NCBI RefSeq assembly: GCF_030012215.1
Contig: NZ_JASCXX010000013.1
Span: 1 to 64,000, forward strand
DNA: 64,000 nucleotides
Reading direction: 5' to 3'
Source: Anaerobaca lacustris
GTDB lineage: Bacteria > Planctomycetota > Phycisphaerae > Sedimentisphaerales > Anaerobacaceae
How positions within the stretch are numbered: position 1 is the first letter of the stretch; every line of letters begins with the position of its first letter. The translations under genes and the position numbers were made by a program. The notes below the pieces were generated by a model, which did no database searches, was not told where the DNA came from, and saw nothing but the letters and a program-made list of their open reading frames with translations. Shown here piece by piece: positions 1-64,000 of the stretch.

Positions 1-763
1 GTATCAGCAATGCGAAATGGAGCGGGACGTTTTTCTCAGTTGAGGTGAATGATCTGTATTTACCTGGACGCAGACCTTTTCCCAATGAGACCCACTCAGC
101 TGCATATACTTGGGCATCGAGATCCTGTTCCAGCCTCAGAATAACATCAAACTTGGCCTTGTTTAGCTTGCCATAGTTGTCAATCAGGTTTCTCCAAGAA
201 TTGCACAACAGCAAACCCACTATAGAGAACCCATATAGTAGCCAAATGGTTCCAGAATATAGCGCTCCTGCCTTAACCATCAAACCAGCGATGGCCAAGA
301 GACTTCCTATGGCTGTTATGAAGAATGCATTTGTCTGCTGGCGCCGCTGGATAAGGCGTTCCGATGAGTCAATCATTAACTTATAGAGTTCCAGCGTATT
401 TGTGCCGTTCGTTCCTGTGAAGCACTTGCCGAATTCCTCTCTTAGATCATAGATTGGCTTCAACTTCGAACATACTACAGCCGGGGTGTCATTGGGAGTG
501 ATGTCCACAAGTGGCAGCCTGCCCTCTGCGGCTTTGGCTATTTCCCATTTTGCGTTTTCTGACTCCTCGCAGGACGTGCGATCGTAGACTATGATCGCCT
601 CCGCCTTTGAAAGGGCTTCAATCGCTTTGTCTTTCCACGTCTTGCAGCCGGTACTATCAAGAAAAACGAGAGTGACTTTCGCGCCCAGTGTCTTACTCGC
701 CTTCTTGAGAAGCGCTTTCGCTTGGTGTCTGTCTTTGGACCTATGTACAACAAATAGTCTCAT
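1..763 (-). CDS. TIR-like domain fused to RipA-type membrane module (3' end cut by window edge)
   Basis: The frame starts at the ATG at 763-761 and stays open to base 1, giving 254 visible residues; the C-terminus lies outside the window. Residues 1-90 look like a TIR/Toll-like alpha-beta domain: a strand at the start (RLFVVHRSK), a strand IIVYDRTS near 57-64 and S-E-N-A-K-W-E-I around 68-75, so E74 is the likely catalytic glutamate. Residues 125-254 carry two hydrophobic segments (about 146-164 and 168-188) and then the pattern NYGKLNKAKFDVI...LE...EW..LGKG...KY...EKNVP, which I recognise from RipA-family octameric membrane proteins. It lies 10 bp behind the TIR gene at 774-1166 and is AT-richer than the rest of the window. 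A membrane effector of a TIR-based defence pair is the inferred role. The RipA match is from memory of the family pattern. Confidence 0.8.
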   Translation of the reverse strand, partial: MRLFVVHRSKDRHQAKALLKKASKTLGAKVTLVFLDSTGCKTWKDKAIEALSKAEAIIVYDRTSCEESENAKWEIAKAAEGRLPLVDITPNDTPAVVCSKLKPIYDLREEFGKCFTGTNGTNTLELYKLMIDSSERLIQRRQQTNAFFITAIGSLLAIAGLMVKAGALYSGTIWLLYGFSIVGLLLCNSWRNLIDNYGKLNKAKFDVILRLEQDLDAQVYAAEWVSLGKGLRPGKYRSFTSTEKNVPLHFALLI

Positions 764-773
764 CGTGTGATAG

Positions 774-1166
774 CTACCTCTTTCCAGCAATAAGGCTCTT
801 CAGGTTCTCCCAGGTCCATTTATAGAGCTTGTCTGAAGTGGATGCAGACGTGGGTTTTCTGCAAGTCTTATCGGAGTATGCAGCCAGCAAGAAATACGGT
901 TTCGGTTTTTCCTTTGCTATTCTCAGTTCAGCGGCCACACCTGTGGCTGTATGTGTTTGAGTTCCACAGAGGACAATCACCACGTCTACATTATCCATAC
1001 GCCGTTGGACCTTCTCCTTCCAATCTCCAGACAATGGCTCCTTGACGGAGTTGTCTTTGAAGTCGAAAGGGCTGTCGGGTGATTTAGCCTGACCGGCAAG
1101 CATCATCTTTGCGCCTTCATCATGATCGATGTCAAAACTAATGAACGCTCGTTCCTTCGTTGCCAT
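774..1166 (-). CDS. ThsB/MTH538-like TIR domain protein (DUF1863 type)
   Basis: This 130-residue protein is a single small TIR-like domain. It has the first strand RAFISFD (7-12), an FKD segment near 36-38, a strand VDVVIVLCGTQT (60-71) and G-V-A-A-E-L at 76-81, where E80 fits the catalytic NADase glutamate of TIR domains. The order matches the MTH538/DUF1863 TIR family, which includes Thoeris ThsB. A ribosome site AGGAGA lies just upstream of the ATG. The next gene starts 10 bp after the stop, so the two are very likely co-transcribed. No ThsA gene (SIR2-SLOG or macro-TM) is visible nearby; the partner is instead a TIR-RipA membrane protein. Lower GC than flanking genes suggests horizontal acquisition. 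A phage-sensing enzyme making an NAD-derived signal is inferred, not shown. Confidence 0.8.
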   Translation of the reverse strand: MATKERAFISFDIDHDEGAKMMLAGQAKSPDSPFDFKDNSVKEPLSGDWKEKVQRRMDNVDVVIVLCGTQTHTATGVAAELRIAKEKPKPYFLLAAYSDKTCRKPTSASTSDKLYKWTWENLKSLIAGKR

Positions 1167-1187
1167 TTCGTCTCTCCTATCAACATA

Positions 1188-1207
1188 GTCTATTCTGGTC
1201 TATTCTG
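1188..1207. repeat. Tandem 10-bp repeat upstream of the TIR operon
   Basis: GTCTATTCTG occurs twice head to tail, about 20 bp upstream of the TIR start codon. Read on the operon strand this is AGAATAGAC twice. It sits where promoter or operator elements of the operon would be expected. Confidence 0.6.
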
Positions 1208-1694
1208 GGGACAGCATACGCAAATGAGCGTCCAAAGCCGGGTGAGATCGCTGGATGTCTGGTTCTTGGGGTTGCGGCTTGGCGTTTGGATGGGGGTCTT
1301 GGGCCGGAACGGGTTTTCCGCGATCGGTTCTGTATTGTCTCTTCATGGTTACTCCCAACTATGGGTGTTATCGGCGAGATGGGCGTGAGAAACAAGGAAA
1401 AATGGCGAGATTTCGTCGTGCGGGGTGCAGCGGGCGACGAGCGACGAGATACGAGATACGGTCTTCAGGGGGGATTTCGTCGCGCGTTGTGCGTGGTGCG
1501 GGGTGTGCGGGCTGGTTCCCGCTTGACCCAACGCATCTACGCATCTACGCTCCCACGGCCCGGCGGGCTGCGAGCGCCGCCCGCGCCAGCCGGAGCAAAG
1601 CCCCCGCGATAGCCCTTCGGTCCTTTCGGCGCCTTTCGTCCCTTGGGCCGTGTCGAGGCTTCCCTTGCGGGCTGTGGCCGGGTAGAATGGAACC
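1208..1694. other. Non-coding stretch with dispersed repeats
   Basis: About 490 bp between the TIR operon and the small protein at 1695. The open frames here are short, arginine-rich and mutually overlapping, and none resembles a known family. It contains one copy of an intergenic repeat (1432-1466), a short ACGCATCT tandem near 1540 and a TAGAAT box at 1683-1688. That box is about 7 bp before the ATG at 1695, so the downstream mRNA could be nearly leaderless. Confidence 0.6.
1432..1466. repeat. Intergenic repeat copy 1 (GGGCGACGAG...GATACGGTCTTC)
   Basis: The last 22 bases (1445-1466) recur exactly at 2486-2507, and both copies are preceded by GGGCGACGAG. Internally it repeats CGAGATA. Both copies lie in intergenic DNA flanking the nucleotidyltransferase pair. 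Confidence 0.7.
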
Positions 1695-1895
1695 ATGGCG
1701 ACCGAGACCACTTCAGACAGACAGGGCCGAACAAGCCGCGTCGAACCGCTCGACGCCATCGAGGCGGCGGCCGATTACGGCATCGACGTGGCCCAATTAC
1801 GGGACAACCTGGCGCTGACCGTCGCCGAACGGCTCCGGCGTCACCAGATCGCTCTGAACACCGTCGAGAAGCTTCAGAAGGCGAAACGACGATGA
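1695..1895 (+). CDS. Small conserved partner of nucleotidyltransferase (possible antitoxin)
   Basis: A 66-residue protein with the pattern DYGID..QLRDNL..T..ERLRRHQ.AL..VEKLQKA. I recognise this as a small helical family usually encoded directly before MNT-like nucleotidyltransferases. Its stop codon overlaps the next start (ATGA at 1892-1895), so translation is probably coupled. It is basic at the C-terminus and has no enzyme motif. A TAGAAT box ends 6 bp before the ATG, so the transcript may be leaderless. An antitoxin or regulatory role is an inference from the pairing only. Confidence 0.65.
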   Translation: MATETTSDRQGRTSRVEPLDAIEAAADYGIDVAQLRDNLALTVAERLRRHQIALNTVEKLQKAKRR

Positions 1896-2389
1896 GCGAT
1901 CTGCTGAGTCTGCTGCGGCGGGTCTCGCAGGCGGGGATCGAGTTCGTCATCGTGGGCGGCTTTGCGGGGATCGTGCACGGCTGCACGTACGTGACCCAGG
2001 ACATCGACATCTGCTGTGTGTTCGCCCCCGACAGACTGCTGGCCTTGCAGGGGGCCCTCGCTGAGGTGCATCCGGTCCACCGCATGACGCCCGGGCGCAA
2101 GCCCCTGGAACTGACCGCCGAGAGCGCAGGGCTGTTCAGCAATCTCTATCTCGATACCGACCTCGGCCGCCTCGATTGCCTCAGTACCATCGAAGGGTTG
2201 GGAGACTTCGCCCAGGTCAAGGCGGCCAGCGAACCCGTCGAGGTCGAAGGCATGTGCCTGAACGTTCTGACGCTCGACGCCCTGATCCGGACGAGGCAGG
2301 CCCTCAACCGCCCCCGCGACCGCGAAGCCCTCAAACAGCTTCAGGCCCTCCGCGCTCTCAAAGAGGGAGGTGTGGAAGAATCCCCCTGA
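1892..2389 (+). CDS. MNT/AbiEii-like nucleotidyltransferase
   Basis: A 165-residue protein with the polymerase-beta-type nucleotidyltransferase signature FVIVGGFAGIVHG followed by TQDIDICC at about residues 35-40. This gives the GG...DxD metal-binding core, and a third acidic residue is likely in LGRLDCLS. The family includes AbiEii/AbiGii-like toxins and other stand-alone MNT proteins. I chose the ATG at 1892 because it overlaps the upstream stop (ATGA) and puts the catalytic motif at the usual distance from the N-terminus; the frame is open further upstream but that part is arginine-rich shadow. The pair looks like a mobile two-gene module, flanked on both sides by copies of the same intergenic repeat. 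Confidence 0.8.
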   Translation: MSDLLSLLRRVSQAGIEFVIVGGFAGIVHGCTYVTQDIDICCVFAPDRLLALQGALAEVHPVHRMTPGRKPLELTAESAGLFSNLYLDTDLGRLDCLSTIEGLGDFAQVKAASEPVEVEGMCLNVLTLDALIRTRQALNRPRDREALKQLQALRALKEGGVEESP

Positions 2390-2465
2390 CGCCCTCTCTC
2401 GTCATGCGTCGTGCGGAGGAGTGTTGAGTTTTGGGTGTTGAGTTCTGAGTGATACCGGCTCCGGT

Positions 2466-2507
2466 GGGCGACGAGATACGAGCTGCGAGATACGAGATAC
2501 GGTCTTC
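2466..2507. repeat. Intergenic repeat copy 2
   Basis: Second copy of the GGGCGACGAG...CGGTCTTC element, with 22 identical bases at 2486-2507 and the same GGGCGACGAG lead (2466-2475). This copy has an extra CGAGATACGAGCTG unit, so the number of CGAGATA units differs between the two. Confidence 0.7.
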
Positions 2508-2588
2508 CGGGGGGCTGTGTGTCGTCGGCGTATGCCTTGGGGGCGGCAAATGGAGGCGGGGGCAGCCAAATTGGGGCCGGGCACGGTC

Positions 2589-2617
2589 TTGTCACGCCCC
2601 CGTTTAGTCGGTATGAT
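2589..2617 (+). promoter_or_regulatory. Sigma70-type promoter for the flippase-like gene
   Basis: TTGTCA (2589-2594) and TATGAT (2612-2617) are separated by 17 bp. Transcription would start near 2624, about 26 bases before the TTG start at 2650. Confidence 0.6.
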
Positions 2618-2649
2618 TTGGTGGAACGCACGCTTTTTGGAGGCAACCA

Positions 2650-3696
2650 TTGCCAGAGGCACAGGACGCCAGGAGGACCCGGCACGGATCGCTGGTCGCA
2701 CGGATCGTCGTCGCGACGGTGGCGATCGTGTGGGTATTCCGAGGCCAGGACTGGGAGAAACTTCGCGAAGTGCTGGGCCGGCTGAGCTGGGCGTACTTCG
2801 CGCTGGGCCTGGCGGCGTACATCGTCGGTCAGATCGTGGTGGCGTTTCGTTGGTGGCTTCTGTTGCGGGCCCAGTCGATCCATATCGAGGTCCTGGCGGC
2901 GGTGCGGCTGTATTTCGTCGGTCTGTTCTACAACAATGTGATGCCCAGCTCGGTCGGGGGCGACCTTCTGAAGGCCTATTATGTGACCAAACACACGCAC
3001 CGGAGGCTCGAAGGGGTGCTCAGCGTGGCGATCGACCGGCTCGTCGGTCTGTCGGGCATGGTGCTGATGGCGGTCGCGGCTTACCTGCTGTTCGTGCGGG
3101 GTCGGGCCATCGAGGCGCCGGCCGAGCAGGCCGAGGGGGTGCAGCAGGGCATCGCGGCGTCCAGGGGGGCGATTTTCTTCCTTTTCGCGGTTTTGGCGGC
3201 GGCCACGGCGGCTGTGCTCGTTCATCCAGGCCTTCGCGGCCGTTTCAGACGCATCGCGGGCCGGCTGCGGGACCGCGGCGCCGAGCTGTTCGGCCGGTTC
3301 CGGACGGCGCTGGCGGTCTATTGCCGAAAGCCGGTGACGATGCTGGCGGCGTTGCTTCTGACGGTGGCCGGCCAGAGCATCGTGGTCTCGGCGTTCTGGC
3401 TGCTGGGCCGGAATCTCGGGATCGAGGCCGGACCGAGGTACTATTTCGTGATTTTCCCTGTGACGTGGGTCGTTGCGGCGATCCCGGTCAGCATCGCCGG
3501 CCTGGGCGTGCTGGAGATGGGCATCGTTACCCTGTTCGTCTCGCTGGCCGGCACGACGGGCGAGGCCGCCCTGGCGCTGGCGTTCTGTCAGCGGTTCGTG
3601 TGGGTGCTGGCCTCGCTGCCGGGGGGGATGGTGCACCTTCTGGGCGGGCATCTGCCACGGCAGTTTTTGGTTGACGGCGAAAATGGCGCAAACTAA
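2650..3696 (+). CDS. Lysylphosphatidylglycerol synthase TM region/UPF0104 flippase-like protein
   Basis: A 348-residue polytopic membrane protein starting at TTG. The N-terminal half has the family pattern: hydrophobic helix, FRWWLLLRAQ, then FVGLFYNNVMPSSVGGD (about 93-110) and DRLVGL. These are hallmarks of the TIGR00374/DUF2156-associated LPG synthase transmembrane family. About seven or eight hydrophobic segments are visible, ending in FPVTWVVAAIPVSIAGLGVLEMG. It lacks the soluble aminoacyl-transferase domain of MprF, so it is a membrane-only member; such proteins are suspected lipid or isoprenoid-linked flippases. A promoter lies at 2589-2617. The substrate cannot be read from sequence. 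Confidence 0.85.
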   Translation: MPEAQDARRTRHGSLVARIVVATVAIVWVFRGQDWEKLREVLGRLSWAYFALGLAAYIVGQIVVAFRWWLLLRAQSIHIEVLAAVRLYFVGLFYNNVMPSSVGGDLLKAYYVTKHTHRRLEGVLSVAIDRLVGLSGMVLMAVAAYLLFVRGRAIEAPAEQAEGVQQGIAASRGAIFFLFAVLAAATAAVLVHPGLRGRFRRIAGRLRDRGAELFGRFRTALAVYCRKPVTMLAALLLTVAGQSIVVSAFWLLGRNLGIEAGPRYYFVIFPVTWVVAAIPVSIAGLGVLEMGIVTLFVSLAGTTGEAALALAFCQRFVWVLASLPGGMVHLLGGHLPRQFLVDGENGAN

Positions 3697-3785
3697 GCTA
3701 TCGGCGTTGGATAGATGCGGTCTGCCCGTCGCCGGACGTCTGCGACGGGGCCGCGTTCGGCGGCGCGAAGGGCTGTTGCAGTGGA

Positions 3786-4508
3786 ATGGGCATAACCAAA
3801 CGATTCAAGAGCTACTTCCTCCGCGGGTTGGCGGTGCTGCTGCCGACGTTGCTGACGATCTGGATCCTTGTGTGGGGCTACGGCGTCATCAAGGCGAACG
3901 TGAGCATCTATATCAACCGTGGTCTGGTCTGGCTGATCCTGCAGTTTCAGGGCGAGCATGGCCTGACGCGCGAGGACCTGACGCGGATCTTCGTCGATGG
4001 CATGGCGGGCTCGGCGGTGGGGTTCTTCATCGCTCTGCTGGTGGTCTTCGTCGTGGGGGCGCTGCTGGCCAGCGTGGTGGGCCGGGCTCTGTGGCGTCTC
4101 GTGGAGGTGTTCATCATGAGCACGCCGATCCTGCGGCGGGTGTACCCGTACGTCAAGCAAGTGACGGATTTCGTGCTGACGCAGGAGGAGAAGCAGAAGA
4201 TGTTCTCGCGGGTGGTGGCCGTGGAGTATCCTCGCAAGGGCATCTGGTCGATCGGGTTCGTGACGGGATCGGGGCTGACGAAGATCACGCAAAGCGTGCA
4301 GAAGGAGTTCCTGACGGTGCTGATTCCGAATTCTCCGACGCCGATCACCGGGTATGTCATCGTGGTGCCGAAGGAGCAGACGATCGCCCTGGAGATGACG
4401 ATCGAGGAGGCGTTCCGGTTCGCCATCAGCGCCGGCGTGATCGTCCCGGACCGCCAGGAGGCGGTCGCGCTGCCGCGGGCGTATACGGAACGGCTCCCGG
4501 AGCCGTAA
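3786..4508 (+). CDS. DUF502 family membrane protein
   Basis: A 240-residue protein that starts with KRFKSYFLRGLAVLLPTLLTIWI, the characteristic DUF502 entry into the first membrane helix, and has a second helix near 80-105 (GFFIALLVVFVVGALLAS). The soluble C-terminal half contains KQVTDFVL and IPNSPTPITGYVIVVPKEQ, both typical of the family. Function is unknown across bacteria; it is usually about 200-240 residues, as here. It sits 90 bp after the flippase-like gene and 32 bp before hpf on the same strand, so it may belong to the hpf-PTS transcript. Confidence 0.9.
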   Translation: MGITKRFKSYFLRGLAVLLPTLLTIWILVWGYGVIKANVSIYINRGLVWLILQFQGEHGLTREDLTRIFVDGMAGSAVGFFIALLVVFVVGALLASVVGRALWRLVEVFIMSTPILRRVYPYVKQVTDFVLTQEEKQKMFSRVVAVEYPRKGIWSIGFVTGSGLTKITQSVQKEFLTVLIPNSPTPITGYVIVVPKEQTIALEMTIEEAFRFAISAGVIVPDRQEAVALPRAYTERLPEP

Positions 4509-4540
4509 ATGGGGATGTGTGTTGGTTAAGGAGATGCGCA

Positions 4541-4867
4541 TTGGATTTCAAAATCACGGGCAAACACATCACGATCACCGAGGCGATGAGGGCGTATGCC
4601 GAGGAGAAGACGAGCCGCCTGCCGCGGTTCTACAACACGGTCAGTCTGGTCGAGGTCGTCGTGGACGGCGATCAGACGGCGGGCAAGATCAGCGTCGAGA
4701 TCATCGCCCGGGGCGAGCACAGCAACGTGTTCGTGGCCACCGAAGCGGCCGAAGACGCCTACAAGGGCATCGATGCGGCCGTGCACAAGCTGGAGGAACA
4801 ACTGCGACGCAAGAAGACCAAGGAGCGAAACAACAAGCACACCGGGCCGTGGCCGGAGCCGGCCTGA
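4541..4867 (+). CDS. hpf: Ribosome hibernation promoting factor (HPF/RaiA family)
   Basis: A 108-residue protein starting at TTG, with AAGGAG at 4528-4533, eight bases upstream. The N-terminus DFKITGKHITITEAMRAY is the standard HPF/YfiA opening, followed by KTSRLPRFYN and the paired pattern DAYKGIDAAVHKLEEQLRRKK. It is a short-form HPF, lacking the C-terminal dimerisation domain of long HPF. It binds the 30S decoding region and stabilises inactive ribosomes in stationary phase. The PTS genes follow directly, the same neighbourhood as hpf-ptsN in proteobacterial rpoN regions, though no rpoN is present here. Confidence 0.9.
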   Translation: MDFKITGKHITITEAMRAYAEEKTSRLPRFYNTVSLVEVVVDGDQTAGKISVEIIARGEHSNVFVATEAAEDAYKGIDAAVHKLEEQLRRKKTKERNNKHTGPWPEPA

Positions 4868-4939
4868 ACGGTGTCGCCGGAGGGGCGTGGTGTGTTTCTT
4901 CGTCGGCCTCTGAAAGTTGACGGCTACAAATAGGACTGG

Positions 4940-5422
4940 ATGCGAAGAATGAAGTTTGCAGACTTTGTGTGTTTTGAGGCAACGATCCCTGCCTTGCAGG
5001 CCCAGGATCGAAATGGGGTCATCACGGAACTGGTTGCCTCGCTGGTCAAGGCGGGGAAGCTGTCGGCCAAATCGGCCGCCGAGATCGCCAAGGCGGTGAT
5101 CAAGAGGGAAGACGAGGCCAGCACGGGGATGGGCAAAGGCGTGGCCGTTCCTCACGTCAAGCATGCAGCGGCCAAGGACGTCATCGCGGTGATCGGGCAG
5201 ACCGACACGGGCATCGATTTCGCTGCCCTGGACGAGCAGCCGGTGTACTCGGTGATTCTGCTGATCAGCCCCGTGGACAACGCCGATCGGCACCTGCAGG
5301 CGATGGAGAACCTCTTCCGCCACCTGCAGAAGGAGAAGTTCCGCAAGTTCCTGCGGCAGTGCCGGGCGCCGGAGGCGTGCGAGGACTTGCTGAAGGAAGC
5401 CGATGAGAACCCTTCGTGGTGA
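4940..5422 (+). CDS. PTS IIA domain protein, PtsN-like
   Basis: A 160-residue fructose/nitrogen-type EIIA domain. The phosphorylatable histidine is H72 in KGVAVPHVKH. The rest follows the PtsN pattern: ELVASLVKAGKL near 31-41, REDEASTGMGKG before the histidine, then DFAALDEQPVYSVILLISP and HLQAMENLFRHL. It sits between hpf and HPr on the same strand with no EIIB or EIIC partner in the window, so a regulatory phosphorelay (PTS-Ntr style) is more likely than sugar uptake. A second IIA domain is encoded at 44935-45762. It belongs to the PtsN family, but no rpoN context supports a nitrogen role. Confidence 0.88.
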   Translation: MRRMKFADFVCFEATIPALQAQDRNGVITELVASLVKAGKLSAKSAAEIAKAVIKREDEASTGMGKGVAVPHVKHAAAKDVIAVIGQTDTGIDFAALDEQPVYSVILLISPVDNADRHLQAMENLFRHLQKEKFRKFLRQCRAPEACEDLLKEADENPSW

Positions 5423-5462
5423 CCCGAGGCGAGGTGACCGGGCAGACGCGAGGAGGATCGCG

Positions 5463-5783
5463 ATGTGGGCAGGAGAAGGAACGTTGGACGAGCCGGTGTG
5501 TCAGACAACCGTTCAGATCAGGAGCCAAAACGGCCTTCACTTGCGCCCCGCGATGCAGTTCGTGGATCTGGCCAATCAGTACGATTGCGAGATCACGATC
5601 GGCAACGAGAAGCGGCGCGGCGACGCCAAGAGCATCATGCACGTCATCGGCCTGGCGGCGGCCGCCGGGACCCGATTGGAGATCACCGCGAAGGGGCCGA
5701 GGGCCGAGGAGGCCGTCGAGGTCCTGCGTGCGTTCATGGAGCGGCAGACGTTTGATGAGGAACCGTCCGAGGACAAGAAGTAA
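5463..5783 (+). CDS. HPr family phosphocarrier protein
   Basis: A 106-residue HPr-type protein. The ATG at 5463 is chosen because AGGAGG (5451-5456) lies just upstream; the frame is open back to 5403 but that part overlaps the IIA gene. The phosphohistidine is about H26 in NGLHLRPAM, and the regulatory serine position is also present in DAKSIMHVIGL, as in HPr of bacteria that have HPr kinase. EI follows 20 bp downstream. It shuttles phosphate from EI to IIA-type proteins. An unusual N-terminal extension of about 14 residues precedes the domain. No HPr kinase gene is visible in the window. Confidence 0.9.
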   Translation: MWAGEGTLDEPVCQTTVQIRSQNGLHLRPAMQFVDLANQYDCEITIGNEKRRGDAKSIMHVIGLAAAAGTRLEITAKGPRAEEAVEVLRAFMERQTFDEEPSEDKK

Positions 5784-5803
5784 TCGGTCCCGCAGGCCCT
5801 GAC

Positions 5804-7543
5804 ATGGAAATCAAGAAGGGAATTGCCGTTTCGCCGGGCGTATCGATCGGTCGGTGTCTCATCCTCGATTCGGAGGACTACCGGATTCCCCGGCGGCAGA
5901 TCGAGCCGTCGCAGCGGATGATCGAAGTGCAACGCGCCCGCAACGCGTTCGGCGATGCAGTCCGGGAGCTCAGCGAGCTGGAGCGGGCGCAGGAGCGCGT
6001 CGGCGGCGGGCGCATCAAGGACATCTTCGCGGTGCACCTGCGTTTTCTGCGCGACCGGAGTCTGCGGCGTCAGATCACCGACGTGATTCAGGAGGAATCC
6101 GTCACGGCCGAGTACGCCGTCGCGTCGGTCCTTCGTCAGTTCGCCGCACGATTTACCGAGGTCCAGGACAGCTACATCAGCGAGCGCGCCGCCGACATCT
6201 ACGACATCGAACGGCGTCTGCTGCGCCACCTGCTCGGCGACAAGCGGGAGGACCTCGGCCGGCTGCGGGAAGAGGTCGTCGTCGTGGCGCGGGAGCTGAG
6301 CCCGACGCAGACGGCCGGGTTCAACAAGGCGTTCGTCAAGGGCATTGCCTCCGACGCCGGCGGCCGCACCAGCCACGCGGCCATCGTGGCCCGCTCGCTG
6401 GGCATCCCGGCCGTCGTGGCCCTGGAGGACCTGACCGAGATCGTCAGCGGCGGCGATTCCGTCATTGTCGACGGCAACCGCGGTCTGGTGATCGTCAATC
6501 CCGACGTCGAAACGCTCGAACAGTACGAGGCGTACTCGCGAGAGTTCGTCGCCCTCGAACACAAGCTCGACGCGATCCGCGAGAAGCCGGCGGTGACGCG
6601 CGACGGCGTGAAGATCACGCTGCTGGGCAACATCGAGTTTCCCGACGAGGCCGAAGGCGTGATCGAAAAGGGCGGCGAGGGGATCGGCCTGTACCGCACC
6701 GAGTTCCTCTACCTGAACCGGCCCACCGAGCCGTCGGAGGAGGAGCATTACCGCGCGTACGCGCAGACCCTGCACCTCTGCGGGGACCGGCCCGTGGTGA
6801 TTCGCACGGTGGACCTCGGCGCCGACAAGTACACGCAGAGCAAGCGCTTCGCGCCGGAGCCCAATCCGTTTCTCGGGCTGCGTTCCATCCGGTTCTGCCT
6901 TCAGAATCTCACGATGTTCAAGACGCAGTTCCGCGCGATCCTCCGCGCGTCGGTTCTCGGGCAGGTCAAGATCATGTTCCCGCTGATCACGAGCATCCAG
7001 GAGCTGATGCAGGCGAAGATGATCCTGCACGACGTGATGGAGGACCTGGATGAGGAGGGGATCGCGTACCGTCGGGACATCGAGGTGGGCATCATGGTCG
7101 AGACGCCGGCGGCGGCCCTGACGGGTTCGACGCTGGCGCGCGATTCGGACTTCTTCAGCATCGGCACCAACGATCTGACGCAGTACACGCTGGCGGTGGA
7201 CCGGGGCAACGAGCAGGTCTCGACGCTGTATTCTCCGGCCGACCCGGCGGTCCTGCGCCTGGTGCGCACGGTGATCCAAGACGCGTACAAGGCCCAGATC
7301 GACCTGTCGGTCTGCGGGGAAATGGCGTCGGAGCCGGAGTACGTGATGGTGCTGCTGGGGCTCGGGGTGCGAACCCTGTCGCTGTCGGCCCCGCTGATTC
7401 CCGAAGTCAAGCAGATCATCCGATGCGTCACGATGGAGGACTGCCACCTCCTGACGAGAAAGGTGTTGGGCATGAACTCGGAGCGGCAGATCTCGAACTA
7501 CCTTCGCAACGCCGCGAGAAAGGTTCTGCCTGAGGCGTTCTGA
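5804..7543 (+). CDS. ptsI: Phosphoenolpyruvate-protein phosphotransferase (enzyme I)
   Basis: A 579-residue protein, the normal length for EI. It starts with KGIAVSPGVSIG, carries the phosphohistidine H191 in GGRTSHAAIVARSLGIPAVV, and has the PEP-binding barrel segments GIGLYRTEFLYL, DLGADK, LGLRSIR, GIMVETPAAA and FFSIGTNDLTQY. The catalytic cysteine is in VCGEMASEP. It transfers phosphate from PEP to HPr encoded just upstream. With IIA and HPr but no permease it forms a complete soluble relay, probably regulatory. No GAF domain is fused, so this is EI-type and not PtsP. Confidence 0.95.
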   Translation: MEIKKGIAVSPGVSIGRCLILDSEDYRIPRRQIEPSQRMIEVQRARNAFGDAVRELSELERAQERVGGGRIKDIFAVHLRFLRDRSLRRQITDVIQEESVTAEYAVASVLRQFAARFTEVQDSYISERAADIYDIERRLLRHLLGDKREDLGRLREEVVVVARELSPTQTAGFNKAFVKGIASDAGGRTSHAAIVARSLGIPAVVALEDLTEIVSGGDSVIVDGNRGLVIVNPDVETLEQYEAYSREFVALEHKLDAIREKPAVTRDGVKITLLGNIEFPDEAEGVIEKGGEGIGLYRTEFLYLNRPTEPSEEEHYRAYAQTLHLCGDRPVVIRTVDLGADKYTQSKRFAPEPNPFLGLRSIRFCLQNLTMFKTQFRAILRASVLGQVKIMFPLITSIQELMQAKMILHDVMEDLDEEGIAYRRDIEVGIMVETPAAALTGSTLARDSDFFSIGTNDLTQYTLAVDRGNEQVSTLYSPADPAVLRLVRTVIQDAYKAQIDLSVCGEMASEPEYVMVLLGLGVRTLSLSAPLIPEVKQIIRCVTMEDCHLLTRKVLGMNSERQISNYLRNAARKVLPEAF

Positions 7544-7607
7544 TCCGGCGCACGGTCGCCTCGCGGATGGACGAGACAATGACGAAACGACATCGACCAG
7601 AGAACAG

Positions 7608-8360
7608 ATGGGCATAGAGGCGACAAAGGAAAACTCACATGGCGGCTCGGAGGGGGGAGCTGCCGGTACGGTGACGGATGCGACGGCGGCGGTGCGGTTT
7701 GCGATCGGAGGCCTGCTGCGGTTCCTCTCGCATGCCGAGACGTTGCGGGTCTTTGAGCGGGCCTGCGTGCGTGCCGGCGTGCCCGTCAAGTACTCGCAGG
7801 GGTTCAATCCGCATCCGAAGCTGTCTCTGCCGCTGCCGCGGCCGGTCGGGGTGGCGTCGGACGACGAGCTTCTGGTCCTGAGGGTGTTCGACGCCGGCGG
7901 AATCCCCGTCGAGGACGGCCCGGACGGGGCGCGCCGCGCGTGGCAGACCCGGACGAAGGAGGCCTTGAACGAGGCGCTTCCGAGCGGCATCGAGATCCAT
8001 TCGGTTGCGACGATGAAGTCGAGCGCATCGTTTCGGCCGGAGTCGGCGCGGTATGTCTTCAACCTCGGCCGTGCGGACGGCCGTGAGGACCTTGGCGCCT
8101 TGCGAGAGAGAATCCACGATATTATGGCCCGCGACCGCCTGGAGGTGGAACGGGCAGCGCCGCGGCGCCAGGGACGCCGGGTGGACATCCGGCCGTTTCT
8201 GAACGCCGTGGAGCTGCAGGAGACTCGGGCCATTGTCGAGTGCGGCATCAGCGACGCCGGCTCCGTCCGGGTCGATGAGCTGATGCCACTGCTGCAACTG
8301 ACGCCGCAGGACCTCGACGGGCCCGTGCGGCGTCGCGACGTCGTATGGACGATCACATGA
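7608..8360 (+). CDS. DUF2344 (TIGR03936) radical SAM-associated protein
   Basis: A 250-residue protein. After about 25 linker-like residues it shows the family pattern: VRFAIGGLLRFLSHAETLRVFERA, then KYSQGFNPHPKLSLPLPRPVG, both diagnostic of DUF2344. In many bacteria this domain is fused to or encoded beside a radical SAM protein and lies directly before rng/rne. Here only the DUF2344 part is present, immediately before RNase G/E (58 bp gap), and no radical SAM gene is nearby. The molecular function is not established; conserved linkage suggests a link to tRNA or RNA metabolism. Confidence 0.85.
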   Translation: MGIEATKENSHGGSEGGAAGTVTDATAAVRFAIGGLLRFLSHAETLRVFERACVRAGVPVKYSQGFNPHPKLSLPLPRPVGVASDDELLVLRVFDAGGIPVEDGPDGARRAWQTRTKEALNEALPSGIEIHSVATMKSSASFRPESARYVFNLGRADGREDLGALRERIHDIMARDRLEVERAAPRRQGRRVDIRPFLNAVELQETRAIVECGISDAGSVRVDELMPLLQLTPQDLDGPVRRRDVVWTIT

Positions 8361-8418
8361 CCTTCGAATCCGCCGGCCCTCCGCCGCGGAATCGCCATAG
8401 AAGACGAGGACGTAGACT

Positions 8419-9945
8419 ATGTCACGAGAGATGCTAATCAACGTTGCCGAGCGAGAGGAGTGCCGGGTGGCCGTGGTGGAAAACGGCTCGCTCGAAGAAC
8501 TCTACGTGGAACGCGCCAGCGTCGGCGCCCACGTCGGCAATATCTACAAAGGGCGGGTCGTCAACATCGAGTCCGGAATCCAGGCCGCCTTCATCGACAT
8601 CGGGATCGATCGAAACGGCTTTCTCCATATCTCCGACGTGCACCCCCGGTACTTTCCCAACATGAAGAGCAACGTGCTCGAAAACATCGGACGGCGCCAG
8701 GCCCTCAAGGACCGGCCCCCGATGCAGAACTGCCTGCGAAGGGGCCAGGAGCTGGTCGTCCAGGTGACCAAGGAAGGTCTCAAGACGAAGGGGCCGACGC
8801 TGAGCACGTACCTGGCGCTGCCGGGCAAGCACCTGGTGATGATGCCGTGGATGAAGGGGTATGGCATCTCGCACAAGATCGAGGACGAGCAGGAGCGCAA
8901 GCGTCTGGCGGAGGTGTTCGACGAAAGCGGCTCGCCCAAGGGGACGGGCTACATCATCCGCACCGCCGGACAGGGGGCGTCGAAACGCGACATTCAGAAC
9001 GACCTGAGATATCTCAAGCGACTCTGGCATGCCGTGCAGACGCGCATCGACAGCGAAAAGGCGCCGGGCGATATCTACCAGGAATCCGACCTGGTCATTC
9101 GGGCCCTGCGGGACGTGCTGAACACGAAGGTCACCAAGATCGTCTGTGACTCGGACAGCACCGTCCGAAAGATCAAGGACTTCCTGTCGATCGCGATGCC
9201 GCGGCTGAAACCGAAACTGATGCACTACGACGGGAAGATTCCCCTGTTCCACAAGTACCAGATCGAGGGCGAGATCGCCAAGGTCCAGTCTCGCTCGGTC
9301 GAGTTGAAGTGCGGCGGTTCGATCGTGATCGAGCAGACCGAGGCGCTGGTCTCGATCGACGTCAACAGCGGGCGCCATCGCAAGCAGGAAGGCGCCGAGC
9401 AGACGGCGTTCGAGAGCAACATGGAGGCGGCCGTCGAGATCGCCCGGCAACTGCGGCTGCGCGACCTCGGGGGGCTGATCGTCTGCGACTTCATCGACAT
9501 GCGCAGCCAGAAGCACCGCAAGGAGGTCGAGCGCGCCTTCCGCGAGGCGGTCCGGACGGACCGGGCCCGCGCCAAGATCCTGCGGATCAGCCGGTTCGGC
9601 GTCATCGAGATGACCCGCCAGCGGATGCGACCGTCGCTGCATCTGAGCACGTATCTGGCCTGCCCGCATTGCGCCGGGACCGGCTTCGTCAAGAGCCATG
9701 AGTCGCTGGCCCTGGAGATCATTCGCCTGTTGAATCTGGCGGTCTCGCAGGAGCACATCAAACGGATCGAGCTGTCCGTCTCGCCGGAGGTCGCCGACTA
9801 CCTGCAAAACGAGAAACGGACTGCCATCGCCCAGATCGAGCAGCTTGCCGAGAAACGCGTCATCATCCATTCCTCGCCCGATTGCGTCGGCGAAGAGCGC
9901 CAGCTCATCTGCTACAACGAACGAGGCGGCGAAGTGAAATTGTAA
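8419..9945 (+). CDS. rng: Ribonuclease E/G family protein
   Basis: A 508-residue protein of RNase G length. It starts with MLINVAEREECRVAVVENG, then an S1 domain (VGNIYKGRVVNIESGIQAAFIDIG.DRNGFLHISDV) with an inserted segment near residues 77-110. The catalytic aspartates are in SIDVNSGRH and GGLIVCDFIDM, which coordinate magnesium in this family. The zinc-link CPHCAGTG near the C-terminus promotes dimerisation. There is no long disordered C-terminal scaffold as in E. coli RNase E. It cleaves single-stranded RNA at AU-rich sites and acts in rRNA maturation and mRNA decay. Confidence 0.95.
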   Translation: MSREMLINVAEREECRVAVVENGSLEELYVERASVGAHVGNIYKGRVVNIESGIQAAFIDIGIDRNGFLHISDVHPRYFPNMKSNVLENIGRRQALKDRPPMQNCLRRGQELVVQVTKEGLKTKGPTLSTYLALPGKHLVMMPWMKGYGISHKIEDEQERKRLAEVFDESGSPKGTGYIIRTAGQGASKRDIQNDLRYLKRLWHAVQTRIDSEKAPGDIYQESDLVIRALRDVLNTKVTKIVCDSDSTVRKIKDFLSIAMPRLKPKLMHYDGKIPLFHKYQIEGEIAKVQSRSVELKCGGSIVIEQTEALVSIDVNSGRHRKQEGAEQTAFESNMEAAVEIARQLRLRDLGGLIVCDFIDMRSQKHRKEVERAFREAVRTDRARAKILRISRFGVIEMTRQRMRPSLHLSTYLACPHCAGTGFVKSHESLALEIIRLLNLAVSQEHIKRIELSVSPEVADYLQNEKRTAIAQIEQLAEKRVIIHSSPDCVGEERQLICYNERGGEVKL

Positions 9946-9956
9946 GTCCCGCGTGC

Positions 9957-10071
9957 GTGGCCGCCTCAAGCTCGAAGAGCTTGGGGATGGCAGGCTTGCT
10001 CGCCGCACCGATGGCACGGAACCGCCGGGGCGGTGAACCATCCCCAAACGCTGCGTGTTTGAGGCCGCCAC
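9957..10071. repeat. Nested inverted-repeat element between rng and kdsD
   Basis: The outer arms (9957-9969 and 10059-10071) match at 12 of 13 positions. An inner pair, TTGGGGATGG (9981-9990) and CCATCCCCAA (10038-10047), is perfect. CAAGCTC/GAGCTTG makes a stem at 9967-9983 and ACCGC/GCGGT makes one at 10021-10034. The whole could fold into a branched structure or be a small miniature mobile element. Confidence 0.65.
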
Positions 10072-10172
10072 ACGTGGGCCGATTGGTCTTGACCGGGCGG
10101 GCCGGATGCCGTACAAAGGCCCACTCGGGGGATGTGGTAAGCGACCGATGGACTCCAGCGATCTGGCAGAGC

Positions 10173-11177
10173 ATGAAAACTGACGAACTTCATAGTACCG
10201 TGGAATTCGACCTGGATTACGCCCGGACGGTGATCGGCGCCGAGGCCGAGGCGATTGCGGCGATGGCGCCGATTGTGGACGAGTCGTTCGCGCGCGCCGT
10301 CGCGATGATCTATCATTGCACCGGCTCGTGCATCGTCAGCGGGATCGGCAAGGCGGGGATCATCGGGCGCAAGATCAGCGCCACGCTGGCCTCGACGGGG
10401 ACGCCGAGCCATTTTCTTCATCCGGCCGAGGCCGTCCACGGCGATCTGGGCCGGCTGCGGCCGAACGACATCGTGATCGTGCTCAGCTACGGCGGCGAGA
10501 CCGACGAGATCATTCGCCTGATCAACCTGGTCAAACAGCTTCAGATCCGCCTGATCGCCGTGACCGGCGACTGGGATTCGACGTTGAGCCGGTACAGCGA
10601 CGTGGTCCTGTGCATGGGCAAGGTCCATGAGGCCTGCCCGCTCGGGGTCGCGCCCAGCGTTTCGACGACCTGCATGCTGGCGCTCGGCGATGCGCTGGCG
10701 TTCACCGTGATGAAGGCGCGGAAGTTTCGCGTCGAGGATTACGTTCGGTTCCATCCGGGCGGCTCGCTCGGCCGCACGCTGATGACGGTCGAGCAGTCGA
10801 TGATGTTTCAGCCGGGTGAGAAGCTTCCCCTGGCGCGCATCGACGACACGGTCGCGGCGATGCTGGCGGCGACCCGCGACGTGAAACGCCACGGCGCGGT
10901 GATGGTGGTCGATGGCGACGGTCGCCTGGCCGGGATCGTCACCGACGGCGACCTGCGACGGCTCGTGACCCAGGAGGGGGCCGCCGGCTTCGAACGCCGC
11001 GTCGGCGACGTGATGACCGCCGGATGCAAACGGATTCGAGCCGATGCCCTCGCCGCCGAGGCCACGGCCCTCTTCCACAAGTACCGCATCGACGAGCTGC
11101 CCGTGGTGGACGGCGAGGACCGCCCCCTCGGACTGATCGACGTGCAGGACATCGTGACGATCAAGGTGGTGGGATGA
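10173..11177 (+). CDS. kdsD: Arabinose-5-phosphate isomerase, KpsF/GutQ family
   Basis: A 334-residue protein: an N-terminal SIS domain (SCIVSGIGKAGIIGRKIS, then STGTPSHFLHPAEAVHGDLG and VLSYGGETDEI) followed by two CBS domains. ARIDDTVAAMLAATRD starts the first and a second ends with DELPVVDGEDRPLGLIDVQD. It converts ribulose-5-phosphate to arabinose-5-phosphate, the first step to KDO. The ATG at 10173 gives the normal length of the family; the frame is open upstream through the inverted-repeat element. Its stop overlaps the kdsC start (ATGA), and no recognisable ribosome site precedes kdsC. Confidence 0.93.
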   Translation: MKTDELHSTVEFDLDYARTVIGAEAEAIAAMAPIVDESFARAVAMIYHCTGSCIVSGIGKAGIIGRKISATLASTGTPSHFLHPAEAVHGDLGRLRPNDIVIVLSYGGETDEIIRLINLVKQLQIRLIAVTGDWDSTLSRYSDVVLCMGKVHEACPLGVAPSVSTTCMLALGDALAFTVMKARKFRVEDYVRFHPGGSLGRTLMTVEQSMMFQPGEKLPLARIDDTVAAMLAATRDVKRHGAVMVVDGDGRLAGIVTDGDLRRLVTQEGAAGFERRVGDVMTAGCKRIRADALAAEATALFHKYRIDELPVVDGEDRPLGLIDVQDIVTIKVVG

Positions 11178-11686
11178 CGAACCTCGATGCGATCGAGTTG
11201 CTGGTCCTCGACGTGGACGGCGTGCTGAGCGACGGGCAGTTGGTCCTCCACGGCGACGGCAGCGAGAGCAAGTGTTTCCACACCCACGACGGGCATGGGA
11301 TTCGCATGTGGCAGCGGGCCGGCGGCAAGACGGCCCTGTTGAGCGGACGCTATTCCGAGCCGACGCAGCGACGAGCCGATCAACTGGAGATCGCCCACGT
11401 CATCCAGGACTGCCACTTCAAGCTGCCGGCGTTGCAGAAGCTGCTCGACGCGCTGCATCTGAAGCCGGAGAACGTCGCCTACATTGGCGACGATCTGCCC
11501 GATCTGCCGCCGATCCGGTTCGTCGCCCTGGGGATCGCGCCGGCCAACGCCGTCGATGAGGTCAAGCAGGAGGCCGACTACGTCACCACGCGGCCCGGCG
11601 GGCAGGGGGCGGTGCGCGAAGCGATCGAGTACATCCTCAAGAACTCCGGCCGATGGCAGGCCCTGATGGAACGATATCTCGCGTAG
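11174..11686 (+). CDS. kdsC: KDO-8-phosphate phosphatase (KdsC family HAD hydrolase)
   Basis: A 170-residue HAD phosphatase without a cap domain. Motif I is LLVLDVDGVLSDG (D15 and D17 by position), motif II is the serine in TALLSGR, and motif III/IV is VAYIGDDLPDLP. The substrate-side pattern FHTHDGHGI is typical of KdsC. It hydrolyses KDO-8-phosphate to KDO. The start overlaps kdsD by four bases (ATGA), so the two are translationally coupled. KdsA and KdsB genes are not in the window. KDO use implies some lipopolysaccharide-like or capsule-like glycan. Confidence 0.92.
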   Translation: MTNLDAIELLVLDVDGVLSDGQLVLHGDGSESKCFHTHDGHGIRMWQRAGGKTALLSGRYSEPTQRRADQLEIAHVIQDCHFKLPALQKLLDALHLKPENVAYIGDDLPDLPPIRFVALGIAPANAVDEVKQEADYVTTRPGGQGAVREAIEYILKNSGRWQALMERYLA

Positions 11687-11692
11687 CCGCGA

Positions 11693-13879
11693 GTGGATGG
11701 GGCGGATACCGTGAATCTACGAAAAGTCTCAATCGGGTTCGTTGTCCTGGGCGTGATGATCCTGGCCTATCTGGGCTACATGCAGATGGCCGGCGGGCCG
11801 GCGATGGACGGGGACGTGCGCGACAGGCTCGTCGAGTCCGCTCGCGACGGCGGCCCGTCCGAGCCAGGCGGCGAAATGGGCCAGATCGGCGAGGTCGGCA
11901 TCGGGGGCGTCCGCCAGACGCGCCTGTTCCACACGGACCACACCGGCCGCATCGACCGCGAGTTCGGCTTCGAGGAACTGCTGTACAGCGAAGGCAACCA
12001 GTGGATCATCACGAACCCGTACATGAAGCTGTTCCTCGGCGAGGTCAACTGCCGGGTCACCGCCGATCGCGGCCAGCTCGAACTCGACACCGCCTTCGAC
12101 CGGCCCTCGCCGGACGACGCGACCTTCTCCGGCAACGTGATCATTCACATCGCCCCGGCCGACGCGAACGACGCAAGGGACCTGTTCGTCTACCTCGACG
12201 ACGTGGCGTTCATCGCCGAGCAGTCGCTGTTCTCGACGACCGGTGCGGTTCGATTCGTCTCGCGCAGCGCCTTGCTCACCGGACGCGGCATGGAACTGCT
12301 CTACGACGAGTCGCGCAACCGGCTGGAGCTGTTCCGCATCAAGGACCTGGAGAGCCTGCGGCTGCGAAGCGACGAGTTCGCGGCGCTTTCCGACGCCGGC
12401 CCGCGCCGCGAGCGCTCGACGGAGACAGGTTCGGAGGATGCCGCTGCACCGGTCGAGCGCCCGACCACGGCGCGGGCGACTGCCGACGCCGTGCAGGATT
12501 CCTACGAGTGTGTCTTCCATCGGAACGTCAGCATCACGACGCCCGAGCAGGAGGTTATCGCCAAGGACCGCCTGGTGATCGGCAACATTCTCTGGTCCGG
12601 GTCGCGGGCCGACGAGCCCAAGGCCGATGCCGCCTCTCCCGTCGCCGCTGCACCGCTGCCGGCGCCCGAGCCGAACGAATTGCCGTTTCCGGGACCGAAG
12701 GCGATGGACACGCGTCCGTCGCCGGCCGAGGCGCTGCATGCGATCCCCGACTCGTTCTTCGACATCGTCGTCACCTGTGACGGCGGGTTCGTCGTCGCGC
12801 CGAAGGGCTCGCGCAGCCTGGAGCCCGATCTGGGCGCGCTGGGGCTCGACACGGTCGCGACGGCGGCCGACGCGAACCAGCCGGCGGTGGTGGACCCGAA
12901 CCTCCAGCGGCTCGTCGCCCATCGCATCGACCTGGACGTTTCGACGACGGACCTGACGATGACCGGCCCGGTCAGCATGGCGTTCGCGCTCGATCCGAAC
13001 GAGCTGACCGGACGCGACCCGGACGCCGAGCGGATGCCCGTGACGATCAGCGCCCAGGACGCGGTGCGGTTCATCGCGGCCTCGAACCGCATCCAGCTCG
13101 ACGGCAACTGCATCGTGACGCTGCACAAGAGCGAGTCGGACCTCGACTACGAGTACATCCTCACGGCCCCGATGCTGGCGGTCGATCTGTTCGAGGACCC
13201 CAACGCCCGGTCGGGCAAACAGCGCATCGGCTTGGCGCGGTTCGAGGCGGCCGGCGGGCCCGTCGCGGTGCGCGCCCTGCGGCGTCAGGCGGACGAGCTG
13301 ATCGGCTGGGTCGAGCTCCACTCGCAGCGTCTGGATTTCGAGAACGACGCCCAGACCTTCGCCGTCACCGGTCCGGGCGAGATCCGCCTGCACAACGGCC
13401 AGGAGCCCGATACACCGGTCGACCCGAACGAGTTCAGCCTGCGCCAGCCGTGCTTCGCCTTCCTGACCGGGTTCGACTCGCTGACCTACTCGGCCCGGAC
13501 CAATACGATCGTCGCCGACGCGAAAGACCGCCAGATCCTGCTCGATTACTTCCCGCAGATCGACGGCAGCTACGACAAGCGGCACGTCCAGGCCGACGCC
13601 GGACGTATCGAGATCGCCCTGACCGAGACCGAACGCGGCCACACCGACCTGCTCTCGCTCACCGCCTCGCAGGGCATCGCCTACGAGGACCCCCTCAATC
13701 GCTTCAACGGCGCGGTCCTGTTCTACGACCACCCCGAGACCCTCGTCACCGTCAACGGCGACAGCCGGCAGCCCTGCTCGTTCAACGGCGCCCCCGTCGA
13801 GCGCATCCGCATGAACCTCAGCACCGGCGCCACCAAAGCCGAAGGCCTCGGCCCCGCCACCATCCAGCTCCGCCCCTGA
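11693..13879 (+). CDS. Large LptC/OstA-like envelope protein
   Basis: A 728-residue protein starting at GTG (11693); GTG at 11711 is an alternative. One N-terminal membrane anchor (about residues 10-32) is followed by a proline- and glycine-rich linker. The long remainder is rich in alternating beta-strand segments such as TFSGNVIIHI, FECVF-type strands and ITTPEQEVIAKDRLVIGN, which resemble LptC/LptA beta-jellyroll repeats. LptC is usually about 190 residues, so this is nearly four times longer. Position directly after kdsD-kdsC (6-bp gap) matches the lpt operon order of proteobacteria (kdsD-kdsC-lptC-lptA). The role in lipopolysaccharide transport is inferred from order and fold impression; no clear lptA or lptB follows. 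Confidence 0.6.
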   Translation: MDGADTVNLRKVSIGFVVLGVMILAYLGYMQMAGGPAMDGDVRDRLVESARDGGPSEPGGEMGQIGEVGIGGVRQTRLFHTDHTGRIDREFGFEELLYSEGNQWIITNPYMKLFLGEVNCRVTADRGQLELDTAFDRPSPDDATFSGNVIIHIAPADANDARDLFVYLDDVAFIAEQSLFSTTGAVRFVSRSALLTGRGMELLYDESRNRLELFRIKDLESLRLRSDEFAALSDAGPRRERSTETGSEDAAAPVERPTTARATADAVQDSYECVFHRNVSITTPEQEVIAKDRLVIGNILWSGSRADEPKADAASPVAAAPLPAPEPNELPFPGPKAMDTRPSPAEALHAIPDSFFDIVVTCDGGFVVAPKGSRSLEPDLGALGLDTVATAADANQPAVVDPNLQRLVAHRIDLDVSTTDLTMTGPVSMAFALDPNELTGRDPDAERMPVTISAQDAVRFIAASNRIQLDGNCIVTLHKSESDLDYEYILTAPMLAVDLFEDPNARSGKQRIGLARFEAAGGPVAVRALRRQADELIGWVELHSQRLDFENDAQTFAVTGPGEIRLHNGQEPDTPVDPNEFSLRQPCFAFLTGFDSLTYSARTNTIVADAKDRQILLDYFPQIDGSYDKRHVQADAGRIEIALTETERGHTDLLSLTASQGIAYEDPLNRFNGAVLFYDHPETLVTVNGDSRQPCSFNGAPVERIRMNLSTGATKAEGLGPATIQLRP

Positions 13880-13907
13880 CCGCCGCCCGGCACGAGGGTG
13901 GCCAAGG

Positions 13908-16900
13908 CTATTGTTCGCTGTGTGGCCAGGGATACGTGTCGGCCTTGACCGCTTCGTAGTTGGCGTCCAACTCCCGCTGCATCAGGATCAACGCCGCGAT
14001 CCGGCGCACCATCTCCGTAACGTATTCCGCTTCCTCGACCTTCAGGCCCCGACCCAGCAGGGCCTTCTCCCGATAGCTCAGCCACTTCTTAACCACCTGA
14101 TACCCCCCGATCCGATACTCCCACACCGCCCTCGGCACGTTCGACCAGTACGCATGCTCGTTCAAAAAGACGTCCAAAATCCCATCCCCAAACGCCCGCC
14201 GCAGTGCCTCGTCGTCTTGGCCTCGAACCTCGACCTTGCCCGACCCCGGCATGCACACGCCCCCTTTGCCCGCATGGCCCCAGCCCGCCATCACGTCCAG
14301 ATGCCCCGCATGCGGGTCCAACGACCCGCCCCCGACACGACAGATCGCGCCGATGTCCCTCAATCGCGAATCGATCTGGCCCGTCGTGACACCGTCCACC
14401 GGCTTCTCGGTATCCAGCAGCGCCGCGATCCGCCGCCCCAGCGCCGCCGATGCCAACAACGCCGCCTTCATCCCCGGCAGCGGTACCCGAGGCCAGCCCT
14501 GACGCAACGCAAAACCATTGTCAGCGACATAAGCGCCTGAGAAAAAGGTGGCCAAGCACTCGAAGAACAAATCGTCTGCACTTGCAGACAAGCTGTCCAG
14601 GTACGCTCGCGCGCATGGGGAGAGATTTGCACGTGTAGTCCCGCTGTTCTGCGAGAAGAGGTCGTCTGTCCCTGCGATTACCTTGAGATAGATTGGGAAG
14701 AGGTTCGCGCCGTACTCATAGAGATGCCGGCAGCCCAGACTGGCGGTTGCCAGAGGTGGGTCATAGTCGCGCCGATGGTGCTGAGCCCCCGCCAGCCAGA
14801 CATTGCCGCGATAGACATGGGGAAAGTAGTCAACCCTCTTCTCATCCAGCAGCTTTGTCTCTGGCTCCCAATACAGCCATCGCATATCAAAGGGGCGATA
14901 TGCATAGCGTACGATACCATCGGTGAGGCGACCCCGCCTTAGCAGGACATCACGGGTTTGTCTCGCCGTGTAACGCCGACCTTCCTGCATCACAACAGGG
15001 TATTGTCTCATGATCTCATCGTGAGAAAGCTCACGGTTGAAATACGTGTCGATACGTTCATTCAGACGTTCGCGGTCGATATCGACCAAGAACTCATCTC
15101 GACATGTCTGTACGCCGGGAAACGAAACGGGGAACACGTCGGGCAAAGACGGCCACGTCATGTAATCCTGATCGATGCGGATCGGGGAGTATGGGTATCC
15201 GACCGATACTTGCGGGCTGAGCGTTTCGTATTCAGCCTGTTCTTCCTCTCGCGCATTTCGCTGGATTTCGGCGTGCTTGCCCTTGCCCCACAGGTGGCGG
15301 AAGCTCAGGGTGCGGCAGTGTACTTCCTCATCGGGGGCCTTTGGCGTACTGAGAACGAGCAGGGCGATGGCGGTGCCGACCTGGATTCCTTCACGGTTCT
15401 GCTCCGTGGAGAAGATACTTGGGTCCGGCTCGCCCCACGGCGTCAGCTTGCCCGTCTTGTACTTGTCGCCATTGAGGCAATCGATCCATATCCTGTCGAA
15501 CGCCTCCAGGTAGCGTTCGCGCATACCGGTATGGGAGAGGCCCTCAAGCCAGGAATAATTGGAGATGTAGCAGATGACGCCCTTGCCGGTCTTTTCGACG
15601 ATGCGCCGCTCCGCCATCCGGAAGAAACGGATGTAAAGGTCGTTGAGACCCTGCCCTTCGGGCTTCGGCGCGCGTTTGGTCGTTCGGTAAGATGTCACGA
15701 GGTCGCGCTCTTCCTGAATAGCCGTTCCGGCGAATCCATTGTAGGGCGGATTGCCGAGGATCACGAGAATCCGGGCCTGCTGTTTGATCTCGTTCGCCTT
15801 GTCACGTTCGGCCTTGAGTTCGGGAAACGGCAACAGGGTCTTGGGGTCTTCCAGCGGTTCCCACCCGGTCAGGGCGTTGGTCAGATAGACGCCGGCGCGT
15901 TCGCTGCCATCGGGGTTCAGGGGGGCATCGAGCTGGCGCAGCAGCAGGCCAAGTTGCAGGTGCGAGATCACGAAGGGGGCCGGGAGGATTTCAAAGCCAA
16001 AGACGCGCTCCATCGCCGCCTTCTTGAGGCGCTGCGCGGTCAGGGCGCTGCGGCCTTTGTCCTGCAGGGTCTTGTGGATTCGCTTTAGCGTCTCGACGAG
16101 ATAGGCGCCGGTTCCGCAGCAGGGGTCGAGGATGACGACCTGCTCATCGGCCAGACCGTCGGCGATGTTGAGCTCTTCGCGGAGCACGCGCTCGACGCGC
16201 TCGACCTGATATTGCACGATCTCCGGCGGCGTGTACCAGACGCCCAGATCCTTGCGCAGCTCGGGGTCGTAGGCCTTGAGGAATGGCTCATAGAAGTACT
16301 GCACCGCATGCTCGTCCTCGAACCGGCTGAAGAAGGCGGCCCGATCCACGCGGTTGAGCACGACTCCCGCACAGTCGAGGACTTCGTCGATGCCGAGCGG
16401 CTTGAGCCGCTTGGGCATGGCGATCTGATCGAAGAGAGTGGCGATCATCGGCACGTGCAGGGTCCAGGCGGTGTCGTGCCAGCGGAATTTGTACCCGGGC
16501 CGGTCGCGGTGCTCGCGGCTCCAGAGCACCCACGAGCTGAACACGCCGTAAAACAGCGTCTGCACCAGCGTCGCCCGGAAGAAGTGCTCGCCCTTGTCGC
16601 CCTCGAACTTCATCCCGAGTGCCTCTTCGAGCGCCTTCTTGAGGCCCTCCAGCGCGGGCAGGTGGGCCTTTTCCTCGACGCGGAACCGCGCCTCGCGGGC
16701 GTAAGAGGCGAGGAACCACGCCAGGTCTTCGGGTTCCGTCAGGGGTGCGGCGTGCAGCATCACCCGGCGGAGGAATTCGACGAGACGCGGGCCGTGCTCG
16801 CGGGCCGTCTTGTGCGGATGGGCAAGCATCGCATGGAAGGCGTTCTCGCTTTCGGCCAAACGGAACGATTCCAGCCGCAGCGCTTTGCCCGCCTCATCGC

Positions 16901-17303
16901 GCCCGATGAGCACGAAGTCACGGTAGTTCGTGACCAGCACCAGATTGTATCGCTTCCAGTACTTGGAGACCTGGGCGCTTTCGCTGCGGGCAAACGAGTC
17001 GTCGTCCCACGGCTTGCACTCGATCACGCCGCGCGACGGCAACTGCCCTTCGATCGGCAGCGTGTCCTTGGCCCGCTGGAACTGATCGGCCGTGAACAGG
17101 CCGAAATCCGGGGTCCCGGCCCCGGTGTTCTTGAGCTGACCGACGCAACGTACACGCGGCTTGAGCTTGCTGCCGATCTCGTCCAGGAGCTTCTGCATCG
17201 CACCGTAGTAGGATTCCTCAGCCACGCCGCCGCCGCTGCGCCAGATCTCGCTCACGTCCTTCAAGTAACTCTCAACCGGGTCCACCGCGATCTTCCCTCT
17301 CAT
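13908..17303 (-). CDS. Type ISP-like restriction-modification protein (nuclease-methyltransferase fusion)
   Basis: A protein of 1131 residues from the ATG at 17303, preferred over GTG at 17324 because the predicted promoter leaves that GTG almost no leader and GAAGG precedes the ATG. The N-terminus holds a PD-(D/E)XK nuclease: TPDFG about 64-68 and IECK about 94-97. The central part is an N6-adenine methyltransferase with LDPCCGTG (about 392-399) and NPPY (about 518-521). The C-terminal half, with RYAYRPFDMRWLYWEPETKLLDE and WEYRIGGYQVVKKWL, matches the specificity region of type ISP enzymes. There is no helicase/translocase, so a type IIG-like, single-protein restriction-methylation enzyme is inferred. 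No separate methylase or helicase gene is adjacent. Confidence 0.85.
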   Translation of the reverse strand: MRGKIAVDPVESYLKDVSEIWRSGGGVAEESYYGAMQKLLDEIGSKLKPRVRCVGQLKNTGAGTPDFGLFTADQFQRAKDTLPIEGQLPSRGVIECKPWDDDSFARSESAQVSKYWKRYNLVLVTNYRDFVLIGRDEAGKALRLESFRLAESENAFHAMLAHPHKTAREHGPRLVEFLRRVMLHAAPLTEPEDLAWFLASYAREARFRVEEKAHLPALEGLKKALEEALGMKFEGDKGEHFFRATLVQTLFYGVFSSWVLWSREHRDRPGYKFRWHDTAWTLHVPMIATLFDQIAMPKRLKPLGIDEVLDCAGVVLNRVDRAAFFSRFEDEHAVQYFYEPFLKAYDPELRKDLGVWYTPPEIVQYQVERVERVLREELNIADGLADEQVVILDPCCGTGAYLVETLKRIHKTLQDKGRSALTAQRLKKAAMERVFGFEILPAPFVISHLQLGLLLRQLDAPLNPDGSERAGVYLTNALTGWEPLEDPKTLLPFPELKAERDKANEIKQQARILVILGNPPYNGFAGTAIQEERDLVTSYRTTKRAPKPEGQGLNDLYIRFFRMAERRIVEKTGKGVICYISNYSWLEGLSHTGMRERYLEAFDRIWIDCLNGDKYKTGKLTPWGEPDPSIFSTEQNREGIQVGTAIALLVLSTPKAPDEEVHCRTLSFRHLWGKGKHAEIQRNAREEEQAEYETLSPQVSVGYPYSPIRIDQDYMTWPSLPDVFPVSFPGVQTCRDEFLVDIDRERLNERIDTYFNRELSHDEIMRQYPVVMQEGRRYTARQTRDVLLRRGRLTDGIVRYAYRPFDMRWLYWEPETKLLDEKRVDYFPHVYRGNVWLAGAQHHRRDYDPPLATASLGCRHLYEYGANLFPIYLKVIAGTDDLFSQNSGTTRANLSPCARAYLDSLSASADDLFFECLATFFSGAYVADNGFALRQGWPRVPLPGMKAALLASAALGRRIAALLDTEKPVDGVTTGQIDSRLRDIGAICRVGGGSLDPHAGHLDVMAGWGHAGKGGVCMPGSGKVEVRGQDDEALRRAFGDGILDVFLNEHAYWSNVPRAVWEYRIGGYQVVKKWLSYREKALLGRGLKVEEAEYVTEMVRRIAALILMQRELDANYEAVKADTYPWPHSEQ

Positions 17304-17336
17304 CGCCTTCACAAACCGAGCCACAACCGGCCCCGT

Positions 17337-17366
17337 ATCTTACTATCGGCAGAATTCCCAATGCAA
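17337..17366 (-). promoter_or_regulatory. Promoter of the restriction-modification gene
   Basis: On the minus strand TTGCAT (17366-17361) and TAAGAT (17342-17337) are 18 bp apart. Transcription would start near 17330, which supports the ATG at 17303 as translation start. Confidence 0.5.
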
Positions 17367-17501
17367 GGCCAAGGAATTGCGTTTGGGGGGTGGGGGGAAT
17401 GCTTATGGGCTTTGGAGGGAAATGCCTATGTTGGGCGGGTTGGGGGCGGGGTAATATGGGACTTAGTTGGGCCCGTGCAGGGCGACAGGAAGGTTGCCGG
17501 A

Positions 17502-17714
17502 ATGAAGGGCAGGGATATGAGCACGACGTATATGGAGCCGGCAGGGGTTCGCACGTTGTTGGCGGCCCGGGCGCCGCTGTGTCCGAAATGCGGGCACGTG
17601 CTGTACGAGGTGGACCGCGAGGTGAGGAGGGGCTCGGTGGTTCTGTGGTATGAGTGCAGCGGCCCGGAGTGCGAGGACCGCTGGTTCGAGAAACGGCCGG
17701 CCAAGGTCGGGTAG
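17502..17714 (+). CDS. Small zinc-ribbon protein
   Basis: A protein of 70 residues from ATG 17502 (AGGAAGG upstream at about 17487-17493), or 65 from ATG 17517. It contains CPKCG and a second cysteine pair in ECSGPECEDRWFEKRP, together a zinc-ribbon-like CxxC...CxxxxC arrangement. No enzyme motif is present. I do not recognise a specific family. It stands alone between the restriction gene (divergent) and a non-coding stretch. Confidence 0.5.
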   Translation: MKGRDMSTTYMEPAGVRTLLAARAPLCPKCGHVLYEVDREVRRGSVVLWYECSGPECEDRWFEKRPAKVG

Positions 17715-18056
17715 CGGCCCGAGGGTGCCGGCGGGTGAGACGGCTGGGCCGCCGTGAGGCGTTTGACTGAAGCGGCGGAGCCGGAGAGGGGAGGGTGTTG
17801 TCCTCGATGCATCTCGGCCGCTCGTGTCGGAGGTCGCCGAGGCGACACGCGCGCTGGTCGGGACAGCCACGGAGGGCGACGAGGGGATGTACATGCTGGA
17901 AGGCAGGTGATTCCAGACGGCGGCCCCCTCGCGGTGAAGGATCGCCGTGAGGGGATCATGCCGTGCGCGGGGGGGGGCTGTCGTATTGTCTCCACGCTCG
18001 ATCTTCATGCCGATGGACTTCTCTGCTGCACAAGCAACGGTAAGGTCGTGTGCCGC

Positions 18057-18080
18057 AGGGGCGACGCATGCGTCGCCCCT
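18057..18080. repeat. 24-bp perfect palindrome (REP-like)
   Basis: AGGGGCGACGCA is followed directly by its reverse complement TGCGTCGCCCCT. Such short GC-rich palindromes in intergenic DNA are often dispersed REP-type elements. No second copy was found in this window by eye. Confidence 0.8.
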
Positions 18081-18145
18081 ACCTGCCACCCGGATGACGG
18101 GAATCTCCACACACGCAGAGCGCAGAGGGCGGCAGGTGGCGGAGG

Positions 18146-18174
18146 TTGTCAATCGCGGGGCGAGCGGGTAGACT
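18146..18174 (+). promoter_or_regulatory. Promoter of the phospholipase D-like gene
   Basis: TTGTCA (18146-18151) and TAGACT (18169-18174) are separated by 17 bp. Transcription would start near 18181, about 14 bases before the ATG at 18195. Confidence 0.55.
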
Positions 18175-18194
18175 CTGGGGATGCCGAAGTGGAC

Positions 18195-18764
18195 ATGGAT
18201 GCTGTGGGGTCAGCGGCGATGTTGAGGTTCGTCAGCGACAGGCAGATCTACGAAGAGGTCATCTGCACGGCTGTTGCCGGGGCCAGGCGGCAGCTCTGGC
18301 TGGCGACGGCGGACCTGAAGGACCTGTACGTGCACAAGGGCGGGCGGATGGCCCCGTTTGTCGAGGTGCTCTCGGACCTGGCGGCGAAGCAGGTGGAGAT
18401 TCGCCTGCTCCACGCCAAGGAGCCGGGGCCGCGATTCCGCAGGGATTTCGACCGCTATCCCAACCTGATCGGCGGGCTGGAGCGGATGCTCTGTCCGAGG
18501 GTCCACCTCAAGTGCGTCGTGGTCGATGGGCGGTTCGCCTACGTGGGCAGCGCGAATCTGACCGGCGCCGGCCTCGGCGCCAAGAGCCCGCGACGGCGGA
18601 ATTTCGAGTCGGGGATCGTGACGACCGACGGCGGCATCGTCGCCCAGGTGATGGAGCAGTTCGACGGGATCTGGCGGGGCAGCCACTGCGCCGAATGCGA
18701 CAGAAAGGAATTCTGTGACGAACACATCGACATCCTGTCGGCCGGGAGCAGGCCGACCCGCTGA
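18195..18764 (+). CDS. Phospholipase D-like protein with a single HKD motif
   Basis: A 189-residue protein (ATG 18195; ATG 18219 also possible). The HKD signature is HLKCVVVDGRFAYVGSANLT at about residues 100-119. There is only one HKD copy, so it would need to dimerise to form an active site, as in Nuc-type endonucleases. The C-terminus has a cysteine/histidine cluster, CAEC...FCDEH, that could bind zinc. The 3' end overlaps the next gene by 50 bp, implying coupled expression with a DEDD exonuclease. A nuclease or DNA-repair role is more likely than lipid hydrolysis because no signal peptide is present. This is inference. Confidence 0.8.
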   Translation: MDAVGSAAMLRFVSDRQIYEEVICTAVAGARRQLWLATADLKDLYVHKGGRMAPFVEVLSDLAAKQVEIRLLHAKEPGPRFRRDFDRYPNLIGGLERMLCPRVHLKCVVVDGRFAYVGSANLTGAGLGAKSPRRRNFESGIVTTDGGIVAQVMEQFDGIWRGSHCAECDRKEFCDEHIDILSAGSRPTR

Positions 18765-19272
18765 AATCGTGCGTCCGCATCTGAAGTGTTATGCGTATCT
18801 GGACATCGAGACGACGGGGTTGAGCTGGGACCGGTGCGATCTGACGGTCGTCGGCGTCGCGCGGGTGCGGGGCGGCGACGTTCAGGTCGGCCAGCTCGTC
18901 GGCGAGCGGATCGACGCCCGAGGCGTGCTCTCGCTGTTGGAGGGGGCCGACGAGGTGTACACGTACAACGGCAGCCGGTTCGACCTGCCGTTCATCCAGC
19001 GCCGGCTGGGCCTGGACGTGAAGCGCTGCCTTCGGCACACCGATCTGATGTACGATTGCTGGCGACAGAATCTCAAGGGAGGTCTGAAGGTGGTGGAGGC
19101 CCGGCTGGGCATCGGGCGACGACTGACGGAGGTGGACGGCTTCATGGCGGTGCGGCTGTGGTGGGACTACGTCAATAACGCCAACACGCAAGCCCTGCAC
19201 ACCCTGCTGGAGTATAACAGGGAGGACGTCGTCAACCTGCACGTCCTGCGGGACAAGCTGGGTGTTGCGTAG
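18715..19272 (+). CDS. DEDD-type 3'-5' exonuclease (RNase H-like, YprB family)
   Basis: A 185-residue protein starting at GTG, with AAAGGA seven bases upstream inside the previous gene. The exonuclease motifs are DIETTGLSWD (about residues 30-39), YNGSRFDLPFI (about 82-92) and YNREDVVNL near the C-terminus, giving the four acidic metal ligands of the DEDD class with a tyrosine before the last motif. It matches the YprB/RNase_H_2 group. No helicase or polymerase domain is attached. The 50-bp overlap with the HKD protein suggests a two-nuclease unit. Its substrate is unknown. Confidence 0.85.
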   Translation: MTNTSTSCRPGAGRPAEIVRPHLKCYAYLDIETTGLSWDRCDLTVVGVARVRGGDVQVGQLVGERIDARGVLSLLEGADEVYTYNGSRFDLPFIQRRLGLDVKRCLRHTDLMYDCWRQNLKGGLKVVEARLGIGRRLTEVDGFMAVRLWWDYVNNANTQALHTLLEYNREDVVNLHVLRDKLGVA

Positions 19273-19279
19273 ATTGCGT

Positions 19280-20290
19280 ATGGCGAACCCGATGCCATCC
19301 AACGATGCGGCGCAGAGCCGCATTCGCGTGCTCGTCTACGGCGGCGGCGCGGTGGGTCTTGGCATTGCGAGCTGCCTGCTGCACTCGGGAAGCGAGGTCG
19401 ATCTGGTCGCGCGGCCGCAGACGGCGGCGGCGCTGGCGAGCGAAGGCCTGATCCGGACGGGCATTTTCGGGCGGGTGCATGCCAAGCCGGGCAGCTTCCG
19501 CTGCTATCGTTTGTTGGGTGAAGCCTGCGGCGGGCCGTACGATTACGTCCTGGTCTGCACGAAGTCGTTCGATTCGTCGGCGGCCGCACAGGACCTGGCC
19601 TCCCGCCGTGACGGGATCGGCCGGGCGCATCTGGTGCTCTTTCAGAACGGCTGGGGCAATGCGGAGGCCTTTGCCGCCCATTTCGATACGCAGCAGGTGT
19701 TCAACGCGCGGGTGATCACGGGGTTCCGCCGGCCCCGGCCCAACGAGGTCGAGGTCACCGTCCACGCCGACGGCATTCACATCGGAAGCCTCTTCGGCGT
19801 CGATGCCGGACCGGTCGAGCGCCTGTGCCGGGCCATCAACGCGGGCGGCATTCCGTGCGAGACGACCGATGCGATCGAGAAGGACCTCTGGGCCAAGATG
19901 CTGTACAACTGCGCCCTCAATCCGCTCGGAGCGATTCTCCACGTGCGGTATGGCGTGCTCGCCGAGCACACGGTGACGCGGGATTTGATGGATCGGATCG
20001 TGTGCGAGGTCTTCGAGGCGATGACCGCCGGGGGATATGCCACGCATTGGGCGCGGGCGGAGGAGTCCCTGGCGGTGTTCTACGACCGGCTGGTGCCCGA
20101 CACGGCCGCGCACGAGTCGTCGATGCTCCAGGACATCACGGCGGGCAAACGCACCGAGATTGACGCGCTGAACGGCGCGGTCATCCGCCTGGCCGGCGAA
20201 CGCGACGTCGAGACCCCGTACAATCATGCCGTCTATCGCTTGATCAAGTTTCTGGAGGATACTTCAGACGCGTCACGTCCGAAGTTGTGA
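19280..20290 (+). CDS. Ketopantoate reductase family protein (PanE/ApbA)
   Basis: A 336-residue protein from ATG 19280. It has the dinucleotide-binding loop VYGGGAVGLGIAS near the N-terminus, a conserved asparagine in LFQNGWGNAE, and the catalytic lysine and substrate loop in EKDLWAKMLYNCALNPLGA. The C-terminal domain contains HESSMLQDITAGKRTEID, a strong PanE signature. The reaction would be NADPH-dependent reduction of 2-dehydropantoate to pantoate in CoA synthesis. Several paralogues of unknown substrate exist in this family, so the symbol is left open. It starts 7 bp after the exonuclease gene. Confidence 0.88.
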   Translation: MANPMPSNDAAQSRIRVLVYGGGAVGLGIASCLLHSGSEVDLVARPQTAAALASEGLIRTGIFGRVHAKPGSFRCYRLLGEACGGPYDYVLVCTKSFDSSAAAQDLASRRDGIGRAHLVLFQNGWGNAEAFAAHFDTQQVFNARVITGFRRPRPNEVEVTVHADGIHIGSLFGVDAGPVERLCRAINAGGIPCETTDAIEKDLWAKMLYNCALNPLGAILHVRYGVLAEHTVTRDLMDRIVCEVFEAMTAGGYATHWARAEESLAVFYDRLVPDTAAHESSMLQDITAGKRTEIDALNGAVIRLAGERDVETPYNHAVYRLIKFLEDTSDASRPKL

Positions 20291-20292
20291 CG

Positions 20293-20327
20293 TTGGCAGT
20301 GTACTGCGAGGCGAGAGGGCGTATAAT
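20293..20327 (+). promoter_or_regulatory. Candidate promoter upstream of mutS2
   Basis: A perfect TATAAT lies at 20322-20327 and TTGGCA at 20293-20298, 23 bp apart. The 17-bp position holds no good -35 box. The same TTGGCA-N23-TATAAT spacing occurs at 41890-41924. Confidence 0.4.
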
Positions 20328-20410
20328 GGCGGCAGAAGCATGGTTGTGGAACGCAATGAGCTGCACGGCGCGCGGGGCGGATCGTTCCGGCGTCGGCGAG
20401 ATCGAGGCCG

Positions 20411-22522
20411 ATGGCAGGCAAGAGAATCGACGAACATACGCTGAGGGTGCTTGAATTCGAGGACGTGAAGACCCTCGTGGCCTCGTATGCCGCCAGCGAC
20501 CTGGGGCGGGACGCGGCGGGGAAGCTGTATCCGTCGGTCGATCTGCGGTGGGCCCGGGTGCGCATCGCCGAGACGTCGGAGTTGCGTGCGGTGCTGGATC
20601 GGGGCGAGCGCGTTCCGATGGCGGGGCTTCGCGACATCCGGACGATGTTCAAACAGTTCGGCAAGAAGGAGACCGTTTTCGAGCCGGAGCAACTGCTGGA
20701 GATCGCCGATACGCTGGCGGCCAGCGGCCGGCTGCGGATCTTCCTGACCAATCTGGAGACCTCGCAGGGTCGGCACCTGTGCGAGATGGGCAACAAGCTC
20801 GGCGATTTTACCGCTCTGGTCGAGGAGGTCAGCCGGTGCGTCGGCGGCGACAAGCGCGTCCGCGACAGCGCGTCGGACAAGCTCAAGGAGATTCGCCGGA
20901 CGATTGGGCTGCTCAGTGAGCGGATTCACGAGAAATTCGCGGACATCGTTGCATCGGCCCAGTTGCGCAGGGCCCTCGAGAACGACAAGTTTCTGATGCG
21001 GCACGGCCGGCCCGTCGTCGCGATCAAGGCCAACTATCGGCACGCCCTGCGAGGCACCGTGCTCGACCGCTCCAATACGGGCGCGACGCTGTATGTCGAG
21101 CCGGACGAACTGGTCGAGATGAGCAACGAGCTGGAGGACGCGCTCTTCGAAGAGAAGAAGGAGGTCGGCCGCATCCTGTGGCACCTGACCCGGCTCGTTC
21201 TGCACGAGCAGCAGGCCATCCTCGACAGCGTGCGAACGCTGGCGCTGGTGGACCTGACCTACGCCAAGGCACGGTTCAGCGTTGCGTACGACATGACGGC
21301 GCCCGAGATTCGCTCCGACGGGGCGCTGCATCTGAGACAGGCCCGCCACCCGCTGCTGCTCCAGTGGGCGGCGCGGCAGAAGGGGGTCGAGGTCAGGGAG
21401 TTGACCGACGAGGTCGTGCCGATCAACGTGCGCCTCGGCGACGATTTCGATCTTCTGCTGGTGACCGGTCCGAACACCGGCGGCAAGACGGTGGTGCTCA
21501 AGACCATCGGTCTGCTGGCGGTGATGGCGCAGAGCGGGATGCACATTCCGGCCCGCGCCGGATCGAGCCTGTCGGTCTTCCGGCAGGTCTACGCCGACAT
21601 CGGCGACGAGCAGAGCATCCAGCAGAGCCTGAGCACCTTCTCGGCCCACATGCGTCAGGTCGTCAAGATCCTCACCGGGACCAACGACGGCACGCTGGTG
21701 CTGCTGGACGAGCTGGGCGCGGGCACCGATCCGATCGAGGGGGCGATCCTGGCCACGTCGATTCTGGACGGCCTGATGACACGGGGCGGCAAGGTGGTGG
21801 CGACCTCGCACCTGGGCCAGCTCAAGACGTTTGCCTATACGACGCCCCGCGCCGAGAACGCCTCGGTGCAGTTCGACACGGAAACGCTGCGTCCGACGTA
21901 CCACCTGCTGATCGGCACGCCGGGCAGCAGCAACGCGCTGGTCATCGCCCGGCGTCTGGGGATGCCCAGAGCGGTGCTCGAACGGGCCGAGACGCTGCTC
22001 GCACAGGAATCCGACGGCAGCTCGGAGCTGATCAACCAGGTCCAGGCGACGCGGGAGGACGCCGAGCGCAAGCGGACGGAAGCACAGGGCGTGCTCGACG
22101 AGACGCAAGAGGTCCGCCGGCGCGTCCGCGAGAGGCTCGGCCGGGTCCGCGAGCAGGAGCGCCGGCTTCGCCAGCAGGCGGACCACGAGATCGAGCGTTC
22201 GATGCGAGCCGTACGCGAGCTGGTGGGTCGCTTCGCCGGCGAGATGCAGAACGCCCCGCAGACTTGGAGCGGCAAGGCCTCGGAACTGACGACGCGAATC
22301 CTGGAGCTGGCGGCCGAAACACCGCTGGCCGTTCGGCAGGCCCAGTTCATCGAGACGCTCCGGCGGGGCGACAGCGTCTACGTCCTGCCGTTTCGTCGCG
22401 AGGGGGTGGTCGATCGCATCCACCGCAAGCGCAAGACGCTGGTCGTGTTCGTTGGGAGCAAGCAGATCGAGGTCCCGTTCGCGGAAGTCGGTCGCCCGGA
22501 GCAGCAGATGGGGGCGCACTGA
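20411..22522 (+). CDS. mutS2: MutS2-family ATPase lacking the Smr nuclease domain
   Basis: A 703-residue MutS2 protein. The N-terminal core starts with TLRVLEFEDVKTLVASYA, the clamp region contains GRPVVAIKANYRHALRGTVLD, and the ATPase has Walker A TGPNTGGKTVVLKT, the ST-motif region DEQSIQQSLSTFSAH and Walker B LVLLDELGAGTDP. A long coiled coil and a KOW-like segment (FRREGVVDRIHRKRKTLVVFVG) follow. The protein then stops; the C-terminal Smr domain with its usual HGKGTG motif, found in typical MutS2 of about 780 residues, is absent. MutS2 acts in ribosome-collision rescue and in suppressing recombination. Without Smr it should lack the endonuclease part. Confidence 0.93.
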   Translation: MAGKRIDEHTLRVLEFEDVKTLVASYAASDLGRDAAGKLYPSVDLRWARVRIAETSELRAVLDRGERVPMAGLRDIRTMFKQFGKKETVFEPEQLLEIADTLAASGRLRIFLTNLETSQGRHLCEMGNKLGDFTALVEEVSRCVGGDKRVRDSASDKLKEIRRTIGLLSERIHEKFADIVASAQLRRALENDKFLMRHGRPVVAIKANYRHALRGTVLDRSNTGATLYVEPDELVEMSNELEDALFEEKKEVGRILWHLTRLVLHEQQAILDSVRTLALVDLTYAKARFSVAYDMTAPEIRSDGALHLRQARHPLLLQWAARQKGVEVRELTDEVVPINVRLGDDFDLLLVTGPNTGGKTVVLKTIGLLAVMAQSGMHIPARAGSSLSVFRQVYADIGDEQSIQQSLSTFSAHMRQVVKILTGTNDGTLVLLDELGAGTDPIEGAILATSILDGLMTRGGKVVATSHLGQLKTFAYTTPRAENASVQFDTETLRPTYHLLIGTPGSSNALVIARRLGMPRAVLERAETLLAQESDGSSELINQVQATREDAERKRTEAQGVLDETQEVRRRVRERLGRVREQERRLRQQADHEIERSMRAVRELVGRFAGEMQNAPQTWSGKASELTTRILELAAETPLAVRQAQFIETLRRGDSVYVLPFRREGVVDRIHRKRKTLVVFVGSKQIEVPFAEVGRPEQQMGAH

Positions 22523-22527
22523 GGCCG

Positions 22528-23694
22528 TCAATCCATCGCGACGGCCAGGATGGCGGTCAGCTCGTCGTCATGCAGCTCGATGGGGTTGCCCTTCATGCTG
22601 CTGGCCTTCTTCGCCTGGGCGACGGCGTCCGGGAAGTCGGCCTCGGTCAGGCCATGGCGCCGCAGGCCGGGCAGGGTCAGGACGTGACAGAGATCATCCA
22701 CCCACGCGACGCCATCCGACGCGCGGGCCGAGTCATCTCCCGTCACGATCCACGCGATTTCGTCGAATCGGGCCAGGGCAGGCGAATCGGGGACGCGAGC
22801 CTGCAGGGCCTTTACGTTGGCGGCCATGACGTGGGGCAGGAGCCTGCCGCAGACGACGCCATGCGGCGCGCCGATCATGCCGCCCAGCGGTCCGGCGAAG
22901 CCGTGCACCGCCCCCAGGCCGGCGTTGGCCAGGGCCAGCCCGCTGAACAGGGCGGCCAGCGCCATGTCTTGGCGCGCGGTTGCGTCGTCGCCGTCCTCGA
23001 ACGCGCGACGCAGGGAGCGGGCGGCGCAGCGCAGTCCTTCGCGGCAGATCCCGTCGGTCAGGGGATTGGCCTTCTTCGTGACAAACGCCTCGATCAGTTG
23101 GGTCAGGGCGTCCAGTCCCGTTGCGGCGGTGACGTCCGGGGCCATCGAGTGCGTCAGCAGCGGATCGACCAGCGCCACCTCCGGCAGCAGGAACGGGCTT
23201 CGCATACTGACCTTAACCCGATGTTCCCGAACCAGCAGCACCGCGTTGCGCGTGACCTCGGCGCCGGTGCCGGCGGTGGTGGGCACAGCGATGTATGGGG
23301 CCGAGCGGTTTTTCAGGGGCTTTCCCAGGCCGACCACCTCAAGGTAGTCCTCGATATTTCCCTCGTTGGTCAGCATGGCGGCGACCGCTTTGCCCGCGTC
23401 GATCGCACTGCCTCCGCCGATCCCGACAACGACGTCGGCCCGGGCCTGTCGGGCGGCCGCTGCCGCCGCAGAAACGGTCTCGGTCGTCGGTTCGCCTCGG
23501 ATGCCAAACGTTGTCGGTTCGAGGTTCGTTTCGGTCAGGAGTTTGACGATCTGCTCATAGTGCTCGGGCGTGCCGCCTGTCAGGACGAAAGGCCTGTCGC
23601 CCAGCGACGCGGTGATCTGCGGCAGATCGGCGGCAACGCCGGGGCCGAAGACGATCCGATTGGCGGTGGCGAATTCGAATCTCATCTCAGCCAT
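22528..23694 (-). CDS. Iron-containing alcohol dehydrogenase (maleylacetate reductase-like)
   Basis: A 388-residue protein from the ATG at 23694, five bases after the stop of the upstream monooxygenase gene. It shows the group III ADH pattern: FGPGVAADLP, VVGIGGGSAIDAGKA, PTTAGTGAEVT and the metal-binding histidines in GAVHGFAGPLGGMIGAPHGVV. It oxidises or reduces an alcohol/aldehyde or a keto acid with NAD(P) and iron. Co-transcription with an ABM-type monooxygenase suggests a small degradative or detoxifying pathway for an aromatic or quinone substrate. That substrate is a guess from the family and neighbour. It is convergent with mutS2, with 5 bp between stops. Confidence 0.88.
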   Translation of the reverse strand: MAEMRFEFATANRIVFGPGVAADLPQITASLGDRPFVLTGGTPEHYEQIVKLLTETNLEPTTFGIRGEPTTETVSAAAAAARQARADVVVGIGGGSAIDAGKAVAAMLTNEGNIEDYLEVVGLGKPLKNRSAPYIAVPTTAGTGAEVTRNAVLLVREHRVKVSMRSPFLLPEVALVDPLLTHSMAPDVTAATGLDALTQLIEAFVTKKANPLTDGICREGLRCAARSLRRAFEDGDDATARQDMALAALFSGLALANAGLGAVHGFAGPLGGMIGAPHGVVCGRLLPHVMAANVKALQARVPDSPALARFDEIAWIVTGDDSARASDGVAWVDDLCHVLTLPGLRRHGLTEADFPDAVAQAKKASSMKGNPIELHDDELTAILAVAMD

Positions 23695-23698
23695 CCGG

Positions 23699-24019
23699 TC
23701 AAACGCTCGTCGAGTCCCAGCCCCGTTCGTCCGGGAAGACATTGGTGTACTTGATCCCGGTTCGAGGCTCGGCCATCATCTCGGCGACGGTGTCTCGCCA
23801 CTTTGCGTAGTGGGCGGTCTCCTTGTGCCTGGCCGGGTCGTCCGGCGTCCGATAGACCTCGACCAGGATGAAACGCGTCGGATCGTCGGCCTGCTGGACG
23901 ACGTCGAATCGGGCAATCCCCGGCTCCTTGACGCTGTTGCGGGCGTTCTCCAGGCTTGCGGCGCGAAACGCCTCGACGCAGTCCGGCTTGACGCGGACGT
24001 GTACGTGCACGATTACCAT
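23699..24019 (-). CDS. Putative quinol monooxygenase (ABM domain)
   Basis: A 106-residue antibiotic-biosynthesis-monooxygenase domain: [20 protein letters not shown] at the start, [21 protein letters not shown] in the middle, then [12 protein letters not shown]. This is the dimeric ferredoxin-like fold of YgiN/LsrG-type proteins. AAGGAG precedes the ATG. It is the first gene of a two-gene operon with an iron-type ADH. Family members oxidise quinols or isomerise small phosphorylated sugars (LsrG), so the exact reaction is open. Confidence 0.85.
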
Positions 24020-24055
24020 AGGCCACTCCTTGCAGATGAACTTATCCGGCCGGTC

Positions 24056-24084
24056 AGTCTACCAGACCGGCAGTGGCCCGGCAA
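24056..24084 (-). promoter_or_regulatory. Promoter of the monooxygenase-ADH operon
   Basis: On the minus strand TTGCCG (24084-24079) and TAGACT (24061-24056) are 17 bp apart, giving a start near 24049, about 30 bases before the ATG at 24019. Confidence 0.5.
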
Positions 24085-24122
24085 CGCCGAACCGCCCTCC
24101 GCACGCGAAGGCGGAGGCCGTC

Positions 24123-24151
24123 TTGACAGGCGGCGGTGTTCCTGCTATCAC
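24123..24151 (+). promoter_or_regulatory. Promoter of the RNase HII-like gene
   Basis: A consensus TTGACA (24123-24128) is 17 bp from TATCAC (24146-24151). The predicted start near 24158 gives an 83-base leader before the ATG at 24241. Confidence 0.55.
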
Positions 24152-24240
24152 GTGCCATCGAGGGGGGCTGCTGTGCGAGGGGGCATCGACGCAGATACGT
24201 GTGAGCGCTTTTGGCAATCGGCAATGGCGAAGGCAGACGG

Positions 24241-25200
24241 ATGACCATTCTGGCCGGGATCGACGAGGCGGGGTTCGGACCCCTTCTGGGGCCGCTGGTG
24301 GTCTCTTCGTGTGCGTTTGCCGTCGCGCCCGAGCACGTCGAGGCCGACCTTTGGCAGGTGCTCAAGAAGAGTGTCGGCAAGACGCGAAAGCACCTTCGCG
24401 GCCGGCTGCTGATCGCCGACAGTAAGAAGGCCTATAAACGCGACGAGGGATTGGGCCATCTGGAGAGGACCATCCTTGCGGCGATGCGATGCCTGGGACA
24501 GACGCCCGGCACGCTGGGCGGATTCCTGAAGCTCGTGTGCCCGGAATGCCATCGGCGCGTGCTGGACTGCCCGTGGTATCAGGGCGCTGAGGGCCGGGCT
24601 TTGCCGTGCGACGGGGCGGACCTGCGCATTGCGTCGGGCGTCTTTGCCGGCGACATGGCCAACGCGCGGGCAGCGCTGACGGACGTCTCGGCCTATTGTC
24701 TGGACGCCGGACACTACAACATGCTCGTCGAGCGCATGAAGAACAAGTCGCAGGTCCTTTTCGTGACGACGACGCGCCTGCTGCAGGGCCTGATGGATCG
24801 GTTCGCCGACCAGGACATCCACATTTTGGTTGACAGGCAGGGGGGGCGAATTCATTATCGGGAGCATCTCCTGCGAAGTTTCGGGCAGATGGAATTGCGA
24901 ATCGTCGAGGAGACCGAGCGGACGAGCGCGTATGTGCTACGAGGCCGTTCCCGAGCGGTTCACCTGCGTTTCGAGGTTGGGGCCGACGACCGGCATCTGC
25001 CGGTGGCGCTGGCGTCGATGGTCAGCAAGTACGTTCGGGAACTGTTGATGGAGTGCATGAACGGCTACTTCGGGCAGATGCACCCCGATCTGAGACCTAC
25101 GGCCGGGTATTGGACCGATGGCCTGCGGTTTCTGGAGGACCTGCGCCGGTGTGTGCCGGAGCTGCACATCGATCGCCGTCAGTTCGTGCGTTGTCGGTGA
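24241..25200 (+). CDS. Divergent RNase HII-like protein with inserted segment
   Basis: A 319-residue protein. The opening ILAGIDEAGFGPLLGPLVVS mirrors the RNase HII signature GIDEAGRGPLAGP, with D8 and E9 as catalytic acids. ADSKKAY near residue 55 matches the DSK motif. Two further likely acids are in ILVDRQGG and in DRHLPVALASMVSKYVRELL, which mirrors the AASI.AK..RD helix. RNase HII is usually 200-220 residues; here about 80 extra residues follow the DSK motif and contain CPEC and a lone C-P-W, so a metal site is possible. Cleavage of RNA in RNA-DNA hybrids is expected if the fold is intact. No other rnhB is seen in the window. Confidence 0.7.
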   Translation: MTILAGIDEAGFGPLLGPLVVSSCAFAVAPEHVEADLWQVLKKSVGKTRKHLRGRLLIADSKKAYKRDEGLGHLERTILAAMRCLGQTPGTLGGFLKLVCPECHRRVLDCPWYQGAEGRALPCDGADLRIASGVFAGDMANARAALTDVSAYCLDAGHYNMLVERMKNKSQVLFVTTTRLLQGLMDRFADQDIHILVDRQGGRIHYREHLLRSFGQMELRIVEETERTSAYVLRGRSRAVHLRFEVGADDRHLPVALASMVSKYVRELLMECMNGYFGQMHPDLRPTAGYWTDGLRFLEDLRRCVPELHIDRRQFVRCR

Positions 25201-25262
25201 GTTGTGTGGCCGTGACCGCAGCGCAGAAGGCGTCGTGCATCGGTCCAGTCGAGTGATATCAA

Positions 25263-26543
25263 ATGCCTGTAATTCGTGATCGACAAGAACAGACGTGGCT
25301 GACGACGGCGTCCCTGGTGATTCTGGCGGCGGTGGCGCTGGCGACGACCTTGATGTACACCCGTGCGGTGATGATCCCCTTCGTCGTCGCACTGTTCATC
25401 GTTGCGCTGGTTTCACCCGTTGAGGATTTTCTGGTCAAGCGGCTGCGGCTGCCTCGCGTCATCGGGATCCTCGCGACCTTCCTCGTGGTCATGGCTGTGA
25501 TCGTGCTGGTCTTCCTTCTGATTGCCCAGGCGACCACGATCATTGTCCTGACGGCGGGGGAGTACAGCGCCAGCTTCGCCTACATGGCGGACAAGATTCT
25601 CGAACCGATCGAGTACCTCTATCGGCAAGAGGACCCGCCGCCGGCGGCGCCGAACGATGTCGGACCGCTGCCGTCGGCGGTGCCCGGCGTGCCTGCGCCG
25701 ACCCCACGTGAACCGGAGCCATTCGTGCTGTTTCCTCTTCTGGAGGAGGCCGACAAAAAGGCGACCCTCGGGATGCGGCCCCACTCGGATGAGGCGGGGC
25801 ACGACCCCAACTTGCCGGAGGAGCTCGAACAGGTCATTTCCCCGGATGGGCTCGCCGCCAAGGAACTGAGAATCGACACCAAGCAAATCGTCATGGATAT
25901 GAGGAACTACATCTTCAATATCGTGACGAATACGTTCGGGACGATCCTCGGACTGATCTCGGGGATGTTCTTCGTGATCATCTTCGTCATCTTCCTGTTA
26001 TTGGGCCGCAACCCGCACACCGAGCACTCCCCGGTCTATTCGGAGGTAGTGCACAAGATTCGACGCTACGTCGGCATCAAGGTGATCGTTTCTGCGATCA
26101 CCGGCCTGCTGGTCTGGTCGATCCTGACGTTCGCCGGCCTGAAATTGGCCGGCGCCTTCGGCATCCTGGCGTTTCTGCTCAACTTCATCCCGTCGATCGG
26201 TTCGATCATTGCCACGCTGCTGCCGATCCCCATCGCCGTGGTGCAGTTCCAGTCATCTCCGTGGATGATTGTCCTGGTCGTGGCGGTCCCGGGCATTCTC
26301 CAGAATATCCTGGGCAACTTCATCGAGCCGAAGCTGCAGGGCGAGGGTCTGAATCTGCATCCGGTGACGATCGTTCTGGCACTGTCGTTCTGGGGGCTTC
26401 TGTGGGGCATCGTGGGCATGTTCCTTGCGGCGCCCATCACGGCCGCCCTGCGGATCGTCCTGATGCAGTTCGACACGCTCAAGCCGATCGGAAAACTCCT
26501 GGCGGGCGATTTCACATCGGCTAAAGAACGGGTCAGTTCGTGA
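25263..26543 (+). CDS. AI-2E family transporter (PerM/YdiK type)
   Basis: A 426-residue polytopic membrane protein. It starts with paired hydrophobic segments (TASLVILAAVALATTLMYTRA and VMIPFVVALFIVALVSPVEDF). The C-terminal half has the family signature FAGLKLAGAFGILAFLLNFIPSIGSIIATLLPIPIA and LGNFIEPKLQGEGLNLHPVTIVLAL. Between the second and third helix lies an unusually proline-rich acidic loop (about residues 120-205) not typical of the family. Members include the AI-2 exporter TqsA and sodium/proton exchangers, so the substrate is uncertain. Confidence 0.88.
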   Translation: MPVIRDRQEQTWLTTASLVILAAVALATTLMYTRAVMIPFVVALFIVALVSPVEDFLVKRLRLPRVIGILATFLVVMAVIVLVFLLIAQATTIIVLTAGEYSASFAYMADKILEPIEYLYRQEDPPPAAPNDVGPLPSAVPGVPAPTPREPEPFVLFPLLEEADKKATLGMRPHSDEAGHDPNLPEELEQVISPDGLAAKELRIDTKQIVMDMRNYIFNIVTNTFGTILGLISGMFFVIIFVIFLLLGRNPHTEHSPVYSEVVHKIRRYVGIKVIVSAITGLLVWSILTFAGLKLAGAFGILAFLLNFIPSIGSIIATLLPIPIAVVQFQSSPWMIVLVVAVPGILQNILGNFIEPKLQGEGLNLHPVTIVLALSFWGLLWGIVGMFLAAPITAALRIVLMQFDTLKPIGKLLAGDFTSAKERVSS

Positions 26544-26549
26544 GGCGAT

Positions 26550-26571
26550 GCTGACGCGGCGGGGCGTCGGC
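26550..26571. terminator. Hairpin between convergent genes, possible bidirectional terminator
   Basis: GCTGACGC and GCGTCGGC pair over eight positions with one G-T, with a six-base loop. It starts 7 bp after the AI-2E stop and ends 8 bp before the stop of the ferritin-like gene on the other strand. No U-tract follows. Confidence 0.45.
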
Positions 26572-26578
26572 CTCTGTC

Positions 26579-27067
26579 TCAGGCCTTCGTCATCTCTTCG
26601 TTCAGGAGACGGATCTGGCGGGCTTCTTCCCGAATGACCTTGTCGAGGATTTCCTGGGTCGACGGGTCGCGGGCGAAATCCTTCAGACCCTGATAGAAGA
26701 TGATCGCCTCGTTGGCCCGGCGAACGGCGTCGCGGAGGATCTGTCGCTTGGTTTCCTTTCCGGTCAGCCGGCCCGGCGCATCCTGCTTGGTGCCGAACCA
26801 GGTCAGTCCGGCCATCACCTCGGGGTTGCTCAGCACGTAGTTGTCCGGGTCGAACGTCCCGAACTCGCCGGTCTTCTCGGAGAAGCGCTTGCGCATCCGG
26901 GCCCAGATCTTGACGTGCTTGGCCTTCCAGTTGGCCAGTCGGTAGTGGATGTCACGAATCTCCGGGTCGGCGAAGAGCTGCGCCGTCTTGAGATAGTACC
27001 GGGCGCCCTTGTTCTCGATCTGCTCGGCGATTTGCAGGACTTCAAATACGTTGAATTTCGTGTCCAT
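26579..27067 (-). CDS. Ferritin/rubrerythrin-like helical protein
   Basis: A 162-residue protein from the ATG at 27067. It is all helical, with a rubrerythrin-like first helix (FEVLQIAEQIENKGARYYLKTA) and a second containing WKAKHVKIWARM. A later pair holds RRANEAIIFYQGL and REEARQIRLLNEEM. Rubrerythrins carry two ExxH pairs; here the first reads K-A-K-H in place of E-x-x-H and the last has EEARQ where the histidine would be. Some diiron ligands therefore seem lost, and ferroxidase activity is uncertain. The frame is open upstream to 27121 but the family-like N-terminus begins at MDTKF. Confidence 0.75.
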   Translation of the reverse strand: MDTKFNVFEVLQIAEQIENKGARYYLKTAQLFADPEIRDIHYRLANWKAKHVKIWARMRKRFSEKTGEFGTFDPDNYVLSNPEVMAGLTWFGTKQDAPGRLTGKETKRQILRDAVRRANEAIIFYQGLKDFARDPSTQEILDKVIREEARQIRLLNEEMTKA

Positions 27068-27180
27068 GCTGTGCGTCCCAGAGTGGCCGTATGCTCCTCG
27101 AGCCCCGAGACCCTGCACCACAATCCGGTTCCCAGCGGACCGCTTCGTTCGGTGTAGGGGGTGCAGCGCCGACCCAAACT

Positions 27181-27208
27181 ATTGTACGCATCCGGCACGC
27201 CACGTCAA
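27181..27208 (-). promoter_or_regulatory. Promoter of the ferritin-like gene
   Basis: On the minus strand TTGACG (27208-27203) is 16 bp from TACAAT (27186-27181). The -35 box overlaps the stop codon of the upstream alcohol dehydrogenase gene. The predicted leader is about 107 bases. Confidence 0.5.
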
Positions 27209-28260
27209 GGCAAAACATGGGGCGAGACGATGGAGCCCCGTGGATCGGTCGACGAGAATCGCAACGCCGCGGCGGCCTCGATCTTGCCATGTTTAAGGCG
27301 GAGCAGGGCCTGATTGACCTTCTCGGGTGCGACCTCTTCGACCGTCGGGCGCAGCGGGATCGCGGCCGCCAGCGGCAGGAACTCCCGGGCATCGTCCCGC
27401 GTGACGTTGGCCACGCTCTTGATCTCCTTCTCGTCCCAGAGATGGCGGTCGTAGATCAGTTCGGGCACAGCCGTCACCTTGCGAATGGCGTTGATCACCA
27501 GGCGTCCGCCCTTGTTCAGGACGGACAGGGCCTGCCGGACGGTCTCGCCGACGGGGGTGAAGTCGATGGCCCGGTCCAGCCGAGCAGGCGGCTCGTCGGC
27601 CGCCGAGCCGGTCCAGGCGGCCCCAAGCCGGCGAGCCAACGCCTTGTGCTCGTCGCCTCGCGTGAAGACGAACACGTTGCTGCTTGGGAATTCGTGCCGC
27701 AGCAGTTGGATCGCGATGTGGGCCGAGGCGCCGAATCCGAACAAACCGATGGTCTGGCCGTCGGAGATTTCCGCCAGGCGGATCGCCCGATAGCCGATCA
27801 CGCCGGCGCACAGCAGCGGGGCGGCCTGCACGTCGGAGAACGCCGGCGGGATGGGATACGCGAAATCCTGCCGAACGACCATGTATTCGGCGTAGCCGCC
27901 GTTGGCGTCCTTGCCGGTCCATCGGGCCCGGTCGCAGAGGTTCTCCCGGCCGCTTTGGCAAAATGGGCACGCCTGGCAACTGGAATACAGCCACGTGATC
28001 CCGACGCGTGCTCCGATCTCGTGCACGGTCGCAGCCGGGCCTTGCTGGACGACCGTGCCGACGACCTGGTGGCCCGGGACGACCGGCAGTACAGTCGGCA
28101 TGAGTCTGCCTTCGATCTCATCGAGGTCGGTGTGGCACAGGCCGCAGACCGCGACCTTCACGAGGACCTCGTCGTCTTTCGGAACCGGTGTCGGCAGGTC
28201 CGTCTCGATCAGCGGCGCTTCCTCGATGGGGGCAATCCGCGGCAGCACAACGGCCTTCAT
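27205..28260 (-). CDS. Zinc-dependent alcohol dehydrogenase (MDR family)
   Basis: A 351-residue medium-chain dehydrogenase. Catalytic zinc ligands are in VCGLCHTDLDEIEG and PGHQVVG, and the structural zinc cluster is CQACPFCQSGRENLC. The cofactor loop is IGLFGFGASAHIA. The pattern is closest to the AdhA/YdjJ-like class with a strong preference for NAD(P). Its ATG overlaps the stop of the macro-domain gene by one base (TGATG at 28262-28258), so translation is coupled. The natural substrate cannot be read from sequence. Confidence 0.88.
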   Translation of the reverse strand: MKAVVLPRIAPIEEAPLIETDLPTPVPKDDEVLVKVAVCGLCHTDLDEIEGRLMPTVLPVVPGHQVVGTVVQQGPAATVHEIGARVGITWLYSSCQACPFCQSGRENLCDRARWTGKDANGGYAEYMVVRQDFAYPIPPAFSDVQAAPLLCAGVIGYRAIRLAEISDGQTIGLFGFGASAHIAIQLLRHEFPSSNVFVFTRGDEHKALARRLGAAWTGSAADEPPARLDRAIDFTPVGETVRQALSVLNKGGRLVINAIRKVTAVPELIYDRHLWDEKEIKSVANVTRDDAREFLPLAAAIPLRPTVEEVAPEKVNQALLRLKHGKIEAAAALRFSSTDPRGSIVSPHVLP

Positions 28261-28787
28261 CAGACCGTCTCCCGCTTGAGCTGCTCGGCGAAGACGTCGA
28301 AGCTGTCCCGGCCGTACAGGCAGAACACGACCCGTTCGAGGCCCGTCTGCCCTTTGAGATAGTCCAGGGTCGTCGCCAGCATGATCTCGGCGCAGCGTTG
28401 GATGGGAAAGCCGAAGATGCCGGTGCTGATGGCTGGAAACGCGATGCTCTTGAGGCCGTTCTCGTCGGCCAGCTTCAGCGCGTTGCGGGTGGCGTTGGCG
28501 AGCTTCTCGTCCTCGTGGCCCTCTCCCATGCGGGGGCCCACGGCGTGGATCACATGCCTGGCCTTGAGACGCCCGCCTGTGGTGATGGCGGCGCCACCGA
28601 CGAAGGTGCCCCCGATGCGGTCGCATTCGGCCTGGATGGCCGGGCCGCCCTTTCGAGCGATGGCCCCGGCGACGCCCCCACCCAGGATCAGGCGGGCGTT
28701 GGCCGCGTTGACGATGGCGTCGGTGTCCATCTCGGTGATGTCGCCCTCGATCAGTTCCAGAATCCGGCCTGCTACTTCCACCTTCAT
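28260..28787 (-). CDS. Macro domain protein (ADP-ribose binding/hydrolase)
   Basis: A 175-residue single macro domain of the MacroD/YmdB type. The ligand-binding loops are GDITEMDTDAIVNAANARLILGGGVAGAIARKGG near residues 15-48 and PAISTGIFGFP near 115-125. The ATG at 28787 is preceded by AAGGAG. It probably hydrolyses O-acetyl-ADP-ribose or mono-ADP-ribosylated protein. It overlaps the alcohol dehydrogenase start by one base (TGATG) and is divergent from lexA, with a 170-bp shared upstream region. A regulatory link to lexA is possible but not shown. Confidence 0.92.
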   Translation of the reverse strand: MKVEVAGRILELIEGDITEMDTDAIVNAANARLILGGGVAGAIARKGGPAIQAECDRIGGTFVGGAAITTGGRLKARHVIHAVGPRMGEGHEDEKLANATRNALKLADENGLKSIAFPAISTGIFGFPIQRCAEIMLATTLDYLKGQTGLERVVFCLYGRDSFDVFAEQLKRETV

Positions 28788-28899
28788 GGTCCCATTCTCC
28801 TTAAGGCGTCGGGTGGTGTCTGTCTGAAGATACTGCTGGGCGTGGAGAGGGGCAAGGCGGGGCGGCGAAGAAAAAATCGCAATCGCCGAAAGTTTTGGG

Positions 28900-28930
28900 T
28901 TGACATCATGGTCAAACAACCATAGTTTGA
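28900..28930 (+). promoter_or_regulatory. lexA promoter with overlapping inverted repeats (candidate LexA operator)
   Basis: TTGACA lies at 28900-28905 and a weak -10 (CATAGT or TAGTTT) around 28921-28928. Between and over them are two inverted repeats: ATGGT/ACCAT (28908-28912 and 28919-28923) and TCAAAC/GTTTGA (28912-28917 and 28925-28930). Their position fits an autoregulatory operator. It does not match the E. coli CTGT-N8-ACAG box. Confidence 0.55.
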
Positions 28931-28957
28931 GATTTGGGTTTGTTTGGAGTGCACGCT

Positions 28958-29578
28958 ATGGAGCCATTGACGGAAAAACAAAGGAAGGTTCTGGAGTTCG
29001 TTGCGGCTCGGTTGCAGGAGAATCACCCGCCGAGCCAGCGGGAGATTGCCGGCCATTTCAAGCTGGCCCAGAATGCGGCGTATCAACTCGTGGGCTATCT
29101 CAAGAAGAAGGGCTATCTGGTGGATGTGGGCGGCCACCGGGGTCTTCGGCTCTCTCCGGCGTATCGCGACGAGACGGCCGACGCCGAAGGGATGCCGATC
29201 CTGGGCCGGGTTGCGGCCGGCGAGCCGATCCTGGCCGAGCAGAACATCGAAGGCTACATGACCCTGGAGAAGCTCTTCCATCGCCCGAAGGAGACGTTTG
29301 CCCTGCGGGTCTCCGGCGACAGCATGATCGACGAGGGCATCATGGACGGCGATTACGTCATCGTCGAGTCCGGCTCGAAGATCGGAGACGGGCAGATCGG
29401 CGTCGTGCTGCTCGACGACGAGGCCACCGTCAAACGGGTGTTCCTTCAGAAGAACCGGATCGCCCTGAAGCCGGCCAACCACAAGGCAGGGTACAAAACC
29501 CGCTATATCAGGCAATTCGATAAAGACGTCCGCGCGGTCGGCCGGGTGATCGGCTGCATCCGCACGGAGGTCCGGTAG
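28958..29578 (+). CDS. lexA: LexA repressor (S24 peptidase family)
   Basis: A 206-residue protein with an N-terminal winged-helix domain (EKQRKVLEFVAARL, PPSQREIAGHF, LVGYLKKKGYL) and a C-terminal S24 domain. The self-cleavage site is AAG (A87-G88). The catalytic serine is S122 in SGDSM and the lysine is K159 in EATVKRVF. It represses SOS genes until RecA-DNA filaments trigger self-cleavage. It is the first gene of a lexA-DUF72-dnaE group. The recognition helix (KLAQNAAYQLV) differs from E. coli LexA, in line with a different operator. Confidence 0.92.
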   Translation: MEPLTEKQRKVLEFVAARLQENHPPSQREIAGHFKLAQNAAYQLVGYLKKKGYLVDVGGHRGLRLSPAYRDETADAEGMPILGRVAAGEPILAEQNIEGYMTLEKLFHRPKETFALRVSGDSMIDEGIMDGDYVIVESGSKIGDGQIGVVLLDDEATVKRVFLQKNRIALKPANHKAGYKTRYIRQFDKDVRAVGRVIGCIRTEVR

Positions 29579-29586
29579 GTGCGACG

Positions 29587-30438
29587 ATGGTGTGTCCGAT
29601 TTCCATCGGGATTGCGGGCTGGTCCTATGCGGACTGGCAGGGGATTGTGTACATCGATCCCAAAGTGGATCAGTTGGTCTACGTCAGCGGGTTCGTGGAC
29701 TGCATCGAGATCAACAGCACGTTTTACCGGCCTCCGTTTGCCAAGACGGTTCGCTCCTGGCTGGAGCGGACGTCGCAGAAGCCGGAGTTTTTCTTCACCG
29801 CCAAACTGCACCAGAGTTTCACCCACGAAGGCAAGGTCGATCCGGAGATCGTCAAGCAGTTTCATCGCGGCTTCGAGCCGTTCCTGGAGGCGAAGAAGCT
29901 GCGGCATCTTCTCGTTCAGTTTCGCTACGATTTTTCCGACGGCGAGCCCGCCCGGCGGCACCTGGCGGACATCGTCGGCCGGTTCCAGGAGGCGTTCAGC
30001 CTGGTGGTGGAGTTGCGGCACGTATCGTGGGAGAGCCAGGAAGCCTTGGATTTTCTCGGGGGGCTCGGCGTGACGGTGTGCAACCTGGATTACCCCATGT
30101 CGAAACAATCGTTCAAGTTGCCGCACTGCACGGTCGGCCGGTCGGGCTATTTTCGCATGCACGGCAGGAACGCCGAGAAGTGGTTCAGCAAGGCCGGACG
30201 CGATGAAGTCTACAACTACTACTACAGCGAACGCGAGCTGACCGGGATCAAGCAGCGGCTCGACGAACTGGGCAAGGCCTTCGAATCGCTGACCGTGATC
30301 GCCAACAATCATTACCGAGGGGCCGAGCTGGCCAACGCCCTCGAACTGAAGGCCCTTGTCAGCGGACAGCAGCAGCCGATTCCTGAGGGGCTTCTCAAGA
30401 CGTATCCGAACCTGGCCAGGATCGCCGTCGGTCGATAA
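29587..30438 (+). CDS. DUF72 domain protein
   Basis: A 283-residue protein with the DUF72/UPF0759 pattern: IGIAGWSYADWQG at the start, DCIEINSTFYRPP, the FFTAKLHQSFTHEGK strand and VELRHVSWESQEAL. The fold is a TIM barrel of unknown enzymology, with structural similarity to sugar isomerase/AP endonuclease barrels. It sits 8 bp after lexA and 24 bp before dnaE. Lying inside a LexA-linked cassette suggests a DNA damage role, but this is inference. No catalytic residues can be assigned with confidence. Confidence 0.88.
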   Translation: MVCPISIGIAGWSYADWQGIVYIDPKVDQLVYVSGFVDCIEINSTFYRPPFAKTVRSWLERTSQKPEFFFTAKLHQSFTHEGKVDPEIVKQFHRGFEPFLEAKKLRHLLVQFRYDFSDGEPARRHLADIVGRFQEAFSLVVELRHVSWESQEALDFLGGLGVTVCNLDYPMSKQSFKLPHCTVGRSGYFRMHGRNAEKWFSKAGRDEVYNYYYSERELTGIKQRLDELGKAFESLTVIANNHYRGAELANALELKALVSGQQQPIPEGLLKTYPNLARIAVGR

Positions 30439-30462
30439 CCATTTCTGTACAGTGTCGTTTGT

Positions 30463-33357
30463 ATGGGCGGGGAAGGTATGCGCATCGCGGCGCTGACATG
30501 CCGGAGTTTCTACAGCCTTTTGAGGGGGGCGGTGTCGGTCGAGCGATGGGTCGCCCAGGCGGCCGAGTGCGGCTATGGGGCGGTGGCCCTGGCCGACGTC
30601 AATTCGCTCGCGGGCGCCGTCGATCTCTGGAAGGCGACGGAGGGCGCCGGCGTTCGGCCGATCCTCGGCGTCGAGATCCTGACCGAGACCCAGAGAGCGA
30701 TCCTGCTGGCGGAGAATCGCAGCGGGTATGAGAACCTGTGCCGGATCACCACCGCTCGAAATCTCGATCCCGGTTTCGATCTCGTCGAACAGTTGAAAAT
30801 CGATTGCAGGGGAGTGATCTGTCTCTGCAATTGCCCCGAGCTTCTGGCGGAACTGAGGCACATTTTGCACAGGACATCATTGTTCGTCGGCTGCGCCGAT
30901 GCGGAAGAGGCGGCGCGTGCGTGCGCGGCCGGGTTCGAGCCGATCGCCTGGCGCCATGCCGACCGGCTTCAGAAGAGCGATGTCGAGGTTCTCAAGCTTC
31001 TGAATCGAATCCGCACGATGAGCGTAGCCGGGGCCGGCCCGCGCGATCCTTGCGGACTGAACGCGATGAGTGCCGCCAGGGAAATGGAGCGAAGGTTCCG
31101 CAGGAGCCCTCAGGCCCTTGTCCATGCCGACGAAATGGTCCCGCGCTGCGATCTCCGGTTGCTGACGGGCAAACCGATTCTGCCGAAGGTCCAACTCGCC
31201 ACAGGGGAAACCAGCGACAGGGAATTGGCCCGGCTGTGCCATCGGGGACTGGCGAAGAGATACAATCCCGTGCGCGGGGACGTTCTTCGACGGCTGGAGT
31301 ACGAACTGGCGACGGTCCGGCAGAATGGGTTCAGCGACTACTTCCTCGTGGTCCACGAGATCGTCCACTTCGCCCGACAGAACGGAATTCCGGTCGAGGT
31401 GCGGGGCTCGGCCGCCGGGGCCCTGATCTCCTACGTGCTGGGTTTCACGAGGGTCTGCCCGGTCGAGAATCGCCTGTACTTCGAGCGGTTCATGAATCCC
31501 GGGCGGACGGATTGTCCCGATATCGACATCGATCTGTGCTGGCGCAAGCGGGACGAGGTCATCCGCTTCTGCTACGAGCGTTGGGGTTTCGAGAGCGTTG
31601 CGATGGTCTGCAACATCAATCGGTACCGTCTTCGCAGCGCGATCCGCGACGCGGGCCGGGCCCTGGGGCTGGCGCCCGTCCAGATGCACCAGTTGGCCCG
31701 GGGCGGAAAGGTCAGGGAGACCTCCGCCGTGTACAGGCTGGCCAAGAGCCTGGTCGGCATCCCTCGTCATCTCGGCGTTCATTGCGGCGGGATCGTCGTG
31801 ACGCCGTCTCCGGTAAGCCATATCGCTCCACTGGAACGGGCCCACAAAGGGGTCGTCATCACGCAATACGACAAAGACGCCGCCGAGGCCATCGGCCTGG
31901 TGAAAATCGACCTTTTGGGCAATCGGGCCCTGTCCACGGTCCACGGAACCATCCAGATCATCGGCTGCAATGAAGGTGACAAGGGCGAGTTGAGTTTCGA
32001 TCCGAACGACCAGAAGACCGCGCGAATGCTCAGTGCCGGCGACAGCCTCGGCGTCTTTCAAAGCGAATCGCCCGGCATGCGGCAGTTGCTTCGCGGCTTG
32101 AAGGTCAGGAGCAGGAAGGACCTGGCGATTGCCCTGTCGTTGATTCGCCCCGGACCGGCTTCGGGCGGCATGAAGGCCGCGTTTATCGAGCGGCACGTCC
32201 ACGGGAAGCCTTTTGCGTATCTCCATCCAAAGCTGGAGCGACTGCTGGGCGAGACCTATGGCGTAATGCTCTATCAGGAGGACGTCATGCGGATCGCGGT
32301 CGAGGTGGCCGGCTATACGGTCGCCGACGCGGACCGGTTTCGCTCCGAAGTCTCGAAGAAGGTCTCGCCCGCCCGCTTGCAGGCGCAGTACGTCGATTTC
32401 GTTCGGTCGCGGGCCGACAACGCGGGGATCGACCGGCAAAGCGCTGAGGCGATCTGGGACGAGATCCTGCGTTTCGCGGCGTATTCCTACTGCAAGGCCC
32501 ATGCGACGGTCTACGCCAACATCGCATGGGAGACCGCGTATCTCAAGGCCCATTACCCCCTCCAGTTCTATTGCTCGCTGTTGAACAATCACCACGGGAT
32601 GTATCCGTTGCGGGTCTACGTCTGGGACGCCAGGAGGCGGGGCATCCCGATCCTGCCGGTGCATGTCAATCACAGCGAGATCGAATGGAGCGTCCAGGGC
32701 AGGGCGATTCGAGCCGGGTTCCGGGTCGTCAAGGGGCTGAGCCGTGGTACGGCCAGAGAGATCGTCGGCCAGCGGCGAATTCGTGCGTTCGAGCACCTCG
32801 ACGATCTGAGGCGGCGGGTGCCGTTTCGCCAGCCGGAACTGCGGAATCTGATCCACGTCGGCGCCTGCGACGGCCTGGGACCCACACGTCCGGCGATGCT
32901 CAGCCGATTGCATCTGGCCCCGGCCGATCCCAACCAGCCGATGCTGTTCGATATCCATCAGCACGGCGTGGCGAGCCGCCTGCCCGACTACGATCGGATC
33001 GCGAGACTCAAGGCCGAACTTGACGTTACGGGCATCTCCTTTGGCCTGCACCCGGCGACCTTATTGCCGACCGGATACGTGCCGGCGATTCAACTGCACC
33101 GCCTTGTCGGAAGGAGGACGACGGTGGCCGGCTTCGTGGCGACGGCACGACGCGCCAGGACCAACGACGGGCGGACGATGGGCTTTGTCACTCTGGAGGA
33201 TTCCACCGGGCTGGCCGAGGTCAGCTTCTTCCCGGACCAGATCGGGCTGTATCGAAGCATTTGTTCTTACGGCGGCCCGGTGTGGGCCCGCGGCCGGGTG
33301 ACCGAGCATCTGGCCTCGATTGCACTCGAGTGCGCCGCCTGCGGCAAGGTGGCGTAG
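30463..33357 (+). CDS. DNA polymerase III alpha subunit-like, error-prone DnaE type
   Basis: A 964-residue C-family polymerase (ATG 30463; ATG 30478 also possible). The catalytic core motif is PDIDID near residue 351, followed by YQEDVM, FRSEVSKK and KAHATVYANIAWETAYLKAHYP. A C-terminal OB domain (TTVAGFVATARRA...GFVTLEDSTGLAEVSFF) is present. The N-terminal PHP domain has lost its metal ligands: T-C-R-S replaces the HxHS motif and ADVN replaces TDHG. It is shorter than replicative DnaE (about 1160) and lies behind lexA, as DnaE2/ImuC does. Neither ImuA nor ImuB is present nearby. SOS-induced error-prone synthesis is inferred. Confidence 0.88.
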   Translation: MGGEGMRIAALTCRSFYSLLRGAVSVERWVAQAAECGYGAVALADVNSLAGAVDLWKATEGAGVRPILGVEILTETQRAILLAENRSGYENLCRITTARNLDPGFDLVEQLKIDCRGVICLCNCPELLAELRHILHRTSLFVGCADAEEAARACAAGFEPIAWRHADRLQKSDVEVLKLLNRIRTMSVAGAGPRDPCGLNAMSAAREMERRFRRSPQALVHADEMVPRCDLRLLTGKPILPKVQLATGETSDRELARLCHRGLAKRYNPVRGDVLRRLEYELATVRQNGFSDYFLVVHEIVHFARQNGIPVEVRGSAAGALISYVLGFTRVCPVENRLYFERFMNPGRTDCPDIDIDLCWRKRDEVIRFCYERWGFESVAMVCNINRYRLRSAIRDAGRALGLAPVQMHQLARGGKVRETSAVYRLAKSLVGIPRHLGVHCGGIVVTPSPVSHIAPLERAHKGVVITQYDKDAAEAIGLVKIDLLGNRALSTVHGTIQIIGCNEGDKGELSFDPNDQKTARMLSAGDSLGVFQSESPGMRQLLRGLKVRSRKDLAIALSLIRPGPASGGMKAAFIERHVHGKPFAYLHPKLERLLGETYGVMLYQEDVMRIAVEVAGYTVADADRFRSEVSKKVSPARLQAQYVDFVRSRADNAGIDRQSAEAIWDEILRFAAYSYCKAHATVYANIAWETAYLKAHYPLQFYCSLLNNHHGMYPLRVYVWDARRRGIPILPVHVNHSEIEWSVQGRAIRAGFRVVKGLSRGTAREIVGQRRIRAFEHLDDLRRRVPFRQPELRNLIHVGACDGLGPTRPAMLSRLHLAPADPNQPMLFDIHQHGVASRLPDYDRIARLKAELDVTGISFGLHPATLLPTGYVPAIQLHRLVGRRTTVAGFVATARRARTNDGRTMGFVTLEDSTGLAEVSFFPDQIGLYRSICSYGGPVWARGRVTEHLASIALECAACGKVA

Positions 33358-33358
33358 G

Positions 33359-33396
33359 CAGACACGGCCTACGATACGGCCGCTTCACCGTGTCTG
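33359..33396. terminator. 9-bp inverted repeat between convergent genes
   Basis: CAGACACGG (33359-33367) and CCGTGTCTG (33388-33396) are perfect complements. The right arm reaches into the last codons of the FG-GAP gene. Loop sequences contain GGCC...GGCC. No U-tract is present, so terminator function is only possible. Confidence 0.45.
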
Positions 33397-36300
33397 GCGG
33401 TCGAGCAGAAGGGGCCCCGGCGGGGTCCGCCAGACGCGGCACAAGGGCTTATCGCCGCGCGTCCAGCCCTCCCGGCTCCATTGCGGATCGGTTTCGTAGT
33501 GAATCTGCCCGGAATCGATGTTTCGATATTCATAGAGATCGACGAGACTTGCGTTTTCTGGCGCCGTCTCGCCTGGGGGCAGAGCGAAGAACAGCGGAGC
33601 GGTCGATTCGGTCGGACGCTCCGCGGTCAGACGTGCCGGCGAGCCGGTCTCTGCGTAGATGGCGAGAAGACCGTCGCGCGATCGGTCGGGTTCAACCGCA
33701 TAGAAGGCCACCGAGTCCATGCGACGGGCGGCGGCGACACCAGGTCGATAGCCGTTGCCCTGCACCCGATACACGGGTACGGGCAGGACCAGACGCGGAT
33801 CGTCCAGGTCCAGGCGATACATGATCTGGTTGTAGTCGTAGCGCGGGGTGGCTCGTTCCTCCGACCCGGAGAAGGTCCAGGTATACGTGCCCTCGAAGTA
33901 GATCGTCCGCCCGCCGTCCTGGTCGAAGAGCGGATGGTGCTTGGGGTTGTACAGCGAGTACTTGTCGTGCGTGACGATCTTGCGGGCATAGGCCCAGGGC
34001 CCGACGGGCGTATCGGCCTCGGCATACCAGATCTCGCCCAGATAGGACGAATCGCCGAACTGCTGGGCGAAGATGCCGATCCATCGCTGTCGGTGGGCGT
34101 TGTAGTACACGGTTCCGTTGTGGGGCACGATGGCCTTGCCCGACTCGGCGTCGTAGACGCGTACGTCCTTGGCCTCGGCTTCGAGGGCTTCGATAACGGC
34201 TGCTTTGTCCATGTCCATGGAGGCCAGCGTCTGGCCGAATGTGATCCAGCGGGCGGAGGGCACCTGTCGCTCGTCGCTCGTCGTTCGGGAGGCCGCAGAG
34301 GGCAGGGCGGTGAGGACCTCATAGCGGTTGGCGTCGATGACGTCGTCCCACGTGGCTCGGACGCGCAGACGCGCCCCCATCGGCGAAGGCGACGTGAAGT
34401 AATAATAGGGCTGGCCGTCCACCTCGACGGGGAAGGCGTGTCCGGTGTTTCGATAGGGCAGGAACTCCAGGCCCGGCCGGACCAGCGGCTCGAAGGTCTG
34501 CGTCGCGTCGTTGAAGACCATCAGGCCGCGTTCGAGCACCTTGTCGAGGCTCTGCAGGCGGGTGAATTTGGCGACCATCCGCTCGTTGCCCTGCCGGTCC
34601 GGCACCGTTAGCAATCCGTCGAGCCAGACCAGGCCACCCTCTTGCAGCGGCGCCATCTTTCGGCTGAATCCGCTTTCGTCGACGAAGTAGTCCAGATCGA
34701 TGCCGACCGCCGGGTCCAGACCGCCTCGCTCGGGAAGGTCCGACACGGCGCCGCTCATCGCGAAGTTGCCCAGTGGATAGGATGGCCTGGCCGTGTCGCC
34801 CCACATCCAGAAGACCCGGCCGCGATAGAGGCATGTGAACACAGAGTCCTGTCCGACGACCTGGCCGTTGAGGACGGGATTCTTCAGCGGGACGGGCCGG
34901 CCGACCAGGACGCTGTCGCGATAAATGCCCTGACCGGTGACGCGGTAGAGTCGCTCGGCGATGTTGACGCGGTCGATCCGGATCGTCGCGGTCGTTCCGG
35001 GCGTGGTCCGGACGCGCGCGCCGCGGTAGCCGAAGCCGTCGGGGGCAAGAGCATAGCCGTGGCTCTCCACGTGGAAGAAGACCTCGCGGTCCATCAGGCC
35101 GGGTTCGAGAAACGCGACGAGGCCGTGGCTGTCCGTGACGTAGCGGATCCCGTTGGTGGTCTTCAACTCGACCAGCGGCACGCCGCGACCCGTCTGGCGA
35201 TCCACGACCCGAATTGTGAAACACAGACCGTTGGCATCCGACGTTCGCTGTAAGGTGGGGTTCTCGTACCAGATGACGCCAAGACCTCTGTCCTCGTGTC
35301 GTTCCTCGCATGTCAGCACGTCCAGATCACCGTCGCCGTCCAGGTCGACCAATTCGATCAGATCGTACTTGATTCCCTCCGGCCCGCTGATCTCGTGTGC
35401 CTGCCAGTGGGACTCGAAGGGAGACTGGCTGTACGAGAGCCATTGAACCCCGGATTTGGGCGGCACGGCCCCTTCACATGAGATCACGAGATCGAGCTTT
35501 CCGTCGAGGTCGAGGTCGCCGACGGCGATTCCTTTGGCGCCGCCCATGTTGCCCGGGAAGGCGATGGTGGATTCGGCCCATCGCGTGCCGGTCGCGTCAC
35601 GCCGTTGCAGGTACAGGATTTCAGCCGGCTTGGCCACCACCAGTACATCCTTCAGTCCGTCGCCGTCCAGGTCGGCGATCGCGGCGAACATGACCTCCCG
35701 GCCCCGCCCACCGATCCAATGATCGGTCCACGGGCGACTTTGCGCCGGACCGGGTCCGGGGTTCTCCAGCCAGCGGCAGCCGCTGTCCGTCCCGCGCCGG
35801 TCGGTGATCACGATGTCCAGATCGCCGTCGTCGTCCATGTCGCAGAGCAGGATCGACATGACCCAGCCCACACTGCAGATGGGGTGCCATCGCCAGTCGG
35901 CCAGCCGGCGCGGGTCCGCTGGTGATTCGAGCCATCCGAGTTGGGCGTCGTGTCCTTTTCCGCCGGCAATCAGGTCGATGCCATTGCGGCCGTCGAGGTC
36001 CACGGGTTGCGCGAACATCCACTGCATGCGGCCCATGGTGACGGGGATCTGCTCCTGCCGCCACGCGTGCGGTGAGAGCAGCAGGTTCCGGCTCTGGGGC
36101 GCCCAGTGGACGAACACCGTACGCGTGTTGCCTTCACAGGAGCTGACCACGTCGACGGCGCCATCGGCATCGAGGTCGGCCCACACGGCGTCTTCTACAT
36201 CGGGCGTGCGGCCGACCGTTACAGCCGGCCACGGTCCGCTTGCGTCGTGCCACCCCGGATGGAGATATGCCCGCGTGAGGTTGCCTTCCTCCCACCCGAC

Positions 36301-36510
36301 GACGATGTCGGTGAGACCGTCTCCGTTGACGTCGGCGAGCTTGACACCGTCGGCGCCCTGCGAGGAATCATCGATCACGCGGCGAGGCCACGGGGTGGCC
36401 CGGCTGTCGCCGGCAGTCGTTGTGACGAGCAACAGCATCAGAGTCGTGCGAAGAGCGACCAGACAAGACATTCGCGCCGCAGTTGCCGCCATGTTCTCAA
36501 TTCGGTCCAT
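33385..36510 (-). CDS. Secreted FG-GAP/VCBS repeat protein with unknown C-terminal domain
   Basis: A 1041-residue protein with a signal-peptide-like N-terminus (LMLLLVTTTAG). Residues about 50-430 carry FG-GAP/VCBS repeats with calcium-type loops such as DVNGDGLTDIVVGW, DLDADGAVDVVSS, DMDDDGDLDIVITD and DLDGDGDLDVLTC, which build a beta-propeller. A carboxypeptidase-regulatory-like segment follows (VDRQTGRGVPLVELKTT). The C-terminal half, about 500 residues, has no domain I recognise, though it shows propeller-like blocks (DNQIMYRLDLDDPRL, GTYTWTFSGSEE). The start overlaps the upstream SGNH-TPR gene by 14 bp. A surface or extracellular binding role is inferred. Confidence 0.7.
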   Translation of the reverse strand: MDRIENMAATAARMSCLVALRTTLMLLLVTTTAGDSRATPWPRRVIDDSSQGADGVKLADVNGDGLTDIVVGWEEGNLTRAYLHPGWHDASGPWPAVTVGRTPDVEDAVWADLDADGAVDVVSSCEGNTRTVFVHWAPQSRNLLLSPHAWRQEQIPVTMGRMQWMFAQPVDLDGRNGIDLIAGGKGHDAQLGWLESPADPRRLADWRWHPICSVGWVMSILLCDMDDDGDLDIVITDRRGTDSGCRWLENPGPGPAQSRPWTDHWIGGRGREVMFAAIADLDGDGLKDVLVVAKPAEILYLQRRDATGTRWAESTIAFPGNMGGAKGIAVGDLDLDGKLDLVISCEGAVPPKSGVQWLSYSQSPFESHWQAHEISGPEGIKYDLIELVDLDGDGDLDVLTCEERHEDRGLGVIWYENPTLQRTSDANGLCFTIRVVDRQTGRGVPLVELKTTNGIRYVTDSHGLVAFLEPGLMDREVFFHVESHGYALAPDGFGYRGARVRTTPGTTATIRIDRVNIAERLYRVTGQGIYRDSVLVGRPVPLKNPVLNGQVVGQDSVFTCLYRGRVFWMWGDTARPSYPLGNFAMSGAVSDLPERGGLDPAVGIDLDYFVDESGFSRKMAPLQEGGLVWLDGLLTVPDRQGNERMVAKFTRLQSLDKVLERGLMVFNDATQTFEPLVRPGLEFLPYRNTGHAFPVEVDGQPYYYFTSPSPMGARLRVRATWDDVIDANRYEVLTALPSAASRTTSDERQVPSARWITFGQTLASMDMDKAAVIEALEAEAKDVRVYDAESGKAIVPHNGTVYYNAHRQRWIGIFAQQFGDSSYLGEIWYAEADTPVGPWAYARKIVTHDKYSLYNPKHHPLFDQDGGRTIYFEGTYTWTFSGSEERATPRYDYNQIMYRLDLDDPRLVLPVPVYRVQGNGYRPGVAAARRMDSVAFYAVEPDRSRDGLLAIYAETGSPARLTAERPTESTAPLFFALPPGETAPENASLVDLYEYRNIDSGQIHYETDPQWSREGWTRGDKPLCRVWRTPPGPLLLDRQTR

Positions 36511-38707
36511 GTTGTAGAATCCTCAGCGATTGCCGTATCGGCGCCGAGTTTGGATCAAGGCGCAGGGCGGCCTGCAACTCTTCGATTGCCTCAGTCCTTC
36601 GGCCCTGGCGTGCGAGCAGGGTTCCCAGACTGCCGCGCAAGACGGCGCTGTCGGGCGAAAAGACCAGGCCTCGTCGGCAGATGTCCGTCGCCTTGTCCAG
36701 TTTGCCTTCCTGGGCCAGGATTCGGGCGAGGCTGTTGTAGGCCGGCACGCAGTCGGGTTCCCATCGAACGGCTTCGAGGTAGTGTTTCCTGGCCTTGTCG
36801 GTCTTGCCTCTTTTGTGCCACTGTTCGCCAAGGAAGAAGTGGGTTCGGCCGGAGGTCGGCTGGAGTTGCAGGGCCCGTTCGTAGAGCCGGACGGCCTCGT
36901 CCGCGTTGCCCAGCGCGGCCAGGACGGTGGCGAGGCTCTGGTGGGCCAGCCAGGAATGCGGCAGGTGGTCCCGCACCCAACCGAACTGCTCGGCGGCGGC
37001 GCGGTGGTCCCGCACGTGCTCGGCCAGGAACTGGCCGTACCGCCAGCGCAGAAGCCAGTCGTTGGGCTTGTTCTCCACGGCCCGCTGGTTTTGTTCGGCG
37101 GCCTGCGCCATTGCCTGCGGCGTCACGTCGGCCTTCAGCGCCGCTACGTCACGTTCGATCCGCTCGATGTGCTCGGCGTAATAGAGCCGGTCGCTGAAGG
37201 GCGGCCGCTTCAGAAAATCGTTCAGGACCTTCTCGGCGATCTTGTAGCGGTCCACGTCGGTGTAGGCCAGACGCTGCGCGCACTGGGCTTCGGTCAGCGG
37301 TTCTGTGTCATCGGCTCTCGCCTTTCGGACGCGGTCGGGCAGGGCCTGCTCGACCGCTTCGAGCACGGATCGGGCCAGCAGGTAGTTGCCGGCGAAGTTC
37401 ATGTGAACGTGCTCGTAAAACAGTTCGTCGCCCGGCGCATGGTGCGGGCTGTTCTGCTCGAAGATCCGGGCGGCATCGACCAGATGTACGCCGTCGCGGT
37501 GGCCGGCCGCTGTGTCACGGACGATCTCGTTGATCCGGTTGTCGGCGCGAAAACGAAGCGTATCGGTCTCTCTGGCATTGACGTAACGTTCGAGTGCCTT
37601 CTCGTATTCGCCCATCCGCCCATAGCACCTGCCCAGCCGGAATTGGAGATCGGCGTAGGTGTCGTCGATCTCGGCGGCCGCCAGGTAGGTGTCGATTGCC
37701 TCGGGGTATCGGCCGGCCTCTTCGTGGGCGACGCCTTCCTGATAGGTCTTGTCCCAGCGTTCGGCGTCGGCGGCGCTGAGGTCGCGCCGGTGTTGCGAGC
37801 CGAAGGGCGGATTGTCCTTGAGGTTGCCCGCGACCGTGCAGAGAACCACCTGGGCTCCGGCGGTCCGGCCGGTCCGGACGATGTCCCGAAGGTTGCTGGC
37901 GAAGTGGGAGTAGACGGCCTGCAATCCCGTGTCGTCGGCGCGCACGTGCTTGTCGACGAACATCTCGAGCCCTCGCCACATCTCGGGCGTCCCGTCGCGG
38001 GCCCCCATCGCCGCCAGCAGGTCGGTCATCGACTGGCCGAGCCGTGTGCCTTTGACGGCAATGGCGGCGCGAATGACGGACAGGTTGCCGGCCAGAGGGG
38101 CGAACACGCTGCCGGCCCCATAGGGTCCTGTCACTTCGTTGTTGCCGAGATAGACCACGAACACGTCAGGCTCGTAGCGGGCGCAATCGCGGGCAACGGG
38201 CAGGACGCAGTGGGAGTTGATGGCCGCCATCGCGGTGTTGACGACCTCGAACTGCACGCCGGGGTAGCAGTCCGCCAGCATGACGTGCAGCATCCGGCTG
38301 AAGCCGAAGGCTGGTTCGGGCACGCCCATCGCCGCCGAGGCGCCCAGGACGAAGATGCGGCACGTGTTGTCCGGCTTGGCCTTGGGGACGATGTACGGGC
38401 TGGCCTCTCTGGCGAGGTGTCGCGGGAAGAACCGCCAACTGAATCGGCTGTTGTCGCAGGCGTATGTCCGGCCGTCCATCTTGACTTCGACGATAGCGCT
38501 CGGCCGATATCCATAACCGACCAGACGCAGGCCCAACTCCACCACGGCCAGCAGCAGAACCGGTATGCCGACGGCGGCAACGAGCCGGAACATCCACAAG
38601 CGGCCGCCGGTCGGCGCGGGGGCAGGGGGCTGTGGCCTGGCCTTCGGCCCCGGCCTCGCGGGCCCTGGGTGGGCGCCTGATCTGCTCTTTTTGCGTTGTC
38701 TTGACAC
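36497..38707 (-). CDS. Membrane-anchored SGNH-hydrolase-like protein with TPR repeats
   Basis: A 736-residue protein from GTG 38707, chosen because AGGAAGGA lies nine bases upstream. A basic proline-rich tail precedes one membrane segment (about residues 39-55). An SGNH-like domain follows, with IFVLGASAAMG (block I) and YLGNNE (block III); the final histidine is probably in HVHMNFAGN. TPR repeats are inserted after block III (SYQEGVAHEEAGRYPEAIDTYL) and a longer TPR array fills the C-terminal third (VRLYERALQLQPTSGRTHF, DICRRGLVFSPD). A six-base GTGGGT/ACCCAC hairpin lies at 38738-38754 in its leader. It is probably an envelope esterase/acyltransferase or scaffold, coupled to the FG-GAP gene. 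Confidence 0.75.
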   Translation of the reverse strand: MSRQRKKSRSGAHPGPARPGPKARPQPPAPAPTGGRLWMFRLVAAVGIPVLLLAVVELGLRLVGYGYRPSAIVEVKMDGRTYACDNSRFSWRFFPRHLAREASPYIVPKAKPDNTCRIFVLGASAAMGVPEPAFGFSRMLHVMLADCYPGVQFEVVNTAMAAINSHCVLPVARDCARYEPDVFVVYLGNNEVTGPYGAGSVFAPLAGNLSVIRAAIAVKGTRLGQSMTDLLAAMGARDGTPEMWRGLEMFVDKHVRADDTGLQAVYSHFASNLRDIVRTGRTAGAQVVLCTVAGNLKDNPPFGSQHRRDLSAADAERWDKTYQEGVAHEEAGRYPEAIDTYLAAAEIDDTYADLQFRLGRCYGRMGEYEKALERYVNARETDTLRFRADNRINEIVRDTAAGHRDGVHLVDAARIFEQNSPHHAPGDELFYEHVHMNFAGNYLLARSVLEAVEQALPDRVRKARADDTEPLTEAQCAQRLAYTDVDRYKIAEKVLNDFLKRPPFSDRLYYAEHIERIERDVAALKADVTPQAMAQAAEQNQRAVENKPNDWLLRWRYGQFLAEHVRDHRAAAEQFGWVRDHLPHSWLAHQSLATVLAALGNADEAVRLYERALQLQPTSGRTHFFLGEQWHKRGKTDKARKHYLEAVRWEPDCVPAYNSLARILAQEGKLDKATDICRRGLVFSPDSAVLRGSLGTLLARQGRRTEAIEELQAALRLDPNSAPIRQSLRILQHGPN

Positions 38708-38901
38708 CGGCTGCGTTCCTTCCTGGGGCCTTCTCACGTGGGTCGAGAACCCACCTTACTATATCGGATCGGATGGCCGGTTGTCTGCCTTTTCCTGACT
38801 TCGGCAGAGAGGCCTTGCTGAGAATCGAAATCGATATTAGCATGGGGGCCAGGTTGCACCGTGTGGAGAACAAGGATGATGCTTTTGAAGGGGCGATCGT
38901 C

Positions 38902-39387
38902 ATGGAAAAGCTCTACGAGCAGGCAGAGACGGGCTGCTGTCCGCGATTCGATCCAAAGCCGTGGGACGACAAGGAAGTGGTGCTCGACAACAGGCTGTTC
39001 GTGAAGGACCGCGTCCGCAGTTTCCTGCACATTCCGCTGAACTTCGGAAAGGTGATGGTCCGCAACATGGAGCGGATCCAGGCGGCCGGGGCGTTGGAGT
39101 CGCAGCCGTTGCTGTTGTCGGATGAGAACTCGCTCTGGGGCGCCGACGTGTACATCGCCGTCAGCAAGGACGTGCCGGGCGCTGAGATGGCGAGGATCTC
39201 CGGAACGTTCCTGTCGCGGGTCTTCGAAGGGCCCTACAAGGACGTCCGCAAGTGGGTGGCCCAGATGAAGGATCACGTCGCGTCGAAGAAGAAGACGCTG
39301 GAGAAGCTGTATTTCTTCTACACGACGTGTCCGAAGTGCGCCCAGGCCTACGGCAAGAACTACGTCGTCCTCCTGGCCAAGGTGTGA
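38902..39387 (+). CDS. Conserved GyrI/SOUL-like hydrolase-annotated protein
   Basis: A 161-residue protein from ATG 38902 with AGGGG upstream. The pattern CCPRFDPKPWDDKEVV...RVRSFLHIPLNFG...LSDENS.WG.DVYIAVSKDVPGAEM and TTCPKCAQAYGKNYVVL is conserved in a family often simply called hydrolase. The DVYIAVSKDVPG...G.F....EGPYK part recalls GyrI-like small-molecule binding folds. It contains CPKC near the C-terminus. I do not know the substrate. The frame is open upstream but the family-like N-terminus is MEKLYEQ. Acylphosphatase is convergent downstream. Confidence 0.75.
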   Translation: MEKLYEQAETGCCPRFDPKPWDDKEVVLDNRLFVKDRVRSFLHIPLNFGKVMVRNMERIQAAGALESQPLLLSDENSLWGADVYIAVSKDVPGAEMARISGTFLSRVFEGPYKDVRKWVAQMKDHVASKKKTLEKLYFFYTTCPKCAQAYGKNYVVLLAKV

Positions 39388-39402
39388 AACGTCCCGGCGG
39401 TT

Positions 39403-39678
39403 TCAGTGGACGATCCCAAAATCGCTGTATCGCGGATTGCAGGGGATCTGCTCGATCCGGGCGTCTTGGATGTAGCCGGCGAACGAGTCCTGCACCTCCT
39501 GGATGCAGCAGTCCACTTCATCGGCAGGGCCCTGGGCGAGCATCTCCACCGTCCCGTCGGACAGGTTGCGCACGAACCCGGCGACGTCGTACCCTCGGGC
39601 GATCCGATAGGTCGTATAGCGAAAGCCCACGCCCTGCACGCGGCCTGTGAAGATGATGTGTTTTGCGATCTGGTCCAT
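39403..39678 (-). CDS. acyP: Acylphosphatase
   Basis: A 91-residue protein of standard length. The catalytic arginine is in [14 protein letters not shown] (about residue 20) and the asparagine in [15 protein letters not shown] (about residue 38). It hydrolyses acyl phosphates such as acetyl or carbamoyl phosphate in the cytoplasm. No operon partner is visible; it is convergent with the hydrolase-like gene. Confidence 0.93.
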
Positions 39679-39698
39679 TCGCTCTCGCCTGATTGCTG

Positions 39699-39726
39699 TT
39701 GACTAATCCCTCGGCACGGTTATCCT
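39699..39726 (+). promoter_or_regulatory. Candidate promoter of the membrane glycosyltransferase-like gene
   Basis: TTGACT (39699-39704) and TATCCT (39721-39726) are 16 bp apart. The start near 39733 would give a leader of about 98 bases to ATG 39831. Confidence 0.4.
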
Positions 39727-39830
39727 GTGCCGGAAATTCCCGTAGGTCGCCATTTTAACGCTTCTCTGGTTCGTCCTCAAGAGATCGAGAGAGAGGCGGC
39801 GTCTCGGGGGGCATCGATTGTCGTGTGGAC

Positions 39831-41804
39831 ATGAGTCTTCAACTGATGGAACGCAGAGATGAGTTGGGCCAGGACGGCTGCGTTGACGCCGCCGAGCCGT
39901 CCGCAAACCGGACGGTCCGGGCGATGTTGGCCTGTACGGCGCGCCTGCTCGGGTCGCGATACGTCCCTGCGATCCTGGCTGTCGCGGCCGTTGCGGTCTC
40001 CCTGCCGGCGGTCGGCAAGGGGCTGCTGAACGACGACTACATGCAGCGGGCGACCGTCCTGGGGCCGTCGCCTTTTCTCGATCGTCTGGCACCGACCGGG
40101 CTCGCTCCCGACGGCCCGATGGGCCTGCGACGGGTCCTTGCCGATCTGTACATCGCCGTCGATCCCGAGCGGAATTTCGATGCGTTGCGGGCTTACGGCG
40201 CCCTGCCTTGGTGGACCTATGAAGGCTATCGTGTGGCGTTCTGGCGGCCGGTCGCCGCTCTGACGCACTGGCTGGATCACCGGCTCTTCCCCAATTCTCT
40301 CGCCCTGATGCATCTGCACAGCATTCTGTGGTTTGCGGCGGTCGTCTGGCTCGTCGCAGCGCTGTACCGCAGATTCATCGACGCCGCGCCGGTCGCGGGC
40401 CTGGCGGCGCTGTTGTTTCTCTTGGACGACGGCAGCTATTTCCCCACGATGTGGCTGGCGAATCGCAACCTGTTGATCTGCCTGTTCTTTGGTATCCTGT
40501 CGGTCGTCCTGCATGACCGGTGGCGGCGGGATCGGTGGCGGCCGGCGGCGGTGCTGGCGCCTCTTTGCCTGTCGCTGTCGCTGCTTTCGGCCGAGGCGGG
40601 CATCGCCACCGTCGCGTACCTGTTCGCCTATGAGGCGGTGCTGATGGCCGGACGGTGGAGAGGCCGGGTCCTCGCCCTGGCGCCGGCGGTCGGTGTAGTG
40701 GTCCTGTGGCGTCTGGTCTACAACGTTCTGGGATACGGGGCCTCGGGCGGGGGGTTCTACTTCGACCCGGTGCGTGAGCCGGTGGATTATGTTATCGCGT
40801 CTCTGCAACGTGCTCCCTTCCTTTTGGCCGGGCAGTGGACGACCATTCCACCGGAGCTGTACAGCTTCCTGCCCCCGACGAGCCGGATCGCGCTCTGGCT
40901 CGTGCTGAGCGTCCTGACCGTCCTGATCCCGCTTCAGTTGTGGCCTTTCTTTCGTTTGCACAGGCGGAGCCGGTTCTGGCTTGTGGGGATGGTCCTCTCG
41001 GCGGTCCCATTCTGTGCGACGCTGCCGATGAGCCGGTCGCTGCTGTTCGTGGCGATTGGGGCGTTTGGCCTGATCGCCGAGTTCATCGCCTCCTGGCTGG
41101 CCGATGCCTGGGACGACACCGGCCGCATAACGCGTATCCAGGCGGTCTATGCCAGGCCCAGGTGGCTGTGGGTGGTGACCCGCAACCTGTTCGTCGTGTT
41201 CGTGGTGGTCCACCTGCCGCTGGCGGCGGCCGGGCGGGTGATGGCCCCCCGCGTGGCCGACGGGATGCAGAAGCGCGTGGCCAGAACGATGGACCTGGGC
41301 CCGCTGAGAGGCGTCCAGCGGCAAGACGTGGTTGTGGTCAACGCCCCCAATCCCGCCTCGTTTCTGTATGAGCCGTATCTGCGGGCCTACGAGGAACAGA
41401 CCCTGCCAAGGGGCTTTCGCCTGTTGGCGCCCGGCTTCGACGAGGTGGAGGTGGCCCGTCCGTCGGCGAACGTCTTGACCGTCCGATCTGTCTCGCAGGG
41501 CCTCTTCGATTGTCAGCGGGAAGGCGCCCGAGCGGATTTCGTGTACTTCTTCCGCTACCTCAGCGATTCTCGCGGTCCTGGGCACCCGCTGAAGGTCGGA
41601 GATCGCTTCGTCCTGGACCGCATGACCGCCGAGGTGCTGGCGGTCGATGACGCCGGCCTTCCGCAGGAGGTGGCCTTTGAATTCGACGTTGCTCTGGAAG
41701 ACGCGTCGTTGAGATGGCGCTGGTGGGACTGGGACAAGCGTCGGTACAAGCCGTTCGTCCCGCCGCCGATCGGAGAGGCCGTGATCCTGGCCGGGCCTTT
41801 CTGA
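39831..41804 (+). CDS. Polytopic membrane protein, GT-C-like
   Basis: A 657-residue protein with about ten hydrophobic segments between residues 40 and 480. Early in the sequence is LNDDYMQRA, an acidic pair after the first helix as in GT-C glycosyltransferases (PMT, ArnT), followed by VAFWRPVAALTHWLDHRLFPNSLALMHLHSILWF, a loop typical of large O-linked or lipid-linked GT-C enzymes. The last 160 residues are soluble. The donor would be a polyprenyl-phosphate sugar. I do not recognise a specific family. The ATG at 39831 is preferred over GTG 39825. The gene stands alone. Confidence 0.6.
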   Translation: MSLQLMERRDELGQDGCVDAAEPSANRTVRAMLACTARLLGSRYVPAILAVAAVAVSLPAVGKGLLNDDYMQRATVLGPSPFLDRLAPTGLAPDGPMGLRRVLADLYIAVDPERNFDALRAYGALPWWTYEGYRVAFWRPVAALTHWLDHRLFPNSLALMHLHSILWFAAVVWLVAALYRRFIDAAPVAGLAALLFLLDDGSYFPTMWLANRNLLICLFFGILSVVLHDRWRRDRWRPAAVLAPLCLSLSLLSAEAGIATVAYLFAYEAVLMAGRWRGRVLALAPAVGVVVLWRLVYNVLGYGASGGGFYFDPVREPVDYVIASLQRAPFLLAGQWTTIPPELYSFLPPTSRIALWLVLSVLTVLIPLQLWPFFRLHRRSRFWLVGMVLSAVPFCATLPMSRSLLFVAIGAFGLIAEFIASWLADAWDDTGRITRIQAVYARPRWLWVVTRNLFVVFVVVHLPLAAAGRVMAPRVADGMQKRVARTMDLGPLRGVQRQDVVVVNAPNPASFLYEPYLRAYEEQTLPRGFRLLAPGFDEVEVARPSANVLTVRSVSQGLFDCQREGARADFVYFFRYLSDSRGPGHPLKVGDRFVLDRMTAEVLAVDDAGLPQEVAFEFDVALEDASLRWRWWDWDKRRYKPFVPPPIGEAVILAGPF

Positions 41805-41889
41805 GACGCTCCGGCGGCGATTGGTCCCACCTCGACCGTGACAGGATGCCCCCGCGTCTGAGGAGACGCTTTTGCGCTTCGGGCGCAGT

Positions 41890-41924
41890 TTGGCATTCCC
41901 GCGAGACTGGATGTCGCTTATAAT
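41890..41924 (+). promoter_or_regulatory. Candidate promoter of the GAF-SpoIIE gene
   Basis: TATAAT (41919-41924) is perfect; TTGGCA lies 23 bp upstream (41890-41895). The predicted start near 41931 gives a 25-base leader to ATG 41956. The same spacing is seen before mutS2. Confidence 0.45.
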
Positions 41925-41955
41925 GCCCCCTCCGAAAGGGTGGAATTGGCAACGT

Positions 41956-43323
41956 ATGGGCAGAACCAAGAGAGATATCGAACGAAACGAGCAGGTGTAT
42001 CAGCTCAGCACGCTGGTGGCGGGGGAGTTCTCGCTCCAGGAAGTGCTCGACCGGCTGGCGGAGGCGGCGGTCAAGATCGTCGGCGCCAGGGCCTGTTCGA
42101 TCCGCCTCGTGGACGAAGAGACCAACGACCTGAAGATGCGCAGCACCTACGGGCTCAGCGAGGAATACCGCAACAAGGGCCCTGTGACCAAGGACGACGA
42201 GGTCATCCGGGCCGCCTTTGCCGGGCAGGCGGTGGTCATCGACGACATGCGGGACGACAGCCGCATCCAGTACAAGGAGGCGACTGAGAGAGAAGGGCTG
42301 GTCAGCCAGTTGACGGTGGCCATGCAGTTCCGCAACCACCCCATCGGCGTGCTGCGTCTCTACAGCCCGCGTCCAAGAGGCTTCAGAGAAGACGACACCA
42401 TCGTCGCGCGGGCCGTCGCATCGCAATGCGCGGTGGCGATCACCAATGCCAAGCTCTACGGCGAGGCGATTGCCGGCCAGCGGATGGCCGAGCAGATGCG
42501 TTTGGCCGGCCTGATCCAGCGCCGGATGATCCCGGAGAAGGCTCCAAGGATCACCGGATTGGACATCGCGGCTACCTATATCCCCTGTTTTGACGTGGGA
42601 GGCGATTTCTACGACTTCCTTCCGATCAGCGATGGGCGGATTGTCATCACGATCGCCGACGTGATCGGCAAGGGTGTGCCCGCCGCGATCATGATGAGCT
42701 GGTTCCGAGGCGCGCTCCAGGCCTATACCGAGGGGTTCCGCGAGGTGCTCAAGGACATCGGGCCGGTCGAGGGCGATCTGAACAGCGGCCTCAAGGCGGC
42801 GATCCGCACGAAGAACGCGATCGAGAATTTCAACAAGATGGCGTGCATCGAATGCCGCGAGGGCGAGTTCATTACGCTGTTTTACGCGACCATCGACGCG
42901 ATCGAGAAGACGATGACCTACTGTAGCTGCGGGCACGAGCCGACCGCCCTGATACGAAACGGTCACGTCGAGGACCTGGCCAGGGGCGGACTGGTGCTCG
43001 GCGTGGACCCGCAGGCGAAGTACGAGATCGAGACGGTTCAACTGGAAGAGGGCGACTGCCTGCTGTTCTACACCGACGGCCTGGTTGACGCCATGGATTT
43101 CAACAGTGTGCTCTGGGGTCGCGACCGGATGGTCGAGGCGGCCAAGCAATTTGCCGATTGCCCGGCCGACCACGTGGTTCGTAACGTGCTGGCCTATCGC
43201 CGCCGGTTCGCCGGGCTGGCCCGTCAGGTGGACGACACGAGCCTGATCGCCGTCAAGGTCGGCCCGCCCCGGCGAACGGAAGGGTGCCGCGAGTGCGACC
43301 CATGCGGCGACGGCAACCGATAA
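41956..43323 (+). CDS. GAF domain-containing SpoIIE/RsbU-type protein phosphatase
   Basis: A 455-residue protein. Residues about 10-170 form a GAF domain (LAEAAVKIVGARACSIRLVDEE...FAGQAVVIDDMRDD...RLYSPRPRGF). The PP2C-type phosphatase follows, with the metal-binding motif PCFDVGGDFYDF, then IADVIGKGVPAAIMMS and FYTDGLVDAMD. Such proteins dephosphorylate anti-sigma-factor antagonists and switch on partner-switching stress responses. No RsbV/RsbW gene is seen nearby, so the target is elsewhere. The start follows the predicted promoter at 41890-41924. Confidence 0.9.
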   Translation: MGRTKRDIERNEQVYQLSTLVAGEFSLQEVLDRLAEAAVKIVGARACSIRLVDEETNDLKMRSTYGLSEEYRNKGPVTKDDEVIRAAFAGQAVVIDDMRDDSRIQYKEATEREGLVSQLTVAMQFRNHPIGVLRLYSPRPRGFREDDTIVARAVASQCAVAITNAKLYGEAIAGQRMAEQMRLAGLIQRRMIPEKAPRITGLDIAATYIPCFDVGGDFYDFLPISDGRIVITIADVIGKGVPAAIMMSWFRGALQAYTEGFREVLKDIGPVEGDLNSGLKAAIRTKNAIENFNKMACIECREGEFITLFYATIDAIEKTMTYCSCGHEPTALIRNGHVEDLARGGLVLGVDPQAKYEIETVQLEEGDCLLFYTDGLVDAMDFNSVLWGRDRMVEAAKQFADCPADHVVRNVLAYRRRFAGLARQVDDTSLIAVKVGPPRRTEGCRECDPCGDGNR

Positions 43324-43333
43324 CGAGGGGACG

Positions 43334-44020
43334 ATGGCGCTGTTCGTGGTGACAATCGACGGTCCGGCTGCCAGCGGAAAGAGCACGGTGGCGCGCCGGG
43401 TGGCCCGCCGGATCGGCGCAACGTTCCTCGATACGGGTGCGATGTACCGCGCCGTCACCTTCGCGGCGATGCAGGACGCCGTCGATTGGAGCGACGAGGC
43501 GCAGTTGGTCGGCGTGGTCGAGAGGCACGCCTTCGCGTTCGAGGCCGACGACGACACGATGCGGGTCTTCGTCGACGGGGTCGATGTCACCGACGGGATC
43601 CGCGATCCGGATCTGACCGCGAACGTTCGCCACGTTGCCGCCTCGCCTCCGATGCGTGCCAGGCTCGTCGAGATGCAGAGGCAGTTCGCCCGGCGTTTCG
43701 GTCGCGTGGTCACCGAGGGCCGCGACCAGGGGACCGTGGCGTTTCCCGATGCCGACGTCAAGTTCTACCTCGTCGCCGATGCGACCGAGAGGGCCCGCCG
43801 GCGCAAGGCCGATCTCGAAGCCCAGGGCGTCGCGGCCGACCTCGACGAGCTTCGTCGTGCGATCGAAGCGCGCGACCGCAGCGACGAGAGTCGCGCGGTC
43901 GGACCGCTCAAGCCGGCGGCCGATGCGATCTGCGTCGATACGACCCGCCTGACCGTCGATGAAGTTGTCGAGCAACTGCTGAATCGAATCAATGCCGGAG
44001 GCGAGCAGCCTCCGGAATAG
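43334..44020 (+). CDS. cmk: Cytidylate kinase
   Basis: A 228-residue protein with the P-loop GPAASGKSTVARRVA, substrate loop FLDTGAMYRAVT and the CMP-kinase insertion with TEGRDQGTVAFPDADVKFYLVADATERARRR. It phosphorylates CMP and dCMP. It is ten bases after the GAF-SpoIIE gene and is followed by plsC after three strong hairpins. A cmk-plsC order is common in Firmicutes and other bacteria (with rpsA), but rpsA is not present here. Confidence 0.94.
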   Translation: MALFVVTIDGPAASGKSTVARRVARRIGATFLDTGAMYRAVTFAAMQDAVDWSDEAQLVGVVERHAFAFEADDDTMRVFVDGVDVTDGIRDPDLTANVRHVAASPPMRARLVEMQRQFARRFGRVVTEGRDQGTVAFPDADVKFYLVADATERARRRKADLEAQGVAADLDELRRAIEARDRSDESRAVGPLKPAADAICVDTTRLTVDEVVEQLLNRINAGGEQPPE

Positions 44021-44093
44021 GTCGGATGAGTCCTATCGGTCCCATAGGACCTATCGGACCGATACGACATATGCCGAACGCTTCGGCGTTCGG
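43995..44093 (+). repeat. Three consecutive hairpins between cmk and plsC
   Basis: Hairpin 1: CCGGAGGC/GCCTCCGG (43995-44002, 44008-44015), inside the last cmk codons. Hairpin 2: TATCGGTCC/GGACCGATA (44034-44042, 44056-44064), containing a direct CCTATCGG repeat. Hairpin 3: CCGAACGC-TTCG-GCGTTCGG (44074-44093), nine bases before the plsC start codon at 44103. All three stems are perfect. Confidence 0.8.
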
Positions 44094-44102
44094 GTTTCTG
44101 CC

Positions 44103-44798
44103 ATGCTGAAGGAAACGATCAAAGTCAAGTGGTACTTCGTGGCGCGGTTTCTGTGCCAGGTGTTCACGCTGCTGTTCTTCCGCTACCGCGTGTACGGCCG
44201 CAACCAGATCCCCGCCGACGGCCCGTTCATCGTCGCCGGCAATCACCAGAGCTTCCTCGATCCGGTCTTTATGGGCATCGGAGCCAAGCGCCGCATGCTG
44301 TTCATGGCGCGCGATTCGCTCTTTCGCTCGCGTCTCTTCGGCGGTCTGATCCGTTCGACCAACGCCATCCCGCTGGCGCGCGACAAGGCCGACATCGGCG
44401 CGATCAAGCTGGTGCTTGCCCGGCTCAAGGAAGGTCACGGGGTCTGTCTCTATCCCGAAGGCACGCGAAGCAGCGACGGGAAGATCACCGCGTTCAAGCC
44501 GGGCTTCGGCCTGCTCTGCCGCCGCTCGCAGGCGCCCGTCGTGCCGGCCCTGGTCGATGGCGCGTTCGAATGCTGGCCGCGCCACCGCACGCTCTTTTCG
44601 CCGGGCCCCATCGTCGTCTGGTTCGGCGAGCCTCTGCCGCCGGAGGAGATTCGAAGGATGACCAACGAGCAACTCGCCGACTGGCTCACCCATACCCTCC
44701 GCCAGATGCAGCACCACTGCCGCCTCAAACAAGGCAAACCACCCTACGATTACACCGACGAATCGCCTTCGCCTGACTCCCGTCAGAGTATCGAGTAG
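44103..44798 (+). CDS. plsC: 1-acyl-sn-glycerol-3-phosphate acyltransferase
   Basis: A 231-residue PlsC-type acyltransferase. The catalytic motif NHQSFLD fits the HX4D signature, and the acyl-acceptor motif is YPEGTRSSDG. One N-terminal hydrophobic segment (FVARFLCQVFTLLFF) anchors it to the membrane. It makes phosphatidic acid from lyso-phosphatidic acid. The ATG at 44103 follows a TTCG tetraloop hairpin, so its translation might be structure-regulated; no good ribosome site is seen before the ATG. Confidence 0.9.
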   Translation: MLKETIKVKWYFVARFLCQVFTLLFFRYRVYGRNQIPADGPFIVAGNHQSFLDPVFMGIGAKRRMLFMARDSLFRSRLFGGLIRSTNAIPLARDKADIGAIKLVLARLKEGHGVCLYPEGTRSSDGKITAFKPGFGLLCRRSQAPVVPALVDGAFECWPRHRTLFSPGPIVVWFGEPLPPEEIRRMTNEQLADWLTHTLRQMQHHCRLKQGKPPYDYTDESPSPDSRQSIE

Positions 44799-44934
44799 TC
44801 TTGCCGCCTGGAATCCCAGCCTGTCTGCAGAATAGTCTCGCCACAGACATGTGGGGCTTCATGCGGACGGGAAGGAGCCCTGGGCGGCGGCGGTGATGAG
44901 GCGGTTTCCGTCGGTTCAGCGGTTGTGGTACCTG

Positions 44935-45762
44935 CTACAGCATGTCCATGGTGCCTTTGTAGAAGGCGACGTCGAGCGTCATGACCATTGCGCCGCGCGT
45001 CTTGTCGAGGTCGCCGGTGATCGACTCGATCCCGCGGACGATCCTGGCCTCATCCTGTTCCGGAATGAGCGTCAGGATGGTATGACTGATCTTCACGTCC
45101 TCGCGCATGAACCCCAGAAAGCTGGCGAACAGCGGCAGGTTCGAGATGTAGGCGCCCATGCCCTCGGAGCGGAGGATCGTTGCGCCGTCGACGTTCACGT
45201 CGATCAGATACTCCAGCACGTCGTTGAGCAGTTGATCGTAGTACAGCACGATCAGCAGCAGACGGCGCTTCTGCCGGTCGCCCTGGGCCGGGGCGGCCTC
45301 TCCGCTGAGATGGCGGACCAGCACCTCATAGAGAATCTCGGGCGTGCGGGTCTTGAGCGCCTCTTTGCGGAACGTGGTCTGGCTCAGCATTCGCGCCAAT
45401 CCCGCCAGCACCTTGAGGTGTTCGGCGACCTTGTCGGACGGGGCCAGCACGACGAAGAAGATCTGCACCCGCCGACGGTCGATGGCGTCGTACTCCACGC
45501 CGTCGGGGGCCAGCAGCACGAGGATGACGAAGTCCTTGAGGGCGTCCAGCCGGGCGTGCGGAATCGCCACGCCGTGTCCGATCCCCGTCGAGACCGCCGC
45601 CTCGCGCTCGGCCAACAACTGGTGGATCTGCTCTTCGGAGACCCCTTTGAGCGGCGGCGATTTGGCGGCCAGAGCGGCGATCTTCGTCAGGGCCTGCGCC
45701 TTGTTGCGCGCCCGGAAGTCGACGCGAATATGGTCTGTGTGGATGTAATCGGCGATGTTCAT
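44935..45762 (-). CDS. PTS IIA domain fused to a PII/CutA-like C-terminal domain
   Basis: A 275-residue protein. Residues 1-150 are a fructose-type IIA domain with phosphohistidine H69 in GHGVAIPHARLD and GVEYDAIDRRRVQIFFVVLAP. Residues about 165-275 form a second domain (KRRLLLIVLYYDQLLNDVLEYLID...GATILRSEGMG), which looks like the ferredoxin-like fold of PII and CutA proteins. Its start overlaps the stop of the CPA2 antiporter by four bases (ATGA at 45762-45759). The IIA domain may be phosphorylated by the EI-HPr relay at 5.4-7.5 kb and control the antiporter. This link is inferred. Confidence 0.8.
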   Translation of the reverse strand: MNIADYIHTDHIRVDFRARNKAQALTKIAALAAKSPPLKGVSEEQIHQLLAEREAAVSTGIGHGVAIPHARLDALKDFVILVLLAPDGVEYDAIDRRRVQIFFVVLAPSDKVAEHLKVLAGLARMLSQTTFRKEALKTRTPEILYEVLVRHLSGEAAPAQGDRQKRRLLLIVLYYDQLLNDVLEYLIDVNVDGATILRSEGMGAYISNLPLFASFLGFMREDVKISHTILTLIPEQDEARIVRGIESITGDLDKTRGAMVMTLDVAFYKGTMDML

Positions 45763-47033
45763 TCCGCCTCCATTTCGTTGCCCCGCAGAATGGCGTGACG
45801 CAGCAGGAACGGCGACGCTATTTCATTGACGAAGATCGATGCCAGGACGATGTTGACCATTTCGGGGAACACCCCATAGAGCGGGTCGCCCTCGATCAAT
45901 CCCGTAGCCAGCGGCGACGACTGGATCAGCAGGACGAAGCCCAGTGCGATGCCGCCCTGGGAGAACATGCACAACCCGAGGTTGCGGCGAATCGGCGGCG
46001 CCAGGCCGCAGGCCAACGTGCCGGCGTAGGTGCCTGCGTATTTGCCCGCCGCACGCACAACGATATAGAACAGGCCCGCGATCAGCACGGTCCGCTGGAG
46101 GAAGATTCCAGGGTTCATCTCGATGCCGGCGATGACGAAGAACAACGCATAGATGGGCGGCGTCAGCGGCTCGATCTGGCGGAACAGGCGATGGTTCCCG
46201 CTGGACAGGTTGATCAGGACCGCGCCCATCACCATGTTCGCCAGCAGCGGCGAAAGGTGCAGCACGATGGCGAAGCCGGTCATGATGAACAGCACGCCGA
46301 TCGTGGCGATCAGGTGTTCGCCTGGGTTCTGAATGCGCCGGGACAGCAGGTGCAGGACCAGGCCGCCGATCGCCCCGGCCACGACCGACAGAGCGATCTC
46401 CCGCAGTGATGAGATCAGCGTGTACGACGCGGCAACCTGTACGTTAAGGATGTTGATCACGACCGTGAAGGCCAGGCCGAAGACCACGACCGCCACCGCA
46501 TCGCCCAGCGCCACGACGCCGAAGAGGTAGTCCACGAACCGCCCATGCGCCCGCAGGTGATGGATCTCGGCGATGATCACGGCCGGCGCCGTGGCGCAGG
46601 CCATCACCGCCAGCAGAATGGCATACGGATATCCGACCGGCAGTTCCGGGAAGACCCGGCTCAGGGCCAGGCAACTGACCAGCACCACCAGGAAGGTCAC
46701 GAGCAGCCCAATAAACGTGATCCGCACCACGTTGCGTCCGATCCGGCGCATCTTGCGGACCGAGAACTCGGCCCCGACGCTCAGCGCCAACAGCCCGATG
46801 GCCGTCTCCGTCACGATGTTCAGCGATGCCGTCAGTTCATGCGTGACCAGGCCGGTCGTGAAGGAGTTGACAATCAGGCCGGCGAAGATGAAGCCGGAGA
46901 TCTCCGGCATGGTCAGCCGACGGAACAGCTTGCCGAGAAAGTAGCCGATGATCAGAAGAATGCCCACCAGGAACAACGGGTGTTCCATGAAGAGCGTCTT
47001 CAGCTCCTGCCAGTATGATCCGTCCAACCACAT
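45759..47033 (-). CDS. CPA2-family cation:proton antiporter (Kef/NapA-like)
   Basis: A protein of 424 residues from ATG 47033, chosen because the promoter box at 47042-47047 lies inside the longer open frame; ATG 46988 is an alternative. It has about twelve hydrophobic segments. LTMPEISGFIFAGLIV and LSVGAEFSVRKMRR are typical CPA2 entries; ATAPAVIIAEIHH and ALGDAVAVVVFG carry the acidic and polar residues of the transport site. The C-terminal RCK/TrkA domain of KefB/KefC is absent, so regulation may come from the overlapping IIA-PII-like protein. It exchanges potassium or sodium for protons. Confidence 0.88.
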   Translation of the reverse strand: MWLDGSYWQELKTLFMEHPLFLVGILLIIGYFLGKLFRRLTMPEISGFIFAGLIVNSFTTGLVTHELTASLNIVTETAIGLLALSVGAEFSVRKMRRIGRNVVRITFIGLLVTFLVVLVSCLALSRVFPELPVGYPYAILLAVMACATAPAVIIAEIHHLRAHGRFVDYLFGVVALGDAVAVVVFGLAFTVVINILNVQVAASYTLISSLREIALSVVAGAIGGLVLHLLSRRIQNPGEHLIATIGVLFIMTGFAIVLHLSPLLANMVMGAVLINLSSGNHRLFRQIEPLTPPIYALFFVIAGIEMNPGIFLQRTVLIAGLFYIVVRAAGKYAGTYAGTLACGLAPPIRRNLGLCMFSQGGIALGFVLLIQSSPLATGLIEGDPLYGVFPEMVNIVLASIFVNEIASPFLLRHAILRGNEMEAE

Positions 47034-47041
47034 GGGGTGCC

Positions 47042-47070
47042 AATCTACGCGCCGCACCCCGAAAAGTCAA
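47042..47070 (-). promoter_or_regulatory. Promoter of the antiporter-IIA operon
   Basis: On the minus strand TTGACT (47070-47065) and TAGATT (47047-47042) are exactly 17 bp apart. Transcription would start near 47035, almost at the ATG at 47033. Confidence 0.55.
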
Positions 47071-47120
47071 CACACCGATCCCTGCAATCGCCGCGACACA
47101 ATAGCAGGCAGCTGTGTCAC

Positions 47121-47156
47121 AAGAGGGTCGAGTCCGAAAGGTCTTTGCAGTAGAAT
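47121..47156 (+). promoter_or_regulatory. Shared promoter module, copy 1
   Basis: AAGAGGGTCGA (47121-47131) is followed, 30 bases from its start, by TAGAAT (47151-47156). The same 11-mer at the same offset precedes the GH95 gene. It is a candidate activator site or an alternative -35 region for this cluster. Confidence 0.45.
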
Positions 47157-47213
47157 GGCCGGCGAGCCGAGCGTGTTTGGCGCGCCCGCTGCCGTCTTGG
47201 GAGGACATGCAGT

Positions 47214-49547
47214 ATGAAGACAACACGATGGATGCTTGGGGCGGCGCTGGTCGCGTCGCTGGTTGCAGGGAATCTGTGTCGGGCCGAGACGCTGCCGACG
47301 GGCCCGGCGCGGGCGGCGATTCCGCTGCGGCACTTTCCGGATCGGCTGCACGCCTTCGTCTGGCGAAATTGGGAGTTGCTTTCGCTCGAACGGATGGGTG
47401 AGGTGCTCCAGACGTCGCCTGCGAACGTCCGTGACATCGGGCTGTCGATGGGCCTGCCCGCCCACGTACGCCCGCCGGCTGAGTACCAGCAGCGGGGCTA
47501 CATCTCGATCATCCGGCGGAACTGGCACCTGTTGCCCTACGAGCAACTGCTGACGCTGCTCGGCTGGGACGCGGAGCGGCTGGCCTTCACGCTGCGAGAG
47601 GACGATTTTCTGTGGATCAAGCTGGGCTCGCTGAAGCCGACGTGTGCGGCGATCCGCTACGCTGAGCCAAACGAGGCGACGGAGAGGCGATGCGCCGAGA
47701 TTCGGCAGATCGTCTCGTCGCATTTCGGTGAGGCACTCACGGCACCGTCAAAACCAAGGTTCGAGTTCTTCACTGAGACGGGTCCCTCGGCGGGCGCGGA
47801 AACCGGCCGGCGCGCGAGCCGGGGCGGCGAAGAACCCATCCGCTTCTTGTATTCGTATGCAGGACTCTTCGGCGACCCGCTGCTCCATCCGGAGCTGGAC
47901 CCGTATCCCGACGTGTTGCTGCGTCGGCTCTCGCAATCCGGCGTCAACGGCGTCTGGCTGCACGTCGTGCTCTCGCAACTGGCCCCGAGCGATGCGCTCG
48001 GCCGGCCCACGGTCGATCATGACGTGCGCTTGGCCAATCTGGCGAAGATGGTCGAGCGGGCCGCCCGTCACGGCATCGCCATTTACCTCTACATGAACGA
48101 GCCTCGCGCCGTCCCGGCGTCGCTGCTGGAGGGCAGGGACGACCTGCGGGGCGTTCGGCAGGGGGACCACGTCGTGCTGTGCACGTCCGCTCCGCGGGTG
48201 CGGGGGTGGATCACGGATTCGCTGCGACATGTGTTCTCGCGTGTTGGCGGTCTGGGCGGCGTCTTCACGATCACTGCGTCGGAGAACCTGACCAACTGCT
48301 ACAGCCACACCCGCACGGCCGCCGGGTGTCCGCGATGTTCGAAGCGTTCGGGCCCCGAGGTCATTGCAGAGGTCAACGCGGCCATTGCCGCCGGCGTTCG
48401 CGAGGGCGACCCGAAGGCCAAGGTGATCGTCTGGGACTGGGGCTGGCCCGACGGCACGCCTGCCGGATGGGGCCAGCCGGACTGGGCCTCGCGAATCATA
48501 GAACTGCTGCCCGACGACGTCTATCTGATGTGCGTAAGCGAGTGGGGCAAACCCATCACGCGAGGCGGCGTCGCCGGTGCGGTCGGTGAGTATTCCATCT
48601 CGGCCGTCGGCCCCGGACCCCGGGCGCAGAGGCACTGGGCGCTGGCTCGAAAGCGAGGGCTCAAGACGCTCGCCAAAGTACAGGTCAATTGCACGTGGGA
48701 ACTGTCGGCGGTGCCGTATCTGCCCGTGATGAATCTCGTCGCGCAGCACTGCCGCAACCTGAGCGAGGCGGGTATCGACGGCCTGATGCTGAGCTGGACG
48801 GTGGGCGGGTATCCGTCGCCGAACCTCGAACTGGTCCGGCGGTTCCAGCAGCAGCCTGCGCCGACGGTGGAGCAGGCACTGAGCGAAGTGGCCGAGGCGC
48901 GGTACGGCAGCGGCGCCGCTTCGGAGATGATGGCGGGCTGGTCGAAGTTCAGCGACGCCTTTTCGGAGTTCCCGTTCGACGGCAGCTACGTCTATCGCGG
49001 TCCCAGCCAGGTCGGTCCGTCCAACCTGCTCTATCTTGAGCCGACCGGATACCCCTCGACGATGGTCGGTTTCCCGTACGATGACGTGGACGGCTGGCGG
49101 GGGATCTATCCGGCCGACGTGCTCGCCGGGCAATTCGAGAAGATCGCCTCCGGCTGGCAGGAGGGGCTGGCGATCTGGACCAGGACGCTGGACAAGATCG
49201 ACGGGCCGCAGCAGCGCGCTAACGCAAGCAGCGATCTGATCGTCGCCGAGGCGGCGGGCCTGCACTTCGAGAGCGTGGCCAACCAGATCCGCTTCATTCT
49301 GGCCCGCAACGCACTGCGCTCCGGCTCGCTGAATCGGGCCGAGCGCGATGCGGCGGTCAGCACGATGCGGGCGAGGGCACATGCCGAGATCGAGAACGCC
49401 AAACGCCTCTTCACCCTGACGCGCCAGGACCCTCGAATCGGATTCGAGGCCTCGAATCATTATTACTACCTGCCGCTCGATTTGGTAGAGAAGGCCGTCA
49501 ACTGCGAGTATGTCCTTGCGGAGCTGGCCCACCGAAGGCTCGATTGA
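47214..49547 (+). CDS. Exported conserved protein, TIM-barrel glycosidase-like
   Basis: A 777-residue protein with a signal peptide (cleavage near SLVAGNLCRAE). The first 150 residues hold two repeats beginning FVWRNWELLS and IIRRNWHLLP that look like helix-turn-helix or lid elements, with LSMGLP between them. The rest fits a TIM barrel: GVNGVWLHVVL, RHGIAIYLYMNEPRA, GVFTITASENLTNCY, KVIVWDWGWPDG and GIDGLMLSWTVGGYPSPN. An N-terminal catalytic acid may be the E in ITASENL. I recognise the family as conserved in planctomycetes and others but it has no assigned activity. It heads a pectin cluster; GH20-like or GH123-like glycosidase activity is a guess. Confidence 0.7.
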   Translation: MKTTRWMLGAALVASLVAGNLCRAETLPTGPARAAIPLRHFPDRLHAFVWRNWELLSLERMGEVLQTSPANVRDIGLSMGLPAHVRPPAEYQQRGYISIIRRNWHLLPYEQLLTLLGWDAERLAFTLREDDFLWIKLGSLKPTCAAIRYAEPNEATERRCAEIRQIVSSHFGEALTAPSKPRFEFFTETGPSAGAETGRRASRGGEEPIRFLYSYAGLFGDPLLHPELDPYPDVLLRRLSQSGVNGVWLHVVLSQLAPSDALGRPTVDHDVRLANLAKMVERAARHGIAIYLYMNEPRAVPASLLEGRDDLRGVRQGDHVVLCTSAPRVRGWITDSLRHVFSRVGGLGGVFTITASENLTNCYSHTRTAAGCPRCSKRSGPEVIAEVNAAIAAGVREGDPKAKVIVWDWGWPDGTPAGWGQPDWASRIIELLPDDVYLMCVSEWGKPITRGGVAGAVGEYSISAVGPGPRAQRHWALARKRGLKTLAKVQVNCTWELSAVPYLPVMNLVAQHCRNLSEAGIDGLMLSWTVGGYPSPNLELVRRFQQQPAPTVEQALSEVAEARYGSGAASEMMAGWSKFSDAFSEFPFDGSYVYRGPSQVGPSNLLYLEPTGYPSTMVGFPYDDVDGWRGIYPADVLAGQFEKIASGWQEGLAIWTRTLDKIDGPQQRANASSDLIVAEAAGLHFESVANQIRFILARNALRSGSLNRAERDAAVSTMRARAHAEIENAKRLFTLTRQDPRIGFEASNHYYYLPLDLVEKAVNCEYVLAELAHRRLD

Positions 49548-49566
49548 CGGCAACGAAGTTCCCCAG

Positions 49567-49602
49567 AAGAGGGTCGAATCGGCGGCCCGTTCCCGGTACA
49601 AT
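49567..49602 (+). promoter_or_regulatory. Shared promoter module, copy 2
   Basis: AAGAGGGTCGA (49567-49577) is followed at offset 30 by TACAAT (49597-49602). The match to the 47121 copy continues as R-T-C. The transcript would start near 49609. Confidence 0.45.
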
Positions 49603-49642
49603 CGTTGCGTGATGCCGTAGATCGTGCGTCCGCGCACGAGAT

Positions 49643-49662
49643 GGCGAGCGGGGACGCTCGCC
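49643..49662 (+). repeat. Leader hairpin before the GH95 gene
   Basis: GGCGAGCG and CGCTCGCC form a perfect eight-base stem with a GGGA loop. It lies within the predicted leader, about 50 bases before the ATG. The sequence resembles common GC-rich dispersed hairpins. Confidence 0.6.
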
Positions 49663-49712
49663 CTACGCGGTCGGCGCGATCGGGCAATGGCAAGATGTAT
49701 TGGGAGGTGAAC

Positions 49713-52712
49713 ATGCAGTCACGCAGAAGATGGTTCTCCACGGGGTGGGTCGCAATCGCTGTCGCTTTGCTTCTGGTGGGGCCGACTGGGGCGGCTGGGT
49801 CGGACGGAATGCGGCTGGACGGCAAGTCGCCGATCTATGAGGCACAGAGCCAGAGGGCGCTGGACCTGACGGACGAAGTGACGCTGGAGGCGTGGGTGCG
49901 GGCCGACCGGATGGGGCAGAGCGGCGGACGCATCCTCGACAAGTCCATGCCCGGCACCTCCGATGGGTATATGCTCGACACGTTCCCCGGCAATTCGCTG
50001 CGGTTCGTCAACGCCAAGGGCAGTTGCACGTACGACGCCAAGCTGCCGGCGGACCGCTGGTCGCACGTGGCCGGCGTGTACAGCGCGTCGAAGAAGATCA
50101 TGAAGCTCTACCTGAACGGCCAAGAGGTTGCCAGCGCCGACGGCGGGGCGTTCGTCCCCATGACGACGACGGGGATACCGCTTCGGATCGGCTGCGACCC
50201 GCGCGGGGACAATCGTTTCGTCGGGCGGATTCAGCGTGCGGCGGTCTATCGGCGGGCGCTGAATGCCGACGAGATTGCGTCGCGGGCGAATCAGGCGGAA
50301 CCAGCGTCACTGAGAGGCGTCGTCGGGGAATGGGTCTTCGCCGCGGAGCCAGGACGCAAAATCGAACCGGTGGCAGGCAGACTGGCCCTGGAGGTCGAGG
50401 GACTCAACAGCAGCACGAGGTTCTGGGGCACGATCGCCGGGCAGGTCTCGGCGCCGAAGGAGCCGCTGAGCTTGTGGTACCGTCAGCCTGCGGTCGAGTG
50501 GGTCGAGGCGTTGGCGGTCGGGAACGGTCGGCTGGGGGCGATGGTCTTCGGCGGGATCGACCGCGAACGCATCCAGCTCAACGAGGACACGCTGTGGGCG
50601 GGCGGACCGTACGATCCGACCCGCCCGGAGGCGTTGGAGGCGCTGCCCGAGGCCCGGCGTCTGATCTTCGCGGGCAAGTACCGCGAGGCCGATGCCCTCA
50701 TCGGCAAGCAGATGATGTCGAAGCCGCTGGGGCAGATGCCGTATCAGGTCGTGGGCGATTTGCTTCTGGCGTTTCCGAGCGTCGAGAAGGTGACGGACTA
50801 TCGCCGGGACCTCAATCTCGACGAGGCCGTGGCGAGCGTGACCTATACGGTCGATGACGTGACGTTCAAGCGCGAGGTTTTCTCTAGCCCCGTGGACCAG
50901 GTGATCGTCGTTCGCATTACCGCGAGCAAGCCCGGCCGAGTCTCGTTCACCGCCGGGATGAAGACGCCGCAGCGGGCCACGATCGAGACGGAGAACTCCG
51001 ATACGCTCGTGATGCGTGGCGTCAACGGCGCATCACAAGGCATCGACGGCGCGCTGAAGTTCCAGTCACGCGTCCGCGTTCTAGCCTCCGGCGGGACCAC
51101 CAAATCGGAAGGGGATCGCCTCACCGTGACCAACGCGGATTCGGCGACGCTGCTCGTGGCCGCGGCCACCAGCTACAAGAGCTTCAAAGACGTCAGCGGC
51201 GATCCCGAGACACCGGCCAAGGCCGCCATTACAGCCGCGAGCGCCAAATCGTTCGACACCTTACGGGCCGACCACGTGGCCGAACACAGACGGCTCTTCC
51301 GTCGCGTCAGTCTGGACCTCGGTGTCACCGAGGTCGCGAGTCTGCCGACCGACGAGCGCATCCGGAATTCCATGACGAACCACGATCCGCAACTGGCGGC
51401 GCTCTATTTCCAGTTCGGACGGTATCTGCTGATCTCCAGTTCGCGGCCCGGCACGCAGCCGGCCAACCTTCAGGGCATCTGGAACGACAGCATGAGTCCG
51501 CCATGGAGCAGCAAGTACACGATCAACATCAATACGGAGATGAACTATTGGCCCGCCGAGCCGACCGCTCTGAGCGAGTGTGTCGAGCCCTTGGTGGCGA
51601 TGGTGATGGACCTGACCGAGACGGGCGCGCGGACCGCCCGCGTCAACTGGGGCGCCAGCGGCTGGGTCTGCCACCACAACACCGACCTGTGGCGGGCTTC
51701 GGGCCCGATCGACGGGCCGTTCTGGGGCTTCTGGCCGACCGGCGGGGCGTGGCTGTGCAAGCACCTCTGGGAGCACTACGAGTACGGCGGCGACCAGGCG
51801 TTCCTTGCGAAGGTCTATCCTGCGCTGAAGGGCGCGAGCCAGTTTTTCCTCGATACGCTCGTGGAAGAGCCGACGCACAAGTGGCTGGTGACGTGTCCGT
51901 CCATCTCGCCTGAGAATGGGCACAAGTACGGCGTCTCGGTTTGTGCCGGGCCGACGATGGACAACCAGATCCTTCGCGATTTGTTCGCGAGCTGCATCCA
52001 TGCCGCCACGATTCTGGGTGTGGATGAGGCGTTCCGCGGCAAGCTGGAAGCGACGCGGGCACGGCTGGCCCCGGACCAGATCGGCAAGGAGGGCCAACTC
52101 CAGGAATGGCTGGAAGACTGGGACATGGAGGCGGGCGACATCCATCACCGCCACGTCTCGCATCTGTACGGCCTGCATCCCAGCGACCAGATCAACGTAC
52201 ACGACACGCCGGAACTGGCGGCCGCCGTCCGCCGTTCGCTGGAGATTCGCGGCGATAACGCCACTGGCTGGGGCATCGGCTGGCGGATCAATCTCTGGGC
52301 GAGGCTCCAGGACGCCGAGCACACCTTTCAAATTCTCAAGCTGCTGCTCGGGCCCGAGCGGACCTATCCGAACATGTTCGACGCCCACCCGCCGTTCCAG
52401 ATCGACGGCAACTTCGGCGGCGCCAGCGGCATTGCCGAGATGCTCTTGCAGACCCGCGTGCGTTTCTCCGGCCCGGCGATGACGGCTGAGATCGAGCTGC
52501 TGCCCGCGCTGCCCAAGGCCTTTGCCACCGGCTCCGTCCGGGGTCTGCGCGCCAAGGGCGGGTTCGACGTGGACATCGAATGGGCCGACGGCAAGCTCGT
52601 TGCCGCGACGATCCGGTCGCGACTGGGCAGCGCGTGCCGCCTGCGCTATGGCGATGTGGTCCGTGAGGTGCGGATTGAGAAGGGCGGGACCTTCCGCTGG
52701 GATGGGCGTTGA
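49713..52712 (+). CDS. GH95 family alpha-L-fucosidase/galactosidase with N-terminal LamG domain
   Basis: A protein of 999 residues from ATG 49713, with GGGAGGTG five bases upstream. A signal peptide (about 1-30) is followed by a LamG/concanavalin-like domain (LTDEVTLEAWVRADR...DKLPADRWSHVAGVYS), then the GH95 catalytic module: EALAVGNGRLGAMVFGG, RIQLNEDTLWAGGPYDP, LQGIWNDSMSPPW, ININTEMNYWPAEP (the two asparagines of the active site), HRHVSHLYGLHPSDQI and RGDNATGWGIGWRINLW. GH95 members release alpha-1,2-L-fucose or, in some, L-galactose from plant and host glycans. Rhamnogalacturonan-II and xyloglucan side chains are plausible here. Confidence 0.93.
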   Translation: MQSRRRWFSTGWVAIAVALLLVGPTGAAGSDGMRLDGKSPIYEAQSQRALDLTDEVTLEAWVRADRMGQSGGRILDKSMPGTSDGYMLDTFPGNSLRFVNAKGSCTYDAKLPADRWSHVAGVYSASKKIMKLYLNGQEVASADGGAFVPMTTTGIPLRIGCDPRGDNRFVGRIQRAAVYRRALNADEIASRANQAEPASLRGVVGEWVFAAEPGRKIEPVAGRLALEVEGLNSSTRFWGTIAGQVSAPKEPLSLWYRQPAVEWVEALAVGNGRLGAMVFGGIDRERIQLNEDTLWAGGPYDPTRPEALEALPEARRLIFAGKYREADALIGKQMMSKPLGQMPYQVVGDLLLAFPSVEKVTDYRRDLNLDEAVASVTYTVDDVTFKREVFSSPVDQVIVVRITASKPGRVSFTAGMKTPQRATIETENSDTLVMRGVNGASQGIDGALKFQSRVRVLASGGTTKSEGDRLTVTNADSATLLVAAATSYKSFKDVSGDPETPAKAAITAASAKSFDTLRADHVAEHRRLFRRVSLDLGVTEVASLPTDERIRNSMTNHDPQLAALYFQFGRYLLISSSRPGTQPANLQGIWNDSMSPPWSSKYTININTEMNYWPAEPTALSECVEPLVAMVMDLTETGARTARVNWGASGWVCHHNTDLWRASGPIDGPFWGFWPTGGAWLCKHLWEHYEYGGDQAFLAKVYPALKGASQFFLDTLVEEPTHKWLVTCPSISPENGHKYGVSVCAGPTMDNQILRDLFASCIHAATILGVDEAFRGKLEATRARLAPDQIGKEGQLQEWLEDWDMEAGDIHHRHVSHLYGLHPSDQINVHDTPELAAAVRRSLEIRGDNATGWGIGWRINLWARLQDAEHTFQILKLLLGPERTYPNMFDAHPPFQIDGNFGGASGIAEMLLQTRVRFSGPAMTAEIELLPALPKAFATGSVRGLRAKGGFDVDIEWADGKLVAATIRSRLGSACRLRYGDVVREVRIEKGGTFRWDGR

Positions 52713-52728
52713 GACGGAAAGACAGGCG

Positions 52729-53733
52729 ATGAAAGACGCGAAGATGCATGTGCTGCTTGGCGTTGCGGTGTTCGTCGGCGCCTCGTTCTGCAGCGCTGCC
52801 GAGCAGGAGATGCTCCGGCTCAGCGGCGATACCGCGCTGCACGATCCGGTCATCATCAAAGAGGGCGATACGTATTACGTATTCGCCACCGGCGGCCGGC
52901 GGGGACAGAACTGCGTGCCGATCCATACCTCGACGGACTTGCGACACTGGACCAGGATCGGCTACGTGTTCGAGGAACTGCCCGAATGGGCGCCGAAGGA
53001 GATCCCGGGCACGCGAGGGACCTGGGCGCCGGACATCTCGTTCTTCAACGGCACGTATCACCTGTACTACTCCGTCTCAACCTTTGGCAAGAACAGCTCC
53101 GCCATCGGTCTGGCGGTCAACGAGACGCTCGATCCGAACAGCCCGAAGTACAAGTGGGTCGATCGGGGCATGGTCGTCCGCTCGACCGAGGGCGCCGACG
53201 ACTGGAACGCCATCGACGGCAATATCGCGATCGAGGACAACGGACGCGTCTGGCTGAACTGGGGCAGCTTCTGGGGCGGGATCAAGATGAGGCGGATCGA
53301 CCCCGCGACGGGCATGCTCTCGGCCGAAGACACGAAGCTGTATTCGCTGGCCCGCCGGCCCCGGTCGGTCGACGGCGCGGTGGAGGCCCCGTTTCTCATC
53401 CGTCGTGACGGCGACTGGTATCTGTTCGTTTCGTTCGACTTCTGCTGTCGCGGCGCCAAGAGCACGTACAACGTGCGTGTCGGCCGCTCGCGCGACATCA
53501 CCGGTCCTTACGTGGACAGGGACGGCACGCCCATGATGGAAGGGGGCGGGACGTTGGTCATCGAGGCCACGGAGGGGGCTTGGCGCGGCGCCGGCCACCA
53601 AGCGGTGTTGCAGGAAGGCGGCATCGATTACCTCGTGTTCCACGCCTACGACGCGACGACCGGGCGCAGCCACCTGCAGATCTCGACGATGGTGTGGGAA
53701 GACGGCTGGCCGCGGGTGGGGTCTTTGCCCTGA
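52729..53733 (+). CDS. GH43 family arabinan-degrading enzyme (endo-arabinanase-like)
   Basis: A 334-residue protein from ATG 52729 with signal peptide (LLGVAVFVGASFCSAAEQ). The five-bladed propeller has catalytic aspartate in LHDPVIIKEGDTYYVF, the pKa-modulating aspartate in WNAIDGNIAIED and the general acid in VDGAVEAPFLIRRDG. GTRGTWAPDISFFNGTYHLYYS is a typical GH43 blade of the arabinan endo-1,5-alpha-L-arabinosidase type. It would cut arabinan side chains of pectin. It starts 16 bp after the GH95 stop. Confidence 0.92.
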   Translation: MKDAKMHVLLGVAVFVGASFCSAAEQEMLRLSGDTALHDPVIIKEGDTYYVFATGGRRGQNCVPIHTSTDLRHWTRIGYVFEELPEWAPKEIPGTRGTWAPDISFFNGTYHLYYSVSTFGKNSSAIGLAVNETLDPNSPKYKWVDRGMVVRSTEGADDWNAIDGNIAIEDNGRVWLNWGSFWGGIKMRRIDPATGMLSAEDTKLYSLARRPRSVDGAVEAPFLIRRDGDWYLFVSFDFCCRGAKSTYNVRVGRSRDITGPYVDRDGTPMMEGGGTLVIEATEGAWRGAGHQAVLQEGGIDYLVFHAYDATTGRSHLQISTMVWEDGWPRVGSLP

Positions 53734-53758
53734 TGGAGTCGGCAAATCGGAGGCAGCC

Positions 53759-55093
53759 ATGAAGGTGATCGCTGCAATCAGTGTGTTCTTCGCGATATCG
53801 TTTGGCAACGTCGCTCTTTCGTTGGAGCGGCTGGATCGCGGCGTTGTCGCTGTGGCCACGTCCGAAGGCCACGTCTATGTCGGCTGGCGTCTGCTGGCCT
53901 CGGACCCGCCCGACGTTGGCTTCGACGTGCTGCGATCCATCGAGGCCGAGGGCACATACGAACGACTGAACGACATGCCCATCACGGACTCGTGCAACTT
54001 CGTTGACACCAGCGCCAACGGCAAGCGATGGTACTACGCTGTGGAGGCCCAGGGCGGTGAAGGGACGGAGCGATCCGGCGCCGTCAAGGCAGAGGCGGAG
54101 GGATATCTGCCGATCCCTCTGCAGGGCAACTACGGCGCGAACAAGGTAGCGATCGCCGATCTCGATGGCGACGGCGTATACGACTACATCATCAAGCAGC
54201 CGGCGTGGTCGCTCGATCCGGGGCGGCAACGTCGCAGTCCGGATACCTACAAGATCGAGGCTTACAACGGCAAGACGGGCCGGTTCATGTGGCGTCACGA
54301 TCTCGGATGGAACATCAATCTGGGCATCTGGTTTTCGCCGATGGTGGTCTACGACTTCGACGGCGACGGCAAGGACGAGGTGATCATCGGCTCGGCGGCC
54401 ATCGACCACGACGGCACGTGTCTGTGGCGGATGGACATGGGACATCCCGACTGGTTCTACCTCGCCGATATCGACCCGGCCCGTCCGGGGTTGGAGATCG
54501 CGTATGGCTTCGAGACGGCCCAACCCCGCAACGGCATCTGCCTGGTCGATCCACGTACGGGGCAGATCCTCTGGGGCTGCGACCATCCCACCACGCACAT
54601 CCACGACTGGGGCATGGTGGCCGACATCGACCCGGACAGCCCCGGTATGGAGATCTACGGGATGGAACGGGACGGCGTGACGTGCTGGCTCTACAGCGCC
54701 CAAGGCAAGCTGCTGGCACACAACGAGGACCTCGGCCGGCACGGCCCGCGAGCGTTCTACTGGCTCGACGGCCCGACGAAGGTCCGCGTGCCATTCAGCT
54801 ATCGCGGCGGCACGTTCGGGATTCTGCAATACAAGGGCCCGCAGGTGGGCGAGATTCAGGGCCAGCCCATCGCCATCGCCGATGTGCTCGGCGACTGGCG
54901 CGAAGAGGTCATCACCGTCACCGATGGTGTCATCCGCATCTACACGACCACCGTCCCGGCCACGACCCGCCGGGTCTGTCTGATGCAGGACCACCTGTAC
55001 CGCATGGACGTGGCGATGCAGGCGATGGGTTATTTCTATCCACCCCAGCTCGGCGGCCGGCTTCTGAAGTCGGCGACGAGCCGGGAGAATTGA
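53759..55093 (+). CDS. Short PL11-like rhamnogalacturonan lyase
   Basis: A 444-residue exported protein with signal peptide (VFFAISFGNVALS). It starts with the PL11 domain pattern LDRGVVAVATSEGHVYVGWRLLASDP and GTYERLND, then calcium-type loops DLDGDGVYDYIIK and DFDGDGKDEVIIG in a propeller, and ends with VTDGVIRIYTTTVPA and LMQDHLYRMDVAMQAMGYFYPP, both standard for PL11. Typical PL11 lyases have about 600 residues. The central region that normally carries the long GTVDG-containing loops is missing here; the frame jumps from GDGKDEV to HPDWFYLADIDPARPG. Lyase activity is therefore uncertain. Confidence 0.8.
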   Translation: MKVIAAISVFFAISFGNVALSLERLDRGVVAVATSEGHVYVGWRLLASDPPDVGFDVLRSIEAEGTYERLNDMPITDSCNFVDTSANGKRWYYAVEAQGGEGTERSGAVKAEAEGYLPIPLQGNYGANKVAIADLDGDGVYDYIIKQPAWSLDPGRQRRSPDTYKIEAYNGKTGRFMWRHDLGWNINLGIWFSPMVVYDFDGDGKDEVIIGSAAIDHDGTCLWRMDMGHPDWFYLADIDPARPGLEIAYGFETAQPRNGICLVDPRTGQILWGCDHPTTHIHDWGMVADIDPDSPGMEIYGMERDGVTCWLYSAQGKLLAHNEDLGRHGPRAFYWLDGPTKVRVPFSYRGGTFGILQYKGPQVGEIQGQPIAIADVLGDWREEVITVTDGVIRIYTTTVPATTRRVCLMQDHLYRMDVAMQAMGYFYPPQLGGRLLKSATSREN

Positions 55094-55106
55094 CAGGAGG
55101 ATGGGT

Positions 55107-58100
55107 GTGAGACCGGAAATGTCACGATATGCTCTTGTGGTGTTGGCGACGATCCTTCTGTCGACCCCGGTTGCGATGGCTTCCGACGCGATCGATCTGA
55201 GCGGGACGTGGGCGGTGGCGCTGGATCGCGACGACGTGGGGGTGGACGAAGAGTGGTTCGCGCAGGAGTTGTCCGATCCGATCCGCCTGCCGGGGGCGCT
55301 GCGTGACAGCGGCTACGGCGACGAGATCACGGCCGAGACGAAATGGATGAGCGGCCTGCACGATTCCTACTGGCACCTGCGAAAGGAATTCAAGAAGTAC
55401 GCCGAAGCCGGCAACCTCAAGGTCCCGTTCTGGCCCCAGCCGCAGCACAAGTACACCGGCGTGGCGTGGTACCAGAGGGACATCATGATCCCGGAGAGCT
55501 GGCAGGGCCGCCGGGCGGTGGTGTCGTTCGGGCGGGTCCACTGGTCGAGCGCCCTGTGGGTCAACGACCGGCTGATCGGCGTCAACGACAGCCTGGGAAC
55601 GCCTCACGTCTACGACCTTGGCATCCTGGAACCGGGGCGGTACACGTTGTCGGTTCGCGTCGACAATCGATACCTCGTCAACATCCGCAAGGACGCCCAC
55701 AGCATCACCGATTCGACGCAGACGAACTGGCATGGGTTGGTCGGCAACCTCACGCTGCGGTCGACGACGCCCGTGTGGATCGACGATGCACGAGTTTACA
55801 CCGACATCGACCGCAGATCCGCGCGCATCGAGGTGACGCTGGGCAACATTACCGGCGAGCCCGGCCGAGGGACGCTGTCGGCCGGCGGCAAGAGCTTGCC
55901 GGTGCAATGGGATATCGGCGGAGGCACGGCGCGACTGGAGGTGTCCTTCGGCGACGACGCCGCCCTGTGGGATGAGTTCGCCCCGACGCTGCACCACGTG
56001 ACGTTGAAGCTGAGCGGCGATCGGGCGGACGATGAACGTAAGCTGACCGTCGGGTTGCGTCGGATCGAGAGCCGCGACGGGGCGTTCTATATCAACGGAC
56101 GGAAGACCTTCTTTCGCGGCACGCACGAGGGCTGCACGTTTCCCCTGACGGGCTATCCGCCGACGGACGTCGAATCGTGGCGAGAGGTCTTCGAGGTCGT
56201 CAAGGACTACGGCCTGAACCACGTGCGATTCCATTCGTGGTGTCCGCCCAAGGCGGCGTTTACAGCGGCCGATGAGATGGGGATCTACTTGCAGCCGGAG
56301 TCGTCGAACTGGGGACAGTACTCATCGCGGGACGACGCGGTGAAGGAATTTCTCTATCGCGAGACCGAGCAGATCGTTCGCGCGTATGGCAATCATCCGT
56401 CGTTCGTGATGCTCTCCTCGGGCAACGAGCCGGCCGGACCCTGGCAGCAGGTTCTCACGCCCTGGCTGGTCGAGTGGAAGAAGAAGGACAACCGGCGCAT
56501 CTACACCACGCAGACCGGGCGATATTACGGCGAGCGACCCGGCCCGGTCGACCACATCGACTATCTCATCGCGATTCGTATCGGCTCGTATCGCTTCCGA
56601 GGCGAAAGCGGCTGGTTCGGTCGCGATTTTCGCGCTTCGCTCGAAGGCACCAACTATCCCGTGATTTCGCACGAGACCGGACAGTGGTGCGCCTATCCGG
56701 ACCTTTCGGAGATCGACCGATACACCGGCACGCTGAAGGCGAGGAACTACGAGATCGTTCGCGAATCGCTCGCCGAGCGCGGCATGCTGCACCAGGCGCG
56801 TGATTTCCTGATGGCCAGCGGCCGGTTTCAGGTGGCCTGTTACAAGCAGGAGATCGAGGGGCTGCTTCGCACGCCGGGCATGGGCGGGTTCCAGTTGCTC
56901 GACCTGCATGACTACCCCGGTCAGGGCACGGCGGTGGTCGGTCCGCTGAACGTGTTCTGGCAATCAAAAGGATATGTCACGCCCGAGGAGTTCCGACGGT
57001 TCTGCGACGTCACGGTGCCGCTGGCCCGGCTGAGTCGCTCGATCTATACGACCCAGGACGATCTGGACGTGGATTTGGAGATCGCGCACTTCGGCCCGGC
57101 GCCTCTGGAGGACGCTGTGCCGGTCTTTCGGATCGTCGACGCCGGGGGCAAGACGATCGTGTCCGGCGAGCTTGCGGCGATGACCGTGCCTCTGGGTACG
57201 GCGACACCGATCCAGCGGCTATCGATGAACCTGAGCACGTTCAGGGCCCCGCAGAGGTATCGTCTCGTGGTCGGCCTCAAAGGGATGGCGTCTGCCGAGA
57301 ACGATTGGGACTTCTGGGTCTATCCCGCCCGGCTGTCCGGCGAGACGCCGGCCGATGTGCTCGTGACGCATTCGTTCGCGCAGGCCCAGGGGAGGCTGGC
57401 CGCCGGAGGCAAGGTGCTGTTTCTTCCCCTGTACCACCAGTTGAGCTGGGACAGCCCGCCGGTGGGCCGTTTGCCGATCTTCTGGAATCGTCTGATGGGG
57501 CCCGCGTGGGAACGGTTTCTGGGCCTGCTGTGCGACCCGAATCATCCGGCGCTGGCCGAGTTCGCGACGGATTTGCACTACGACTGGCAGTGGCAGGACG
57601 TGACGCAGCCGGCGTGCCGGGCGATGAACCTGGACCGCCTGCCGCGCGATCTGCAACCGATCGTTCAGGTCATTGACGACTGGAACCGCAACTACAAACT
57701 CGGCCTGGTGTTCGAGTGCCGCGTGGGGCCGGGCAAGCTGATGGTCTGCTCGGCCGATCTGGCGTCCGGTCTCGATAAGCGGCCGGTCGCCCGCCAGTTG
57801 CGCCACAGCCTTTTGGCGTATATGTCGAGCGAGCGGTTCGATCCGGCCGTCGAGGTGTCGCCGGCCGCGATTCGCAGCGTTCTGTTCGACAATCAGGTGA
57901 TGAGTGGGCTTGGGGCCGTCGCCAGGGCCACCGCAGAGACGCCGGGCAACCCGGCGGCATATGCCATCGACGGCAATCCGAACACGTACTGGCTGGCCGG
58001 CGGCGGACGCGACCGACAGACGCGCCATCCGCAGGAACTGGTGATCGACTTCGCCGAGCCTGTGGCGATGAATGGGCTATTGTGTATGGCCCGACAGAAC

Positions 58101-58403
58101 CACCGGGCCCGGGAAGGGGACATCCGCGAGTTCGTCGTCGAGATCAGTGGCGACGGGGAGCAATGGGAGGAAGTGACACGCGGGGAGTTGGAATCGACGT
58201 TCGAGCCGCAGAAGATCGGGTTCGGAAGGATCGTTGAGGCAAGACATCTGAAATTGCGTACGCTGTCCGGCTTCGGGGATGACCTGGCGTGCTCTCTCGC
58301 CGAGCTGGCGGTCGTGCAGGAGACACTGCAGGACGGGGCCGCCGGAGAGACGGCGCCGTATCGCAGCGTGGAAACAGCCACCGAGGAGATCGAAAGTCCG
58401 TAG
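55107..58403 (+). CDS. GH2 family glycoside hydrolase with C-terminal F5/8 type C domain
   Basis: A protein of 1098 residues from GTG 55107, which has AGGAGG at the right distance; ATG 55101 lies too close to it. A signal peptide is followed by a GH2 sugar-binding domain (GVAWYQRDIMIPESWQGRRAVVSFGRVHWSSALWVN), an immunoglobulin-like domain and the TIM barrel. The acid/base is about E441 in LSSGNEP and the nucleophile about E523 in VISHETGQW. Residues about 940-1070 form an F5/8 type C (CBM32-like) domain (AYAIDGNPNTYWLAGG). Beta-galactosidase, beta-glucuronidase or beta-galacturonidase activity is possible; pectin context favours side-chain removal. Confidence 0.9.
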   Translation: MRPEMSRYALVVLATILLSTPVAMASDAIDLSGTWAVALDRDDVGVDEEWFAQELSDPIRLPGALRDSGYGDEITAETKWMSGLHDSYWHLRKEFKKYAEAGNLKVPFWPQPQHKYTGVAWYQRDIMIPESWQGRRAVVSFGRVHWSSALWVNDRLIGVNDSLGTPHVYDLGILEPGRYTLSVRVDNRYLVNIRKDAHSITDSTQTNWHGLVGNLTLRSTTPVWIDDARVYTDIDRRSARIEVTLGNITGEPGRGTLSAGGKSLPVQWDIGGGTARLEVSFGDDAALWDEFAPTLHHVTLKLSGDRADDERKLTVGLRRIESRDGAFYINGRKTFFRGTHEGCTFPLTGYPPTDVESWREVFEVVKDYGLNHVRFHSWCPPKAAFTAADEMGIYLQPESSNWGQYSSRDDAVKEFLYRETEQIVRAYGNHPSFVMLSSGNEPAGPWQQVLTPWLVEWKKKDNRRIYTTQTGRYYGERPGPVDHIDYLIAIRIGSYRFRGESGWFGRDFRASLEGTNYPVISHETGQWCAYPDLSEIDRYTGTLKARNYEIVRESLAERGMLHQARDFLMASGRFQVACYKQEIEGLLRTPGMGGFQLLDLHDYPGQGTAVVGPLNVFWQSKGYVTPEEFRRFCDVTVPLARLSRSIYTTQDDLDVDLEIAHFGPAPLEDAVPVFRIVDAGGKTIVSGELAAMTVPLGTATPIQRLSMNLSTFRAPQRYRLVVGLKGMASAENDWDFWVYPARLSGETPADVLVTHSFAQAQGRLAAGGKVLFLPLYHQLSWDSPPVGRLPIFWNRLMGPAWERFLGLLCDPNHPALAEFATDLHYDWQWQDVTQPACRAMNLDRLPRDLQPIVQVIDDWNRNYKLGLVFECRVGPGKLMVCSADLASGLDKRPVARQLRHSLLAYMSSERFDPAVEVSPAAIRSVLFDNQVMSGLGAVARATAETPGNPAAYAIDGNPNTYWLAGGGRDRQTRHPQELVIDFAEPVAMNGLLCMARQNHRAREGDIREFVVEISGDGEQWEEVTRGELESTFEPQKIGFGRIVEARHLKLRTLSGFGDDLACSLAELAVVQETLQDGAAGETAPYRSVETATEEIESP

Positions 58404-58412
58404 GAGGCAACA

Positions 58413-59471
58413 ATGGATAGAATGGGAGACATCTCGGGGGCGGCTGGGCGCTTGGCGGCCGCCGGGGTTCTGATATGGGGTTGTCTGTTGTCGGCGTTGG
58501 CTGCTGGTTCCTGGCGGAACTATCGCGACAAGCCGGACGAGTGGTATCGCAGCGAGGAGGGCAGACGCATTGCCGAGAACGTTCTGTCCTGGCAATCGCC
58601 GCAGGGCGGCTGGCCCAAGAACACCAGTACGATGTCCCAGGCCTTCTCCGGCTCGCCAGACGAGCTGAGAGGGACGTTCGACAACGGCGCGACGGTGGAC
58701 GAGCTGCGATTCCTGGGGCGAGCCTTTCGCGCGACGGGCGATCGACGCTGCGCGCAGGCGTTTCTCAAAGGGTTCGATCACATCCTCGAAGCGCAGTATC
58801 CCACCGGCGGTTGGCCCCAGTACTATCCGCCCGGCAGGGGGTACCCGCGACATGTCACGTTCAATGACAGCGCGATGATTCGCCTGATGATCTTCCTGCG
58901 CGAGGTCGCGACGTCGGATTATGAATTCGTCGATGCGGCGCGGCGCGAAGCGGCCCTGGGTGCCGTAGAGCGCGGCATCGAGTGCATCCTCCGGTGTCAG
59001 ATCATCGTCGACGGGAAGCGGACGGCCTGGTGCGCCCAGCACGATGAGGTCGATTACCGTCCGCGTCCGGCCCGCACCTACGAACTGGTCTCCCTCAGCG
59101 GCGGCGAGAGCGCCGGCATCCTTCGATTCCTCATGAGTCTGGACGATCCGAGTCGCGAGGTCGCCGAGGCTATCACTGCGGCCGTGGCGTGGTTCGAGTC
59201 GGTCAAGCTGACCGGCATCCGGCTGACCAGTGTCGATGGCGACCGGGCCATCGTCGAGGACGCCGATGCGCCGCCTCTGTGGGCCCGGTTCTACGAGATC
59301 GGGACGAACCGTCCGATTTTCTCCGGACGCGACGGGATCAAGAAGTACAGCATGGCCGAGATCGAGGCCGAACGCCGCAACGGATATGCCTGGTATGGCC
59401 GCTGGGGCCAATCGCTGGCGTCGGAATACGCCGAGTGGAGGACAAAGTGGCCGGCGCAGTCATCCAACTGA
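58413..59471 (+). CDS. PL10 family pectate lyase
   Basis: A 352-residue exported protein with signal segment ([15 protein letters not shown]). The (alpha/alpha) barrel pattern is plain: [65 protein letters not shown] and the C-terminal [19 protein letters not shown]-type ending. It cleaves polygalacturonate by beta-elimination with calcium. GGAGG precedes the ATG. It is the only backbone lyase of the canonical homogalacturonan type here. Confidence 0.92.
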
Positions 59472-59506
59472 CAGCACGCACACGACCTATCGAAGGAGAG
59501 ACCATC

Positions 59507-61087
59507 ATGAAGAGGCACGGATTGAAAACGTTGGTGTGTTTGATCGTTGCTGCGGCATTCTGCGTCGGAGCGCAAGCGGTGGTGACGGTGTCCTCGGAGC
59601 CGGGGACCGTTAATCGCCTGGTGGTCCACGCCGATCAGGGCGAAACCACGATCGCTCCGGAGATCTACGGGCATTTCGCCGAGCACCTGGGCCGCTGCGT
59701 CTACGAGGGGTTCTGGGTCGGCGAAGATTCGGAGATTCCCAATGTGCGCGGCATTCGCACGGACGTGGTCGAGGCCCTTAAGAAGCTCGATATCCCGGTG
59801 CTGCGCTGGCCCGGCGGATGCTTCGCGGACGAATACCACTGGATGGAGGGCATCGGCCCGCGCGACACACGGCCGGCGATGATCAATACGCACTGGGGCA
59901 TGGTCACGGAAACCAACGCCTTCGGCACGCACGAGTTTCTCGATCTGTGCGAGCAACTCGGCTGCGAGGCCTACGTGGCGGGCAACGTCGGCTCGGGCAC
60001 GGTCAAGGAGATGCAGGACTGGGTCGAGTACATGACGTTCGACGGGGACAGTGAGATGGCGAACCTTCGCCGGGCCAACGGCCGTGAGAAGCCCTGGCGG
60101 GTCAAGTACTTCGGCGTGGGCAACGAGAACTGGGGCTGCGGCGGCAACATGACCCCCGAGTTCTATGCCGACCTCTACCGGGTCTACCAGACCTACGTTC
60201 GCAGCTACTCGAACAACGCCATCGTGAAGATCGCCTGCGGTCCGAGCAGTGCGGACTACCACTGGCTGACCGTCGTGCTGGAACGAGCCGCCCGGTACAT
60301 GGACGCCATCAGCCTGCACCACTACGTTCGGGGTTCGGGCAACTGGACCGACAAGGGCAGCGCCACCGAGTTCGACGAAGGCGAATGGTTCGTCCTGATG
60401 AAGAACACCCTGACGATCTACGATCTGCTCGAAAAGAGCATCGAGATCATGGACCGATTCGATCGGCGCGGACGAATCGGGCTGTACGTCGATGAGTGGG
60501 GCACGTGGTGGGACGCCGAGCCGGGCACTAACCCGGCGTTCCTCTACCAGCAGAACACGATGCGCGACGCCGTCTCGGCGGGCATCTTCCTGAACGCGTT
60601 CAACGAGCATTGCCGTCGCGTTCGCATGGGCAATATCGCCCAGACCAACAACGTGCTCCAGGCGATGATCCTGACCGACGGGCCGAAGATGATCGTCACA
60701 CCGACGTACCACGTCTTCGAGATGTACAAGGTCCACCAGGGTGCGACGCATCTGCCGGCCGATCTGACGTGCCGCGCCTACAATCGCGGCGGCGAGGAGC
60801 TACCGTCTCTGGTGGCGTCGGCGTCGCGGGCCGCGTCGGGCCTGATCCACATCACGATCTGCAATCTCGATGCCCAGAAACCGGCCGAGTTCGTCTGTGA
60901 GATCAAAGGGGTCGAGATCAGCCGGGTTTCCGGAAGGGTCCTCACGGCCGAGACGATGAACGCGATGAATACGTTTGAGGCGCCCGACGCGGTGAAGCCG
61001 ACGGTCTTGAGCGGCGCATCGGTCCGGGATGGCGCGATCCGGGCGACGCTGCCCGCCAGGTCGGTGACGGTGCTGGCGGTCCGGTAG
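59507..61087 (+). CDS. abfA: GH51 alpha-L-arabinofuranosidase
   Basis: A 526-residue protein from ATG 59507, with GAAGGAGAG upstream. A signal peptide ([15 protein letters not shown]) is present, unlike many cytoplasmic GH51 enzymes. The TIM barrel has the acid/base in [15 protein letters not shown] and the nucleophile in [11 protein letters not shown], with [14 protein letters not shown] and SLHHYV in between. A C-terminal beta-sandwich follows. It releases terminal L-arabinofuranose from arabinan. It completes arabinan breakdown started by GH43. The open frame continues upstream into the PL10 gene but the signal peptide defines the start. Confidence 0.94.
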
Positions 61088-61121
61088 TCGAAATCACCGA
61101 TCCGCAAATGCCGAAGAGACA

Positions 61122-63875
61122 TTACACGAGGGGCTTGCCTTCGTTGAGTTCCTCGTAAGCGGTGATGTAGCGCGCGACCATGTTGTCCAGGCTCCAGGTC
61201 TTTCTCGCGTGCTGCATGATCCGGCGCATCTGCTTCTCCCACTCGCGTGGGCGGTTCTTGAAATAGCGCAGGTGATCGACGGCCTTGCTCAATCCCCACC
61301 AGAGGCCGCCGGTGTCGTAGTTGCGGAACAGCACGCCGTTGCCGCTGTCGATCGGTGCGCCCCAGGCGCGCAGGCTGAGCTGCGTGATCTTGTCGCTGTA
61401 GCCGCCCGTGTCCCGGTTGGTGGCGGTGGCCCCATGGATGTTGCCGACGACGTCGATCTGTCCGAAGGGTTCGTATAGCGAGGCCCCGAAGACGTCGGCC
61501 GCCGCGGCGTATCCGAGCATGCTCAGGTCCTGGTCGAACCGGCGGTAGGCGATTCGTCCGCCGGAGGCGCAGGCGATCCGCCCCATGATCTCGGCGTGGG
61601 TGTTGTCGCCGCCGACGGGATCGGCGACGACGGCGATCTGGACATCCGGATGCTGGTAAACGAATCCGCCGGCGATCTCTTCAAGAAGCTCGATGCCTTT
61701 CTGCATGGGATCGAGGCGAGACGGCCAATAGAGCAGGAGGGCTTCGGAGTCGATCTTCAGGCCCATCTTGTGCTGGAACTTGAGCAGGTTGAGGCGTTTG
61801 GCGGCGAGGATGTTGTCGAAGGGGCCGTATCGCTTGGCCAGGCCCGGCGCGTCGAGATCGGGGTTCTCCGGCTGGTTCTCGGGGAACACTTCCGGAGAGA
61901 TGCCGTTGGGGATAACGCACGCGCAGCGGTTGCGGAATTTGATCTTGGTCTCTTCGCGAACGCTCCACGGGATGATCGGACGGTCGAGGAAGTAGTCCTC
62001 CACGACCTCTTTGAGGAACTTCTCACCGACGTAGCTGACCTTCGTGGCGTTCTTGATTGCGGTCGCGTGCGCATCGACACACCGTTTCTGCTGATCGATC
62101 GATACGTACAGCGCATCCCAGAGTTTCTGGAGGTTCACGCCGTACAGCATTTCGAGCGGGATGTGCCCCGTGTGCGTGTTGTGGACCGTGTGCAGGATCG
62201 GAATCCGGCGAAGGGCCGCGTAGGCCAGCGCGACGCCGCCGGCCATCCAGTCGTTCGTATGCAGGATGGCCCGACCTTCGTACTTGCTGCGGATTTCCTT
62301 GATGTACGTGTTGACGATCTGGCGCTGGAACTCGGCCGCATTGGCCAGTGGCCATCCTTCGTAGGCGCTGCGGTAGCCCTCGAAGATCGACGAGCTGACG
62401 AGATGGACGTTTTCCGGATTGAGCTGGTGACGTTTCTGAATCCACTCCGTCTCGCTCAGTCCTGCCTCTTCGCGGAACCGTCTCGTGAGGTTCATCGTGA
62501 TCAAATGGACGGGGATGCGCCTCTCGGACAGTCCCATGCACAGCGCGGAGATCACCTCACCCAGCCCGCCGCTCTTGCCGGAGACGTACCGGGCGAACTG
62601 GCCCATGCCCTCCGACGGCAGGCGGGCCGTCTCGGGCGTAATGATGATCACGGGGGTCTGGTCGCTCGTCTGACGAATGTTGAAGTTCCGAATGGCAAAT
62701 GCCAGCTCATCGGTCGCGTGCGTCAATGCGAAGGCGGCTGTCGCCGGCGAGTCGTACGGACTAACGGCCTCGCAGGGCAGGGTTCGCGCCGCATCGGCCG
62801 TCTCCAGATAGCGCCAGTGGTCCGACGTGGTCAGGTAGCGGAACTTGCGAAGCAACTCACCGCCGGCGCGGGTGGCCTGTTCTTCCATGCCTTCAACCCG
62901 GCGGAACAGGATCCGTTGCGCCTGCGATCTCAGCAGCGTCGGGCCGTGAACGTCGGCGCCGGTCCCGCACGGGCATTCCGGGCAGGGACAGTCGATCATG
63001 GGGCAGTCGGTAATCTGAAACCACTCGGCGACCTCAGTGGGGTTGGCCGCCATCAAATCGACGTGCTCGGCGAACTCGTCGCGCAGCCCTCGCCAGAAGG
63101 CCTCCATCTGCTCGTAGGCGGGTGTTCCCGTCTCGATGAGCGGAAAGTCGCATACGATCAGGACGACCTCTCCGCCGCTCTGGTGGAGGCGCGCCGCATA
63201 TTCGTGTGCGGTAAAGGACGGGGCGCCGAGACGCGAGACCAGTTCGCGGCTCAGGACGGCGTTTCGTGGCAACACGGCGAATTTGCGGGCCCGTCCGTGT
63301 CTGCCTTTGGCGCGAAAGACCCGGTTGGTGGCGATCGCCTCGCCCGTTCGCCCGTCGATCATCTTGCCGCAGGGTTCGCAGAGAGCCGCCTTGTACCCCA
63401 TGTCGGCCACGACGTTGGCGAACTCGTTGTTGTAGAGCAGATCGGTGTTGGCGAAGGCCGTGGGGCGCACGCCGAAGAAGTCATGGATCTTCTGTCGGTG
63501 GAGGGAAACCTGCTGCTTGAACTCGGTCTTCTCCTTGTCGGCAAAGAATGAGGTCAACGAGTGATGGTACGTCTGTTCCAGAAGCTCGACCTGCCGGGTG
63601 TGGCGGCCGGCGTTGAACGAATCGGCCAGCGCACCGATGACCTGCGGCTCGTAGAGTTCCGCCTGTTCGAGGAAGGTGCCGGATATGCAGTAGCAGACCT
63701 TGAAGTCGATGTGGGTTTTCACTAGGTCGGTGAACAGGCGGACGGTTGGGAGATAGCATCGCTCGGCCCGATGCGCAAACACAGCCTGGTTCCGCTCGTC
63801 CCAGAGAAACGTCGCGCCGTCTGCGGCCAGACGGAACGGTTCGTGCATTCGCAAACAGAGCGTTACCAGGGGCAT
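61122..63875 (-). CDS. GH57-GT5 fusion: amylase-like domain with glycogen/starch synthase
   Basis: A 917-residue fusion. The N-terminal GH57 domain starts with MHEPFR (H11), carries HHSL at 104-107, the motif NTDL at 143-146 where related proteins have NTEL (nucleophile Glu replaced by D145), and CDFPLIETG (D243) as the likely acid. A cysteine cluster CPMIDCPCPECPCG lies at 291-304. The GT5 part has KSGGLGEV (K434, the ADP-glucose site), HTNDWMAGGV, SRLDPMQKG and SLYEPFGQID. It would extend glycogen from ADP-glucose. If D145 disables the GH57 site, the N-terminal domain may bind rather than cut alpha-glucan. It is convergent with the arabinofuranosidase gene and lies outside the pectin cluster in function. 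Confidence 0.9.
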   Translation of the reverse strand: MPLVTLCLRMHEPFRLAADGATFLWDERNQAVFAHRAERCYLPTVRLFTDLVKTHIDFKVCYCISGTFLEQAELYEPQVIGALADSFNAGRHTRQVELLEQTYHHSLTSFFADKEKTEFKQQVSLHRQKIHDFFGVRPTAFANTDLLYNNEFANVVADMGYKAALCEPCGKMIDGRTGEAIATNRVFRAKGRHGRARKFAVLPRNAVLSRELVSRLGAPSFTAHEYAARLHQSGGEVVLIVCDFPLIETGTPAYEQMEAFWRGLRDEFAEHVDLMAANPTEVAEWFQITDCPMIDCPCPECPCGTGADVHGPTLLRSQAQRILFRRVEGMEEQATRAGGELLRKFRYLTTSDHWRYLETADAARTLPCEAVSPYDSPATAAFALTHATDELAFAIRNFNIRQTSDQTPVIIITPETARLPSEGMGQFARYVSGKSGGLGEVISALCMGLSERRIPVHLITMNLTRRFREEAGLSETEWIQKRHQLNPENVHLVSSSIFEGYRSAYEGWPLANAAEFQRQIVNTYIKEIRSKYEGRAILHTNDWMAGGVALAYAALRRIPILHTVHNTHTGHIPLEMLYGVNLQKLWDALYVSIDQQKRCVDAHATAIKNATKVSYVGEKFLKEVVEDYFLDRPIIPWSVREETKIKFRNRCACVIPNGISPEVFPENQPENPDLDAPGLAKRYGPFDNILAAKRLNLLKFQHKMGLKIDSEALLLYWPSRLDPMQKGIELLEEIAGGFVYQHPDVQIAVVADPVGGDNTHAEIMGRIACASGGRIAYRRFDQDLSMLGYAAAADVFGASLYEPFGQIDVVGNIHGATATNRDTGGYSDKITQLSLRAWGAPIDSGNGVLFRNYDTGGLWWGLSKAVDHLRYFKNRPREWEKQMRRIMQHARKTWSLDNMVARYITAYEELNEGKPLV

Positions 63876-64000
63876 GGCGAGGTGCTCCCGTGCGGGTGGA
63901 GATCATGCACCCTGATTGCGGCAGGGCACGTGCTTTGTTGCTTCAAGAGGCCGACCATCCTTGACTCCGACACACCGCGACGTCCACGCCACGATCCCAC

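Follow-up and report, generated by a model that had tools for sequence, protein, structure and literature searches.

The window analysed here, a 64,000-nucleotide stretch of the Anaerobaca lacustris genome, encodes a 777-aa protein that is probably an exported glycosidase. It would belong to a new, unclassified family related to GH67 and use E357 as its general acid. A first-pass annotation had considered a new glycosidase activity plausible, and profile comparison, fold and invariant glutamates now point to a glycosidase of an undescribed family. What is new here is this unnamed family with its N-terminal 'RNW' domain; the type of system itself is not new.

Protein architecture and family distribution

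The gene is present in a single copy in its own genome and its open reading frame is complete, with an ATG start codon preceded by GGAGG nine bases upstream. The hydrophobic N-terminus suggests a signal peptide and export of the protein, as judged by sequence, and the earlier description of a full-length, signal-bearing product stands. An AlphaFold2 (AF2) model built from 79 sequences (pLDDT 90.7; pTM 0.91) contains a TIM barrel followed by a helical C-terminal domain, and the barrel-like strands noted previously belong to this barrel, which is predicted at high confidence (AF2, Foldseek and VIA-align). Domain boundaries were set by us from the AF2 model:

47214..49547 (+): gene for the 777-aa protein (open reading frame; relatives; AF2 model, pLDDT 90.7)
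47214..47285 (+): predicted signal peptide, residues 1–24 (hydrophobic N-terminus, pLDDT <50)
47325..47771 (+): N-terminal RNW domain, residues 38–186 (AF2 of the domain alone)
47832..48860 (+): TIM barrel, residues 207–549 (AF2, VIA-align range, hhalign with GH67)
48861..49535 (+): mostly helical C-terminal domain, residues 550–774 (AF2 secondary structure)

The RNW domain is named for a tripeptide at residues 51–53 and 102–104. R51, N52, W53, N103 and W104 are kept in all 79 aligned sequences and R102 in 69 of them, so the repeats are not a chance occurrence; the first-pass annotation was right that they exist, but they lie in a separate N-terminal helical domain and not in the barrel. When modelled alone (pLDDT 90.9), the domain folds into a pair of three-helix units, and in both of them RNW ends the first helix. 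A search of 294 genomes from the phylum yielded it in six, always within a family member; it has no sequence match in the PDB and no Foldseek match at E≤0.001. Assignment as a known helix-turn-helix was rejected (best Foldseek E 0.7; best VIA-align Z 3.0), and the spliceosomal matches in VIA-align (Z 2.3–2.5) are too weak to use. A role in binding or assembly is a guess.

The N-terminus of the window protein is helical and has no GH67N or GH20b match in Pfam. One relative (L128 526–3252, +) has an RNW domain, a GH20b-like segment (matching PF02838 below cut-off, at E 0.0024) and the barrel, in that order, and is likely an intermediate architecture. Five N-terminal segments, from L128 and four remote relatives, were compared: PF02838 matches, below cut-off, occur in two (L128 and L092), and a genuine GH67 N-terminus used as a control matches at 2.3e-5. 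Aligned together, the five segments score 28.0 against the GH67 N-terminus with a probability of only 20.9; 30 shuffled controls do not exceed 14.6 and the reversed control scores 13.6. The RNW domain may have joined the protein ahead of a GH20b/GH67N-type domain that was later lost in most members.

A scan of genome contigs reveals 210 encoded relatives, the best 80 of which are 46–86% identical to the window protein. Judging from record titles, from which we made the counts, these best 80 of 210 cover six phyla, with 32 in the Planctomycetota, 15 in the Verrucomicrobiota (Kiritimatiellae included), 15 in the Hydrogenedentota, nine in the Bacteroidota, four in the Armatimonadota and one in the Omnitrophota, together with one labelled Desulfomonile. 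Within the window's own phylum, 10 of 294 sampled genomes contain a match, six with the N-terminal domain and four barrel-only or fragmentary. The plasmid collection yielded no relative.

The window protein matches no Pfam or NCBIfam model at E up to 1, and the four remote relatives (L089–L092), in which only the barrel and C-terminal part are in common, match no Pfam model at E<0.1; these five proteins were the scope of the Pfam scan for family membership, and the window protein that of the NCBIfam scan. The absence of an assigned GH family in the first-pass annotation is thus borne out for the window protein. No relative was found in the PDB, either by phmmer (a single match at E 0.22, taken as chance) or with a profile of 79 sequences (two matches, E 0.68 and 1.7). 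A search of titles and the beginnings of abstracts returned no description of the family, and we know of no activity for any of its members. One member (L025) occurs in a named strain, Bythopirellula polymerisocia Pla144, so the family is open to experiment.

Relation to GH67 and the putative active site

The clearest profile relatives of the family, at the level of sequence, are the GH67 alpha-glucuronidases (PF07488/PF03648). The GH67 alignment (A6) consists of 11 proteins, one from the phylum search and ten from plasmid records, and with hhalign the barrel portion of the family alignment A1 matches it with a probability of 94.9, an E-value of 4.5e-8 and a score of 63.4, against a score of 13.6 for the reversed control and at most 24.1 in 40 column shuffles. 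The match is also found with full-length A1 (E 7.7e-7), with the wider alignment A5 (E 1.3e-6) and with a 19-sequence alignment that includes six divergent sequences (E 1.6e-8). When single sequences are compared with A1, four of four GH67 proteins score 34.8–43.9 and none of the 12 comparison proteins from other families exceeds 31.6, one of these 12 (L112) perhaps having been read in the wrong frame. Against A5 this separation is lost (GH67 30.2–39.0; one GH89 30.7). As a separate observation, an antisense frame of GH67 genes (L101–L110) is matched between species by tblastn with E-values down to 3e-49.

The stretch alignable with GH67 is residues 229–360, corresponding to barrel strands 2–4, and in the hhalign result E357 coincides with the glutamate that ends the K-A-[N/D]-S-E motif of GH67 after strand 4, the catalytic acid in that family. 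The lysine of this motif is isoleucine here (I353, 79/79), and GH67 uronate recognition is therefore not kept as such; by eye, the positions of the GH67 'WRAF' arginine and 'VKNG' lysine are occupied by D408 and S442. In GH67 enzymes an Asp/Glu pair that follows strands 6 and 7 provides the base. In the present family strands 6–8 score 12.8 and 14.0 against the GH67 profile, with shuffles up to 17.6 and 19.2, and because these strands do not align the second catalytic residue is not fixed, E459 and E496 being candidates only. The changed lysine and the unaligned strands make the family a relative, and not a member, of GH67, from which the window protein also differs in having no Pfam match and in carrying the RNW domain in place of GH67N. 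The residues of interest are:

48180..48338 (+): C323, C362, C372 and C375, near E357 in sequence (79/79 and 20/20)
48282..48284 (+): putative general acid E357, which follows barrel strand 4 (conservation; hhalign to the GH67 glutamate)
48588..48590 (+): E459, following strand 6, which may act as the base or contact the substrate (E in 79/79)
48699..48701 (+): E496, following strand 7, which may act as the base or the nucleophile (79/79 and 20/20)

Six acidic residues near strand ends (E296, E357, D408, E443, E459 and E496) are invariant in the 79 sequences, in which mean column identity is 54%, as are R298, C323, I353, C362, C372, C375 and S442; R450 is kept in 78 and K488 in 75. In a 20-row alignment that includes the four remote relatives, the invariant positions are C323, I353, E357, C362, C372, C375, Y460, K488, E496 and W528. 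D408 is not kept in the remote relatives, and the counterpart of E459 is glutamate in L089 and aspartate in L090, L091 and L092. The four invariant cysteines may form a structural metal site or disulfides. In catalysis, E357 would protonate the glycosidic oxygen, while E459 or E496, after strands 6 and 7 respectively, would either activate water (in an inverting enzyme) or attack the sugar (in a retaining one), such that an end sugar would be released from a glycan outside the cytoplasm.

Fold comparison also brings up GH67, together with GH138, GH89 and GH115. The top-ranked Foldseek match in the PDB is the GH138 enzyme 6hze, which is active on RG-II (E 2.3e-12; TMq only 0.44; 12% identity), followed by 1gql, 4xwh, 2vcb and GH115 entries, with human NAGLU and a clostridial GH89 enzyme also among the top matches; 1gql is a GH67 alpha-glucuronidase. 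With VIA-align, the GH67 entry 1l8n is matched over both the barrel and the C-terminal domain (Z 17.3; rmsd 5.1; 395 aligned), and four GH67 matches extend to residue 702–723, within the C-terminal domain. The highest Z values belong to barrel-only matches, among them Cwp19 (19.4) and lacto-N-biosidase/GH20 chains, and unrelated TIM barrels score equally high (Z 16–19; beta-amylases, for example, about 17), so that the fold alone is not decisive.

For the other families the sequence comparisons gave weaker matches or none. GH138 6hze has no sequence relation to the family by phmmer (E≤1) or profile (E≤10). GH115 and GH67 have a common core fold, according to a published account (PMC3879575), and the profile of GH115 (PF15979 members; two sequences only) gives a probability of 1.5. 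Three GH89 sequences align with full-length A1 at a score of 38.8, a probability of 17.5 and an E-value of 0.0014, and single GH89 sequences score 23.0 and 31.6. The first-pass annotation had proposed comparison with GH20, GH123 and GH129. GH20 (PF00728, with domain 2 PF02838) resembles the family in the barrels of the GH20-type chains, but the window protein has no PF00728 match; GH20 membership was rejected, the genome's own GH20 protein (L111) scoring 23.1 against 19.1 when reversed and giving no alignment. GH20 is thus not the nearest family, GH67 being closest by profile, and GH138, GH67, GH89 and GH115 lead the Foldseek ranking. Neither GH123 nor GH129 has a Pfam match in the window protein. 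By the tests made, the protein is a member of neither GH67 nor GH20.

Genomic context

The 777-aa gene is the first in a run of genes on the plus strand, and the preceding gene is on the other strand. Six downstream neighbours have Pfam and NCBIfam assignments and together constitute an RG-I type set:

49605..61087 (+; span of all six listed open reading frames): co-directional GH95, GH43 (arabinanase-like) and PL11 (short) genes
49605..61087 (+; the same span): co-directional GH2 (beta-1,4-galactosidase-like), PL10 and GH51 genes

The PL11 gene (53759–55093, +) encodes 444 aa and is short, looking truncated in the propeller; the better of its two RGL11_C stretches spans residues 201–431 (profile positions 244–476). 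Upstream, a Na+/H+ exchanger-type transporter gene and a PTS EIIA-like open reading frame, the latter recognized by eye, are divergent to the cluster (44935–47057, −). The gene at 61122–63875 (−) encodes a 917-aa protein with a GH57 domain (residues 8–284) and a starch/glycogen-synthase-like part (residues 434–910).

The first-pass annotation placed the gene at the head of a pectin cluster, and while it does lead the run, a role in pectin breakdown finds little backing among the relatives. In tblastn searches of 80 loci with the window neighbours, GH95, GH43, GH2 and part of PL10 were found only in L002, whose homologue is 84% identical and which also has a GH106 gene upstream; PL11 has no match there. 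Any match at all to a window neighbour occurs in nine of the 80 loci, six of which (L005, L009, L047, L063, L070 and L071) have GH51, strongly in L009 and L063. In the closest relative (L001, 86% identical), for which 8 kb is available to either side, tblastn detects no gene of the cluster; the neighbours there include subtilase, C-N hydrolase and LexA genes. Locus lengths vary, which limits the coverage of this comparison, with 3 kb or more of sequence downstream in 58 of 80 loci and on both sides in 47. Because the cluster is kept in one of 80 loci, a pectin-dedicated function is not the default reading; plant-glycan neighbours (GH51, GH127 and rhamnosidases) do nonetheless recur.

Neighbour scans covered 259 of 270 picked open reading frames in three sets, and among the 25 commonest families per set no Pfam family occurs in more than 5/79, 3/94 or 4/86 neighbour proteins. 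Housekeeping genes (SecA, Lon, GatB and citrate synthase) appear beside genes for GH127, GH106, GH78-type, GH3, GH109 and GH20 proteins. No operon partner kept throughout the family was found, the largest neighbour cluster (sulfatase-like) being present in seven of 80 loci. The open reading frame picker was crude and kept false frames, such as two on the opposite strand over the L002 GH95 gene.

Two Bacteroidota loci have a common neighbourhood around the homologue (L042 2370–18248; L038 2309–18263), with genes for LacI, SDR, 3HCDH, M19, a GH109-type oxidoreductase, MFS, a weakly isomerase-like protein, PfkB, a class-III aminotransferase, a DeoC/LacD aldolase and a sulfatase; each family was scanned in one locus per gene and the rest assigned through shared clusters. 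This looks like an arrangement for the use of a released sugar. A sulfoquinovose pathway in L042 was considered and rejected, the isomerase-like protein scoring 48 bits where the cut-off is 700.

Alternative activities and implications

Two alternatives are narrower forms of the reading as a GH67-related glycosidase. An alpha-uronidase acting on pectin or a related plant glycan, removing GalA or GlcA from side chains in the manner of GH138 and leading the operon for that reason, is unlikely. It draws on the RG-II-active enzyme at the top of the Foldseek ranking, the GH67 profile relation, the co-directional RG-I type genes and the cluster with GH106 in L002, the GH51 matches in six more loci, a single GH127 in each of two neighbour sets and a GH78-type rhamnosidase in the A2 set; moreover, R298, R450 and K488 could hold a carboxylate, by which a uronate may still be bound. 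The cluster, however, is confined to one of 80 loci and missing from the nearest relative, and the three basic positions of GH67 noted above are I353, D408 and S442. Quite unlikely is a hexosaminidase-like enzyme that, in the manner of GH89 or GH20, would target amino sugars in glycans of bacterial or animal type: NAGLU and the clostridial GH89 rank high in Foldseek and GH109, GH3 and GH20 domain proteins are neighbours in some loci, but the GH89 profile is weak and no listed neighbour family rises above the low counts given above.

A non-hydrolytic exported protein, either a degenerate binding barrel or a transferase, would accord with the variable gene context and with our knowing of no assayed member, but the invariant acidic residues near strand ends form an active-site pattern, and we regard it as very improbable. 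The favoured interpretation remains a GH67-related glycosidase, exported and of a new family, with the housekeeping neighbours in several of the 80 loci counted against it as unusual for a dedicated catabolic enzyme. Since gene context differs between loci, the target linkage is expected in several glycans and would not be special to pectin. The more ambitious proposition, that this is a new GH family whose sugar or linkage specificity is new among GH67-related enzymes and that RNW, whose pair of three-helix units would lie outside the cytoplasm, is a new glycosidase accessory domain, is evenly balanced.

The family is a strongly conserved, exported one spread over the Planctomycetota, Verrucomicrobiota, Hydrogenedentota, Bacteroidota and Armatimonadota and, judging from the window member, without a Pfam or NCBIfam model. 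An assigned activity would close a gap in the understanding of these polysaccharide degraders and reveal how specificity shifts within the GH67/GH138/GH115/GH89 fold group.
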